NCBI GenBank assembly: GCA_038851035.1
Contig: JAWCLH010000010.1
Coordinates: 1 to 45,262, forward strand
Origin: Thermoplasmata archaeon
Lineage (GTDB): Archaea > Thermoplasmatota > DTKX01 > VGTL01
DNA: 45,262 nucleotides
Direction: 5' to 3'
Shown: positions 1 to 45,262 of the stretch, piece after piece
Numbering within the stretch: position 1 is the first letter of the stretch
How the letters are laid out: each line of letters starts with the position of its first letter
Translations under genes and position numbers: made by a program
The notes under the pieces: model-generated
Databases searched by the model: none
Seen by the model: only the letters and a program-made list of their open reading frames with translations
What the model was told of the DNA's origin: nothing

Positions 1-41
1 AAGGAAGAAAAGAAAAAAGAAAAAAGGGCGGCGGAAACCGC
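1..41 (-). terminator. Terminator after the pilin gene
   Basis: Read on the minus strand, the bases just after the pilin stop codon form a short hairpin (GCGG-TTT-CCGC, plus-strand 31-41). This is followed by a long pyrimidine run rich in T (plus-strand 1-27 is almost all A and G). T-runs downstream of genes terminate archaeal RNA polymerase, so this is a good candidate end of the pilin transcript. Confidence 0.6.
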
Positions 42-497
42 TCAGCTCGGCAGCTCCTTGATGGTGCCGATTATGGTATCTCCTATCAGGAACTGTATCT
101 TGTCCCCGGCCACACAACCATTTGCACCTGACTGGGCCTTCAGCAGAATCGTGTCTCCGGCGTCGAGCTTGGTGTCGCCGTTGTTGTCGTTCCATTTCGC
201 ATTGGCCGGAGTGAGAGCATTCACTTTCTCACTCCATCGGGCGGCACCGGTAGTTGGGTCGATGCACTGCAGCGTCACCGTCGAGGCGGTTTTCTTGCCC
301 GAGGTGATGTCCACCAGCCAGTCGTTCCCGCTCTTCGTCACCCTCAAGCCGATGCTCGTCTCCACCTCGCCCCCCCCGGAGGGGAGGGTCTGGAGGTAGA
401 CCACCAGCACTCCCGCGAGCACCACCGTTATCGCGACCATCAGGATGGTCGCAATGACCGGCGATACCGCTTCGTCCTTCCTTCCAAACCTCTTCAT
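42..497 (-). CDS. Archaeal type IV pilin-like protein
   Basis: A 151-residue prepilin-like secreted subunit. The N-terminus has a short basic stretch followed by the DEAVSPVIATILMVAITVVL signature of the archaeal type IV pilin N-terminal family (residues 8-27). In this family a class III signal peptidase cuts just before the hydrophobic helix, and the helix then packs the pilus core. The rest (about residues 40-151) is a hydrophilic beta-rich head with two Cys (in QCIDP and NGCVAG) that might form a disulfide. The ATG has a good Shine-Dalgarno (AGGAGG, plus-strand 505-510). No assembly ATPase or membrane platform gene lies nearby, so it is probably an orphan pilin using machinery coded elsewhere. 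Adhesin, pilus subunit or pseudopilin cannot be told apart here. Confidence 0.85.
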   Translation of the reverse strand: MKRFGRKDEAVSPVIATILMVAITVVLAGVLVVYLQTLPSGGGEVETSIGLRVTKSGNDWLVDITSGKKTASTVTLQCIDPTTGAARWSEKVNALTPANAKWNDNNGDTKLDAGDTILLKAQSGANGCVAGDKIQFLIGDTIIGTIKELPS

Positions 498-511
498 GTT
501 TTGTCCTCCTT

Positions 512-528
512 GCGCGGAACCTCCGCGC
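512..528 (-). promoter_or_regulatory. Perfect hairpin in the pilin leader
   Basis: The bases form a perfect inverted repeat with a 7-bp stem and 3-base loop (gcgcgga-acc-tccgcgc) directly next to the pilin Shine-Dalgarno at 505-510. In the mRNA it would sit at the 5' side of the ribosome binding site. It could control translation or protect the 5' end, but no regulator is visible. Confidence 0.4.
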
Positions 529-549
529 TTAATCGCGATTATGAAAATG

Positions 550-563
550 GTTTATATATAAAC
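550..563 (-). promoter_or_regulatory. TATA box of the pilin gene
   Basis: The sequence gtttatatataaac is a perfect 14-base palindrome with a consensus archaeal TATA element. It lies about 60 bases before the pilin ATG, giving a leader of roughly 30-35 bases that contains the hairpin at 512-528 and the ribosome binding site. Because it is symmetric it could also fire toward the right, but no plus-strand gene starts there. Confidence 0.65.
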
Positions 564-634
564 ATTATTAATAGCACTTCGACAACTGCCGTAGCAGGGC
601 ATCATTTATCAACGATTCTTTATATGCTTTTCGG

Positions 635-1222
635 CTAACCCGCGGGCTTCTTCCCCTCGGTGTCGGCCTTGACGACGACGGTCTCGTCGCAGATCAGCCG
701 GGCCATGTTCTCCAGCTCCTCGGGGGTCTGGCCCGAGACCGTCAGGACGAGGCTCCTGACGCCCTTCCCCCTCATGTGGTTGACGAAGATGTGGACGAAC
801 TCAGACAAGAGGGAGGGGTCATTGTGCATCGCGAGACTGCTCAGGGAGTCTAGGAATACGAGCCCTTTTGCCCCCCCCAGCCTCCTGAGCCAGACCTCGA
901 CCTTGAGCATTATCGACTCCAGCATCGTGGGGCTCTCGAGGAATATCGTCTTTGGATTCTCCGTCGCCGAGCCTACCATCATCGAAATGGCGTCCACAAA
1001 ATAGAGCTCGTCCGTCTTGACACCCTCGCCCGCGAGCTGCTCCACAACCACGCGGGCCGGGACGGTCGATGTCACATAGATGCACTTCAAAGAGCTCTCG
1101 GACGCAAACGAAACCACGGCCTTTATTACCGGAAGATAGTTGTCTAGGTCCGTCACGAGCGAGACCGCGGCCCCGTCCGGCATTGAGGCCAGCTGCTTCC
1201 TCAGCTCCTCCTCAGCACCCAT
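635..1222 (-). CDS. RecA/KaiC-fold protein lacking a Walker A motif
   Basis: A 195-residue soluble protein with the layout of a KaiC/RAD55-type domain. It has alternating hydrophobic strands and helices, a strand ending in LVFLDSLSSL (residues 121-130) matching a Walker B strand, and a following segment on relaying through a C-terminal SLVLTVSG strand. Where a P-loop should be (residues 18-28, AAVSLVTDLDN) there is no GxxGxGK[ST], so it is unlikely to hydrolyse ATP. Such degenerate domains are common in archaea as partners of active KaiC-like ATPases; two active ones occur further along (5103 and 14527). The ATG has no Shine-Dalgarno but has a TATA-like element about 35 bases upstream (1253-1261), consistent with a very short leader. 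The function is unknown. Confidence 0.7.
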   Translation of the reverse strand: MGAEEELRKQLASMPDGAAVSLVTDLDNYLPVIKAVVSFASESSLKCIYVTSTVPARVVVEQLAGEGVKTDELYFVDAISMMVGSATENPKTIFLESPTMLESIMLKVEVWLRRLGGAKGLVFLDSLSSLAMHNDPSLLSEFVHIFVNHMRGKGVRSLVLTVSGQTPEELENMARLICDETVVVKADTEGKKPAG

Positions 1223-1252
1223 TACAAGCGCCGTCTGGAGTAAGGTCTGGAG

Positions 1253-1261
1253 TATTTAAAT
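1253..1261 (-). promoter_or_regulatory. TATA box for the P-loop-less KaiC-fold gene
   Basis: The sequence tatttaaat is centred about 35 bases before the ATG at 1222, and no Shine-Dalgarno is seen between them. It lies between this gene and trkH (stop at 1283), so the downstream gene can be expressed apart from the trk operon. Confidence 0.45.
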
Positions 1262-1282
1262 GGCTTTCGGAGACGCGCCCAA

Positions 1283-2743
1283 CTAGTGCTTGTAAGCGCT
1301 GGGGGAGAGTAGCAGGAGCGCCGGGTAGATCTCCAGCCTCCCCATCCACATTGCGAAGCACATCAGTAGCTTCCCTGCGGCGTGGAGGGGTGCGTAGCTC
1401 GCCGTCGGGCCATAGGCGCCGAGTGCTGGGCCGACGTTTCCCAGCGATGAGGCCGAGGTCGAGAGGGCCTCGACCAGTCCCATTCCGGCCAGTCCCAGCC
1501 CGAGGGCTATGGCGAAGAAAGCGGTCACGTAGACGAAAAAGTAGGCGACCACGTTCCTCATCACCTCGGTCGGAATCGGTCTCCCGCCGATGCTCAAGGG
1601 AATCACAGCGCGCGGGTGAATCGCCTTGTACAGCTCCCTCTTGACCATCTTCAGCAGGACGATGAATCGAATCACCTTCAGCGCCCCGGTCGTCGAGCCG
1701 GAGCAGGCGCCGACGAGCATCAGGAAGAGGAGGAGGAGCTGGACGGTTGCGGGCCAAGCGGCGTAGTCCGCCGTGGTGAAGCCTGTGGTTGTGAGTATAG
1801 AGACCACCTGGAACGTGGCGTGGCCCCCGAGCTCCCTGTATGTGGAGTAGTCCCCGCTCTGAATGGCGAGCATCACAGCGGTGACGGCGCTGGCCGAGGC
1901 GATGAGAATCAGGTAGCCCAGAAGCTCGGGGTTCCGGAGAGCGCTTCGTGCCTTCCCGCTCAGGAATTGATAGTGCAGGACGAAGTTGGTCCCGCCTATC
2001 ACCATAAATAGCGTGACGACCGCTCCTATCAGTGGGCTTGAGTTGAACGCGGCGAGACCGGCTGACCTCGTGGAGAAGCCGCCCGTGGAGAGTGTGGAGA
2101 AGCTGTGGCACACGGCCTCGAACGGGTCCATTCCGGCGAGCCAGAGGAGGAGCGTCTCGAGGGCGACGAAGCCGAGATAGATGGTCCAGAGCGTGCCCGC
2201 GATCTGGCGCATGGTGGGCCGAATTCTGAAGCTCGTGAGGGCGAAGGCCTCGGCCCTGAATAGCTGGGTCGAGCCGCCGACGAGGCGAGAGAGGACAACC
2301 ATGGAGAGCACGATGATTCCCATCCCGCCGATCAGCTGGGTCTCGGCCCTCCAGAGTAGGACGCTACGTGGAAGCGCCTCGGGCCGGGGCACCACCGTCG
2401 CGCCCGTCGTCGTAAAGCCCGATGCAGATTCGAAGAAGGCGTCCACTGGGTCTGGGAGTGCGCCGCTCGCCAAGTAGGGCAGGCTGCCGATCCCGGACAC
2501 AACGAGCCATGCGAGTGCGACTGTCACGAAGGCCTCCCTGTCCCTGAGCTCGTCCCCCCTCCTGCCCACGAGCGCAAGCGCCGCGCCGAGGGCGGCCGAG
2601 AACGCAGCCGGGGCGCCGAACTCGAGCGCCAGCTCCCCAACCGGCTCGCCGGAGCGGAAGCCTAGGAGGGCTGGGGGAATCAGGGAGAGGCTGAATAGCA
2701 CTAGTAGCAGCCCCAGCGCTTTCGCCACCGCCAGAATACGCAT
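1283..2743 (-). CDS. trkH: Trk-type potassium uptake channel subunit TrkH
   Basis: A 486-residue integral membrane protein of the TrkH/KtrB family, the K+-translocating subunit of a Trk system. All four pore-loop filters are recognisable: GFTTTGAT (first), TLSTGGFST (second), TTTGFTTAD (third) and SLGNVGPALG (fourth), each placed between hydrophobic helices. The intramembrane-loop segment GACSGSTTGALK is also present. Length matches bacterial and archaeal TrkH (about 480-490). The ATG follows trkA by only 9 bases, so the two are co-transcribed. TrkH conducts K+ inward, gated by the nucleotide-binding TrkA ring. The C-terminus ends close to the last pore helix, as in other family members. Confidence 0.95.
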   Translation of the reverse strand: MRILAVAKALGLLLVLFSLSLIPPALLGFRSGEPVGELALEFGAPAAFSAALGAALALVGRRGDELRDREAFVTVALAWLVVSGIGSLPYLASGALPDPVDAFFESASGFTTTGATVVPRPEALPRSVLLWRAETQLIGGMGIIVLSMVVLSRLVGGSTQLFRAEAFALTSFRIRPTMRQIAGTLWTIYLGFVALETLLLWLAGMDPFEAVCHSFSTLSTGGFSTRSAGLAAFNSSPLIGAVVTLFMVIGGTNFVLHYQFLSGKARSALRNPELLGYLILIASASAVTAVMLAIQSGDYSTYRELGGHATFQVVSILTTTGFTTADYAAWPATVQLLLLFLMLVGACSGSTTGALKVIRFIVLLKMVKRELYKAIHPRAVIPLSIGGRPIPTEVMRNVVAYFFVYVTAFFAIALGLGLAGMGLVEALSTSASSLGNVGPALGAYGPTASYAPLHAAGKLLMCFAMWMGRLEIYPALLLLSPSAYKH

Positions 2744-2752
2744 GCTCCGCCC

Positions 2753-4120
2753 TCAGAGAACCGCCTGGGCCAGCTTCGGAACCACGCTGGTCCTGACAAA
2801 CACAATCAGTCGGTCACCGGGGAGGATGCGCTCGTCGCCCCGCGGTATGATCGTCTGGCTGTTCCGGACTATCGCGGCCACGATGGCGTTTTTTGGTAGG
2901 CCCGCCCTTCGAATGGTTTTGCCGGCAGCCTTGGAGGTCTCACCGACCTCGAGCTCGAGCACGCGCGCGTTGCCGTGGTGGAGGACGTATAGCGACGCAA
3001 GCCCTTTCTTGAAGTGGACGTGCTGCAGGATGGCGTTCATCGTCGCGATCGTGGGGGAGACGGCGATGTCCACGCCGGCCTCGTGGAGGGTGGTCTTGAG
3101 CTCCGGGTTGTAAACCACCGCCACAGTAACCTTGACGCCGTGCTGCTTGGCGATAACGCAGCTCAGGGTGTTCAGGTCCTCGCGCGCGGTGGCTCCGATG
3201 AAGGCGTCGGCCTCCCCCAGCTCCTCCTCTTTAATCACATCACTGTCAGTCGGGTCGCCCTGGATGCAGAGGGTGCTGGAGAGCCCCTCGGAAGCGAGCC
3301 TGCAGGCCTGCTCGCTCGGGTCCACCAGCACAACGTCCATCAGCTTCTCGAGGCCCTGCGCGATGTGGCGCCCGATGCGGGTCGCACCCGCGACAACCAC
3401 CTTCTCAGCCCTCTCCTTTCTCGTCACTGCTTGGGGGTAGCCGAAAAGCTCCGCCACCACGGGCACGTCGTCCCTTCGACCAACTATCGTTATCACCTCG
3501 TCCCTCGGGTGGATGACCTCGGAGCCGTCCGGGATGATGGTCTCGCGACCCCGGAATATCGCAACGATATTGGTCTGGGGGGGAAGGGAGAGGTCCCGAA
3601 TCGCCACACCGACCGCGGGAGCGTCGGCCCTTATGCGCGACTCGAGCATCTGGACCTGCCCCTGTGCCAGAGAGTCTGTGTCTAGCAGGGTTGGGGTCAG
3701 GAAGATTCTAGAGACTCGCGACGATGTGGCGAGGTCGGGGCTGACGGCGACGTTGACGCCCAGCGAGCGCTCCAGTGCGGAGGAAATCGGCTCGTCTATA
3801 TAGTCGGGACTATTGACGCGCGCTATAGTGCGCGCGCCGTGGGCGTGGGCAAGAGCAGATGAAACGAGGTTTACCTCGTCACTGTTTGTGACAGCGATGT
3901 ACACGTCAGCCTTTCTGATGCCCGCCTCCTCGAGCTTGGCGGGGCTGGCGGCGTTGCCCCTGACGATGAGCGCGTCTATCGACGCTATTCTGTCGGCGGC
4001 GGTCTCGTCCCTCTCGATTATCGCCAGCTCGTGGCCCTGCTGCTCTAGCGACCTCGCGATGTACTGGCCGACCTGTCCCGCACCGCCTATGATAACGTAC
4101 ACACCATCGGAATGCCCCAT
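2753..4120 (-). CDS. trkA: Trk system regulatory protein TrkA (two RCK units)
   Basis: A cytoplasmic NAD(H)-binding regulator that gates TrkH. With the ATG at 4120 it has 455 residues and contains two full TrkA_N plus TrkA_C units, like the double TrkA of E. coli. The first Rossmann motif is GGAGQVG at residues 12-18, and a second nucleotide-binding strand (VVVAGATRIGRHIA) begins near residue 230. The two TrkA_C beta domains lie near residues 150-220 and 375-450. An in-frame TTG at 4147 would add nine residues (MLSKHLNLS), but those overlap an upstream repeat and TATA-like bases, so the ATG is preferred. It is the first gene of the trkA-trkH operon. Confidence 0.93.
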   Translation of the reverse strand: MGHSDGVYVIIGGAGQVGQYIARSLEQQGHELAIIERDETAADRIASIDALIVRGNAASPAKLEEAGIRKADVYIAVTNSDEVNLVSSALAHAHGARTIARVNSPDYIDEPISSALERSLGVNVAVSPDLATSSRVSRIFLTPTLLDTDSLAQGQVQMLESRIRADAPAVGVAIRDLSLPPQTNIVAIFRGRETIIPDGSEVIHPRDEVITIVGRRDDVPVVAELFGYPQAVTRKERAEKVVVAGATRIGRHIAQGLEKLMDVVLVDPSEQACRLASEGLSSTLCIQGDPTDSDVIKEEELGEADAFIGATAREDLNTLSCVIAKQHGVKVTVAVVYNPELKTTLHEAGVDIAVSPTIATMNAILQHVHFKKGLASLYVLHHGNARVLELEVGETSKAAGKTIRRAGLPKNAIVAAIVRNSQTIIPRGDERILPGDRLIVFVRTSVVPKLAQAVL

Positions 4121-4140
4121 GGACAGATTTAAATGTTTTG

Positions 4141-4168
4141 ACAGCAAATATTCTACAGCAAATATTCT
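4141..4168. repeat. Two tandem 14-base repeats upstream of trkA
   Basis: Two perfect, directly adjacent copies of acagcaaatattct (4141-4154 and 4155-4168) lie in the 89-base gap between the divergent trkA and zinc-finger genes. The first copy falls where the trkA TATA element would be expected (20-35 bases before the ATG at 4120). The placement suggests an operator or a doubled promoter element, possibly for potassium-responsive control; this is inference. Confidence 0.55.
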
Positions 4169-4173
4169 ATATC

Positions 4174-4182
4174 AATATATAC
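4174..4182 (+). promoter_or_regulatory. TATA box for the zinc-finger gene
   Basis: The sequence aatatatac is centred about 32 bases before the ATG at 4210. A weak Shine-Dalgarno (gagg near 4197) also precedes the start. Confidence 0.45.
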
Positions 4183-4209
4183 ATAGATGATAAAGTGAGG
4201 AAGTAAAGT

Positions 4210-4845
4210 ATGGGCGCGGAGAAAGGGCCCCGGGCGCGGGGGAGCGGAGTGCTGGAGACGCCGGGGGGAATATACCTCAAGTGCCCGGAGTGCGGTAGGG
4301 ATGTCCTGCATGAGGTGCTGAAGGGGAGGGCTCGCCGCCGCGGCGGCGGGATCAGGCTGGATGCGCTCGTGAAGTGCGGGCGCTGCGGCTGCGTCAGGAG
4401 GGCGGAGGTCAGGGAGGAGGCCGAGAGGATGGTTCCGGCGGTGCTCAGCGACGCCGGCGCCTCGGAGCGCAGGAAGGTCCCGCTCGACCCCTCTGCCTCC
4501 GTCTCGGTGGGCGACGAGCTTGTCGTCGACGGTCTGAGGTGCCTAGTAACCTCGATCGAGGCCGGGGGAGCGAGGAGGAGCTCGGCCAAGGTCCCGGAGA
4601 TCTGCACCCTCTGGCTGAAGAGGTTCGACAGGGTCAGGGTGAGGGTCTCGGTGAACGCGGGCCGGAGGACTCTACCGCGCGAGTTCTGGGCACCTCCCGA
4701 AAAGGAGGTTGCGATTGGCGATGTCGTTGAGGCCGGGGGCGCGAGGGTGCTGGTCCACTCGATGAGCGTGGGCGGGAGGAAGCTCAGGAAGGGCTCTGCT
4801 AAAGCCCGCGATATCGTGAGAATCTACGGCCGGGAGGTCGAGTAG
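4210..4845 (+). CDS. Archaeal zinc-finger protein, HVO_0476-like
   Basis: A 211-residue soluble protein. Near the N-terminus there is a zinc ribbon: CPEC at residues 25-28 and a second CGRCGC knuckle about 30 residues later, separated by a basic loop. The remainder is two similar beta-rich halves with the repeated pattern VGDEL/IGDVV...SIEAGGARRSSAK / SMSVGGRKLRKGSAK, suggesting an internal duplication. The layout matches the archaeal HVO_0476/COG1326 zinc-finger family, whose role is not established; nucleic-acid or ribosome association is often assumed. It is transcribed divergently from trkA. The assignment rests on motif layout and is moderately sure. Confidence 0.75.
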   Translation: MGAEKGPRARGSGVLETPGGIYLKCPECGRDVLHEVLKGRARRRGGGIRLDALVKCGRCGCVRRAEVREEAERMVPAVLSDAGASERRKVPLDPSASVSVGDELVVDGLRCLVTSIEAGGARRSSAKVPEICTLWLKRFDRVRVRVSVNAGRRTLPREFWAPPEKEVAIGDVVEAGGARVLVHSMSVGGRKLRKGSAKARDIVRIYGREVE

Positions 4846-5016
4846 TGCTCCCGGGGCGGGAAGCTCGCGCCGCCCGGAGTTGGAGGACCCGCCGGTGCTG
4901 TGCCGGAATGGGTCGGAGTACCTTCGAGCCCGGGGAGCCGGCTCGGGAGCGGGGAAATCTCGCTTCGCTCGATATCCACTCGATCCGTAAAAGACGCATG
5001 AAAAATCCATAAAATA

Positions 5017-5025
5017 TTTTTATAG
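5017..5025 (+). promoter_or_regulatory. TATA box for the KaiC-like/DUF835 operon
   Basis: The AT-rich tract aaaatatttttatagatata (5011-5030) is the only TATA-like element in the GC-rich 257-base gap after the zinc-finger gene. It predicts a leader of about 50 bases before the ATG at 5103. Nothing else recognisable lies in 4846-5010. Confidence 0.5.
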
Positions 5026-5102
5026 ATATAGTCGCATACACAGATGCCGGCGGGAAACGGGATGATTCGCGGCGCGGGTCCGGTGGAGCGGGGGGTTTGC
5101 GC

Positions 5103-5933
5103 ATGATCGAGCGGGTCAAGACCGGCGTCGATGGCTTGGACGAGCTTACCGGCGGGGGCCTCCCCGCAGGCGCTGTGACTCTCGTGAGTGGCCCCGCGGG
5201 CAGCGGGAAGAGCCTCCTGTGCCTCCATTTCGCCTGCCAGGGCGCGGTGCGAGAGGGCGAACCAGCTCTCTACATCTCACTGGAAGAGAGCTCGGAGAGC
5301 ATCTCCCGGGCCCTCTCGTGCTACAAAATCTGCGAGCGCTCCCCGTTTGAAAACGGCAGGCTCACCATAATGGACATGGGCTGGCTGCGGAAGAGGCTCA
5401 TCGAGGGCGGGCCGGGATTGGGGCTGGCCAGGCTCGAGAGCATCTGGAAAGAGGGGAGGTCCTACTTGGTCAGCACCGACTGGATGAGGGAGGAGGCGCA
5501 GGTCGAGAGCGAGCTCGAGGCGGGCATGGTCGGCTTCAGGACGCTGGAGGCCGCCATTGACCACTTCTCCTCGGAGAATGGGATGAAGAGGCTGGTCATC
5601 GACTCGATAGCCGCGGTAGGCCTCTACTACCTCAGGCCCGAGGAGCTCAGGAGGGAGCTCTTCAGGTTCGGCAGGTTCCTGAGGGACAGGGGGGTCTCCT
5701 CGATGGTTGTCACCGAATCCCCTAGCCCGGCCCACGGCCAGACCAGGTACGGCATCGAGCACTTCATCGCCGACACCCACATCGTCCTGGGCATCAGGAC
5801 CCTCAGGGGCGAGTCGAGGAGGACGATTCAGGTGCAGAAGATGCGCTTCGGTACCCACGACAGTGGTATCCATCCCTTCACGATAACCGAAAGGGGAATC
5901 GAGATCAACACGAGGGAGTATATCAGGTATTGA
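5103..5933 (+). CDS. KaiC-like RecA-superfamily ATPase, single domain
   Basis: A 276-residue soluble ATPase of the KaiC/RAD55 (COG0467) group. The P-loop GPAGSGKS is at residues 30-37, the paired acidic residues YISLEES at 58-64, and the Walker B strand RLVIDSIAA at 163-171. A C-terminal segment (RRTIQVQKMRFGTHDSG) resembles the R-K-RG-type ending of KaiC domains. The ATG at 5103 is chosen over an in-frame TTG six bases earlier. The stop is 13 bases before the giant DUF835 protein, which has its own GGAGG, so the two form an operon and probably act together. KaiC-like proteins often act as ATP-driven switches in signal transduction; the partner here is a membrane protein with a large cytoplasmic region. 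The precise role is unknown. Confidence 0.88.
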   Translation: MIERVKTGVDGLDELTGGGLPAGAVTLVSGPAGSGKSLLCLHFACQGAVREGEPALYISLEESSESISRALSCYKICERSPFENGRLTIMDMGWLRKRLIEGGPGLGLARLESIWKEGRSYLVSTDWMREEAQVESELEAGMVGFRTLEAAIDHFSSENGMKRLVIDSIAAVGLYYLRPEELRRELFRFGRFLRDRGVSSMVVTESPSPAHGQTRYGIEHFIADTHIVLGIRTLRGESRRTIQVQKMRFGTHDSGIHPFTITERGIEINTREYIRY

Positions 5934-5946
5934 GGCGGAGGCCGGG

Positions 5947-8900
5947 ATGAAGTTCGTGCTGGAGCAGGGCGTAACATACCTGGTCAAGGAGCCCAAGCCA
6001 GACAGCTCCTTCTCCCTCTTCTCATCGCTGGTGAAGGGGGGCGCGCGTGGGTTCTGTATAACTCGCGTTCACCCCAAAAGAATACGCAAGAAGTACGAGC
6101 TTGGAGACACCCAGATGCTCTGGATAACCACGAGCGAGATCCCCGACGAGAGGTGCGTGCACCCGTCGGACCTCGCAAAGCTCAACATAGCGATAAGCGA
6201 GGCGCTGAAGAACCCGGAGAACCTGGTGATTCTGCTCGAGGGCATAGAGTACTTGATCACATACAATGGCTTCGACTCTATTCTGCGCTTTGTGCAGAGA
6301 ATCAATGACCTAGTGATGGTGACGGGGTGCAGGTTCATCATAACCCTCGACCCCGCCACGCTCGACACGGGCAGCCTGCACATACTGGAGAGGGATCTGA
6401 TTCCCATAGAGGACCCGAACAAGCTCGAGTTGGCGGCGGGGGCCCCGGAGGCCGCCACGGAGGAGCGAGCGGAGCTTTGGAGGAGGCCCCTCGAAGAGAA
6501 GCTCGTCGGCTGGAGGCAGAAGGGCTTCTCTACCGAGGCGCTGGAGAGGGCGCTCGAGGCCGGGAGGGAGGAGGCCCTGAAGGCCTTCGAGCAGTTCGAG
6601 GCCTCCGTGGCGCGGGCCGAGGCTATAGAGAGGGAGCTCAGGGCGATGGACTTGACTGGTCTCGAGGCCGAGGCCGATAGGGTCCGGGCGAAGCTCCGCA
6701 ACCCGGCGACGGTCAAGGAGGCCGAGGACGAGTTCCTGGTTCTGCAGATATCGCTCGAGAGGAGGAGGAAAGAGGAGCAGAGGCGGAGGGCGGAGGAACA
6801 GCGCCTGAGGGAGGCGATCGAGGCTCGGATAAAGGAGTGGGGGGAGCAGGGTTATGACGTATCGCCCCTCAAGGCGCTATCCGGAGCGCCCTACGAGGAG
6901 CTCAGGGCCGAGTTCGAGCGCTTCGAGGCAGCGATTCAGAGGCTCCGGGAGCTCAGGGAGGAGCTCTTGCTTATGGACACCACGGGCTTCGAGGGAGAGG
7001 TCGAGGCGATAAAATCGCGCTTGATGTCGCCCGCGCGTGTGAGCGAGCTCGAGGATGACATCTTCAGGCTGAAAATACTCATCGAGAGGCACAGGAAGGA
7101 GGAGAGGAGGAGGAAGGAGGAGGAGGAGCGCGCCCGGGCCGAGCTTGCGTCGAAGATAGAGGCCTGGAAGGCGGAGGGGTTCGACGTCTCGGGGCTGCAG
7201 GGGTGGGAAGGTTGGCCACTGGAGAGGGCCAGGGAGGCAGTCGCGGCCTTCGAGAGGGACGTGGCTGAGCTGAAGAGGCTCGAGGGAGAGTTGGCCCTCC
7301 TCCCCCTGAAGGATGCGGATGCCGAGCGGGCGAGGCTGATGCCCCTCCTCAGGCACGTCTCCAAACTCAAGGAGGCGCGCGCGGAGCTGGCCCGTCTCAG
7401 GAGCATGGTCGAGAAGAGCGGGGAGGAGCTACAGCGGGAGGAGTACCTGAGGAAGATAGAGGAGTGGCGCGCACTCGGCTACAATGTCGAGAGGCTGAAA
7501 GAGCTCGAGAAGGGGGACCTGGCGGCGCTGCAGAAGGAGTTCGTTGTGTTCAAGATTCGGGTCCACAGGCTCAACGAGCTGAAGGGCGAGCTTGGTCTCA
7601 TAGACACCACAGGCTTAGAGGCCGAGGTGGCAGCGCTCGAGCCGCTGTTCAGGGACGTGAACAAAATTCCTGAGCTGGAGGCGAAGCTCACCGAGCTGAG
7701 GCTGAGGGCGAGGGCCCGGCTCGAGGAGGCCCGGATTAAAAAGGAGGAGGTGGCGAGGCTCAAGTCGGAGCTCGTCGAGAAGATGTCGGTCTGGGCCTCG
7801 CAGGGCTTCTCCGTCAGCAAGCTCGAGGAGCTGATGGAGAGGGAGAGGGACTTGGAGAAACTGAGAGCCGAGTTCGACGCCTTCGAGACTGCCGTTGTCA
7901 GGCTAAGGGAGTTGCGCGCGAGGCTGAGGGCACTCGACACCAAGGGCTTCGAGAAGGAGCTCTCAGAGGTCGAGAGCCTCCTCAACGACCCCGCCAAGGT
8001 CCAGGCGGCCGAGGGTGCGGTCGCGGCTCTCGAGAGGCTCATCGAGACCCGACGCGACGAGGCGAGGAGGCAGGCGGCGGAGGAGGAAAGGTGGAAGAGG
8101 AAGGCTCAGGAGAAGATACAGGCCTGGAAGTCGCGGGGGATACGCGTCGATATGCTGGAGCGGGCCTTGCAGGAGGGCGTCGAGCCCTTCAAAAAGGCCC
8201 TCTCGGACTTCAGCCTTAGGCTGGAGAGGCTCAGGGGGCTGACGGAGGAGTTCAAGACTCTCGACACGAGGGGGCTCGAGACCGAGGCCGAGGCCGTCAA
8301 GGAGAGGCTGGGCGATATAGAGAATGTGGAAGGGGCGGCGTGTGCGCTCGAGGAGCTGAAGGCGAAAATTGCTGAGAGGGAGGAGAGGGAGAGGAGGGAG
8401 AGGGAGGAGCGTAGGCTCGAGAGGGAGGCCTACGCGAAGAAGCTCATTGAATGGGCCTCGAGAGGCCTCGCAGTCGACAGACTTGAGAAAATCATCGATG
8501 GCGACATCGCTCTCGTGAGAGCGGAGTTCGAGAGGTTCGAGAACGGCCTGAAGAGGCTTGAGGAGCTCAGGGCCGCCCTCGCAAAAATGGACGTGTGCGG
8601 ATTTGAGGCCGAGGCGGAGGCGCTCGGGGCGAGGCTCAACCGGCCCGAACTCGCTGACGAGCTCGCGAGGGAATTGGAGGAACTGAGGGAGAGGGTTGAG
8701 AAAAAGAGGAGGGAGGAGGAGGCGAGGCTGGCGGAACTTAGAGCGAGGGTCGACGCGTGGGCGAGGGAGGGCCTACACGTCGAGAGGCTGCGCGAGGCGG
8801 AGAAAAAGGGTCTGGCCGAGCTCGAGGCCTCCGTTGCTGAGTTCGAGAGGGGACTAGCGGAGCTGCGCAGGCTCGAGGAGATGCAGAGGGAACTCAGGGC

Positions 8901-9936
8901 AAAGCTGTTCAGGGAGGCGGCGGCTGGGGAGCCGGCGCGGGCCCCACCGCCCCGGCCGGCGAAGGTGGTGCGGAAAAGAAAGAGAGCAAGGGCCGCGGGC
9001 ACGCCGGCGGCGACAGCCTGTGTCGGCGAGGGCGAGGAGGTGAAAGCCGCCAGGGCGGAGGAGGGCGAGGAGGAGGCGAGGGAGGAGGCTGGGCTGGAGG
9101 AGGAGGAGCGGAGGGAGGTCGGGGAGGCGGAGAGGGAGGTGGAGGAGGAGGCGCGCGAGATAAAGAGAATCGCGGGCTTAGCGATGGGGACCGTGGAGGA
9201 AAAGGAGGAAGCGAGCGCGGGCGCGGCTAGAGAGGCACCGGAGGCGGAAGGGGCGGGGAGGGGAGTGGCGAAGGTGGAGGAGGCGGGGGTGGAGAGGAGG
9301 TCCGCGGCGCGCCGGAGGCGCAGGAGCGCCCTGCTCGCCGCGCTCGTGGCGGCGATCGCGGTCTCCGGGATATACCTCGCGCTTTTCTATCACCCCGTTT
9401 CTGCAGCGCCGGGAGCGCCCGTGATAGATGGGAAATTCGCGGATTGGTCTAGCGTCCCGAAGCATCTGGACCCCCCGGGCGACCAGCCGCTCAACCCGGG
9501 AATCAACATCGTCGAGTGGGCGGCGCTCTCGAAGGAGGGCTCACTTTATGTCTATATCAGAACCCAGGGCAACATTCTCAGCGGTGCAAAGAATTCGACG
9601 ACGAAGATGTACGACTACGACATCTTGCGAATCTATCTGGACGCCGACCTGAGCGCCGCCACGGGCTTCCAGGTCGGGGGCGTGGGAGCAGAGTACATGG
9701 TCGCGATCATCGGCTGGGAGAACAAGGCGCAGGAGATGAGGTACTACTCCTTCACCGACAACCTGACGAGTCCGTGGCTGCCCCTGTCCGTGAGCGGCCT
9801 GACGACAATGAGGGCGTCGGGCAGGGAGCTAGAGGTCAGGGTCAGGTTCAGCGACCTCGGCGAGGAGAGCCTCTCACCCAATCTTATCGTCATCGAGCTC
9901 AGCGACGCTGCGGGGAGCTACGACCGCACGGAGTGA
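5947..9936 (+). CDS. Giant DUF835/Trp-repeat membrane protein with external domain
   Basis: A 1329-residue protein with five parts. Residues 1-155 match DUF835 (LVILLEGIEYLITYNGFD followed by RFVQRINDLV and ITLDPATLD). Residues about 180-985 form eight helical repeats of about 109 residues; each has one Trp followed by a Gly and aromatic or aliphatic residue (W189, 298, 407, 507, 616, 727, 836, 938). Most also carry an MDTTGFE-like motif about 45 residues later. Residues about 1025-1115 are acidic and low-complexity. A run of Arg precedes a single membrane helix (about 1127-1147). Residues 1148-1329 form an external beta domain (VIDGKFADW, LDADLSAATG, GAEYMV) like the CBM9-type domains of the next protein. 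The basic run predicts a cytoplasmic N-terminus. It likely links an external ligand-binding domain to the KaiC-like ATPase coded 13 bases upstream. Confidence 0.85.
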   Translation: MKFVLEQGVTYLVKEPKPDSSFSLFSSLVKGGARGFCITRVHPKRIRKKYELGDTQMLWITTSEIPDERCVHPSDLAKLNIAISEALKNPENLVILLEGIEYLITYNGFDSILRFVQRINDLVMVTGCRFIITLDPATLDTGSLHILERDLIPIEDPNKLELAAGAPEAATEERAELWRRPLEEKLVGWRQKGFSTEALERALEAGREEALKAFEQFEASVARAEAIERELRAMDLTGLEAEADRVRAKLRNPATVKEAEDEFLVLQISLERRRKEEQRRRAEEQRLREAIEARIKEWGEQGYDVSPLKALSGAPYEELRAEFERFEAAIQRLRELREELLLMDTTGFEGEVEAIKSRLMSPARVSELEDDIFRLKILIERHRKEERRRKEEEERARAELASKIEAWKAEGFDVSGLQGWEGWPLERAREAVAAFERDVAELKRLEGELALLPLKDADAERARLMPLLRHVSKLKEARAELARLRSMVEKSGEELQREEYLRKIEEWRALGYNVERLKELEKGDLAALQKEFVVFKIRVHRLNELKGELGLIDTTGLEAEVAALEPLFRDVNKIPELEAKLTELRLRARARLEEARIKKEEVARLKSELVEKMSVWASQGFSVSKLEELMERERDLEKLRAEFDAFETAVVRLRELRARLRALDTKGFEKELSEVESLLNDPAKVQAAEGAVAALERLIETRRDEARRQAAEEERWKRKAQEKIQAWKSRGIRVDMLERALQEGVEPFKKALSDFSLRLERLRGLTEEFKTLDTRGLETEAEAVKERLGDIENVEGAACALEELKAKIAEREERERREREERRLEREAYAKKLIEWASRGLAVDRLEKIIDGDIALVRAEFERFENGLKRLEELRAALAKMDVCGFEAEAEALGARLNRPELADELARELEELRERVEKKRREEEARLAELRARVDAWAREGLHVERLREAEKKGLAELEASVAEFERGLAELRRLEEMQRELRAKLFREAAAGEPARAPPPRPAKVVRKRKRARAAGTPAATACVGEGEEVKAARAEEGEEEAREEAGLEEEERREVGEAEREVEEEAREIKRIAGLAMGTVEEKEEASAGAAREAPEAEGAGRGVAKVEEAGVERRSAARRRRRSALLAALVAAIAVSGIYLALFYHPVSAAPGAPVIDGKFADWSSVPKHLDPPGDQPLNPGINIVEWAALSKEGSLYVYIRTQGNILSGAKNSTTKMYDYDILRIYLDADLSAATGFQVGGVGAEYMVAIIGWENKAQEMRYYSFTDNLTSPWLPLSVSGLTTMRASGRELEVRVRFSDLGEESLSPNLIVIELSDAAGSYDRTE

Positions 9937-10236
9937 GTCGGGAGGAGAATCGGTGCGATGAATGGGAAGGTCTCCGGCTTGTGTAGGGGACCTGAAGAGA
10001 GGGTGAGGGGCCGCCTGAGCTTCATGAGCGGGAGGGCTGAGTTTCTCCGTCGCGGGTGGGGTTGGGAGGGAGCCGGAGGCACGAGCCGGGGCCACGGGGA
10101 CCATAAGCTCCTCCGAATTCGGAAGGGCTGGAACACGCCGGTTGGGGACGGGGCGGGGTCCGAAAGAATTAAAATCCCTGAAGCGGGTATCACCTTTGAT
10201 ATTGTCGGGGCTCCGTGACTAGGAGCGGGCTTGAAC
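9937..10236. other. 300-base spacer between the two membrane-protein genes
   Basis: No convincing gene. An 86-codon open frame (9958-10218) has a Gly/Arg-rich product without recognisable features. Two weak AT-rich elements (near 10166-10174 and 10195-10203) could act as a TATA box for the next gene, so that gene may have its own promoter. Confidence 0.4.
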
Positions 10237-12927
10237 ATGGGCGATGAAAAAAGCGGTGAGAGGAAGGCGAACGGGGACAGCGAGAGAGGACCGCCGCAGC
10301 CACCGCTTCCGCCCGTTCCCGAGCCGGAGCCGCTGAGGGATTTTGAGATCAGGGATATGGTAGAGGAGTACATGAGGTCCAGAGAAGGGCAGCTCGAGGC
10401 GGCGGACGCGGAGGAGGTCGAGGAGGGGGGAGGGGAAGGGAGACTTGAGGGAAAATTGGGGGACGAGGGAGCCGCGAGGGCGGAGGAGGAGGCTGGTGGA
10501 AAAGCCGCGGAGAGGGGAGCCGCGGAGGCGGAGGAGGTCGTGGAAAAACCGGCGGAGGGGGAGGGCGCGAAAGAACCGGCAGAGAGAAGGGTCGTAGGAA
10601 TGGGGGAGGGAGTGGGGGAAGTCCCGACCGGCGGGGAGATGGCCAGAGCGGCGGAGGGGACGGAGGGTGAGAAGGAACAGGCTGCGACGAGCGAGCTAAC
10701 GCCGAGGGCTGTGAGAAAGCTCACATTGAGTAACCGCGGGGGTCCACCCGGCGGCGGAGCACCGGAGAGCTCCGGACTAATCAATGGAAGGGGCCCTGCA
10801 ACACCGGAAGCACCGCGCAGAGCCGAGGCTGGCGGCATGGTGAACCGCCGAGGGCGCGGCATGGTCAATGGTCTCGTGAACGGCCGGAGGGGCGCTGTGA
10901 ATGGCCTCGTCAACGGCGTCCCCCGCGCCCGCAGGGGTCTGGTCAATGGGGCACTCGTCAACGGCGAGGGCGCGCGGAACGGCCGCGGCATTATCAACGG
11001 GCGTGGCGTCATCAATGGCGAGGGCCTGACCAACGGAAGAAAAATGGGAATTCAGGAGCTCCCCCCACGCGAGAGCCGCACGGGCGCAAAGCTTGTGGTG
11101 GCGGTGGCGGTTGTGGCGGTCGTTCTGATTCTCCTCGCGCTCTACCTCATTCCCCTAATGGCCGGGAAGGGGATGAGCGTGGACGGCGTCTTCTCCGACT
11201 GGGAGGGCGTGCGCAAATACCACGATGAGGTCCAGGACCAGCCCAACCCACAGGTCAACATCCTCGAGACCGCACTCCAAATCGGCCAGCAGGACGCATT
11301 CTTCTATGTGAGGGTTGAGGGGAAGATGCTCGGCGGGAGGGGGGGAGGAGTCGACAGCGTGTGCATATTCGTTGACGCCGACCGCAACCCGCTCACCGGG
11401 TATCCTGTCGGGGGCGCCGGGGCGGAGAGCGTGCTCGTCGTCGATGGGTGGGATGGAAGGGTTCAGAGCTGCGGTCTCTATAGGTTCGGAAAAGACGCAT
11501 CGAGGCCCACGGCCGACTGGAACTCGAAGTCCCCCTCGGGCCCGGGTCGCGCAGCCGTGAGCGGGTCCCAGCTAGAGACGCAGGCACCGCTGAAGGAGCT
11601 CGGCGTCGAGGGTAAGCAGAGACTCAACGTGCTGGTCTGCACACGGGACGGCTCGGGCGCTGAGGACCTCTCGCTGGTCATGGGCACCGATAGAGCCGCC
11701 CTCAAAGCGGTCTGGACGACGACAGGCCCCGAGAGGGTGGAGCCCGGAGCTGCGGGCGTGGAGATGCTAAGAATCGAGCTCAGCGCCGAGGGTGGCAGCG
11801 CAACTGTCTCGGGCCTCAACATAACCCTCGCGGGTGCCGGGGGCGGCGCGTGGGCCGACAGGGTTTCCCTCGTCTCGGCCGCGGGCTTCGAGCTCCCCGG
11901 CTCATCGACCGTGCCCTCAGGGGGGAGGGCCGTCCTGCGCATCCAGCCGCCGCTCGAGGTTCCAACCGCGGGGGCCGTCGTCCTGAAGGTAGCTGTGTCG
12001 CTCTCGGCCGGCGCGCAGAGGGGAGGGGCGGTGGGGCTCGGCATCGCCTCGCCGGCCGACATTCAGGCGAACACCAAGGCCGTGACGCTCCAGGCCTTCC
12101 CCTCCAGATTGAGCTACATCGGAACACCCGCGGCCGGGATAGTGGTCGACGGCGCTTTCGCCGATTGGGACGGAAAACCCTCCCACCCCGACCCCACCCA
12201 AGACGCGGAAAACCCGAACATAGACATCTCAGACTTCCGCACCGCCAGCGACGGCTCCTCGCTCTTCTTCTGCATCGCCGTGCGCGGCGAGATGATGGGC
12301 GGAGTCCTGATACCGGAGCTCAAGGCCAGACCCTCGGGGCCGGGCGGCGGAGGGGGCGGGGGGCCTGTGCAGCTGCCCGTGCTCGTCGGTCAGGACGTTT
12401 TCTATGTTTTCATAGACACCGACTTCAACAGCAACACAGGATATAGCGGCGGCCTGCCCTTGGGAGCTGAATACATGGTCAGTGTGGCGGGCCGGTCTGG
12501 AGTCATTGTGTCGCGGACCGTGCACAGATTCGAGGGTGGGAGCGCGAGGCACGAGTGGCGGTGGAGCCCCGGGACGGAAATCGAGGCCGCGAGGGATCTT
12601 TCGAGGCTCGAGGCCGGCGTCCCCCTGACCGCGATCGGCTCGCCCTCTGGCAACATCAGCCTCTTCTATTACAGCACTGACTGGAGGAAGGATAAGGATA
12701 CAGGCGACAGGGTGGAGCACGACCTCGGTGCGGGCAGGAGCGCGGGGCCCGGCAGGGCTTGTGATTCCGCAACGACAACCGACGAGCCCGACGCACCCCA
12801 GCCACTAGACCCGGAACCATTGCACGCCCCCGAGTTTGGAGAGATGCTCGCTCCCATCTCCGGAGCCGTTGTTATTTTCGCCGTGCTCCGGAGGCTTCGG
12901 CGGAAAGTGGATTCATCCAATCGTTGA
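10237..12927 (+). CDS. Membrane protein with Asn-Gly repeats, two external beta domains and a PEFG-like tail
   Basis: A protein of 896 residues from the ATG (a TTG lies two codons earlier). The N-terminal 165 residues are Pro- then Glu/Ala/Gly-rich and look disordered. Residues about 180-268 hold about a dozen units of the type (M/L)VNG, IING, AVNG or LTNG joined by Gly/Arg. A membrane helix follows (about 286-308), then two external domains that each begin like VDGVFSDWEGV or VDGAFADWDGK and contain IFVDADRNPLTGY or VFIDTDFNSNTGY plus GAE(S/Y), resembling CBM9-like beta sandwiches and the external domain of the preceding protein. Between them is a beta-rich segment. The last 35 residues (APEFGEMLAPISGAVVIF then RRLRRK) look like a PEF/PEFG-type sorting signal: motif, hydrophobic helix, basic end. 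The function is unknown; surface binding with a repeat-rich cytoplasmic tail is the likely arrangement. Confidence 0.82.
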   Translation: MGDEKSGERKANGDSERGPPQPPLPPVPEPEPLRDFEIRDMVEEYMRSREGQLEAADAEEVEEGGGEGRLEGKLGDEGAARAEEEAGGKAAERGAAEAEEVVEKPAEGEGAKEPAERRVVGMGEGVGEVPTGGEMARAAEGTEGEKEQAATSELTPRAVRKLTLSNRGGPPGGGAPESSGLINGRGPATPEAPRRAEAGGMVNRRGRGMVNGLVNGRRGAVNGLVNGVPRARRGLVNGALVNGEGARNGRGIINGRGVINGEGLTNGRKMGIQELPPRESRTGAKLVVAVAVVAVVLILLALYLIPLMAGKGMSVDGVFSDWEGVRKYHDEVQDQPNPQVNILETALQIGQQDAFFYVRVEGKMLGGRGGGVDSVCIFVDADRNPLTGYPVGGAGAESVLVVDGWDGRVQSCGLYRFGKDASRPTADWNSKSPSGPGRAAVSGSQLETQAPLKELGVEGKQRLNVLVCTRDGSGAEDLSLVMGTDRAALKAVWTTTGPERVEPGAAGVEMLRIELSAEGGSATVSGLNITLAGAGGGAWADRVSLVSAAGFELPGSSTVPSGGRAVLRIQPPLEVPTAGAVVLKVAVSLSAGAQRGGAVGLGIASPADIQANTKAVTLQAFPSRLSYIGTPAAGIVVDGAFADWDGKPSHPDPTQDAENPNIDISDFRTASDGSSLFFCIAVRGEMMGGVLIPELKARPSGPGGGGGGGPVQLPVLVGQDVFYVFIDTDFNSNTGYSGGLPLGAEYMVSVAGRSGVIVSRTVHRFEGGSARHEWRWSPGTEIEAARDLSRLEAGVPLTAIGSPSGNISLFYYSTDWRKDKDTGDRVEHDLGAGRSAGPGRACDSATTTDEPDAPQPLDPEPLHAPEFGEMLAPISGAVVIFAVLRRLRRKVDSSNR
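10774..11040 (+). repeat. Asn-Gly repeat tract inside the coding region
   Basis: This part of the gene encodes about twelve units of a four-residue pattern, hydrophobic-Val/Ile-Asn-Gly, separated by Gly, Arg, Glu and Ala. Codons for the repeated residues vary (aat/aac, ggt/ggc/gga, gtg/gtc/ctc), so the pattern is kept at protein level and is not a recent DNA slippage product. It ends about 20 residues before the membrane helix. Confidence 0.85.
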
Positions 12928-14526
12928 CCGGGGCCGGCTATAATGAGGAGCAACTCTCGGGAGACAATTCCGGGCGGCAATACAGTTAAGGGAGACCTGC
13001 CAGGGCTCCTGTCCCCGCGTGCGCCGACTCGTGTGGAGACCCAATAACCCAGAAAAATCAGCGAGGTCCCAAAAAGAATTCGCTGGCGTGCAGCGGGAGC
13101 TAAAATGCCACCAGCCGTTCAACTCGGAGGGCCTGAGATGGCGTTGAGCTCCTATAACAGAGTGGTGCGACCGACGCCCCGGCCTCGATGGATGCGTGGC
13201 AGCGTTCCAAGCGCTCATCAGGAAGATGCCACAAAATTTCGCCGGGGCTTGAGGGGCTTTAGAGCCCGGAGAAGTTCGATGCCGTCAAACTTGAATCCGC
13301 CCTTTAAGATAGTCATCGCTGATTTTTTCCGGCCCCCATCATGTTTTGTCGGTTGAGGTCTTCACACCCAAATCAAGAGATTTATCCTGATAACGGTTGA
13401 TAAACCTCCCGAAAATGGTCGTGAGGAGAATCAGCATGACATAACCCATTTTCGACTCTCTTGTTGCTTGGAGAGTTTCAATATCACAAATAAAATATCC
13501 CTCCAGCCCTCTGATGGGCGGGTCGAGCCCATTATTTATATTCTTCTGTGATTTTCTCGTGCCGCGATTACTTCCTTCTCGCAGGGATACCTGCCTATCG
13601 GCTTATCGGCTTCCCGGCCCTTGCCTCGTCCAGCATCAGCTGCTATCTTTTCTTCTCAACCCTAAACTTGCTCCGTTTTGTCTCCAGCTGTTCATTAAGA
13701 AATTGCTCCCAGAAATAAGTATGGCTCAACTCATCTTTATGGACTGTCTTCGCGCAATCGAATTCACGGTTATTCAATTCGAATATCCCGAGGTCCATTG
13801 TTTTGAGTGAGGATGTCGCAGTGTCATGTGGTGGCCGTTTCTTTTGCTTGATAGGGGGCAATGAAACTACCTTTTTCTGGTTCTTCATTTGTTCATCTTC
13901 TTATTGCCACCGCTATGGATAGTTGGGAGGCTTCTCTTCTCGACAACCGTCCCAGCGCTCCTCGACGTGAAAGTGAAATTCATCAAACGACGGAATGGGT
14001 GTGTCCGTCACCTCTACCAGAGCTCTTCGCCGTTGCCTGAATTGGAGGGCCCTTCGGCAATCACCATCGATAGGGGACCCCGTGCCCGCTGGCCGACGAG
14101 GCGAGCTTGGGTGTGGGCTCCGGCCCAGCGAGGCCATCGGCTCACGAGTTTCGCTGGGACGCCCGGGGCCTTGGCACCGTGAGTAATAGGAAGTGGCGAA
14201 ATTCCTGCCCGGGGAAACCTAGGCCTCATTGCGTTGGCGACCTTAGGTCGCATGTGTTTCGCTCGTCCTTCGGTCGAATCATCTAGGGTTTGCTATGCAA
14301 ACTCTCGAAATCGCAAACCCCTTTCCCATGTTTGCACGGTGGGGCAAATCGGGGAGAGAGAGGCCAAAGGGCTCCTGAATGGGATGTGGTGGCCTCACTC
14401 GCCCGGTCCATTGCGGGCTTCCGTGTTGGGGTCCCGGCCACGTGATCGACCCGCCGCTCGGGCCCTCGCCCGCCCCGCCACATATTAATATAGCCCAATC
14501 CATTTTCAGGCCGGAGTTGAGCGCCC
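12928..14526. other. 1.6 kb gene-poor stretch with decayed coding traces
   Basis: No gene here is convincing. The middle part (about 13300-13950) is clearly richer in A+T than the neighbours. A minus-strand frame open from about 13600 to a TGA at 13339-13341 gives a product with one hydrophobic helix (MGYVMLILLTTIFGRFIN) and AT-rich codons, but it has no good start and looks like the 3' end of a lost foreign gene. An 81-codon minus-strand frame (13643-13888) is Lys-rich and unrecognised. The right part (about 14000-14460) is GC-rich with small palindromes such as gcgaccttaggtcgc; I checked for RNase P RNA and SRP RNA motifs and saw none. Confidence 0.45.
14482..14490 (+). promoter_or_regulatory. 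TATA box for the second KaiC-like gene
   Basis: The sequence atattaata sits in a GC-rich background about 40 bases before the ATG at 14527. A GGAG at 14513-14516 gives a plausible ribosome binding site in the short leader. Confidence 0.6.
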
Positions 14527-15309
14527 ATGCCTGAGAAGGGCGGCGGGGAAGAGGGCTTCGCGCAGGATCTGCTCAGCGCGATTGAGAGCGAGGTCAGGGG
14601 TTCGCGGAAGAGGGTAAAAACCTTCGTGAACGGCTTCGACGAGGTTCTCGAAGGCGGAATTCCTAAGGGCCACGTGGTTCTGATTGCAGGCTCCGCTGGG
14701 ACGATGAAGTCCTCGCTCGCTTACAGCATCCTATACAGGAACGCACTCGAGGAGGGCAGCAAGGGTCTCTACCTCTCCCTCGAGCAGAACCGGCAGTCGC
14801 TCGAGGACCACATGTACGGCCTCGGCTTGAATTTGCAGAAGGTGGCGGGAAAGGTCGAGATATGGGATCTGGGTCTCCTGCGCTCCAAGCTGATATCGGG
14901 CGAGACCTGGCTCAACCTTCTCAAGAAGGACATCGCGGACCACAAGGCGCGCAACGGCCTAGACCTCGTCGCTCTTGACAGTCTGCCCGCGCTCGACATC
15001 ATCGCCAAGTACAAGGACCCGCGAGAGGAGCTATTCTATTTCTTCGAGTGGCTCAGGGAGCTGGGGGTGACATCCCTCCTGATATCGGAGATGGTCGAGG
15101 GAGTTCTGAAGTACAGCAAGAACGACGAGGACTTTCTAGCGGACGGAATCATCCACCTGAAGATGCAGTTCGTGGACGATGTGCACGTCCAGAGGCGCAT
15201 ACGTGCTGTCAAGATGAGGAACACCAAGCATAGCCTGGACTTCTACACTCTGCTCTTCGAGAACGGCAGATTCTCGATAACTAAGGTCATCGGAAAGGTG
15301 CAGGAGTGA
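14527..15309 (+). CDS. KaiC-like/RAD55-family ATPase
   Basis: A 260-residue single-domain ATPase of the KaiC/RAD55 group. The P-loop is the variant GSAGTMKSS (residues 55-63, K61), typical of archaeal KaiC-like proteins, and the Walker B strand LVALDS is at 147-152. The paired catalytic acids are E86 followed by Gln (SLEQ), so the second Glu of the usual pair is missing and activity may be altered. A short charged N-terminal extension precedes the domain. The C-terminal KMRNTKH segment matches the conserved end of the fold. It is preceded by its own promoter and followed by 388 bases without a gene, so it is probably a single-gene unit. A signalling or regulatory ATPase is likely; the partner is not evident, although the KaiC/DUF835 pair lies about 5-9 kb upstream. 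Confidence 0.87.
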   Translation: MPEKGGGEEGFAQDLLSAIESEVRGSRKRVKTFVNGFDEVLEGGIPKGHVVLIAGSAGTMKSSLAYSILYRNALEEGSKGLYLSLEQNRQSLEDHMYGLGLNLQKVAGKVEIWDLGLLRSKLISGETWLNLLKKDIADHKARNGLDLVALDSLPALDIIAKYKDPREELFYFFEWLRELGVTSLLISEMVEGVLKYSKNDEDFLADGIIHLKMQFVDDVHVQRRIRAVKMRNTKHSLDFYTLLFENGRFSITKVIGKVQE

Positions 15310-15697
15310 GTCCGGTCGAGGTGGAGGCGGGGCGGGAGCGGAGGGAGCGCCAGGGCGCGTTGGGAGTGGCTCGAGGGTTCAGGAGGGGACGGGGAGTCGC
15401 GGGAGTATTGAAGGGCGGGGCCGGAGGCTTGGCGGGGGGCCGGAGGGGTGCGGAGCTCGGGCCGAAGTGGGCTGGGTGCTGCAGAGCCGCTGGGGCTTTG
15501 TGAGGGAGGATGACCAGATGACGTCCGGCTTTAGGAAGGTGGTTTGCGCTGCGCGGTGAAGTCCAGGACCCGGAGAGGATGGGGCGAGAGGGCGAGGGAC
15601 TCGCGGCCACCTTCTCCGGCGGCGGGGCGTACCGCCTGTCCCGTCCCCCTAATTCCAGTGTGAGAAAACCCTCGCCGATCCTGCGGGAGGTTTACGG
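15310..15697. other. 388-base GC-rich spacer
   Basis: A purine-rich, GC-rich stretch between the KaiC-like gene and the DedA gene. Short open frames here code Gly/Arg-rich products that are chance readings of the base bias. No TATA-like element or RNA gene is evident, apart from the GGAGG (15686-15690) that serves the next gene. Confidence 0.4.
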
Positions 15698-16330
15698 TTG
15701 ACGCTCCTCTCGGGAATCGTCGAGTGGGGTATAGACCTCATTATACAGGGCATAGACTATCTGGGCTACGGCGGAATCGTTTTCTTCATGGCGCTCGAGA
15801 GTGCCTGCATACCGATTCCGTCTGAGGTGATAATGCCCCTCGCCGGCCACCTTGCCTGGCGTGGCTCTATGGATGCCGTCCTAGCGATACTGGCGGGCTC
15901 CCTCGGCTCGATGCTGGGGAGTCTCGCGGCCTACCTCGTCGGCCTGAGGCTCGGCAGGCCGTTCCTCGAGAGATACGGGAAGTACCTCCTCATCACCCGC
16001 GCCGAGCTCGAGAGGGCCGAGGCTTGGTTCGCGAGGTACGGCGGAAGGGCGACTCTGATAGCGCGGGTCGTTCCGGTGGTTCGGACTTTCATATCGCTCC
16101 CGGCGGGCATCGGGAAGATGGAGCTAAAGCGCTTTACCCTCTACTCATTCATCGGCTCGGTACCGTGGTGCGCCCTCCTCACATACCTCGGCTATGCCCT
16201 CGGCGACAGCTGGAGAGTCATATTCGACGACTACGGCCATTTCGTTGACGCCGGCATATTCCTCGGAATTCTGGGGCTCGTGCTCTACTTTGTCTGGAAA
16301 AAGAAGAGGAAAACCGGGAGAGGGAAATAA
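15698..16330 (+). CDS. DedA/SNARE-associated family membrane protein
   Basis: A 210-residue polytopic membrane protein of the DedA family (VTT domain). Signature stretches are the early loop FFMALESACIPIPSEVIMP, the Gly-rich GSLGSMLGSLAAYLVGLRLG helix, and the R-x-VPVVRTFISLPAG element that in this family lines a substrate cavity. About five membrane segments are seen and the C-terminus is basic (KKKRKTGRGK). Members are proton-coupled transporters or lipid flippases needed for membrane integrity; the archaeal substrate is unknown. The start is TTG at 15698, supported by GGGAGG seven bases upstream. Confidence 0.9.
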   Translation: MTLLSGIVEWGIDLIIQGIDYLGYGGIVFFMALESACIPIPSEVIMPLAGHLAWRGSMDAVLAILAGSLGSMLGSLAAYLVGLRLGRPFLERYGKYLLITRAELERAEAWFARYGGRATLIARVVPVVRTFISLPAGIGKMELKRFTLYSFIGSVPWCALLTYLGYALGDSWRVIFDDYGHFVDAGIFLGILGLVLYFVWKKKRKTGRGK

Positions 16331-16435
16331 AAGGGTGTTTGAGAGGAGCGGAGAGTGGATTAGCAAGGGTTGATGAGAATCTCCACCCCATCCGGCTATC
16401 GCTGAGGCAAAAACGCCGCCGGTCGCCCCGGGTTT

Positions 16436-16795
16436 TCAAGCCTTGGCTCGCGTTGCTCCGGGAGCAAGGGCCCAGCGGCGCATCACTTTCCTTATTCTCG
16501 CACGGGGTTTGAGGAGCTGAATCTTCGTCACCGCTCCCAGAGGGATTGACTCGACCATGCTCGACGGAGATTCTTCGTCAAGACAGTGCTCCATGCAGAT
16601 GACGAGTGTGTCGTTTCTTACTCCCACAACTCTTCCATAAGTCACCGTGGGTGCTAGCACCGTCATTTCCCTCATGAACTTCTCCGAGCCGAAGCGTTTT
16701 GACCTTACGTGGTCGCGTAGGGTCGTGTCCCTCCACCAGACTGCCACGAGGGCCCCGGTCTGGAGTATTTTTTTGGATTTCTTAATATCCTTCAT
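16436..16795 (-). CDS. Small hypothetical protein, SH3/Sm-barrel-like
   Basis: A 119-residue protein not recognised by family. The central part (GALVAVWWRD, then TYGRVVGVRNDTLVICME and IPLGAVTKIQLL) has the strand pattern of a small five-stranded barrel such as SH3 or Sm-like folds. Both ends are basic (N-terminal KDIKKSKK, C-terminal RARIRKVMRRW). A TATA-like agatattt lies about 22 bases before the ATG (plus-strand 16812-16821), and no Shine-Dalgarno is evident. It stands alone between DedA (convergent) and the transaldolase gene. RNA or DNA binding is possible from the charge and fold guess only. Confidence 0.55.
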   Translation of the reverse strand: MKDIKKSKKILQTGALVAVWWRDTTLRDHVRSKRFGSEKFMREMTVLAPTVTYGRVVGVRNDTLVICMEHCLDEESPSSMVESIPLGAVTKIQLLKPRARIRKVMRRWALAPGATRAKA

Positions 16796-16974
16796 TTTCC
16801 CTTAAACCCCATCAAATATCTATTGTTATCAGGAATATCAAGCCATTTCCGGAGCAATCCACCGTTCAACATTACCTTGTGCCCTTGTCCATGATTCGAA
16901 TCTAAAACCCGTTAATTAATATTTCGGGGGAGACCTGAAAATCGGCGAGGTGTAGGCTAAGGGGGCTTGCGTTC

Positions 16975-17649
16975 TCACTTCCCGAAAACCTCCGTCGGCG
17001 TTATCTGCTTGACCTTCGGGGTCGCAGCGAACTCCCTTATCGCCTCGTCGGAACGGGGGTGATTCCCGAGTTGGTTCAGAATGGCGTACGGGACGGTCAC
17101 GTGTGCCGCGCCAGCCAGAACAGCGTCCGCGACCTCCTCCGGGCTCTTCAGGCTCGCGGCCAGGACCTCCGCGCCCTTCCCCGTCGCCCTGCAGATTCCA
17201 GCGAGCTTCGAGACCAGCGCGAGGCCGTCCCCTCCCTGCGCCGTGACCTTATTAACATAGGGGATGAGGTAGCGGGCCCCTGCCTCGCAGGCAAGCAGGC
17301 CCTGCGCGGGTGAGAAGACCGCCGTTGCGGCGCAGGGAATTCCGTGGGTGTGGGTCAGGTGTGCCATCAGGGCCAGATTCTCGGTGGTGCAGGGAATCTT
17401 AAGGACAACCTTCTTAGGATGGATGTTGTAGAACCTCTTCCCTTCGTCCTGCTTCTCCTTGAAAGAGGCGGCAGTGAGCTGGTAGCAGACCGGGCCCGTC
17501 GAGATTCTGCAAAGCTCCCGGATGAGTTCCTCGGGGGCCCCCTTTACCTGGCCCAAAAGCCTCGGGTTGGTCGTGACACCGTTCACGAGCCCTGTCCTGA
17601 AAGCGAGCTTCGCCTCCTCCGGGTTCGCACTGTCTAGGAATATGGCCAT
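16975..17649 (-). CDS. Transaldolase/fructose-6-phosphate aldolase family enzyme
   Basis: A 224-residue cytoplasmic TIM-barrel enzyme of the small (TalC/MipB-like) transaldolase family. The first strand is FLDSANPEEA, followed by the signature GVTTNPRLL (residues 24-32). The Schiff-base lysine is K84 in VLKIPCTTE, and the later CAATAVFSPAQG and YLIPYVNKV strands match the family. Members transfer a dihydroxyacetone unit or cleave fructose 6-phosphate, linking sugar phosphates with pentose formation. From sequence alone, transaldolase and fructose-6-phosphate aldolase activity cannot be separated. A TATA-like catatat element lies about 20 bases upstream of the ATG. It appears to be a single-gene unit. 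Confidence 0.92.
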   Translation of the reverse strand: MAIFLDSANPEEAKLAFRTGLVNGVTTNPRLLGQVKGAPEELIRELCRISTGPVCYQLTAASFKEKQDEGKRFYNIHPKKVVLKIPCTTENLALMAHLTHTHGIPCAATAVFSPAQGLLACEAGARYLIPYVNKVTAQGGDGLALVSKLAGICRATGKGAEVLAASLKSPEEVADAVLAGAAHVTVPYAILNQLGNHPRSDEAIREFAATPKVKQITPTEVFGK

Positions 17650-17786
17650 ATGGACACCGGGGGATATATGGCGCTAATAACTAAAGAACATAGCGCAAAA
17701 GTTTTGATGTAATTCAGAGGCGTGGGAGCCGCCGGATGCTAGCGGGGGAGACCCCCTCCCGCTCGTCCTGATTGTGAGCCAGCTAT

Positions 17787-20700
17787 TTAGCGAGTACCGT
17801 GGCCGCATGCCGGGCACACCGTCCACTCCGGCTGCAGACCCTCGCCGCAGGAGGGGCACCTGAGACCGCCCACCTTCTCCTTCGACCGCTTTTTCGCAGT
17901 CGTGGGGGCTGCGGCACCCATGCCTGCAATCTCCGGTGACGAGCTCGCTACTCTCGCTTCTTTCAGAGCTCTCTTAGCCTCCATCGCGAATTGCATCGCT
18001 GCCTCCCCGTCGCCTTCCTTTATGAAGTCGCGTGCCAGCTCCAGTTTCTCCATTGCGGCCGAGACTTGCGCCGCTCCCTCCGGGTGCTTCTCGAGATGCT
18101 CCGCAAGAGCGTCCTCGACCTCGGCGACGAGCTTCTTTGCGTCCTCGAGAAGCTCGTCCCCTTCAGAAGGCCTCGCGGCTGCCACAGCTGCACCGGCCCC
18201 ACCTGCGGAGCCCGCACCCGCTGCAATCCCTGCAGCGGCCGCGCCCGCCTCCTCGCCAGCCCTCCTGCGCCTCCTCGAGACCGCAACGAAGACAGCGGCA
18301 AGAACGACCAGCAGGATAACGATGCCGAGCGCTAATCCAGCCCCCGCCACCCACCCAGTGTCCTGAACCGTCACCTTCTCGGCCTTCAGGACAACGATGC
18401 TCACCTCGGCCAGTGCCTTCTCCGTACCATCAGAGACCTCGAGCGATATTGTGTGCCTGCCCGGCTTCAGCTTGACCTTTATGCTCTTCCCCTCTCCAAG
18501 CGGCTCGCCGTTGTCGAACCAGCTATACTTGAGGACATCGAAGGCGTCGATGTCCTCCGCGCTAGCGTTCAGCCAGAGCTCCGTCCCTTCCTTCACCCTC
18601 TCGCCGTCGGCAGGCGAGAGAATTCGGACATTGAAGGGCGGGTCGTTGACATTCAGGACCGTGATTGAAAAGGTCGCCTTGTCCGACGCACCGCTCTCGT
18701 CCGTGACCGTAACGGTTATCAAATGCTTCCCTACATGCTCGTTCGTGGGCGTGAAGGAGATTTTCCCAGTGCGCGGGTCAATATCAAACAGCGGGCTGTC
18801 GTCCGAGAATGTGAGGTTGTCGAGCCCCCACCTCAGGTCTGGGTCGCTCGCGCTCACGCTCATCTCAAACAGCTCGTCCTCCGTGGCCGTGGCGTCCTTT
18901 ATCTTGTTCATAGATGGCGGGTCGTTCGTGTTCAGCACCGTCATGACGAGCGTCGTCGTTGACGAGAGACCCCCGAGGTCCGTTACAGTGATGTTGGCCG
19001 TCAGGACTCCGATATTGTCGTTCGTCGGCGTGAAGCTCATCAGCCCCGTCATCGGGTCGATATCGAACAGGAATGTGTCGTCGGAGAACCTGAGCTCCTC
19101 GCCGACCTTGATTTTAAGGTCCGGGTCAGTGGCCGTCGCTACGGCCTGCCAGAGCTCGTCCTCGAGTAGCGTCTGGGGCTCGATGGGATTGATTACCGGA
19201 GGGTCGTTGACATTGGTCACCGTCAGGTTGAACATCGTCGATGCCGAGGCCTTCTGCTTGTCGGTCGCCGTAATTGTAATCGTATACTTCCCGACCTGCT
19301 CGTTTGTCGGCGTGAAGGAGAACTCGCCCGTCTCGGGGTCGATGTCGAAGAGGACTGAGTCGTCCGAGAATGTCACGTGGTCGCCCCACTTCTCGTCAAT
19401 GTCCGAGGCTTTTGCTTTGTACCTGAACTCGCTGTCCTGCGCAACGCTCTGGTCCTTAATAGGCTCGATGACAGGATAATCATTTACATTCTTCACTGTC
19501 AGTTTGAAGCGCGTGCTGTCCTTGCAACCCCGCGGGTCGGAGACTGTGATGTTGACGGTGTAGTTCCCGACGTCGTCATTTGTCGGTGTGAAGTTGATTT
19601 CGGCGCTCTGGTCGCCACGCGGCGTAATGTCAAACAGCGGGCAGTCCTCGCTCCAGTTGAGCCTGTCGCCGTCGGCGTCCTCTGCGAAGATGAGCAGCTT
19701 GAAGTTCTTACCCTGGCTTGTGACCTGGTCCATCACGGGCGCGAGTTTCGGATACCGATTGACGTAAATCGTCCGGGAGGCGAGCGGTGTGCCCATGAGC
19801 GCCAGCCAGACGGTGTGGCTCCCGCCCTCGGGAATCCAGGTGAAATTCATTTCAGTCTCGGCCTGCGGTACAAGCGCCAGCTCCGTGCCGTATATCTCGC
19901 GCGAGCCCTCGAAGCTCTCGCCGTCGTGGAATGAGACCCGAATTCTTATTTCATCTGGAGATGGATTCTCGAAAAAAGCACTGATGAAAACCGTATCCCC
20001 CTCATCCAGTAATGTGGCCGAGACAGAAAAAGACTTGAATCTGATGCAGCGCTCTTCGTCACCGAAAGAGTATTTCGGAGCAACCTGAGAGTATTTGCGG
20101 ACCCTGACCCAGTCGTAGGCCATGTTGACGCTTCCGGAAGATATGCTTCCATCAGGTGTGTACGAGCCGAGCTTGATGTGCGCGGCGTCGGCGAATCCGA
20201 ACTGCGGCGATGCGAGAACCTCTGAGTAGTCCCTTATGAAAAGAGTCTGGTCGGGGAGCCTGGCGATGCCCCATATGTGGTACTTGTCCGAAATCGGTCC
20301 GCCGTAGTTGATCAGCTGCCATTCGTAGGTCCCGTCTCCATTTGAGTCGACATAGAGAGAATATGTATTGTAGCCCTTGGTGCCTGAATCCAGCATATAA
20401 ATTATCTTGCCCGTGGCGCTCGGGTTGACCCTGTAGCTCAGGCCGGATTGGTGGCTCTCGGAGGAGGTCTTCAGCTGTTTAATTCTCGCCTCAGTCAATG
20501 TGCCCGCGCCAAAAGTGGACGAGCTCCTGGCGGTCGCCTGGGCCACCGAGCCGGAGGACGAGAGGGTCAGAATTCCATTGCTGACTGTTGCGCCAGTAAA
20601 GTGGGGCCATCTGGCCACGTCCAGAGCATTCCCATCGAACCCGTCATAAAAATCGAATGTGGCGCTCGCGTTGCTCTCGTCGCGCGCAAGGGGGTTCCCG

Positions 20701-21107
20701 TAATAGATGTAGATCCATGTCGTGGTTCCGGGATCTATTCTGCTCACCCTCGCCCAGACCCTCGCCAGGGAGCCGTCCGCGCGCTCCTCAATGAAGTATG
20801 GGAGCAGCCTCGGCTGCCCGGAGGACTTCTCGAGCTGGACGAAGCGCAGGTCGGCGAAGTCTGGCTTCATATCGCTATCATAGCTGATGTTGAAAAGGAG
20901 CTGGAAATCGAGAAGACCTTCTGAAATGCCGGTGCTATCGATGAGAATCGGTCTCCGGAACATCCAACCATAGTCCCACCATGGCTCATATGCGCGGCCG
21001 CGCGCCCCCTGCTCAAATCCCGGCTGCTCATAAAGAAGGGCGGCGGTCCAGGGAGAACTCAGGATAACCACGCTCATAGCAAAGATGAAGAATTCTGAAG
21101 GGCGCAC
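17787..21107 (-). CDS. Large surface protein: DUF2341, cadherin-like repeats, cytoplasmic zinc ribbon
   Basis: About 1106 residues. The order is: signal peptide (to about residue 27); a DUF2341 domain (WWDYGWMFRRPILID to WIYIYYGNP, about 42-155); a lectin-like jelly-roll segment (FYDGFDGNALDVARW, about 165-350); a beta domain on structure of exported proteins; four cadherin-like (CADG-type) repeats of about 95 residues, each ending NVNDYP or NVNDPP and containing LFDIDP and FTPTNE; and a PKD-like repeat. A membrane helix (ALGIVILLVVLAAVFVAV) and an Arg cluster follow, then an Ala-rich linker, a helical segment and a C-terminal zinc ribbon (CPSC...CPAC). So a Ca2+-binding-type adhesion exterior is joined to a cytoplasmic zinc module. 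The start is the GTG at 21107, 24 bases from a TATA-like tract; a GTG at 21116 is possible. Confidence 0.85.
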   Translation of the reverse strand: MRPSEFFIFAMSVVILSSPWTAALLYEQPGFEQGARGRAYEPWWDYGWMFRRPILIDSTGISEGLLDFQLLFNISYDSDMKPDFADLRFVQLEKSSGQPRLLPYFIEERADGSLARVWARVSRIDPGTTTWIYIYYGNPLARDESNASATFDFYDGFDGNALDVARWPHFTGATVSNGILTLSSSGSVAQATARSSSTFGAGTLTEARIKQLKTSSESHQSGLSYRVNPSATGKIIYMLDSGTKGYNTYSLYVDSNGDGTYEWQLINYGGPISDKYHIWGIARLPDQTLFIRDYSEVLASPQFGFADAAHIKLGSYTPDGSISSGSVNMAYDWVRVRKYSQVAPKYSFGDEERCIRFKSFSVSATLLDEGDTVFISAFFENPSPDEIRIRVSFHDGESFEGSREIYGTELALVPQAETEMNFTWIPEGGSHTVWLALMGTPLASRTIYVNRYPKLAPVMDQVTSQGKNFKLLIFAEDADGDRLNWSEDCPLFDITPRGDQSAEINFTPTNDDVGNYTVNITVSDPRGCKDSTRFKLTVKNVNDYPVIEPIKDQSVAQDSEFRYKAKASDIDEKWGDHVTFSDDSVLFDIDPETGEFSFTPTNEQVGKYTITITATDKQKASASTMFNLTVTNVNDPPVINPIEPQTLLEDELWQAVATATDPDLKIKVGEELRFSDDTFLFDIDPMTGLMSFTPTNDNIGVLTANITVTDLGGLSSTTTLVMTVLNTNDPPSMNKIKDATATEDELFEMSVSASDPDLRWGLDNLTFSDDSPLFDIDPRTGKISFTPTNEHVGKHLITVTVTDESGASDKATFSITVLNVNDPPFNVRILSPADGERVKEGTELWLNASAEDIDAFDVLKYSWFDNGEPLGEGKSIKVKLKPGRHTISLEVSDGTEKALAEVSIVVLKAEKVTVQDTGWVAGAGLALGIVILLVVLAAVFVAVSRRRRRAGEEAGAAAAGIAAGAGSAGGAGAAVAAARPSEGDELLEDAKKLVAEVEDALAEHLEKHPEGAAQVSAAMEKLELARDFIKEGDGEAAMQFAMEAKRALKEARVASSSPEIAGMGAAAPTTAKKRSKEKVGGLRCPSCGEGLQPEWTVCPACGHGTR

Positions 21108-21124
21108 ATTCACCACCCCCGGCC

Positions 21125-21138
21125 AAATTATAATATTT
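21125..21138 (-). promoter_or_regulatory. TATA region of the DUF2341 surface-protein gene
   Basis: The tract aaattataatattt reads as a strong TATA element on the minus strand and lies 18-31 bases before the GTG at 21107. The spacing fits a leaderless transcript. The following 21140-21265 are AT-rich with no gene. Confidence 0.5.
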
Positions 21139-21336
21139 CAATCTTAGTATAAGATTTTTTCCTTTCAATTTATATATTATCCCATAAATGCTTAACTTCG
21201 GATAAATTAACTGGAGCCGTGTTTAAGCTTTCGCACAGCAATATCTAGGAAATCAAAGGAATAGCTTGCCCTATCATCCTCCCTAAATAATTCCTGCTGG
21301 GATGATCAAGAAGACTGGTGCCTCTCACGGCCTCCC

Positions 21337-21591
21337 GTGGCAGTTGATGCCAGAGAACGGCACGCAATTTGCAGTACACACTATGTTGAGGAGGAGTATT
21401 TTGACCAGAAACTCAGAGAACTGAAGAGAACAAAGGGAGTTGGAGTAGAATGTTTCAAAGCTATAGAGAAGCACCCTCGAACTGGTTGGAAGATAGAACA
21501 GGCAATAGGGACCATCAAATCCAAGCTAAGAGCCAAGGGGCTGGACGGAGAGAAATGGTTTGTTAGCCTTAAAGAAATCGTAAGAGGGTAA
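21337..21591 (+). CDS. Small unrecognised protein, possibly a mobile-element remnant
   Basis: An 84-residue frame beginning with GTG. It uses AT-richer codons (aga, aaa, gaa) than the neighbouring GC-rich genes. The product (Lys/Glu-rich, with KHPRTGWKIEQAIGTIKSKL) is not recognised. The frame stays open upstream to about 21265 without a better start, which suggests a truncated 5' end. Two hairpins directly follow the stop codon, so it probably was or is a real transcription unit. Its position beside a tRNA gene 3' end and its composition point to transferred DNA. It could be the tail of a transposase or of an integrated element's gene; confidence is low. Confidence 0.4.
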   Translation: MAVDARERHAICSTHYVEEEYFDQKLRELKRTKGVGVECFKAIEKHPRTGWKIEQAIGTIKSKLRAKGLDGEKWFVSLKEIVRG

Positions 21592-21626
21592 ACCACAGAA
21601 GAGGGTTTACCTCCAGAATTATTCTG
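21587..21626 (+). terminator. Two hairpins after the small foreign-looking gene
   Basis: The stop codon overlaps a perfect 8-bp stem with a 9-base loop (ggtaaacc ... ggtttacc, 21587-21611). A second short stem follows at 21614-21626 (cagaa-tta-ttctg). The pair looks like a termination or mRNA-end structure. No long T-run follows. Confidence 0.4.
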
Positions 21627-21764
21627 AGGATAAAAGGTAATGTGTAGGGGTACGGGAGGTATTTGGATTTCCTGAGAGCAACCATTTTCGGGAGCTCCCA
21701 TTCTCCATTGTCCCGTTCGTTCCACGGAGGGCGACCCCCCTGTTAGTTTGTCCTATGGGTTAAT

Positions 21765-21851
21765 TGGTGCGGGGGGCACGATTTGAACATGCGAACCACT
21801 AAGGACAGGACCCTCATTCCTGCGCCTTTGACCAGACTTGGCTACCCCCGC
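21765..21851 (-). tRNA. tRNA-Leu, anticodon GAG, with encoded CCA
   Basis: On the minus strand the sequence folds as a class II tRNA. The 7-bp acceptor stem is GCGGGGG/CCCCCGC, the D arm is GCC...GGC, and the anticodon stem CAGGA/UCCUG encloses the loop AUGAGGG with anticodon GAG (codons CUC and CUU). A short variable arm (CC-UUAGU-GG) and a T arm GCAUG-UUCAAAU-CGUGC follow. Discriminator A is at 21768 and CCA is encoded (21765-21767). A TATA element at 21885-21892 lies about 37 bases before its 5' end. It lies 57 bases after rpoD on the same strand. In other archaea a tRNA-Leu is known ahead of the rpl18e-rpl13-rps9 genes; those are not present here. Confidence 0.93.
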
Positions 21852-21884
21852 TTTTTGAGGGCGGGGAGGGCAACGGGGTGGTTG

Positions 21885-21892
21885 AATATATT
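21885..21892 (-). promoter_or_regulatory. TATA box of tRNA-Leu
   Basis: The sequence aatatatt lies between the rpoD stop and the tRNA, centred 37 bases before the tRNA 5' end. It allows separate transcription of the tRNA with a short leader. Confidence 0.55.
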
Positions 21893-21908
21893 GGTTTCGG
21901 ATGGGGTT

Positions 21909-22751
21909 TTACTCCATCTCCTCGCCGAGCTTCTCCCTGAACTCGGTGAAGCGCTCCTCGAGGAGCTTAAGGGCGTAGGTCAGCGCCCTCTGGGCGGGGA
22001 CGGAGCCGTCCGTCTCGAAGGTGAAGATGAACTTCGTGTCGTCCCCGCGGACGGTTATGGCTTTGTACTCGCAGACCTCCTGGCAGGCGTTGCAGAGAAT
22101 GCAGGCGCGGGGGTTCTCCACAACGGCCTTCTTCTTATCCACTTTGAGCACACCGCGCGGGCATTTCTCAACGCACTTCCCATCGCCCTCGCACTTCTTC
22201 GTGTCCACCTCGATGATAGGGTAATATTTGTAGCCGACGCCCGAGCACACCTGCCACTTGGCGTGCATCGAGCCTGTACCTAGGTAGGCCGTGGCGTAGA
22301 CGAGCGGCGCCTGCCCCTCGGCGAGCTTCACGATCGGAATTAAGTCGTCCTTGATAGCGAGCTTCGGGTCGTCGAGGGGCTCAAGGTCGCCGGAGTAGAC
22401 CGTGCAGGGGCCCATCTTATTGAGCTTGTACATTATCCTGCAAGAGGGGCAGCCCTCCCCGCCGCACTTGCATTTGTCCCTGAAGGTGAAGAAGTCGAGG
22501 TCTGTGGGAATCGGCAGGAGGCCGAGCCTGTGGGCCACGATCTCATCGAAGATTGGGAAAATCGATTCGAATTCCTTGCCAGAGGAGTCGCGGATTGGCC
22601 CGAGGTGGAACTCGACGTCCTCTATCGCCATTTTAGGAACGTCTGCTATCAGCGTCCGCCGGAGCGCATTGACGAAGTAGGGCGCGGTGCCGGAGACGAT
22701 GAAGGTCGCCTTCGTCTCGGTGAGCTCCAGAAACTCGAACTGCATCGGCAT
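21909..22751 (-). CDS. rpoD: DNA-directed RNA polymerase subunit D (Rpo3)
   Basis: A 280-residue archaeal RNA polymerase assembly subunit, homologous to the bacterial alpha N-terminal domain and to eukaryotic Rpb3. The N-terminal signature is YFVNALRRTLIADVPKMAIEDV (residues 25-46). A ferredoxin-like insertion carries C187, C193 and C197 followed by Pro, and a CxxCxxCxxxC set at C217, C220, C223 and C227, enough for at least one [4Fe-4S] cluster. A separate CxC...CxxC group (C94, C96, C101, C104) resembles a zinc knuckle. It starts on the base directly after the rps11 stop codon, so expression is coupled. Subunit D with L, N and K forms the polymerase assembly platform. It is the last protein gene of the ribosomal block here. 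Confidence 0.97.
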   Translation of the reverse strand: MPMQFEFLELTETKATFIVSGTAPYFVNALRRTLIADVPKMAIEDVEFHLGPIRDSSGKEFESIFPIFDEIVAHRLGLLPIPTDLDFFTFRDKCKCGGEGCPSCRIMYKLNKMGPCTVYSGDLEPLDDPKLAIKDDLIPIVKLAEGQAPLVYATAYLGTGSMHAKWQVCSGVGYKYYPIIEVDTKKCEGDGKCVEKCPRGVLKVDKKKAVVENPRACILCNACQEVCEYKAITVRGDDTKFIFTFETDGSVPAQRALTYALKLLEERFTEFREKLGEEME

Positions 22752-23144
22752 CTATACCCGCCTCCCCCTCCTGCCCCCCGGCTTCTTTGTCCCGTCGTGA
22801 GGTATGGGCGTCACGTCCTCGATTCTCCCGATTCTCAGGCCGGCGCGCGCCAGCGCCCTTATCGCCGACTGGGCCCCGGGGCCGGGAGAGGTCGAAAGGT
22901 TGCCGCCGGGCGCCCTGACCTGCACGTGTACGCTGTCTATGCCCTTCTCGCGGGCTATCTCCGCGATTCTCTCCGCCGCCCTCATCGCGGCGTAGGGCGA
23001 GGCCTCGTCCTTGGCAGCCCGTACCACCATGCCCCCGGAGCACTTCGCAATGGTCTCCGCACCCGTCAGGTCTGTCAGGGTGATGATGATGTTGTTGTAG
23101 GAAGCGAAAATGTGCGCTATCCCCCACCTCGCCACTCTACCCAC
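22752..23144 (-). CDS. rps11: 30S ribosomal protein S11 (uS11)
   Basis: A 130-residue small-subunit protein that binds the platform of 16S rRNA. Recognised by [21 protein letters not shown] near the N-terminus, the VRAPGGN and [17 protein letters not shown] stretches, and the basic C-terminus [17 protein letters not shown]. It starts with GTG inside the end of rps4 (8-base overlap, gtgggtag) and its stop abuts the rpoD start. Both arrangements indicate translational coupling. Confidence 0.98.
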
Positions 23145-23811
23145 CTCTCTCTATCTGCTCGCCCTTGGCGGCGAGCTTCTCGACCTTTTCCTTCAGCTTC
23201 TCCTTCTCCGGACTGAGGGTCGGCATCCCCTTTGGACCGGCCGCGCCGGCATCCCTCGCCGTGGCTACCTCCACAGGGAGGAGTTCCTTCGGCTTGGGGC
23301 GCATCGGGTGGAGCTCGTCGGCGAACGGTGAGCTATCGCTATACGAGATGCTTTCCGCCTCGGCACTCCTGACCAGATAGCCGGGGACCCTGACCTTTCT
23401 TCCCCCGACCGCCACGTGACCGTGAACAATCATCTGCCGGGCCTGCCTCAGGGTGGCGGCCAGCCCCTTCTGATAGACCAATGTCTGGAGCCTGCGACCG
23501 AGAATCGCGTCCACATTGAGCGCCAGCACATCGTCAAGGGAGGCGGTCGGGGGGAGCAGCCCGAGGTCCGCCGCTCTTTTGATTAGATTCCGGAATTCCT
23601 TCTCAGCCTGCGGGTCCTTCGTCCTCAGGCGGGCCTGGAGCTCACGGGCCTGCCTCCTCAGCCCGCGCAAGTAGGACTGGGCCTTCCAGACCTCCCTTTT
23701 ATTCTTCAGCCCGTACTTCCTAAGAATCTCGTTCTCCTCCTGAATTCTACTCGCCTGCCACGGATGGGATGGAGTGTCGTACTTCCTCCTTGAAAACTTC
23801 GGGTCCCCCAA
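23137..23811 (-). CDS. rps4: 30S ribosomal protein S4 (uS4)
   Basis: A 224-residue 16S rRNA-binding protein that helps start small-subunit assembly. The N-terminal [13 protein letters not shown] and the S4 RNA-binding region with [42 protein letters not shown] (about residues 105-147) are typical of archaeal S4. The C-terminal 45 residues are a Lys/Glu-rich extension ([20 protein letters not shown]), longer than in many archaea. It lies 12 bases after rps13 and overlaps rps11 by 8 bases. Confidence 0.97.
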
Positions 23812-23823
23812 TCACCCGCCTCC

Positions 23824-24468
23824 CTACTTCTTCTGCTTCTCCTCCTTCTTCTTGCTTTCATCTGCCTTGGCCGCTGCTGCGGCCGCCATAGCGGCCTTCC
23901 TCATGACGCCAATTGTGAGACCGGTTCTCCCGTTGGACTTCGTCCTCTGTCCGCGAACCTTCTGGCCGGTCTCGTGCCGGATGCCCTTGTAGCAACGGAT
24001 CTTCTTCATCAGCCCGATGTCCTCCATGACGCTGACCTGGAGCTCCGGGCCGATGACCTGAACGTCCGCGCCCGTGTCGAGGTCGTTCTGCCTGTTGAGC
24101 ATCCAGGGGGGGGCAAACTCGTGCAGGGAGTTCAGGGCATCCTCGACCATTTCGAGCTGCTCGTCGCTAAGGTCCCCGATCGGGGTGCGGCGTGGAATTC
24201 CGACCTTGTCGGCGATGAGGATGGCGGTCCTGACGCCTATCCCCCTTATGTCTGCGAGGGCCAGCTGGATGGGTCTCTCGCCGTTGAGGTCGGTCTCGGC
24301 GAGCCGCACGATGTATTTGAAGTCTGGCTTATGCTCCCTGGTGACGCGGGGCTTGACCTCCTTCGTCTCCTCCTTCTTCTCCTTGCCCCGCTCCTCCTTC
24401 TTCTTCTTGGGCGGCGCCGCAGTCTCCTTTGGCGCCGGCTCCGGCTCGCTCTTCGTCTTCTCAGTCAC
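23824..24468 (-). CDS. rps13: 30S ribosomal protein S13 (uS13) with charged tails
   Basis: A small-subunit head protein contacting the large subunit and the P-site tRNA. The core begins at FKYIVRLAETDLNGERPIQLAL and includes IRGIGVRTA and RCYKGIRHETGQKVRGQRTKSNGR, all typical of archaeal S13. Both ends are extended: about 45 residues of Lys/Glu/Pro-rich sequence before the core and an Ala/Lys-rich tail (AAAAAKADESKKKEEKQKK). The GTG at 24468 is preferred because GGAGGAG lies just upstream and a TATA-like element fits. The frame also allows an ATG at 24507, which would add 13 residues. It is the first gene of the rps13-rps4-rps11-rpoD operon. Confidence 0.93.
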   Translation of the reverse strand: MTEKTKSEPEPAPKETAAPPKKKKEERGKEKKEETKEVKPRVTREHKPDFKYIVRLAETDLNGERPIQLALADIRGIGVRTAILIADKVGIPRRTPIGDLSDEQLEMVEDALNSLHEFAPPWMLNRQNDLDTGADVQVIGPELQVSVMEDIGLMKKIRCYKGIRHETGQKVRGQRTKSNGRTGLTIGVMRKAAMAAAAAAKADESKKKEEKQKK

Positions 24469-24530
24469 TCCGTCTCCTCCGGGGTAAGGGTCAAATAGAG
24501 TAGTCATTCAAATACGTTTCTATCTGGAAC

Positions 24531-24854
24531 TCAGAAAAGGCCGTAGGCATGGGCGACCAGGAAGGCCGTGGCGACGCTCAGTCCCACCCCCGCGGCGGAC
24601 TTGTGGCAGCCGTAATAGATGGCCCAGAACACATTCAGGAGGACCATGACCGCAGCGAGGTAGACACCGTTCAGGGAGGTCCTTGTGATGACGGTGAGGT
24701 CAGGGCGGATTCCAAAGCGGGGGAGGACGATGTAGACGGTCAAAAGCGCTGCTGAGACGAGAATGAAGATGGCCAGAAGGACGTCGCAGGCCACGACGGC
24801 CGCCCTGCGCTTCCGCCTTCTGTGGCACCCGCACCTCGGGTTCTTCCTTATCAT
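24531..24854 (-). CDS. Small polytopic membrane protein, hypothetical
   Basis: A 107-residue protein with a basic, Cys-containing N-terminus (NPRCGCHRRRKRR) and three hydrophobic segments (about residues 20-45, 60-80 and 88-105). A Cys-His pair (YYGCHK) lies between the second and third helices. The ATG at 24854 is preferred over a TTG two codons earlier, since it lies 26 bases from a strong TATA-like tract (24873-24887), as in a leaderless gene. No family is recognised. It is transcribed upstream of and in line with the ribosomal block. Confidence 0.6.
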   Translation of the reverse strand: MIRKNPRCGCHRRRKRRAAVVACDVLLAIFILVSAALLTVYIVLPRFGIRPDLTVITRTSLNGVYLAAVMVLLNVFWAIYYGCHKSAAGVGLSVATAFLVAHAYGLF

Positions 24855-24872
24855 CCGCAACCAATAACCGTG

Positions 24873-24887
24873 GATTTTAAAATAAAG
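24873..24887 (-). promoter_or_regulatory. TATA box of the small membrane-protein gene
   Basis: The minus-strand tract ctttattttaaaatc is centred 26 bases before the ATG at 24854, the spacing expected for a leaderless archaeal transcript. Confidence 0.5.
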
Positions 24888-24899
24888 CTATTCCAGAGG

Positions 24900-25643
24900 C
24901 TACTTCGCAGGCTTCACATAAAAGGACCACTCTATTGAGAGCTCGTACGAGTTGCCGTTGTCGAGCCACTGGAGCAGGCCGATTCTGCGCGGGGTGTGGT
25001 TCCCGCAGTCCTTCGCAAAAATCGCGAACTGCCAGTCGCCAGTCCCATTGTCGCCGTTCAGTTTATGCTGGGTCACCGTGAATTCTAGTGTCACCGTTCC
25101 AGTGCCCCCGGCCGGGTCGTAGGCGTTCTTCCCGGAGGCGCTGCGGTTCTCGCCCCATGGTGTTGTGACCTTTATCCCTAGCTCGTCGGGCTTGTTCGTG
25201 TGGAGGGGGTACTGGTCGGGCTCGTCTCGCCAGGTCAGGGTGAACCTGACCTCGGCCAGATTCCTCTCGGTTATCTGGAGGGTCTCGGGGGCGGTCTGGC
25301 TGTTCTCTTCAACATTGCCGCTGGACGAGGCGGTTCCCTTCTGCAGCTCCCAGCCCTCGTAGCTCACGGGCCTCCCGCCCCCTCCTCCCCCGCCCTGCAC
25401 CGGAATCTGGCCCAGAGCGATGCTTGAGGCCTGATACGAGAACATTCCCGCAAGGGCGACGATAAAGACCACGAAGACCGCGACGCCTTGGACGTGGGTT
25501 ATAGTCGGTTTCCCGGGTAGGACGTCGAGCCGCTTGCTACCCTTCAGCCACTTCCTAAGCTCAACATAAACGTCCCGCGCCGCGGACATCGCGACGCGTG
25601 GCACGCCCCTCGCGATGCCGATAATGGAAGATGCTATGCTCAA
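24900..25643 (-). CDS. Single-pass membrane protein with external beta domain
   Basis: A 247-residue protein. The first 50 residues are basic and amphipathic, a membrane helix covers about residues 51-73 (VQGVAVFVVFIVALAGMFSY), a run of seven Gly follows (about 83-89), and the remaining 155 residues form an external beta-rich domain. That domain (VRFTLTWRDEPD...LGIKVTTPWGE, then GTVTLEFTV and WQFAIFAKDCG) resembles the beta-sandwich layout of proprotein-convertase P-type domains, but this is only a pattern impression. The start is a TTG with AGGAG directly upstream; an internal ATG at residue 19 is an alternative. The role is unknown, probably a cell-surface binding protein. Confidence 0.65.
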   Translation of the reverse strand: MSIASSIIGIARGVPRVAMSAARDVYVELRKWLKGSKRLDVLPGKPTITHVQGVAVFVVFIVALAGMFSYQASSIALGQIPVQGGGGGGGRPVSYEGWELQKGTASSSGNVEENSQTAPETLQITERNLAEVRFTLTWRDEPDQYPLHTNKPDELGIKVTTPWGENRSASGKNAYDPAGGTGTVTLEFTVTQHKLNGDNGTGDWQFAIFAKDCGNHTPRRIGLLQWLDNGNSYELSIEWSFYVKPAK

Positions 25644-25712
25644 CTCCTCTCAACCTCTCCTAAGGGAATACTACGAAGCCCTGACTTTTATTTATAGATA
25701 TTGGTCCGGGTC

Positions 25713-27515
25713 TCAGAAGTAGTACCATATCGTCCTGTAGTCCTCGATTTCCTCGCCGTCCCTGTAGAGCCTCATCAGGTAGTCGAAAATGGACACATCG
25801 GTGAACAGGTAGTCCTCCGAAGGAGCCAGGCGGGCCTCCCAAGGATAGAATCTGTATACCCTTCTCCCGTCGGGCAGGAGCATTATCGGCTCGTGGTCCT
25901 GCCAGGCGCGGAGGTAGGACTTGCCCAGTCGCGGGACATTGAACACGGGCTCGTCGGTCCTGATAACGCCCGGCAGGAGCCTTGCCTCCTCGGCAACCTC
26001 CTGCTCTATGCGCGCTAGCGGAACCCTGAAGTCCACGGTCTCGTCCTTGCCCTTGGTATTGAAGGTGTAGTAGGGCAGGACTCCACACAGCCTGAGCACC
26101 CTCCTCAGCTTCGCGGTCTCGAACCTGCGGCTGTTGTAGTAGGTGAAGACCTGCTGGTTGTGCACGGAGATTCCAAGCGCTCTGAGCCTCTTAATGGCCC
26201 CGAGGGCCTCGGGCGTGAGCTCCGAGGGATACTCGAAGTGGGTCACGATGCACACCTCCCTCTCCCCCCACTCGTGGTACCGCCTGAGGAGCTTCAGAAA
26301 GCCGCGGTCTATTCTGAAGGGCAGCGTGACCGGCGTTCTCGTTCCTATCCGAATTCTCTCGACGTGCTCGATTTCCGCGAGCTCCCCCAGCACCCACTCC
26401 AGTGCATTGTTGGGCAGGGCGAGCGGGTCGCCGCCCGTGACCAGGACCTCCTTTATCGCCTCATTGCCCCTTACCCATTCGAGAGCCCTCTTTACCTTCG
26501 CCCGGTCCAGCCTGGCCTCCCGCAGCTTCCTTATCTCCCAGTTCCTCTGGCAGTAGACGCATATCTGGGGGCAGGCGTCGAAGGGCTTGATTATCAGAAT
26601 CTGCGGATAGCGCCTGGTGACGCCCGGAATCGGAGTGGTCCATCTCTCCTTCATGAAGTCGAGGTCGTCACCGCTCTCGAGCATTCTCTTCAGGTTCCTG
26701 CAGTAGCGCTCTCCGGGCAGCACCTGGGCCCTGACCCCCCGGTCGAAATCGCGCCTCCCGGTCCTGTTGAAGAGCGAGAGATAATAGGGCGTGAGCTGGT
26801 AGGGCACGCCGAGTTCGTCCGCCAGCCTGAGCCCCTCCAGCTCGTCCTCCTCGAGCCTCACAATGGACGAGAGGGTCTCCCGGTCGTCAATGATGTGCCT
26901 GATGTGCCATCGGTAGCTCTCCCAGTCCTCCGGGTGAGCACCGAAATAATCGAGCACGGCCCTTTTTGTCTCCTCCCGGGCCCTCACCACCCCCGCGTCG
27001 AGGCCGCTCGGGTACCTAGCCATCCATCTGTCCATCATCGCCGAGTAACCGTCGAGCTCGGAGGAGCGAAGGGCCCCGCTCTGCCGCCTCTCACCTCCCG
27101 GTGACAGGTCCGCGGAGGCGATTCCCGAATGCCCGTGAATTCCCCTCAGCAGAAAGATCAGCTCCCAGAGAAAGCCCGCGCCCGCCTCCTCCCCCTTTCT
27201 CTCCCCCCTCGCTAGGGCGTGGAGAATCTGAAGGCACGAGGCCCCCGTGAGGCGCTCGTTCTCCGTTCTGATGAAGTTCTTTAGGACGCGGATGCACTGC
27301 TTCGCGTTGTTCTTCTCCGCGATGCTCATATCTTTGTAGTGCCTGTCAGAGTAGATATTGAAGTAGTGCCTCTCGAGCGAGTTGAGGTGGTCGAATATTC
27401 TGTCCCTGGCCTCGTGCAGGTCTCCGGAGCCAACAAGAATTCGGTGAACCTCAGGGTCCGCTGCCCAGAGCTCTTCGACGAGCTCGTCGTGCGTGAGCGC
27501 AAGAAGTTCCTTCAA
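25713..27515 (-). CDS. KamA-family radical SAM enzyme with long N-terminal extension
   Basis: A 600-residue enzyme. Residues about 290-600 match the lysine 2,3-aminomutase (KamA) family: the [4Fe-4S] cysteines are C315, C319 and C322 in ACPQICVYC, followed by EVLVTGGDPLALP (SAM-binding GGDP) and GTRTPVTLPFRI. NVPRLGKSYL near residue 560 is a candidate site for the PLP lysine. KamA enzymes move an amino group between carbons 2 and 3 of lysine or a related amino acid. Residues 1-290 are a largely helical extension absent from the usual 400-residue enzymes; part of it (about 210-290) matches the normal region ahead of the barrel. The beta-lysine acetyltransferase AblB is not adjacent, so osmolyte synthesis is not supported by context. 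Start is TTG. Confidence 0.85.
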   Translation of the reverse strand: MKELLALTHDELVEELWAADPEVHRILVGSGDLHEARDRIFDHLNSLERHYFNIYSDRHYKDMSIAEKNNAKQCIRVLKNFIRTENERLTGASCLQILHALARGERKGEEAGAGFLWELIFLLRGIHGHSGIASADLSPGGERRQSGALRSSELDGYSAMMDRWMARYPSGLDAGVVRAREETKRAVLDYFGAHPEDWESYRWHIRHIIDDRETLSSIVRLEEDELEGLRLADELGVPYQLTPYYLSLFNRTGRRDFDRGVRAQVLPGERYCRNLKRMLESGDDLDFMKERWTTPIPGVTRRYPQILIIKPFDACPQICVYCQRNWEIRKLREARLDRAKVKRALEWVRGNEAIKEVLVTGGDPLALPNNALEWVLGELAEIEHVERIRIGTRTPVTLPFRIDRGFLKLLRRYHEWGEREVCIVTHFEYPSELTPEALGAIKRLRALGISVHNQQVFTYYNSRRFETAKLRRVLRLCGVLPYYTFNTKGKDETVDFRVPLARIEQEVAEEARLLPGVIRTDEPVFNVPRLGKSYLRAWQDHEPIMLLPDGRRVYRFYPWEARLAPSEDYLFTDVSIFDYLMRLYRDGEEIEDYRTIWYYF

Positions 27516-27635
27516 AGAAACCCCCTGATGGCCGGATGGACCTGATTGCCGTCATCCCATATGTATTTTTTTGACCGGAGCGCGCGGGTGCCACCCCCCA
27601 GCCAGGAGCCACTCGGTGGCGCCGGGAGGACCCGC

Positions 27636-29858
27636 TCAGCTACCCCCGCGCTCTCCGGGACGCGCAATGGGGGCCTGAGGGGCATGGGGTGCGGGACGCC
27701 CCGGCGGCGCGGGCGCGCGGGCCGGAGGGGGCTGGGCGGCCGTCCCAGGCTGCTGTGGAGCGGGCGGTCTCTGGGGGCCGGGGCCCCCAGCCGTCTGAAT
27801 CGGCTGCACCGGTGGCGGGCTCCGGGGCGGCTGGCCCCAGTCGACCGGCTGGGCCGGCGCCGGTTCTCCGTAAATGGGCGGCTCCTGCCCGGAAATATAC
27901 GAGGGCTCCGGCGCCTCGGGCGGCGGGAGGGCCTGTAGCTCCGGGACCGCCGCTGGCGGGGTCGCCTGCGGGGCGGGTCCCGGGGGCGCGGGGGATGACC
28001 CCGCGGGTGCGGCCGGCGCCGCGGCCCTCCTCCTCTGCGTCAGCGGGACTCCCACGGTCGTTATTATCACAGTTACGATAATCACCACGAAGGCCAGCTC
28101 CTTGAAAACCACGCCATTCTCGACGCCGTACTGCAGGGGCATCATCGCGAGCACGGCCGCGGCGAGACCCCTCGGCATCAGGACCGTGAACAGGTCGCTC
28201 CTGTCGGAGAAGGTGCTGCGGAAGAGGGCGAGCTTAACTGCGGCATACCTGGCCGCCACAGCCACGCCGACGATGAGGAGCCCCCAGAGAACCGTCCAGA
28301 CGTCCTTGATCGAGATTATCATACCGATATAGACGAAAAAGAACGAGCGTATGAAGAACGATATCTCCGAGTGGAACTGCTTCATCGCCGTCGTCACCGT
28401 GGCGGCCTCCCTCATCTGCAGGAGACGGCCGATCGGCTCGCCGTTGGAGAGCACGAGGCCGAATATCAGCGTCGCCACGGGCCCGCTGCCCTGCGACCAC
28501 TCGGTGAGTGAATAGACGATGAAAACCGCCGCTATTGTGAGCATGAAGCCGTACTCGGCCTTCTCTATCTTCCTGAGCACCCAGACCCAGAGCACGCCGA
28601 GTATGCCGCCGATGAAGGCGCCTATCGTGAACGCGGACAGAACCGACCTCGCGATCTCGGACGGGCCCATCCCCGCCCCGGAGCTCGGGACGATTACCTG
28701 AATTATGGCGATGACCGCGACGACGCACAGCACGTCGGTCAGGGCCGACTCTATGCTCAGGTCGGTCTTGATCTCGTCGCTGACGTCGAGCTTCTGCACG
28801 AGGGGCAGGACGATGGCTCCGCTCGTTCCTCCTATGATTGCGCCCAAAAGGAGCCCGTAGGACCACCTCCCATCGAATAGGAAATGGCCAATGAAGATTC
28901 CGACCGTACCCATCGTGAAGAGGAAGCCGAGGAACCCCAGAGCCGCGGCCCGCGGGGCCTCGCCCACAACCTTCCTCAGCGGGAGGTTGAGGCCGCCGTC
29001 GAAGAGGAGAATCATGAGCGCAAGGCCGCCGAAGAAGAGGGCGAACCTGCTGAGCAACGCGACATCGACGAGCTGGAAGACGGGGCCAACTATGAGACCC
29101 AGTACGAGGAGGGAGAGGACGTCCGGTACTCCGTACTTCTTGAAAATGAAGTTCCCAACGAATCCGACCATTATGACGAGGCCTACGAAGATGAATATCA
29201 GGAGCACCAGGTCCTTGGAGAGGAGCCCGGCCTCGACTATTCTAACCTTCATTTGCGCCGGCGCGCTCTCGGCCCCCTCCATGTCCTTGACCCTGGCGCT
29301 GATGTTGTACTCGCCCGCTATGGAGTAGGTATGGAAAAGAATCGGGTTGTAGGTCCAGCCGGAGTCGATTCCGTCGCCGAAGTCCACGTAGTACAGGAGC
29401 GTGTCGCCCTCCGGGTCCGAGCTCCCCGTGAGGTCCACCCTGACCTCGGCCCCCCTGGGAAACTCCCTCGAGTCGATCGCGATGACCGCGGTGGGCGTGC
29501 GGTTGGGCGGGAGCACCGCCACAGTGCTCTCGGTCTCCTTGCTCACCCCGCCCTGATCGTCACGCACGCGCAGCTTGACCGTGTAGCTCCCGGGCCTCTC
29601 ATATGTGTACTGCACAGTGTGGGTGCCGACCCACCCCGTCGAGTTCCCGTCCCCGAAACTGAAATCGTACGCAACGACGGTCCCTTCCGGAGAATAGGAG
29701 AGCGCACCCCGGAATGTGAAAGCGCCTCCGACTCTCTGGGCCGCGGGGAGGACCTCGAGCACGGCCACGGGCTCCGAGAGAGCCGATGAGGCGGAGGGGA
29801 GGAGCGCTGCCAGAATAAACGCAACGAGTGCGAGAACGAGGGGGCGGGAGAGCCTCAT
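27636..29858 (-). CDS. PKD-domain/cation-proton antiporter fusion with Pro-rich tail
   Basis: A 740-residue protein. Parts in order: signal peptide (to about residue 26); two PKD domains (about 30-118, with YDFSFGDGNSTGW, and about 122-208, with YYVDFGDGIDSGW); a CPA-type antiporter of about twelve helices (about 216-630); and a Pro/Ala/Gln-rich cytoplasmic tail of about 105 residues. The antiporter has the family elements GVPDVLSLLVLGLIVGP and LFDGGLNL. At the ion site it reads ESALTD (residues 370-375), where CPA1 proteins usually have an Asn-Asp pair; the Asp is kept and the Asn is Thr. It should exchange Na+ or K+ for H+. The ATG at 29858 lies 27 bases from the TATA element (29881-29889); an ATG at 29873 is too close to it. 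Confidence 0.88.
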   Translation of the reverse strand: MRLSRPLVLALVAFILAALLPSASSALSEPVAVLEVLPAAQRVGGAFTFRGALSYSPEGTVVAYDFSFGDGNSTGWVGTHTVQYTYERPGSYTVKLRVRDDQGGVSKETESTVAVLPPNRTPTAVIAIDSREFPRGAEVRVDLTGSSDPEGDTLLYYVDFGDGIDSGWTYNPILFHTYSIAGEYNISARVKDMEGAESAPAQMKVRIVEAGLLSKDLVLLIFIFVGLVIMVGFVGNFIFKKYGVPDVLSLLVLGLIVGPVFQLVDVALLSRFALFFGGLALMILLFDGGLNLPLRKVVGEAPRAAALGFLGFLFTMGTVGIFIGHFLFDGRWSYGLLLGAIIGGTSGAIVLPLVQKLDVSDEIKTDLSIESALTDVLCVVAVIAIIQVIVPSSGAGMGPSEIARSVLSAFTIGAFIGGILGVLWVWVLRKIEKAEYGFMLTIAAVFIVYSLTEWSQGSGPVATLIFGLVLSNGEPIGRLLQMREAATVTTAMKQFHSEISFFIRSFFFVYIGMIISIKDVWTVLWGLLIVGVAVAARYAAVKLALFRSTFSDRSDLFTVLMPRGLAAAVLAMMPLQYGVENGVVFKELAFVVIIVTVIITTVGVPLTQRRRAAAPAAPAGSSPAPPGPAPQATPPAAVPELQALPPPEAPEPSYISGQEPPIYGEPAPAQPVDWGQPPRSPPPVQPIQTAGGPGPQRPPAPQQPGTAAQPPPARAPAPPGRPAPHAPQAPIARPGERGGS

Positions 29859-29880
29859 CCGCGAGGAATTCATCTGGCCC

Positions 29881-29889
29881 GTTAAATAG
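29881..29889 (-). promoter_or_regulatory. TATA box of the PKD-antiporter gene
   Basis: The minus-strand sequence ctatttaac is centred 27 bases before the ATG at 29858 and only 12 before the ATG at 29873, which decides the start. It lies in the divergent gap with the P-type ATPase gene at 29996. Confidence 0.5.
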
Positions 29890-29995
29890 CTTTTCCAGAG
29901 TTCCGGGGCCGCTATGGGTAGGCAACGCTAATAAGGGGGTTCGCCATTGCTCCCCGACCCCGGCGGCGAATTCACCGGGGCCGGGAGAGACGGCG

Positions 29996-32734
29996 ATGGA
30001 AACGCTCCTTGAGAAGCACTGGCACCACCTGCCCGCGCACGAGGTAATCACGCTGCTGGGCACGAGCCCCGACCGGGGGCTCGAGGATTCCGAGGCCCGG
30101 AGGAGGCTGGAGCGCTTCGGCCCCAACAAGCTCACGCCGAGAAAAAAGAAGAGCCCGGTGGTCCGCTTCCTGATGCAGTTCAAGAGCCCCCTGATATATA
30201 TTCTCCTCGTCGCGGGGGTGGTGACCGCGATCCTCCGCGAGTACGTCGACTCCGCTGTGATTCTCGCCGTCGTTCTGGTCAACGCCGTCGTCGGGTTCGT
30301 TCAGGAGGCGAAGGCGGAGCGCGCGATAGAGGCGCTGGCAAAGACGATAACGGCGGAGGCGACGGTCCTGCGCTCCTCCCGGCTCAGGCGCGTGCCAGCG
30401 ACCGAGCTGGTGCCGGGCGACATCGTAGTTCTGGAGAGCGGCGACCGCGTCCCCGCGGACCTCCGCCTGCTCCAGACGAGCGAGCTCCAGATCGCCGAGG
30501 CCGCCCTGACGGGCGAGTCCGTCCCGGTGCCCAAGTCAGCGGACTGCGCCCTCCGGCCCGATACGGTGCTCGCCGACCGCTGCAACATGGCCTACGCCTC
30601 GACGCTGGTGACCTCGGGCCGCGGGACCGGCGTGGTCGTCTCGACGGGCGACGACACCGAGGTCGGCCGGATATCGGAGCTCATAACGAGGGCCGTCAGC
30701 CTCGAGACCCCCCTCACGCGCAAGATCGCCCAGCTGAGCCGACTTCTATTGGTGCTTGTGCTGGGGCTCGCCATCGTCACCTTTGCCATCGGCACCCTCC
30801 GGGGGGAGCCTGTGATAGACATGCTGATGACCTCCATAGCTCTGGCTGTGGCTGTCATACCCGAGGGCCTGCCCGCAGCCGTTCTCATAACGCTGGCCAT
30901 AGGAGTCTCGCGCATGGCCCGGCGAAACGCGATCATCCGGAAGCTTCCGGCCGTCGAGACGCTCGGCAGCACCACAGTGATCTGCTCAGACAAGACCGGG
31001 ACGATGACTCAGAACCGGATGACGGTCCAGAGGGTCTGGACGGTGGCGGGGGAGTATGAGGTCACCGGTGCCGGGAATTCTTTCGAGGGGGAGTTCCGGA
31101 GGGCTGGGGGCCGGCCCGGCGGGGATGCCGTCAGGGAGGACGCGGCGCTCGCCGAGTGCCTGAGGGCCGGCGCGCTCTGCAACAGTTCCGGGCTGATCGA
31201 GCAGGGGGGTCGGCTCGAGGTCCGGGGGGACCCAACAGAGGGCGCCCTGCTCATAGCGGCCGGGAAGGCGGGCCTTGCGCCGGAGCGCCTCGCGAGGGAG
31301 ATGCCGAGGGTCGATGTCATTCCCTTCGAGCCGGAGCGGATGTACATGGCGACCCTCCACGGGCTCCCCCACGGGACGAGAGGGTACATGAAAGGGGCCG
31401 TGGAGGTCGTCCTCGAGCGCTGCTCGGGCGCGATGGGTCCGGACGGCAGGCCCGCGGCTCTCGACCCCAGGGCCGTGAGGGCCGTGGCGGAAGGGATGGC
31501 TGCGAGCGGCCTCCGCCTCCTCGCACTGGCGACGAAGGACTTTCCCGCCGGGCACACGAGGCTCCAGCCTGAGGACCTGCGGGGCTCATGGATCTTTCTG
31601 GGGCTACAGGCGATGATCGACCCGCCGAGGCCCGAGGCGATCAGGGCCGTGAGGGCGTGCAAGGAGGCCGGGATAGAGGTCAAGATGGTCACAGGCGACC
31701 ACGCGCTCACGGCGGCCGCAATCGCCCGCAGAATCGGCCTCGGGAGAGGGGACGGCGGTGAGCTGAGCGTGCTGAGCGGCAGAGAGCTGCAGGAGATGGG
31801 CAATGGCGAGCTCGCGGAACGGGCCGCGAAAACCGCGGTCTTCGCCAGGGTCAGCCCGGAGCAGAAGCTCAGGCTCGTGGAGACGCTGCAGTCCCGCGGC
31901 GAGGTGGTCGCCATGACGGGCGACGGCGTGAACGACGCCCCCGCGCTCAAGAGGGCCGACATCGGAATCGCGATGGGCCTGAGCGGAACGGACGTCGCCA
32001 AAGAGACCGCGGACATGGTGCTCCTGGACGACAACTTCGCCACCATAGAGGCGGCTGTGGAGGAGGGCAGGGGTGTCTTCGACAACCTCACGAAGTTCAT
32101 CGTCTGGACCCTCCCGACTAATGTGGGCGAGGGGCTCTTGATCATGGCGGCGGTGCTCGCGGCGCTCCAGCTGCCCGTGACACCCGCTCAGATACTCTGG
32201 ATAAACACGACCACGGCCATCGCCCTCGGCACCACGCTCGCGCTCGAGGCGAAGGAGCCGGACATAATGCGCAGGCCCCCGAGGCACCCCGCCGCGCCGA
32301 TAATAACTAGGGCCCTTCTGGCCAGAACGGCCCTTGTGGGCGGTCTCATGCTCGCCGGTGCCTACTGGCTCTTCTGGCACGAGCTCTCCGAGGGTGCGAG
32401 CGTCGCCGCGGCCCGCACCGTCGCCGTTAACGTGGTCGTGTTCACCGAGCTCTTCTACCTCTTCAACTGCCGCTCGCTCACCCACCCCATGACCCGCGTC
32501 GGCGTGCTCTCCAACCGCTGGACCTACATCGGGGTCGCGTCCATGGTCCTGCTCCAGCTCGCGATCACATACATTCCGGCGATGAACGCCGCGTTCGCCA
32601 CCGCGCCCGTCGGCGCCCTTTCGTGGGCAAGGGTGTTCGCGATCGGCCTCTCGGTCTTCATCATTATGGAAATCGTGAAGTGGGCGGAGAGGAGGCTGGC
32701 CGCTTGGCAGCCGGCACCCCCGCCGGCTCGCTGA
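29996..32734 (+). CDS. P-type cation ATPase with atypical ion site
   Basis: A 912-residue P2-type cation pump. An N-terminal cation ATPase domain (HWHHLPAHEVITLLGTS) is followed by the TGES actuator loop, the VIPEGLP fourth helix, the phosphorylated Asp (D332 in SDKTGTMT) and the hinge TGDGVNDAPALK. Of the SERCA calcium ligands it keeps the Glu of PEGLP and the fifth-helix Glu (TNVGEGLLI). The sixth-helix Asp is Ala: the motif reads ILWINTTTAIALG in place of NxxTD. It is therefore not a standard Ca2+ pump; Na+, K+, H+ or another cation is possible. The ATG at 29996 (weak GGGAG upstream) is chosen because the frame further upstream is Arg/Gly/Ser-rich and overlaps the divergent promoter. Confidence 0.92.
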   Translation: METLLEKHWHHLPAHEVITLLGTSPDRGLEDSEARRRLERFGPNKLTPRKKKSPVVRFLMQFKSPLIYILLVAGVVTAILREYVDSAVILAVVLVNAVVGFVQEAKAERAIEALAKTITAEATVLRSSRLRRVPATELVPGDIVVLESGDRVPADLRLLQTSELQIAEAALTGESVPVPKSADCALRPDTVLADRCNMAYASTLVTSGRGTGVVVSTGDDTEVGRISELITRAVSLETPLTRKIAQLSRLLLVLVLGLAIVTFAIGTLRGEPVIDMLMTSIALAVAVIPEGLPAAVLITLAIGVSRMARRNAIIRKLPAVETLGSTTVICSDKTGTMTQNRMTVQRVWTVAGEYEVTGAGNSFEGEFRRAGGRPGGDAVREDAALAECLRAGALCNSSGLIEQGGRLEVRGDPTEGALLIAAGKAGLAPERLAREMPRVDVIPFEPERMYMATLHGLPHGTRGYMKGAVEVVLERCSGAMGPDGRPAALDPRAVRAVAEGMAASGLRLLALATKDFPAGHTRLQPEDLRGSWIFLGLQAMIDPPRPEAIRAVRACKEAGIEVKMVTGDHALTAAAIARRIGLGRGDGGELSVLSGRELQEMGNGELAERAAKTAVFARVSPEQKLRLVETLQSRGEVVAMTGDGVNDAPALKRADIGIAMGLSGTDVAKETADMVLLDDNFATIEAAVEEGRGVFDNLTKFIVWTLPTNVGEGLLIMAAVLAALQLPVTPAQILWINTTTAIALGTTLALEAKEPDIMRRPPRHPAAPIITRALLARTALVGGLMLAGAYWLFWHELSEGASVAAARTVAVNVVVFTELFYLFNCRSLTHPMTRVGVLSNRWTYIGVASMVLLQLAITYIPAMNAAFATAPVGALSWARVFAIGLSVFIIMEIVKWAERRLAAWQPAPPPAR

Positions 32735-32772
32735 TGCGTTCCCCCGCCCCGGGGGCCAACCGCTCCGGCGAA

Positions 32773-32781
32773 ATATTATAT
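32773..32781 (+). promoter_or_regulatory. TATA box of the CPA2 antiporter gene
   Basis: The sequence atattatat lies in the 78-base gap after the P-type ATPase, centred 36 bases before the ATG at 32813 and 21 bases before the alternative GTG at 32798. Confidence 0.45.
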
Positions 32782-32812
32782 TGAATGTCGGCGATACGTG
32801 GGCCGGAGGCCG

Positions 32813-34087
32813 ATGGAGAGCATAGTCTTCGTCGAGATATTCGCCATTTTCTTCATGGCGAAGCTCGCGGGCGAGCTCTTCGAGCGGCTGCGCCAGCCCC
32901 CGGTGGTCGGGGAGCTGCTGGTCGGCATCGTCGTGGCGAACACCTTCGTCTTCGACATGCTACACCTGAAAGAGAACATGGGGTACTTCGAGTTCCTTGC
33001 GGAGCTCGGGGTCATGATTCTCCTTTTCTCCGTGGGGCTCGAGACGCCCCTCCACCAGCTCTCGAAGGTCGGAATCGTCTCTACGATGGTCGCGGTCTTC
33101 GGGGTGCTCGTGCCCTTCGGGCTGGGGTTCGCGTACATCCTCGCTATCAACGGCTCCTACAGCGAGGCGATGTTCATCGGGGCCGCGATGGTCGCGACGA
33201 GCGTGGGCATAACGGCGCGCGTGCTCGCCGACCTCGGGGTAACGGGGGCGCTTGAGTCGAGGGTCATTCTGGGGGCCGCCGTGATAGACGACGTCCTCGG
33301 AATGATTGTCCTGACCATCGTCAGCGGCATGGCGGGCGGAGACCGGACGCGGCTAGAGAGCGGGGAGCACGTCCTGCTCGAGACGGCGCTTGTGATAGCG
33401 ATAGCCATCGCGTTCGTGGTCGGGGCGATGCTGCTCGGCGGCAGAATCGTGCGCAGGCTCGCGGGCGGCGACGCCCCCGCGCGGGGCAGGGCGCCGGCCC
33501 GGGGCTCGCGCAGGGACCACCTCGCCGCGCTCCGCCAGCGCAACGCCCCCTTCGTCGTCGCGCTGGTGCTGTGCTTCGGGCTCTCGGCGGTGGCGAGGTA
33601 TCTGGGCCTTGCGGCGATAATCGGGGCCTTCGTGGCCGGAATGGCCTTCGCCGAGGTCAGGGAGAGGTACCACCTGCGCGAGAAGATGGACCCGGTCAAC
33701 GACCTCCTGGCGCCGTTCTTTTTCGTACATATAGGGCTGATGGTCCACGTCTCCGACTTCCAGCCCGTGATAGGAGTGGCGGTCGTCATCACGATTCTCG
33801 CAATCGTCGGGAAGCTCGTGGGCTGCGGCCTCGCGGCGCTCAGGCTCGGCCCGGGGCCCGCCGTTGTCGTCGGGGTCGGGATGGTCCCGAGGGGCGAGGT
33901 CGGCATTATCGTGGCGATGGTGGGCCTATCCCTCCACACGATTCCCAACAGCATGTTCACCGTGGTCGTCTTCATGTCCATAGCGACCACGCTCCTCGCG
34001 CCGCCCCTTCTTGTCTGGGCCTTCAGGAGGGCCCACCCCTCCCAGCCCGCTCCGGCCTCGGGCGCGTGCCTGGAGAAAAAAAGATGA
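32813..34087 (+). CDS. CPA2-type cation/proton antiporter (KefB/NapA-like)
   Basis: A 424-residue polytopic membrane protein of the monovalent cation:proton antiporter-2 family. The early motif RQPPVVGELLVGIVV and LLFSVGLETPL are typical. The ion-binding pair is Asp-Asp (VIDDVLGMIVL), as in electrogenic NapA/KefB proteins. Later helices contain FFVHIGLMV and GMVPRGEVGIIVAM. A hydrophilic, Arg/Ala/Pro-rich loop sits mid-protein (RRLAGGDAPARGRAPARGS). No C-terminal TrkA_N domain is attached, so it is not a full KefC-type channel. The ATG at 32813 is preferred over a GTG at 32798. It would exchange Na+ or K+ for H+ and lies between two P-type pumps. Confidence 0.9.
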   Translation: MESIVFVEIFAIFFMAKLAGELFERLRQPPVVGELLVGIVVANTFVFDMLHLKENMGYFEFLAELGVMILLFSVGLETPLHQLSKVGIVSTMVAVFGVLVPFGLGFAYILAINGSYSEAMFIGAAMVATSVGITARVLADLGVTGALESRVILGAAVIDDVLGMIVLTIVSGMAGGDRTRLESGEHVLLETALVIAIAIAFVVGAMLLGGRIVRRLAGGDAPARGRAPARGSRRDHLAALRQRNAPFVVALVLCFGLSAVARYLGLAAIIGAFVAGMAFAEVRERYHLREKMDPVNDLLAPFFFVHIGLMVHVSDFQPVIGVAVVITILAIVGKLVGCGLAALRLGPGPAVVVGVGMVPRGEVGIIVAMVGLSLHTIPNSMFTVVVFMSIATTLLAPPLLVWAFRRAHPSQPAPASGACLEKKR

Positions 34088-34103
34088 AAGAGCCCCGGGG
34101 GCC

Positions 34104-35402
34104 CTAAAGAGCGTACCTGATGACGAGAAGAATATTGCAGGTGATGAGGGCCAGGACTGTCGCGGGAACCGCGGCCCCACAGTACTCGCGCCACGTGACC
34201 CTCACCCCGCACCTCTCCATCTGCGAGAGGCCGACGATGTTGGCCGAGGCCCCGATGGGCGAGGCACTGCCCCCGATGTCGCAGCCCAGGCACGAGGCCC
34301 ACGCGAGGGCCCCGAGGCCTATGCCCGTGCTCCCGGAGAGGGAGCGGATGATGGGGACCATGGCGGCGGCGAGGGGGACGTTGTCTATGAGGGCCGAGAA
34401 CACGGCCGCGGTCCACAGGATGATGGTGACGGCGAGGGCAGTGCTCCCGCCGGAGAGAAAACCTATCGCGCCCGCGAGGTCCGCGGTGACGCCCGTCCTC
34501 TCCAAACCCCCGACGATGATGAACAGGCCCCCGAAGAAGATTATCGTCCTGTAATCAAGCCTCTCCAGCATGTCCGGGAACTTTCCGCCGCTGGAGAGCA
34601 TCGTGAGGACGGCTCCGAGAATTCCGATGAAGGCCACTGAGATTTTGAGGAAGTTGTGGAGCACGAGCAGGGCCATCGAGAATATGAATATGCCCAGGGT
34701 GATGTGCATCGTTCTGGCGTCCCTTATCGCGGTCTTCGGGGGGGGCCTGAGGTATCTGAAGGCCTTCATGAACTCGACGGAGTCTACCTTGCATCTCGCG
34801 AATGTGCTCTTGAAGCACAGGTAGAGGACAAAAAGGTTCACGATGAACGCCGCCACCGCCAGCGGTCCCGTGTTTAAGACGAAGTCGCTGAAGGAGTAGT
34901 GGAGGGCCGTCCCGATGACGATGTTGGGCGGGTCTCCGACCATAGTGGCGCTGCCGCCGATGTTGGCCGAGGTGATCTCGCCGAGGATGAAGGGGAGCGG
35001 GGAGACCCTGAGAATTCTGGTTATCTCCATGGTCAGGGAGACCATAAACATTAGAACCGTTATACTGTCCATGAAGGCGGCGAGGAAGGCCGAGAGGGCG
35101 GAGAAGAGGACGAAGAGCCTGAGAACCCTGAACCGCGCCATCATTAGCGTCCTCAAACCTATCCACTTGAAGAATCCGACCTCCCTGAGCACATGAATCA
35201 TGACGAACATCCCGAATATCAGGCCCAGCGCTTCCCAATGCACGGGGCCGCGCGGGTCCAGAACGTCCTCCGGGCTCAGGATGCCCAGAGCCAGCACTGC
35301 CATCGCCCCCATCATCGCTACCAAAGCCCTCTGAATTCTCTCTGTGGCGATGAGCACAAGACAGGCCGCGAGTATGGCCACCGCCAGCGCCTTGTCGTAC
35401 AA
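34104..35402 (-). CDS. ArsB/NhaD-type ion permease
   Basis: A 432-residue membrane transporter of the ion transporter superfamily (ArsB/NhaD/P-protein type) with about eleven helices in two inverted halves. Each half has a conserved motif region: EITSANIGGSATMVGDPPNIVIG (about residues 146-168) and ALIDNVPLAAAM with CDIGGSASPIGASANIVG (about 345-400). Members include arsenite permeases and Na+/H+ antiporters; the substrate cannot be decided here. No arsR or arsC gene is nearby, while Na+/H+ and K+ genes are, so ion exchange is somewhat more likely. The start is a TTG at 35402 with no alternative ATG close by. It is convergent with the CPA2 gene and divergent from the next ATPase. Confidence 0.88.
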   Translation of the reverse strand: MYDKALAVAILAACLVLIATERIQRALVAMMGAMAVLALGILSPEDVLDPRGPVHWEALGLIFGMFVMIHVLREVGFFKWIGLRTLMMARFRVLRLFVLFSALSAFLAAFMDSITVLMFMVSLTMEITRILRVSPLPFILGEITSANIGGSATMVGDPPNIVIGTALHYSFSDFVLNTGPLAVAAFIVNLFVLYLCFKSTFARCKVDSVEFMKAFRYLRPPPKTAIRDARTMHITLGIFIFSMALLVLHNFLKISVAFIGILGAVLTMLSSGGKFPDMLERLDYRTIIFFGGLFIIVGGLERTGVTADLAGAIGFLSGGSTALAVTIILWTAAVFSALIDNVPLAAAMVPIIRSLSGSTGIGLGALAWASCLGCDIGGSASPIGASANIVGLSQMERCGVRVTWREYCGAAVPATVLALITCNILLVIRYAL

Positions 35403-35494
35403 ATCGCCGCACCCGGCCCCGTTCCACGACTTTCTCCGGTAATGAGCCGGGCGTCTATTAAATCTGTCGAGAATAGTGCGCCCTGCCCAATCGG

Positions 35495-35503
35495 TTATTT
35501 ATA
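35495..35503 (+). promoter_or_regulatory. TATA box of the SPCA-like ATPase gene
   Basis: The sequence ttatttata is centred 27 bases before the GTG at 35526, indicating a leaderless mRNA and deciding the start. A minus-strand TATA candidate (gatttaatag, about 35454-35463) in the same gap would serve the divergent permease. Confidence 0.6.
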
Positions 35504-35525
35504 CTGCGGCGGCGATTTCAGCTCC

Positions 35526-38258
35526 GTGGCCGACCTCCCTTGGCACACCCTCGGCCCGCTCGAGGCCCTTGAGAGGCTAGGGAGCAGGCTCCAGGGCCTG
35601 GGCGCGGAGGAGGCGAGGGAGAGGCTCGGGAGATATGGCGCGAACCTCCTGCGCGAGGCCCCGAGGCCCGGGCCGCTGAGGCGGTTCGCTATGCAATTCG
35701 CGAGCGCGCCCATATTGATGCTGATAGCCGCCATTGTGATTCTGCTGGCGCTGACCGTGTTCTTCGGCGAGTCGCACGTGACGGACGCGGTCGTGATATT
35801 CATAGTGATTTTCGTCAACGCCCTTATGAGCTTTATACAGGAGTCGAAGGCGCAGAAGGCGATGGACGCACTCCGCAAGCTGACGAGCCCCAAGGCCAAG
35901 CTCAGGAGGGAGGGGAGGGCGCTCGAGCTCGACGTGGCGGAGGTGGTTCCCGGGGACATCCTCCTCCTCGAGGAGGGGGACAAGGTCCCCGCCGACGCGA
36001 GGGTCCTCTCTTCCCACAACCTCGAGGTGAATGAGTCGATGCTCACCGGGGAGTCGGTGCCCGTGCGAAAAGAGCCCGACGCGGTCATCGAGGAGGGTGC
36101 CATGCTCCAGGAGAGGGTGAACATGGTCTACGCCGGTACCGTGGTCACCCGGGGGAGGGGCGAGGCCGTAGTGGTGGCGACGGGAATGGAGACCGTGATG
36201 GGCAGAATCGCGCGGCACATCCAGACGGACGAGCCCACGCCCCTCCAAAAGAGACTGGCCTCGCTCAGCAGGCAGCTCGGCGTGATCGCAATCGCGGCGG
36301 TCGTGGTCCTCTTCCTCCTCGACCGCCTCGCCCGGACCCACTCGCCGCTGGTCGACAGCTTCCTGCTCTCCGTGAGCCTAGCGGTCGCGATGATTCCAGA
36401 GGGGCTTCCGATAGTCACGCTCGTCACCCTCGCGGTCGGGATGCAGGTGATGGCTGCGAGGAAGGCTGTCGTCAGGAAGATGATGGCGGTCGAGACCCTC
36501 GGAAGCACGACATTCATCTGCACCGACAAGACCGGTACCCTGACCCGGAATGAGATGACGGTCGCCGAGATGCACATCGGCGGGAGAAGGTACACCCTGA
36601 CCGGGACAGGCTACGGGCCCGAGGGCAAGATTCTGGATGGCGAAAGGGAGGCGGACGCAACCGGGCCCCCGCTGGTCGATGCTCTTCTTGTGATGGCCCT
36701 GTGCAACGACTCCCATCTCGTTCAAAGGGGCGGGCGGTGGGAGGTCATTGGTGACCCGACCGAGGGCGCCCTGCTCAGTGTCGTGGGCAAGGCCGGCCTC
36801 AACCCCCGCGAGCTCATGCAGCGCCACCTCCGCTGCGGCGAGAAGGTCTTCGACCCCCGGCGCAGGATGATGACGACCGTGCACAGAATCGGCGGGAGCG
36901 TCAGGGCCTTCGTCAAGGGAGCGCCCGAGGTCCTTGTCGAGCTCGCCGGCGCAGTGCAGAAGGGGGAGAAGGCCCTCCCGATAACACCGGAGCTCAGGCA
37001 GGAGCTCATCGAGCTCAACGCCTCGTTGGCGTCGCGAGGCTTCCGCGTTCTCGCGCTCGGGACCCGCGAGCTCCCGGAGGGCTGTGACTTCGAGGCCGAG
37101 GGCGTAGAGAGGGGCCTCACGTTCCTAGGACTCGTGGCCATCCGGGACCCGCCGAGACCGGAGGTCGCTGAGGCCGTGCGCAGGTGCCGCGAGGCTGGCA
37201 TCAGGGTGGTCATGATAACCGGCGACCAGAGCGACACCGGCCGGTCCGTTGCGCGCGAGCTGGGAATTCTCCAAGGCGGCGGTCTCGTCCTGACGGGCTC
37301 GGAGCTCGAGAAGCTCTCGGAAGAAGAGTTCGAAAGAATAGTCGAGAATGTGAGGGTCTACGCGCGAGTCTCGCCAGAGCACAAGCTCAGAATCGTCCGG
37401 GCACTGCAGAGGAGGGGGCAAGTCGTGGCGATGACCGGTGACGGTGTCAACGACGCCCCCGCGCTGGCGAGGGCCGACATCGGTGTGGCGATGGGCCTCT
37501 CCGGGACGGACGTGGCTCGCGAGGCCAGCGACATGGTCCTGATGGACGACAACTTCAGCTCGATAGTGGCAGCGGTGGAGGAGGGGAGAAGGATATACGA
37601 CAACATAAGGAAGTTCATCAGGTACCAGCTCAGCACGAACGTGGGCGCGATATTTCTGATTTTTGCGGCGACGGTGGCGCTCCTGCCGGCGATTCCCCTC
37701 TACCCGGTCCAGATTCTCTGGGTCAATATTCTGATGGACGGGCCCCCCGCGGTGGCGCTGGGGCTCTCGCCCGGCAGCCCCGCGCTGATGAGGAGGAAGC
37801 CGAGGGACCCTGAAGAGAAGATTCTGACTCCGGAGCTGCTCAGGGCGGTCGCGTTCAACGGCTGCGTCATGGGCCTGCTGGCCTTCCTACTATTCTGGTG
37901 GGACATCGGCCGCGGCTCCGGAGCGAGGCACGCCCAGACCCTGACGTTCACGGCCTTCGTGGTCTACCAGATGTTCAGCGTCTTCAACTGCAACTCCTTG
38001 AGGAGGAGCGCGATCAGCGGCGAGGTCCGGAGGAACCCCTTCCTGCTCGTCGCGGTCGTGGTCTCTCTCCTGCTCCAGCTCGCAGTGGTCTACCTGCCCC
38101 CCATCAACCCCTTCTTCCACACCGTGCCGCTGGGCGCGAGCGATTGGGCGCTGATTCTCGGGACGGGAATTCTCGTGCTCGCAATCGAAGAGGCGAGGAA
38201 GGCGGCGGTCCGCGCGCTCTCGCCGGAGCGGGCGGTCTCCGGCGCCCAGCTCGCTTAA
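35526..38258 (+). CDS. SPCA/PMR1-like Ca2+/Mn2+ P-type ATPase
   Basis: A 910-residue P2A-type pump. N-terminal cation ATPase domain (WHTLGPLEALERLGS), TGES loop, MIPEGLP in the fourth helix, phosphorylated Asp D334 in TDKTGTLT, and TGDGVNDAPALA. The ion-site residues match the single-site SPCA/PMR1 group and not SERCA: the fifth helix has NVGAIFLI (no Glu), and the sixth has ILWVNILMDGPPAVALG (Asn and Asp kept, Thr replaced by Met). Members export Ca2+ and Mn2+ from the cytosol. The GTG start at 35526 is chosen from the TATA spacing; the frame runs further upstream but there reads as antisense to the permease gene. It is followed 40 bases later by the first OPT transporter. Confidence 0.93.
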   Translation: MADLPWHTLGPLEALERLGSRLQGLGAEEARERLGRYGANLLREAPRPGPLRRFAMQFASAPILMLIAAIVILLALTVFFGESHVTDAVVIFIVIFVNALMSFIQESKAQKAMDALRKLTSPKAKLRREGRALELDVAEVVPGDILLLEEGDKVPADARVLSSHNLEVNESMLTGESVPVRKEPDAVIEEGAMLQERVNMVYAGTVVTRGRGEAVVVATGMETVMGRIARHIQTDEPTPLQKRLASLSRQLGVIAIAAVVVLFLLDRLARTHSPLVDSFLLSVSLAVAMIPEGLPIVTLVTLAVGMQVMAARKAVVRKMMAVETLGSTTFICTDKTGTLTRNEMTVAEMHIGGRRYTLTGTGYGPEGKILDGEREADATGPPLVDALLVMALCNDSHLVQRGGRWEVIGDPTEGALLSVVGKAGLNPRELMQRHLRCGEKVFDPRRRMMTTVHRIGGSVRAFVKGAPEVLVELAGAVQKGEKALPITPELRQELIELNASLASRGFRVLALGTRELPEGCDFEAEGVERGLTFLGLVAIRDPPRPEVAEAVRRCREAGIRVVMITGDQSDTGRSVARELGILQGGGLVLTGSELEKLSEEEFERIVENVRVYARVSPEHKLRIVRALQRRGQVVAMTGDGVNDAPALARADIGVAMGLSGTDVAREASDMVLMDDNFSSIVAAVEEGRRIYDNIRKFIRYQLSTNVGAIFLIFAATVALLPAIPLYPVQILWVNILMDGPPAVALGLSPGSPALMRRKPRDPEEKILTPELLRAVAFNGCVMGLLAFLLFWWDIGRGSGARHAQTLTFTAFVVYQMFSVFNCNSLRRSAISGEVRRNPFLLVAVVVSLLLQLAVVYLPPINPFFHTVPLGASDWALILGTGILVLAIEEARKAAVRALSPERAVSGAQLA

Positions 38259-38259
38259 G

Positions 38260-38268
38260 GTAATATAC
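38260..38268 (+). promoter_or_regulatory. TATA box of the first OPT gene
   Basis: The sequence gtaatatac begins right after the ATPase stop codon and lies about 33 bases before the TTG at 38298. Confidence 0.5.
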
Positions 38269-38297
38269 CCCGTGCACGATACCGCGCCGGCGAGGCC

Positions 38298-40370
38298 TTG
38301 GCGGTCCGGCAACCGCAGTACAGGGAGCCCCCGACGCCGGGAGGGCTGGAGGCGATCGAGAGGGGGAGCCTCCAGTGGTTCGACCCAGAGATGTACAGCA
38401 ACCTGAACACCGGCGTCATGGAGCAATACCTTGAGGAGAAGAACCAGCGAGAGAGCTGGGAGCGTTCGAGGTGGAACTGGGGAAAGGTCATCGTGGCGAT
38501 GGCGGTCGGGGCGGCCTTCGCCGCGATAACCGAGTATGTGGCGCTGAAGATAGGGATGGGCATAAGCGCGGTTATGTACATCATTTACCTATCCGGGATG
38601 GCGCTGCGCTGGAGGCCCTCGGAAATCAATATTGTGGCGGCCGCGGCGGACGCGGCCGCGATGGTGTGCATGGGATTCATATTCTCCTACCCCGCGATTT
38701 ACCTCCTGAAGTACTCGCCCGACTTCGCGATAGGTAAGGCTGCGGACGGGAGCCTGATATTCATCGTCCAGGAGATTCCGCCGGTATGGATAGCCATCGT
38801 GGCCTCCGTCCTCTCGGGCTGGCTGGGAACGGTCTACTTCGTCCTTTTCAGGAGGCTCTGGCTCGTCGAGGACCCCCTGCACGTGCCGGGCTTCGAGCCA
38901 AACCTGAAGCTTCTGGACATCGCCAACGACATAACCCGCGGGGGCGCCGAGGCCGCGAAGCGCTCCATCAAAATCGTGGGCGCCTCGACCGGCATAACGG
39001 CCCTGTTCACGTTCCTCAGGGATTTCCCGGTCTTTCAGGACGCTTCGGGGAAGACCAGTGTGTCCATCCTCGACCGCTTCTTCGGAGGGGCGTATTACAA
39101 GGCAGGCGAGATAAAAATGCCCGAGGAAATCGCTACCCACACGTTCGTGTCCTTCACAATCCTGCCCATCCAGATCGGCGTGGGCTGGTTCATGAGGTTC
39201 AGGGTGGCGCTGCTGATGTGCCTGGGAACATTCCTCACGTGGTTCATCATCGTCCCCATGGCGGTGGCCCTCCACGTGCCGGTCTACGACATCAACGCCG
39301 GCGGCTTCCTGGACGTCAGCACCTACCCCTTCAGCTCCTGGATGGCCTACAGGAAGATCGCGGTCATCATAGGCATCGGGGCGCTCCTCGGCGGGGGAAT
39401 CTTCGCCATCATCAAGATGCTCCCGACTTTTGCAGGTCTCTTTAAAGACATCGCGAATGCGCTGCGCGGGACAAGGGCGAAGGGCGCGGGGGCCGACTAC
39501 ATAGACGGAAGGGGCTGGTACGACTGGCCCGTGGCCCACATCGGGTACATCGCCGCGCTGGCCTTCGTCACGATTCTGGCGGTGCTCATAATCTCGGGCT
39601 TCGGCGTGGTGGAGTCGTTTGTGTTCTGCGTCCTCCTCCTCTTCGCCACCTTCATATTCTCGGCCATCGCGGTCAAGACCCTCGGGGAGACCGGGACAAC
39701 GCCCGTCTCCGCAACCTCTATACTCGTGCTCATAATACTCATCGTCACCTTCCGCCTTATCGGAACGCCCAAGGAGACGCTGGTCATAATATCCCTCCTC
39801 GGGACGACCGTCTTCTGCTCGGCGATATCCCTGTCTGCTTCCATAATATTCGACTTCAAGCTCGGGATATACGTCGGGAACAGGCCCTACCACCTGATGA
39901 AGTCGGTCCTGACCGCTACGATACCGGGCGCGGTGGTCTCGGCTCTCGCCGCCGGCTTCCTCTCATATCAGCTCGCCACGGGGAAGCTCGACCTGTTGGC
40001 CCCGCAGGCCAACGTCTTCGCGACGCTGACACAGCTCCTCGCGGGCGGCCAGAGCAACGAGCTCGTGCTCCAGTACCTCGGAATCGGGATGGCGATAGGG
40101 GTCTTCATGGAGCTGATGACGGGCATGGGCACAGCCTTCGGCCTCGGGATGTACTTCCCCCTCTCGATTCAGCTCCCGATGCTGCTCGGCGGCGCGCTAA
40201 GGGACCTCTACGAGAGGAACGTTCTGGAGCCACGCGCAAGGGCCGAGAAATGGTCGGAGCGGAAGAGGACGCTCAAGGTTCTTGATACATACATGGCCGC
40301 GGCCGGCCTGATGATAGGGGAGCCTGTGATGGCGATGGTGGCGGCGATGGTGATGGTCTCGATAACCTGA
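38298..40370 (+). CDS. OPT-family oligopeptide/metal-chelate transporter 1
   Basis: A 690-residue polytopic protein of the OPT superfamily with about fifteen hydrophobic segments. Family-like stretches are VEDPLHVPGFEPNLKLLDIA in the first half, the GNRPYHLMKSVLTATIPGA loop and ELMTGMGTAFGLGMYFPLSIQLP near the end. OPT proteins use the proton gradient to import peptides, glutathione derivatives or metal chelates; the substrate is not predictable here. It begins with TTG; the N-terminus aligns well with the paralogue at 40417 (RxPTPxGLExIExGxLxW), supporting the start. It follows the SPCA-like ATPase by 40 bases but has its own TATA element. Confidence 0.9.
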   Translation: MAVRQPQYREPPTPGGLEAIERGSLQWFDPEMYSNLNTGVMEQYLEEKNQRESWERSRWNWGKVIVAMAVGAAFAAITEYVALKIGMGISAVMYIIYLSGMALRWRPSEINIVAAAADAAAMVCMGFIFSYPAIYLLKYSPDFAIGKAADGSLIFIVQEIPPVWIAIVASVLSGWLGTVYFVLFRRLWLVEDPLHVPGFEPNLKLLDIANDITRGGAEAAKRSIKIVGASTGITALFTFLRDFPVFQDASGKTSVSILDRFFGGAYYKAGEIKMPEEIATHTFVSFTILPIQIGVGWFMRFRVALLMCLGTFLTWFIIVPMAVALHVPVYDINAGGFLDVSTYPFSSWMAYRKIAVIIGIGALLGGGIFAIIKMLPTFAGLFKDIANALRGTRAKGAGADYIDGRGWYDWPVAHIGYIAALAFVTILAVLIISGFGVVESFVFCVLLLFATFIFSAIAVKTLGETGTTPVSATSILVLIILIVTFRLIGTPKETLVIISLLGTTVFCSAISLSASIIFDFKLGIYVGNRPYHLMKSVLTATIPGAVVSALAAGFLSYQLATGKLDLLAPQANVFATLTQLLAGGQSNELVLQYLGIGMAIGVFMELMTGMGTAFGLGMYFPLSIQLPMLLGGALRDLYERNVLEPRARAEKWSERKRTLKVLDTYMAAAGLMIGEPVMAMVAAMVMVSIT

Positions 40371-40386
40371 GCTCAATCAACAAGCG

Positions 40387-40395
40387 TTATATATT
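40387..40395 (+). promoter_or_regulatory. TATA box of the second OPT gene
   Basis: The sequence ttatatatt is centred 26 bases before the ATG at 40417. No Shine-Dalgarno is seen, which fits a leaderless transcript separate from the first OPT gene. Confidence 0.65.
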
Positions 40396-40416
40396 CACAT
40401 CAGTTATCGAGCAGCG

Positions 40417-42447
40417 ATGCCCCCTGTCAGGACATCGGTCTACCGCCGATCCCCCACGCCCCTCGGCCTCGAGAGAATCGAGAAGGGCGAGCTCAGGTGG
40501 CTCGACACCGAGAGCTTCGCCAACTTCAACACCGGGGTCCTGGAGGAATACCTGGAGGAGCTGAACAGGCGCGAGGGCTTCAGGGTCTCGCGCTTCGACT
40601 GGAGGCAGATGGCCCTCGGGATTTTCGTGGGGACCTTCTTCGCCTTCATCATCCAGTACGTAGGGCTCAAGGTGGGAATAGCGGTCGGGGCCGCGTGGTA
40701 TGTCATATTCATCATCGCCCTGTGGCTCAGGTGGACGCCCGCGGAGAACAACCTCGCCGCCTGCGCCGGCTCAGCCGCCCAGTACATATCGTCCGGCTTT
40801 GTGTTCACGTATCCGGCCATATACCTGCTCACCTACCACTCCTCCTACACCCACATAATAAGCGAGGCCCAGATTCCATCAGCCGCGCTCGCGCTCGTGT
40901 GCACAATCGTTTCCTCGTGGCTGGGCATAATGTACTTCATAATCTTCCGCAGGCTCTGGGTTGTCGAGGAGACCCTGCCCCTGCCGGGCTTCGAGGCGGG
41001 CGTGAAGCTCCTTGACATCGCCAAGGACCTGACAACGGGGGCGATTCAGTCCGCGAAGAGGTCTATAAAGCTCGTCGCGACATGGGCGGGCCTGACCGCA
41101 GTCTACACCTTCCTGCGCGACATGCCCGTAGTTGCTAAAGAGGGGGCGCGTGTTTCTGTGCTTGACTCGGTCTTCGGCGGCCCGAACTACCACGGGGGCA
41201 TCATCAAACTCTCGGAGGCGGACTCGAAGTATACTTGGTTGAGCTACAACATCGCTCCGATACTCTTCGGAATCGGCTGGTTCCAGAGGTTCAGGACGGC
41301 CCTGCTGGTCTCTCTGGGCACATTCGTCTCGTGGTTCGTGATAATACCACTCGCGGTCGCAATGCACGTGCCGGTGCAGCAGGGCGGCGGGATGGTCGAC
41401 GTGAGCACACTCAACTTCGCGTCGTGGGCGGCCTACAAGAGCATCTCCAATCCGATTGCGATAGGGGCCATACTGGGAGGAGGTTTCACCGCGCTCTTCA
41501 AGATGCTCCCCTCGTTCAGGGCGATATTCAGGGACGTCTGGAGCGCGGTCCGGGGCGGCGCGAGGGCCGGGGACTACATTGAAGGCAGAGGCTGGTACGA
41601 GTGGCCGATGTCGCACATCGCAGTGATGGTTGTGGTCGTGGTGCTCACTGTTGGAGGGGCCTTTTCGCTCAGCGGCTACCCGCCGCTCCAGTCCTTCATC
41701 TACTCGGCCGTGCTCGCGGCTGCGGTCTTCTTTTTGGGCGCGATTGCGGTGAAGGTGATGGGCGAGGTCGGAATCGAGCCCGTGTCCGGGACATCCTTCA
41801 TCGCCCTGCTCATCGTTATATTCCTGCTCTGGCTCGCCGGGACCCCGACATCAGTGATCGCGGTGATGTCGATTCTCGGGACGACCGTGTTCGCCTGCTC
41901 CATATCGATGTCCGGCAATGCGATCACGAACTTCAAGTACGGGCTGTACGTAGGCAACAGGCCCTACCACATGGTCAAGGCGATGCTTGTGGCGCTCGTG
42001 CCGGGCGCCGTGGTCGCGGTCGTCGCAGCCTCGGTCTTCTCCTACGGCCTCGCAACAGAGAAGCTCGACTTTCTCGCGCCTCAGGCCCACGCGTTCGCCT
42101 ACATGGTCCAGGTTCTCCTCGGGGGCCAGACCGCAGGCCAGCTCGCGGCCTACCTGGGCTTCGGGCTCTGCATTGGCATATTCATGGAGCTGATGACCGG
42201 CATGGGCACGGCCTTCGGCCTCGGGATGTACTTCCCTCTCTGGCAGGCCTTCGCGCTCCTGACCGGCGGCGCGGCCAGGGACCTCTGGCAGAGGCACTAT
42301 CTCGAGCCGCGCGCGAGGGCCGAGGGCTGGGATGAGAGGCGCAGCACGCTCAGGATGCTCGACGGCTTCATGATGGCGACCGGTCTGATCGTGGGCGAGG
42401 CGATAATGGGGACCGTGGTCGCGATCGCAATAATGTACCCGGGGTGA
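40417..42447 (+). CDS. OPT-family oligopeptide/metal-chelate transporter 2
   Basis: A 676-residue OPT-superfamily paralogue of the preceding gene, alike along its length: the same N-terminal SPTPLGLERIEKGELRWLD pattern, VEETLPLPGFEAGVKLLDIA, GRGWYEWPMSHIAVM, YVGNRPYHMVKAM and ELMTGMGTAFGLGMYFPLW. The two have clearly diverged, so the duplication is not recent and the substrates may differ. About fifteen hydrophobic segments are seen. It has its own TATA box and 46 bases separate it from the first copy, so the pair can be expressed independently. Confidence 0.9.
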   Translation: MPPVRTSVYRRSPTPLGLERIEKGELRWLDTESFANFNTGVLEEYLEELNRREGFRVSRFDWRQMALGIFVGTFFAFIIQYVGLKVGIAVGAAWYVIFIIALWLRWTPAENNLAACAGSAAQYISSGFVFTYPAIYLLTYHSSYTHIISEAQIPSAALALVCTIVSSWLGIMYFIIFRRLWVVEETLPLPGFEAGVKLLDIAKDLTTGAIQSAKRSIKLVATWAGLTAVYTFLRDMPVVAKEGARVSVLDSVFGGPNYHGGIIKLSEADSKYTWLSYNIAPILFGIGWFQRFRTALLVSLGTFVSWFVIIPLAVAMHVPVQQGGGMVDVSTLNFASWAAYKSISNPIAIGAILGGGFTALFKMLPSFRAIFRDVWSAVRGGARAGDYIEGRGWYEWPMSHIAVMVVVVVLTVGGAFSLSGYPPLQSFIYSAVLAAAVFFLGAIAVKVMGEVGIEPVSGTSFIALLIVIFLLWLAGTPTSVIAVMSILGTTVFACSISMSGNAITNFKYGLYVGNRPYHMVKAMLVALVPGAVVAVVAASVFSYGLATEKLDFLAPQAHAFAYMVQVLLGGQTAGQLAAYLGFGLCIGIFMELMTGMGTAFGLGMYFPLWQAFALLTGGAARDLWQRHYLEPRARAEGWDERRSTLRMLDGFMMATGLIVGEAIMGTVVAIAIMYPG

Positions 42448-42493
42448 ACGCTCCCGATACATCTATTAGGCCCTTCATATCTAGGTCTCAAGG

Positions 42494-42649
42494 ATGGCGC
42501 GCAGGGTTCCGGAGAGCCGCCGGGAGCGGCTGCGGAGGGACTCGAAGAAGGAGAAGCTCTCTAGGAGGGACTGGCTCGTCAGGCTCCTAGCGCTCGGAAT
42601 CGTCCTTCTTTTCCTCCTCTCGAGCCTGATCGCGCTCTTCGTCCACTGA
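42494..42649 (+). CDS. 51-residue basic single-helix membrane protein
   Basis: A short frame: ATG at 42494, TGA at 42647-42649. The first 29 residues are very basic (MARRVPESRRERLRRDSKKE), followed by one hydrophobic helix (about residues 30-50, LLALGIVLLFLLSSLIALF) and a two-residue end. The layout is that of a small tail-anchored or cytoplasm-facing membrane peptide. A weak ribosome binding site (aagg) precedes the ATG. It lies between the OPT gene and a coiled-coil gene on the same strand. It could be a regulator of the transporter next to it, but no family is recognised. Confidence 0.55.
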   Translation: MARRVPESRRERLRRDSKKEKLSRRDWLVRLLALGIVLLFLLSSLIALFVH

Positions 42650-42652
42650 AGG

Positions 42653-42660
42653 TTTATTTA
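42653..42660 (+). promoter_or_regulatory. TATA box of the coiled-coil gene
   Basis: The sequence tttattta begins four bases after the small membrane-protein stop, 22-34 bases before the two candidate TTG starts (42679 and 42691) of the coiled-coil protein. Confidence 0.5.
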
Positions 42661-42678
42661 ACCGGAAACCGCATTATC

Positions 42679-44154
42679 TTGCCCGGTGCGACATTGGCTG
42701 CCGGGGCCCCGGGGAGCGGGGAGGAGGTTTCGGCGCTCAGGGAGCTGGTCAGCTCCCGCCCCGACCTCCTCATGAGCGCTCTCGAGAGCGCCGCGGCGGG
42801 CGGGGACAAGACCCTGCTCAGGGGGCTGGTCGAGGGCGCGCTGCTCCTTTTTGCGGGGAGGGAGCAGGAGCTGCCGGGCGGGAGCGACTTCTGGGCCAGA
42901 ATGAAGAGCATCCTGCCCCCGGGGGCGGCGTCGCCGGCCTCCATCGACGTGCTGAGGCAAGAGCTGGAGAGGCACGCCGGGGCCGCGCCGGCCGGGACCG
43001 TCCCGGACGCACTCCCCGTCGAGGTTGGCCCGGACGAGGCGGCGGCGCTCCGGGAGGAGCTTGCGAGAATGGAGAGGAAGTACAGGGAGACGGTGGAACT
43101 CCTCAGAGCGGAGGCGCGGGAGAGGGGTGCGCTCCAGAAGAGGCTCGAGGCGCTCGAGGCGGAGGCGGCCGGGGCGCGCCAGAGGCTGGAGGAGGAGGAG
43201 AGCAGGCTGGCTGAGGCGCGGGCCGAGCTCGAGAAGAAGAGGGCGGAACTCGAGGCCGCGGAGAGGAGGCTTCACGAGCTCGAGCTGGAGCTGGTCAGGA
43301 AGGAAGAGGAGATAAAGGCCGCGATGGAGCACCTGCGCGCCGAGGAGGCCGAGAGGCGCAGGGCGCTCGAGGCCCTCAGGCAAGAGGCGAGGGAAAAGGC
43401 GCGCATGGAGGCGAGGCTCAGGGCGAGGGAGGAAGAGCTCCAGAGACTCGAGAAAAGGATGGTGGAAGAGGAAAGGAGGCTCGAGGCGCTCAAGGGGAAG
43501 CAGGCGGTCTCGGAGGAGGAGTGGCGCAGGAGAACCGAGGAGCTCACCAAGAGGGAGGAGAGGGTCAGGGCGCTCGAGGAGGAGCTGAGGGGCAGAATCG
43601 AGAGCCTCAGGAAGGAGGAGGAGGAGCTGGGGGCGAGGGTCAGGGCGCTCAGGAGGGAGCTCAGGGAGGAGGAGAAGGCGGAGGCGAGGCTGAGGAGGAG
43701 GGAGGAGCTGCTGGCGGAAATGGAGAGGCGCTACAGGACGAAGGAGGAGGAGGCGCTGGCGGCGATAAGGGAGCTGGAGAGGCTGAGGGAGGGGCTGTCG
43801 CAGATCCCGGGCGCTCCGCGTGCCGAGGAATCGCCTACTGGGACGGGCGGAGGCACTTCTCAGCCGGGAGGGGGGGCCGCCGATGCGCATCCGGAAGGGA
43901 CGGGGGAGGGTGGCCCCGTGAAAGGGGAGGGCCCCGGCGCCCCCGAGCCGCTGGGGGTAGAGGCCGGGGAATACGGGGAGACCCCGCCCGGCGCCGGGCC
44001 GCCACCCGTGCCGCCCGCCGAGAAGGTTCCCGAGGAGGCTCTAGGAATTCCGAGGGCGTCGAGAATATTCGTTGTGGATGAAGCTCCGCCCAAGAAAAAG
44101 AGCGCAAGGGACGAGCTCCTCGAGGAGCTCGCAAAGAGGCTCAGGAGAGCCTGA
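42679..44154 (+). CDS. Long coiled-coil protein, hypothetical
   Basis: A 491-residue soluble protein. Residues about 15-100 form an Ala/Leu-rich helical domain (VSALRELVSSRPDLLMSALES). Residues about 115-375 are an unbroken Glu/Arg/Leu-rich coiled coil with heptad character. A Gly/Pro-rich linker (about 380-455) follows. The last 40 residues end in a short conserved-looking segment (ALGIPRASRIFVVDEAPPKKK, then a helix). No membrane helix or enzymatic motif is present. The start is a TTG, chosen from position relative to the TATA box; a second TTG four codons on is equally possible. It could be a structural or chromosome-associated protein; a highly basic protein is coded convergently just after it. 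Confidence 0.7.
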   Translation: MPGATLAAGAPGSGEEVSALRELVSSRPDLLMSALESAAAGGDKTLLRGLVEGALLLFAGREQELPGGSDFWARMKSILPPGAASPASIDVLRQELERHAGAAPAGTVPDALPVEVGPDEAAALREELARMERKYRETVELLRAEARERGALQKRLEALEAEAAGARQRLEEEESRLAEARAELEKKRAELEAAERRLHELELELVRKEEEIKAAMEHLRAEEAERRRALEALRQEAREKARMEARLRAREEELQRLEKRMVEEERRLEALKGKQAVSEEEWRRRTEELTKREERVRALEEELRGRIESLRKEEEELGARVRALRRELREEEKAEARLRRREELLAEMERRYRTKEEEALAAIRELERLREGLSQIPGAPRAEESPTGTGGGTSQPGGGAADAHPEGTGEGGPVKGEGPGAPEPLGVEAGEYGETPPGAGPPPVPPAEKVPEEALGIPRASRIFVVDEAPPKKKSARDELLEELAKRLRRA

Positions 44155-44269
44155 GCCGGCGGCGGGTCCTTTGCAAATTGCGCCCGGCCCGCTCTCCGGT
44201 CCTTATTGAAAATGGGGCTGGCACGACGCGCACTGGTGACGGGCCCGGATGTACGAGCTCCGGAGTCGC

Positions 44270-44590
44270 CTACTCCTCCTCTCCCCCGAGCTTCTCCGGC
44301 TCCGCGGGCGGGGCCGGCTCGGGCGGGGGGGCGGGGGCGACGGTCGCCCTCATTTTTGCCGCTACGGCGACCCTCGCGGCCCTCACGCGCGCGCGGGCCT
44401 TCTTCGCCCTCTCGATCACTCTCTTGGGAATCGGCCGCTTCGCAATCTTTCTCGCGGCCCTGCGCACCGCCCTGCGGACGGGCTTCTGCTTCCGGATAAT
44501 CCTCACGGCACGGGCGATCCTGCGGCCCGGCCTGTGTGCCCTCTTCTTCGCGGCTCCCTTCTTTGCCTTTCTGCGCGCCATCGGACCCAC
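44270..44590 (-). CDS. Histone H1-like, Lys/Arg/Ala-rich basic protein
   Basis: A 106-residue protein. In the first 83 residues about 42 percent are Lys or Arg, mixed with Ala and Val (ARRKAKKGAAKKRAHRPGRR, then RAVRRAARKIAKR and KKARARVRAARVAVAAK). The last 20 residues are Pro/Glu-rich and acidic. The composition and low complexity resemble histone-H1-like or other nucleoid-binding tails; no globular histone fold is visible. A clear TATA (44615-44623) lies 29 bases before the GTG at 44590, so that start is chosen; an ATG at 44581 is the alternative. It is convergent with the coiled-coil gene. DNA or RNA compaction is the likely role, by composition only. Confidence 0.65.
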   Translation of the reverse strand: MGPMARRKAKKGAAKKRAHRPGRRIARAVRIIRKQKPVRRAVRRAARKIAKRPIPKRVIERAKKARARVRAARVAVAAKMRATVAPAPPPEPAPPAEPEKLGGEEE

Positions 44591-44614
44591 CGGGAGCGGA
44601 GAGGGTGTGGCGGG

Positions 44615-44623
44615 ATATATAAT
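44615..44623 (-). promoter_or_regulatory. TATA box of the basic-protein gene
   Basis: The sequence atatataat reads as a consensus TATA on the minus strand, 29 bases before the GTG at 44590. Beyond it, 44625-45094 holds no convincing gene. Confidence 0.6.
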
Positions 44624-44869
44624 TTTCTGGTTGGGGGGTGGACGAATTCCACGCTAGCGGGGTGTCGTGAGGGGATGGTCGAGGCCAGTATCGCGCAGCG
44701 ACGGGCGAGGGAGCCCGATGGACTGGAGGGCGAAAGAGGGGAGGGCCGATATGATCATCGCGGTCAGACACTCGTAAAAAAACCATTTTATTGGTGCGGG
44801 TGTTCACAAATTTCGCGGGGGCGCCCGGGGCTATAGCCTTTGGAGAAATGCCAGATAGCGAAATTCGTG

Positions 44870-44940
44870 AGACGCTAACCATTTTAACTGGTGGAGGAAT
44901 CACCGCCGTGACGCGTCACGGTTCGCGCACTTTAGCGTCT
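44870..44940. repeat. Nested inverted repeats in a gene-free stretch
   Basis: An outer pair of perfect 9-base arms (agacgctaa at 44870-44878 and ttagcgtct at 44932-44940) encloses a perfect 16-base palindrome (ccgtgacgcgtcacgg, 44906-44921). A weaker alternative outer pair exists (tgagacg at 44868-44874 with cgtctca at 44943-44949). The structure could be a protein-binding site, an RNA hairpin or an end of a mobile element. It lies about 150 bases before a broken transposase gene. Confidence 0.5.
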
Positions 44941-45094
44941 ACCGTCTCAGGGCCATTCGATGGAAAACAGGTACAAACAATAAAGAGGTTTCAATGCGTC
45001 GTGGGCGGACGGGAACGACAAGAATTTGATTTGTGATATTTATTTTTTATTCATTGGAGAGTGTGTCGAATTCCGAAATAACTTCCTCTCGCCA

Positions 45095-45262
45095 AATATA
45101 AGAGCCCTAAAACCATATCAATACACGCGGAAGCTCACAAGGAGAAAGCTCAGATGGCTCATCAGGGAGAGGGGCGAATATCCATATCCTAAAAAGCCCG
45201 GGGCATCCCCTAAGTTAATCACTGATGAAGAGAGGGAATATGTAATGAGGGCAAGAGCCAGG
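45095..45262 (+). pseudogene. Transposase N-terminal fragment, IS481-like, cut by the window edge
   Basis: The frame runs off the right end. The product includes KLTRRKLRWLIRERGE, then YPYPKKPGASPKLITDEERE. This resembles the start of archaeal IS481-type DDE transposases, where a helix-turn-helix (KxRWIIRE...) is followed by a linker, then GRPKKPITEEE. Here the two parts are joined with the helix-turn-helix and linker missing, suggesting an internal deletion. No start codon is found upstream in frame. It is probably a degenerate copy; the catalytic part would lie beyond the window. Confidence 0.45.

Follow-up and report, generated by a model that had tools for sequence, protein, structure and literature searches.

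The FG and GLFG nucleoporins carry many short glycine-hydrophobic motifs on a disordered, multivalent chain, and the hexapeptide repeats of left-handed β-helices have a six-residue period with one hydrophobic position. The Asn-Gly (NG) tract examined in this study, which belongs to a membrane protein of a Thermoplasmata archaeon, may be compared with both. Like the nucleoporins, it would present multivalent short motifs, although these consist of a β-branched residue and Asn-Gly instead of Phe-Gly and lie close to the membrane in a prokaryotic protein, and the likeness is meant as an analogy. The six-residue period would be the feature held in common with the left-handed β-helices, but the consensus of the tract is different, its AF2 models contained no solenoid, and ten consecutive GLTNGN units found no match among PDB sequences. 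The tract has no Pfam or NCBIfam assignment and no relative in the PDB, and no published description of it was found in the open-access literature, a scope that leaves aside preprints and most subscription papers.

The domains of the ectodomains start with a DGxFxDW motif and are predicted by AF2 to be β-sandwich-like, as in CBM9-like and glucodextranase C-type domains. The Pfam CBM9 model (PF06452) was matched by 1 of 51 such domains, at an E value of 0.17 that did not reach the gathering cut-off, and the window protein gave no match at E ≤ 1; the only PDB profile match of the ectodomain, the CBM9 xylanase 7nwn, was not significant (E 0.29). Foldseek returned sialidases, integrins and glucodextranase as top matches, glucodextranase (1ug9) being first for the second model at E 2.3e-6; the queries were multi-domain models, TM-scores stayed at or below 0.3, and the whole-model searches were dominated by multi-domain β architecture. 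The CBM9 likeness is a lead rather than a membership, and it concerns the ectodomain alone, with no bearing on the NG tract. The N-terminal part of the Firmicu-CTERM model (TIGR04145) was matched by 28 of the 51 domains at E ≤ 0.1 (best 3.8e-8), with whole-protein scores of 20.7 bits for the window protein and 27.5 bits for its sister, under the 50-bit cut-off; an NG tract and an N-in topology are not known from that family. The PEF-CTERM model (TIGR03024, cut-off 23 bits) gave 18.8 bits for L073 and no match for the window protein. Archaeal DUF835/KaiC gene clusters are a further point of comparison, since the window gene adjoins such genes, a set that also occurs in Thermoplasmatota, although the tract protein itself has neither a KaiC domain nor a DUF835 domain (PF05763), the latter being found only in the neighboring sister gene.

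Features of the window gene

The features of the gene and of its neighborhood in the window, by which we mean the whole analyzed stretch of 45,262 nucleotides, are listed in Table 1.

Table 1. Position and supporting evidence of features in the window
Feature	Coordinates	Strand	Evidence
KaiC-family ATPase, upstream	5097..5933	+	PF06745, E 6e-53
Sister protein: DUF835, coiled coil (about 900 aa), transmembrane helix and DGxFxDW domain, without NG tract	5947..9936	+	PF05763, E 2.9e-31
NG-tract membrane protein, 896 aa	10237..12927	+	ORF; homologue in G001:C22, 45% identical
N-terminal acidic/Pro-rich low-complexity region, aa 1-165, predicted cytoplasmic	10237..10731	+	Sequence; AF2-modeled part (from aa 150) unstructured
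NG tract, aa 180-267, 11 NG units of G-x-[TVI]-N-G type	10774..11037	+	Sequence; homologous tracts
Basic juxtamembrane linker, aa 268-281	11038..11079	+	Sequence; positive-inside statistics of homologues
Transmembrane helix, aa 282-308, N-terminus inside	11080..11160	+	AF2 helix 133-159 of trimmed construct; hydropathy of homologues
Ectodomain repeat 1, VDGVFSDW, CBM9/glucodextranase-C-like β domain	11158..11766	+	AF2 pLDDT >90; family alignment
Ectodomain repeat 2, VDGAFADW	12124..12732	+	AF2 pLDDT >90; family alignment
Short hydrophobic helix at the C-terminus, ending in basic residues (PEFG...LRRLRRK), probably a second anchor	12868..12921	+	Low-confidence AF2 helix 729-746; similar C-terminal ends in relatives
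Second KaiC-family ATPase, downstream	14527..15309	+	PF06745, E 7.7e-40

An earlier note, made from the DNA letters, had described about twelve units. The tract proved real, with eleven NG pairs (ten [VIT]NG and one ARNG, at aa 183, 211, 215, 222, 226, 237, 242, 248, 254, 260 and 266) and a degenerate twelfth unit, MVNRR, near aa 203. Their spacing is irregular (4, 5, 6, 7 and 11), whereas the relatives show a clear hexad with 4-residue variants. The NG clustering is far beyond chance: shuffling the whole protein 2000 times gave usually 1-2 and at most 5 NG per 90 aa, and shuffling the 87-aa tract core itself gave a mean of 2.8 and a maximum of 9, compared with the 10 observed. As the same note had stated, the codons vary, with AAC used seven times and AAT four times for Asn and all four Gly codons in use; self-identity of the tract DNA (0.417) was no different from that under synonymous resampling of the gene (0.412).

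The AF2 model, based on 43 sequences and a trimmed construct, was confident for the helix as well as for the ectodomains (pLDDT mostly >90). The gap between the end of the tract and the helix is about 18 aa (15-20), in agreement with the distance of some 20 residues noted before. The linker preceding the helix is basic and the residues following it are not. The tract itself adopted no fold in the models of either the window protein (pLDDT 30-41) or a protein with perfect hexads (27-33), although it may still become structured on assembly.

Architecture and distribution of homologous tracts

Four further genes in the same genome encode an NG tract followed by a helix and then DGxFxDW. Three spaced [TVIA]NG codon units were matched in 35 of 390 genomes of the phylum, including a few with different, collagen-like NG repeats, while the same pattern read backwards matched none of the 390. 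The collagen-like TNG/NGADG repeats (f17 and f25 genomes; L057, L060-L062, L096-L100) follow an N-terminal hydrophobic stretch, are presumably extracellular, and were set aside as unrelated to the juxtamembrane tract. A pattern search of GTDB r220 contigs, which may omit records of the window's own genome, was carried out with three G-[LIVMF]-[TVIA]-N-G-x hexads required. It returned 106 stretches, namely 88 archaeal reading frames and 18 bacterial stretches, the latter being mostly short simple repeats without a membrane helix directly after them. All 88 archaeal frames lie in records titled as Thermoplasmatota groups (Thermoplasmata, Thermoplasmatota, Methanomassiliicoccales, marine group III/Poseidoniia, DHVE2) or unspecifically as Euryarchaeota or archaeon. 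A viral origin was rejected, as viral contigs contained no tract match.

A helix was predicted to start within 40 aa after the tract in 68 of the 75 archaeal frames with enough downstream sequence, most often at 17-30 aa and most commonly at 22. In every one of these 68 frames, the linker on the tract side was more basic than the opposite side (mean K+R, 5.9 vs. 1.0; mean D+E, 1.6 vs. 5.0), which by the positive-inside rule places the tract in the cytoplasm, on the side that had been predicted for it. A DGxFxDW motif followed within 120 aa in 58 of the 68, and several others have variants such as IDNNFNDW. Some proteins have TPR, zinc-ribbon or HhH domains N-terminal to the tract and others have hardly anything there; in many, no more than 15 residues separate the tract from the first Met, so the tract is not simply an interdomain linker. 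In the f24 genomes (L091, L092 and L093) the tract is reduced to three units, GLVNGNSLVNG[RK]GVVNGLG, which follow helical repeat domains. Genome G035 has a single gene of this kind, and its tract is short.

Two exceptions show the tract to be a module that can move between architectures. In L148, the tract and helix precede a long ectodomain of GCMDxxAxNYNxxAxxDDGSCEY repeats without DGxFxDW, and in L125 the tract is part of a 170-aa protein with two helices. Conversely, DGxFxDW membrane proteins of two genomes, G009 and G020, have no NG tract, which makes the tract a trait of particular lineages. The finding that, according to the earlier note, would refute its reading, namely homologues lacking the tract or showing it with identical codons, was in the main not made, these two lineages being the part of it that held. 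In L021 and L030 of G020, an Asp/Glu-rich stretch occupies the place where the NG tract would sit.

Consensus and selection at the protein level

We collected 738 complete hexads from 97 distinct tracts fitting G-[LMIVFAR]-[TVI]-N-G-x. Position 3 was T, V or I in 738 hexads against 2 deviants, whereas position 2 was permissive (L, M, F, R, I or A, with V also in the pattern) and position 6 was N, R, T, L, S or K. The idea of an asparaginyl-endopeptidase site (NGL) was abandoned, since the position that follows NG shows no conservation. Asn was retained in about 97-98% of hexads; its commonest replacement was Asp, in 13 of the 21 identified deviants. Complete tracts have 3-21 units (median 9). 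Gaps between successive [TVI]NG included 6 (607 cases), 4 (74, spread over 24 tracts), 12 (33), 8 (15), 16 (13), 7 (13), 10 (8), 9 (7) and only two cases of 5; the prevalence of even values is in part a consequence of degenerate hexads, which give a spacing of 12.

The claim that the pattern is selected at the protein level was upheld. NG residues in nine close pairs, which are not all independent and in which sites were conditioned on NG in the first sequence, showed 36 synonymous and 0 nonsynonymous changes at approximately 113 synonymous sites and 397 nonsynonymous ones; L086 and L087 also have one N/D difference, which this conditioning does not capture. NG codons were identical in 27% of unit pairs of the same tract, compared with 75% in bacterial simple repeats.

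Tracts of one genome also have a dialect of their own. Among pairs with ectodomain identity below 40% and a GC3 difference below 0.05, the Jensen-Shannon divergence (JSD) of tract composition was 0.179 for paralogues of one genome and 0.367 between genomes (permutation p 0.0005 without GC matching), a difference that is partly confounded by slow divergence of the tracts once genes had duplicated within a lineage. Identical hexads of paralogues agreed in DNA in 0.2% of 2305 pairs in the genome with most paralogues, compared with 0.5% expected from random codon choice, and in 0.5% of 661 pairs (0.4% expected) in a second well-sampled genome; two smaller genomes showed a modest excess (7.6% vs. 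2.0% and 4.5% vs. 0.4%). A dialect common to paralogues at the protein level without DNA sharing argues against slippage and gene conversion. Taken together, these data show a juxtamembrane repeat on the cytoplasmic side that is conserved, is selected at the level of the protein, and is common to paralogues and to unrelated ectodomains.

Possible function of the tract

Multivalent association, either of the tracts with one another or through a shared partner, appears to be the most likely reading of these data. In Thermoplasmatota the tract is a protein module in its own right, placed some 22 residues from the membrane helix on the cytoplasmic face, and we tentatively propose that it serves multivalent self-association and so clusters surface proteins. 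Short β-type contacts, formed by the β-branched residue and the NG turn, would let the units of many anchored copies, and those of several paralogues per cell, pair with or stack against one another, and surface proteins with glycan-binding-like ectodomains would be held in clusters as the outcome. Association is favored by the fixed position before the helix with its uniform topology, by the strict consensus with T, V or I at position 3, by the lack of nonsynonymous NG changes, by the presence of the tract on unrelated proteins, and by a dialect that diverged paralogues have in common with no DNA sharing beyond random codon choice in the genome with most paralogues. The preference for a spacing of 4 over 5, and for even over odd spacings generally, fits a two-residue β register. 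Against it stand the DGxFxDW proteins without a tract, which show that it is dispensable in some lineages, and the foldlessness of the AF2 models. Of the stacked β structure suggested in the earlier note, self-association is thus still viable, while the stack was not borne out even by perfect GLTNGN tracts. A bolder version, in which the tracts of all paralogues co-assemble through a new Asn-Gly β repeat into a submembrane layer organizing the archaeal surface, that is, a membrane skeleton of surface-protein tails, seems improbable to us.

One shared partner would produce the dialect just as well, and so would a slow rate of tract change among lineage-specific duplicates. It is possible, if somewhat doubtful, that the units are short linear motifs to which a single soluble protein of the cytoplasm binds, such as a scaffold, a cytoskeletal element or an ATPase of the KaiC type, and that this protein would gather all tract proteins of the cell on a docking array. 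The consensus and the selection serve this reading equally well. KaiC-family genes flank the window gene, lie directly upstream on the same strand at L081, L083/L084 and L187, and occur within 3 kb of 18 of 113 tract genes, compared with an expectation of roughly 5%, which was derived from the 24 KaiC matches above the cut-off in 2.7 Mb. However, KaiC as an obligate partner was rejected since most neighborhoods are without it, and docking sites should tolerate odd spacings. It is unlikely that the tract is a passive, glycine-rich flexible stalk that keeps the N-terminus or cytoplasmic domains at a distance from the membrane: predicted disorder, variable length and membrane-adjacent position would suit a spacer, but the constraint far exceeds that of a linker, and many tracts have almost nothing N-terminal to hold. 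Asn-Gly is the pair most prone to deamidation, and a timer in which these bonds age to Asp or isoAsp and alter the protein, as the earlier note had considered, would account for Asp as the commonest replacement. We regard such a timer as very unlikely, because frequent N to D changes would be expected if Asp were functional, yet the high retention of Asn shows that Asp is no equivalent; moreover, deamidation needs neither T, V or I nor regular spacing, and PIMT occurs in tract-positive and tract-negative genomes alike. Replication slippage, or the recent spread of a functionless simple repeat, could explain why unit number differs between close relatives (L189/L180 and L162/L208) and why some units within a tract share DNA (4-26%), but it was rejected as hardly credible given the codon diversity, the conservation of the tract over many families of the phylum, the absence of nonsynonymous NG changes and the finding that paralogues of the best-sampled genomes do not share tract DNA.

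To our knowledge, little is known about the cytoplasmic-side organization of archaeal surface proteins, and a defined peptide, point mutants and a paralogue set offer a concrete handle on it. The repeat module, apparently undescribed and strictly constrained, is found throughout an archaeal phylum, with marine group III, DHVE2 and lineages assigned to Methanomassiliicoccales among its carriers, and one cell reuses it on different surface proteins. It is also a clear case of a low-complexity tract with demonstrable protein-level selection.

Many MAG contigs stop inside or just past the NG tract (L074, L075, L077, L079, L103-L105 and others), which suggests that the repeat breaks assemblies and is hence under-counted. 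The pairing of the sister gene with the tract gene is conserved in G001:C22 (L107). Elsewhere in the window, positions 30000-42450 appeared by eye to contain two P-type cation ATPase-like ORFs and two tandem paralogous multi-pass membrane proteins resembling OPT-type transporters.
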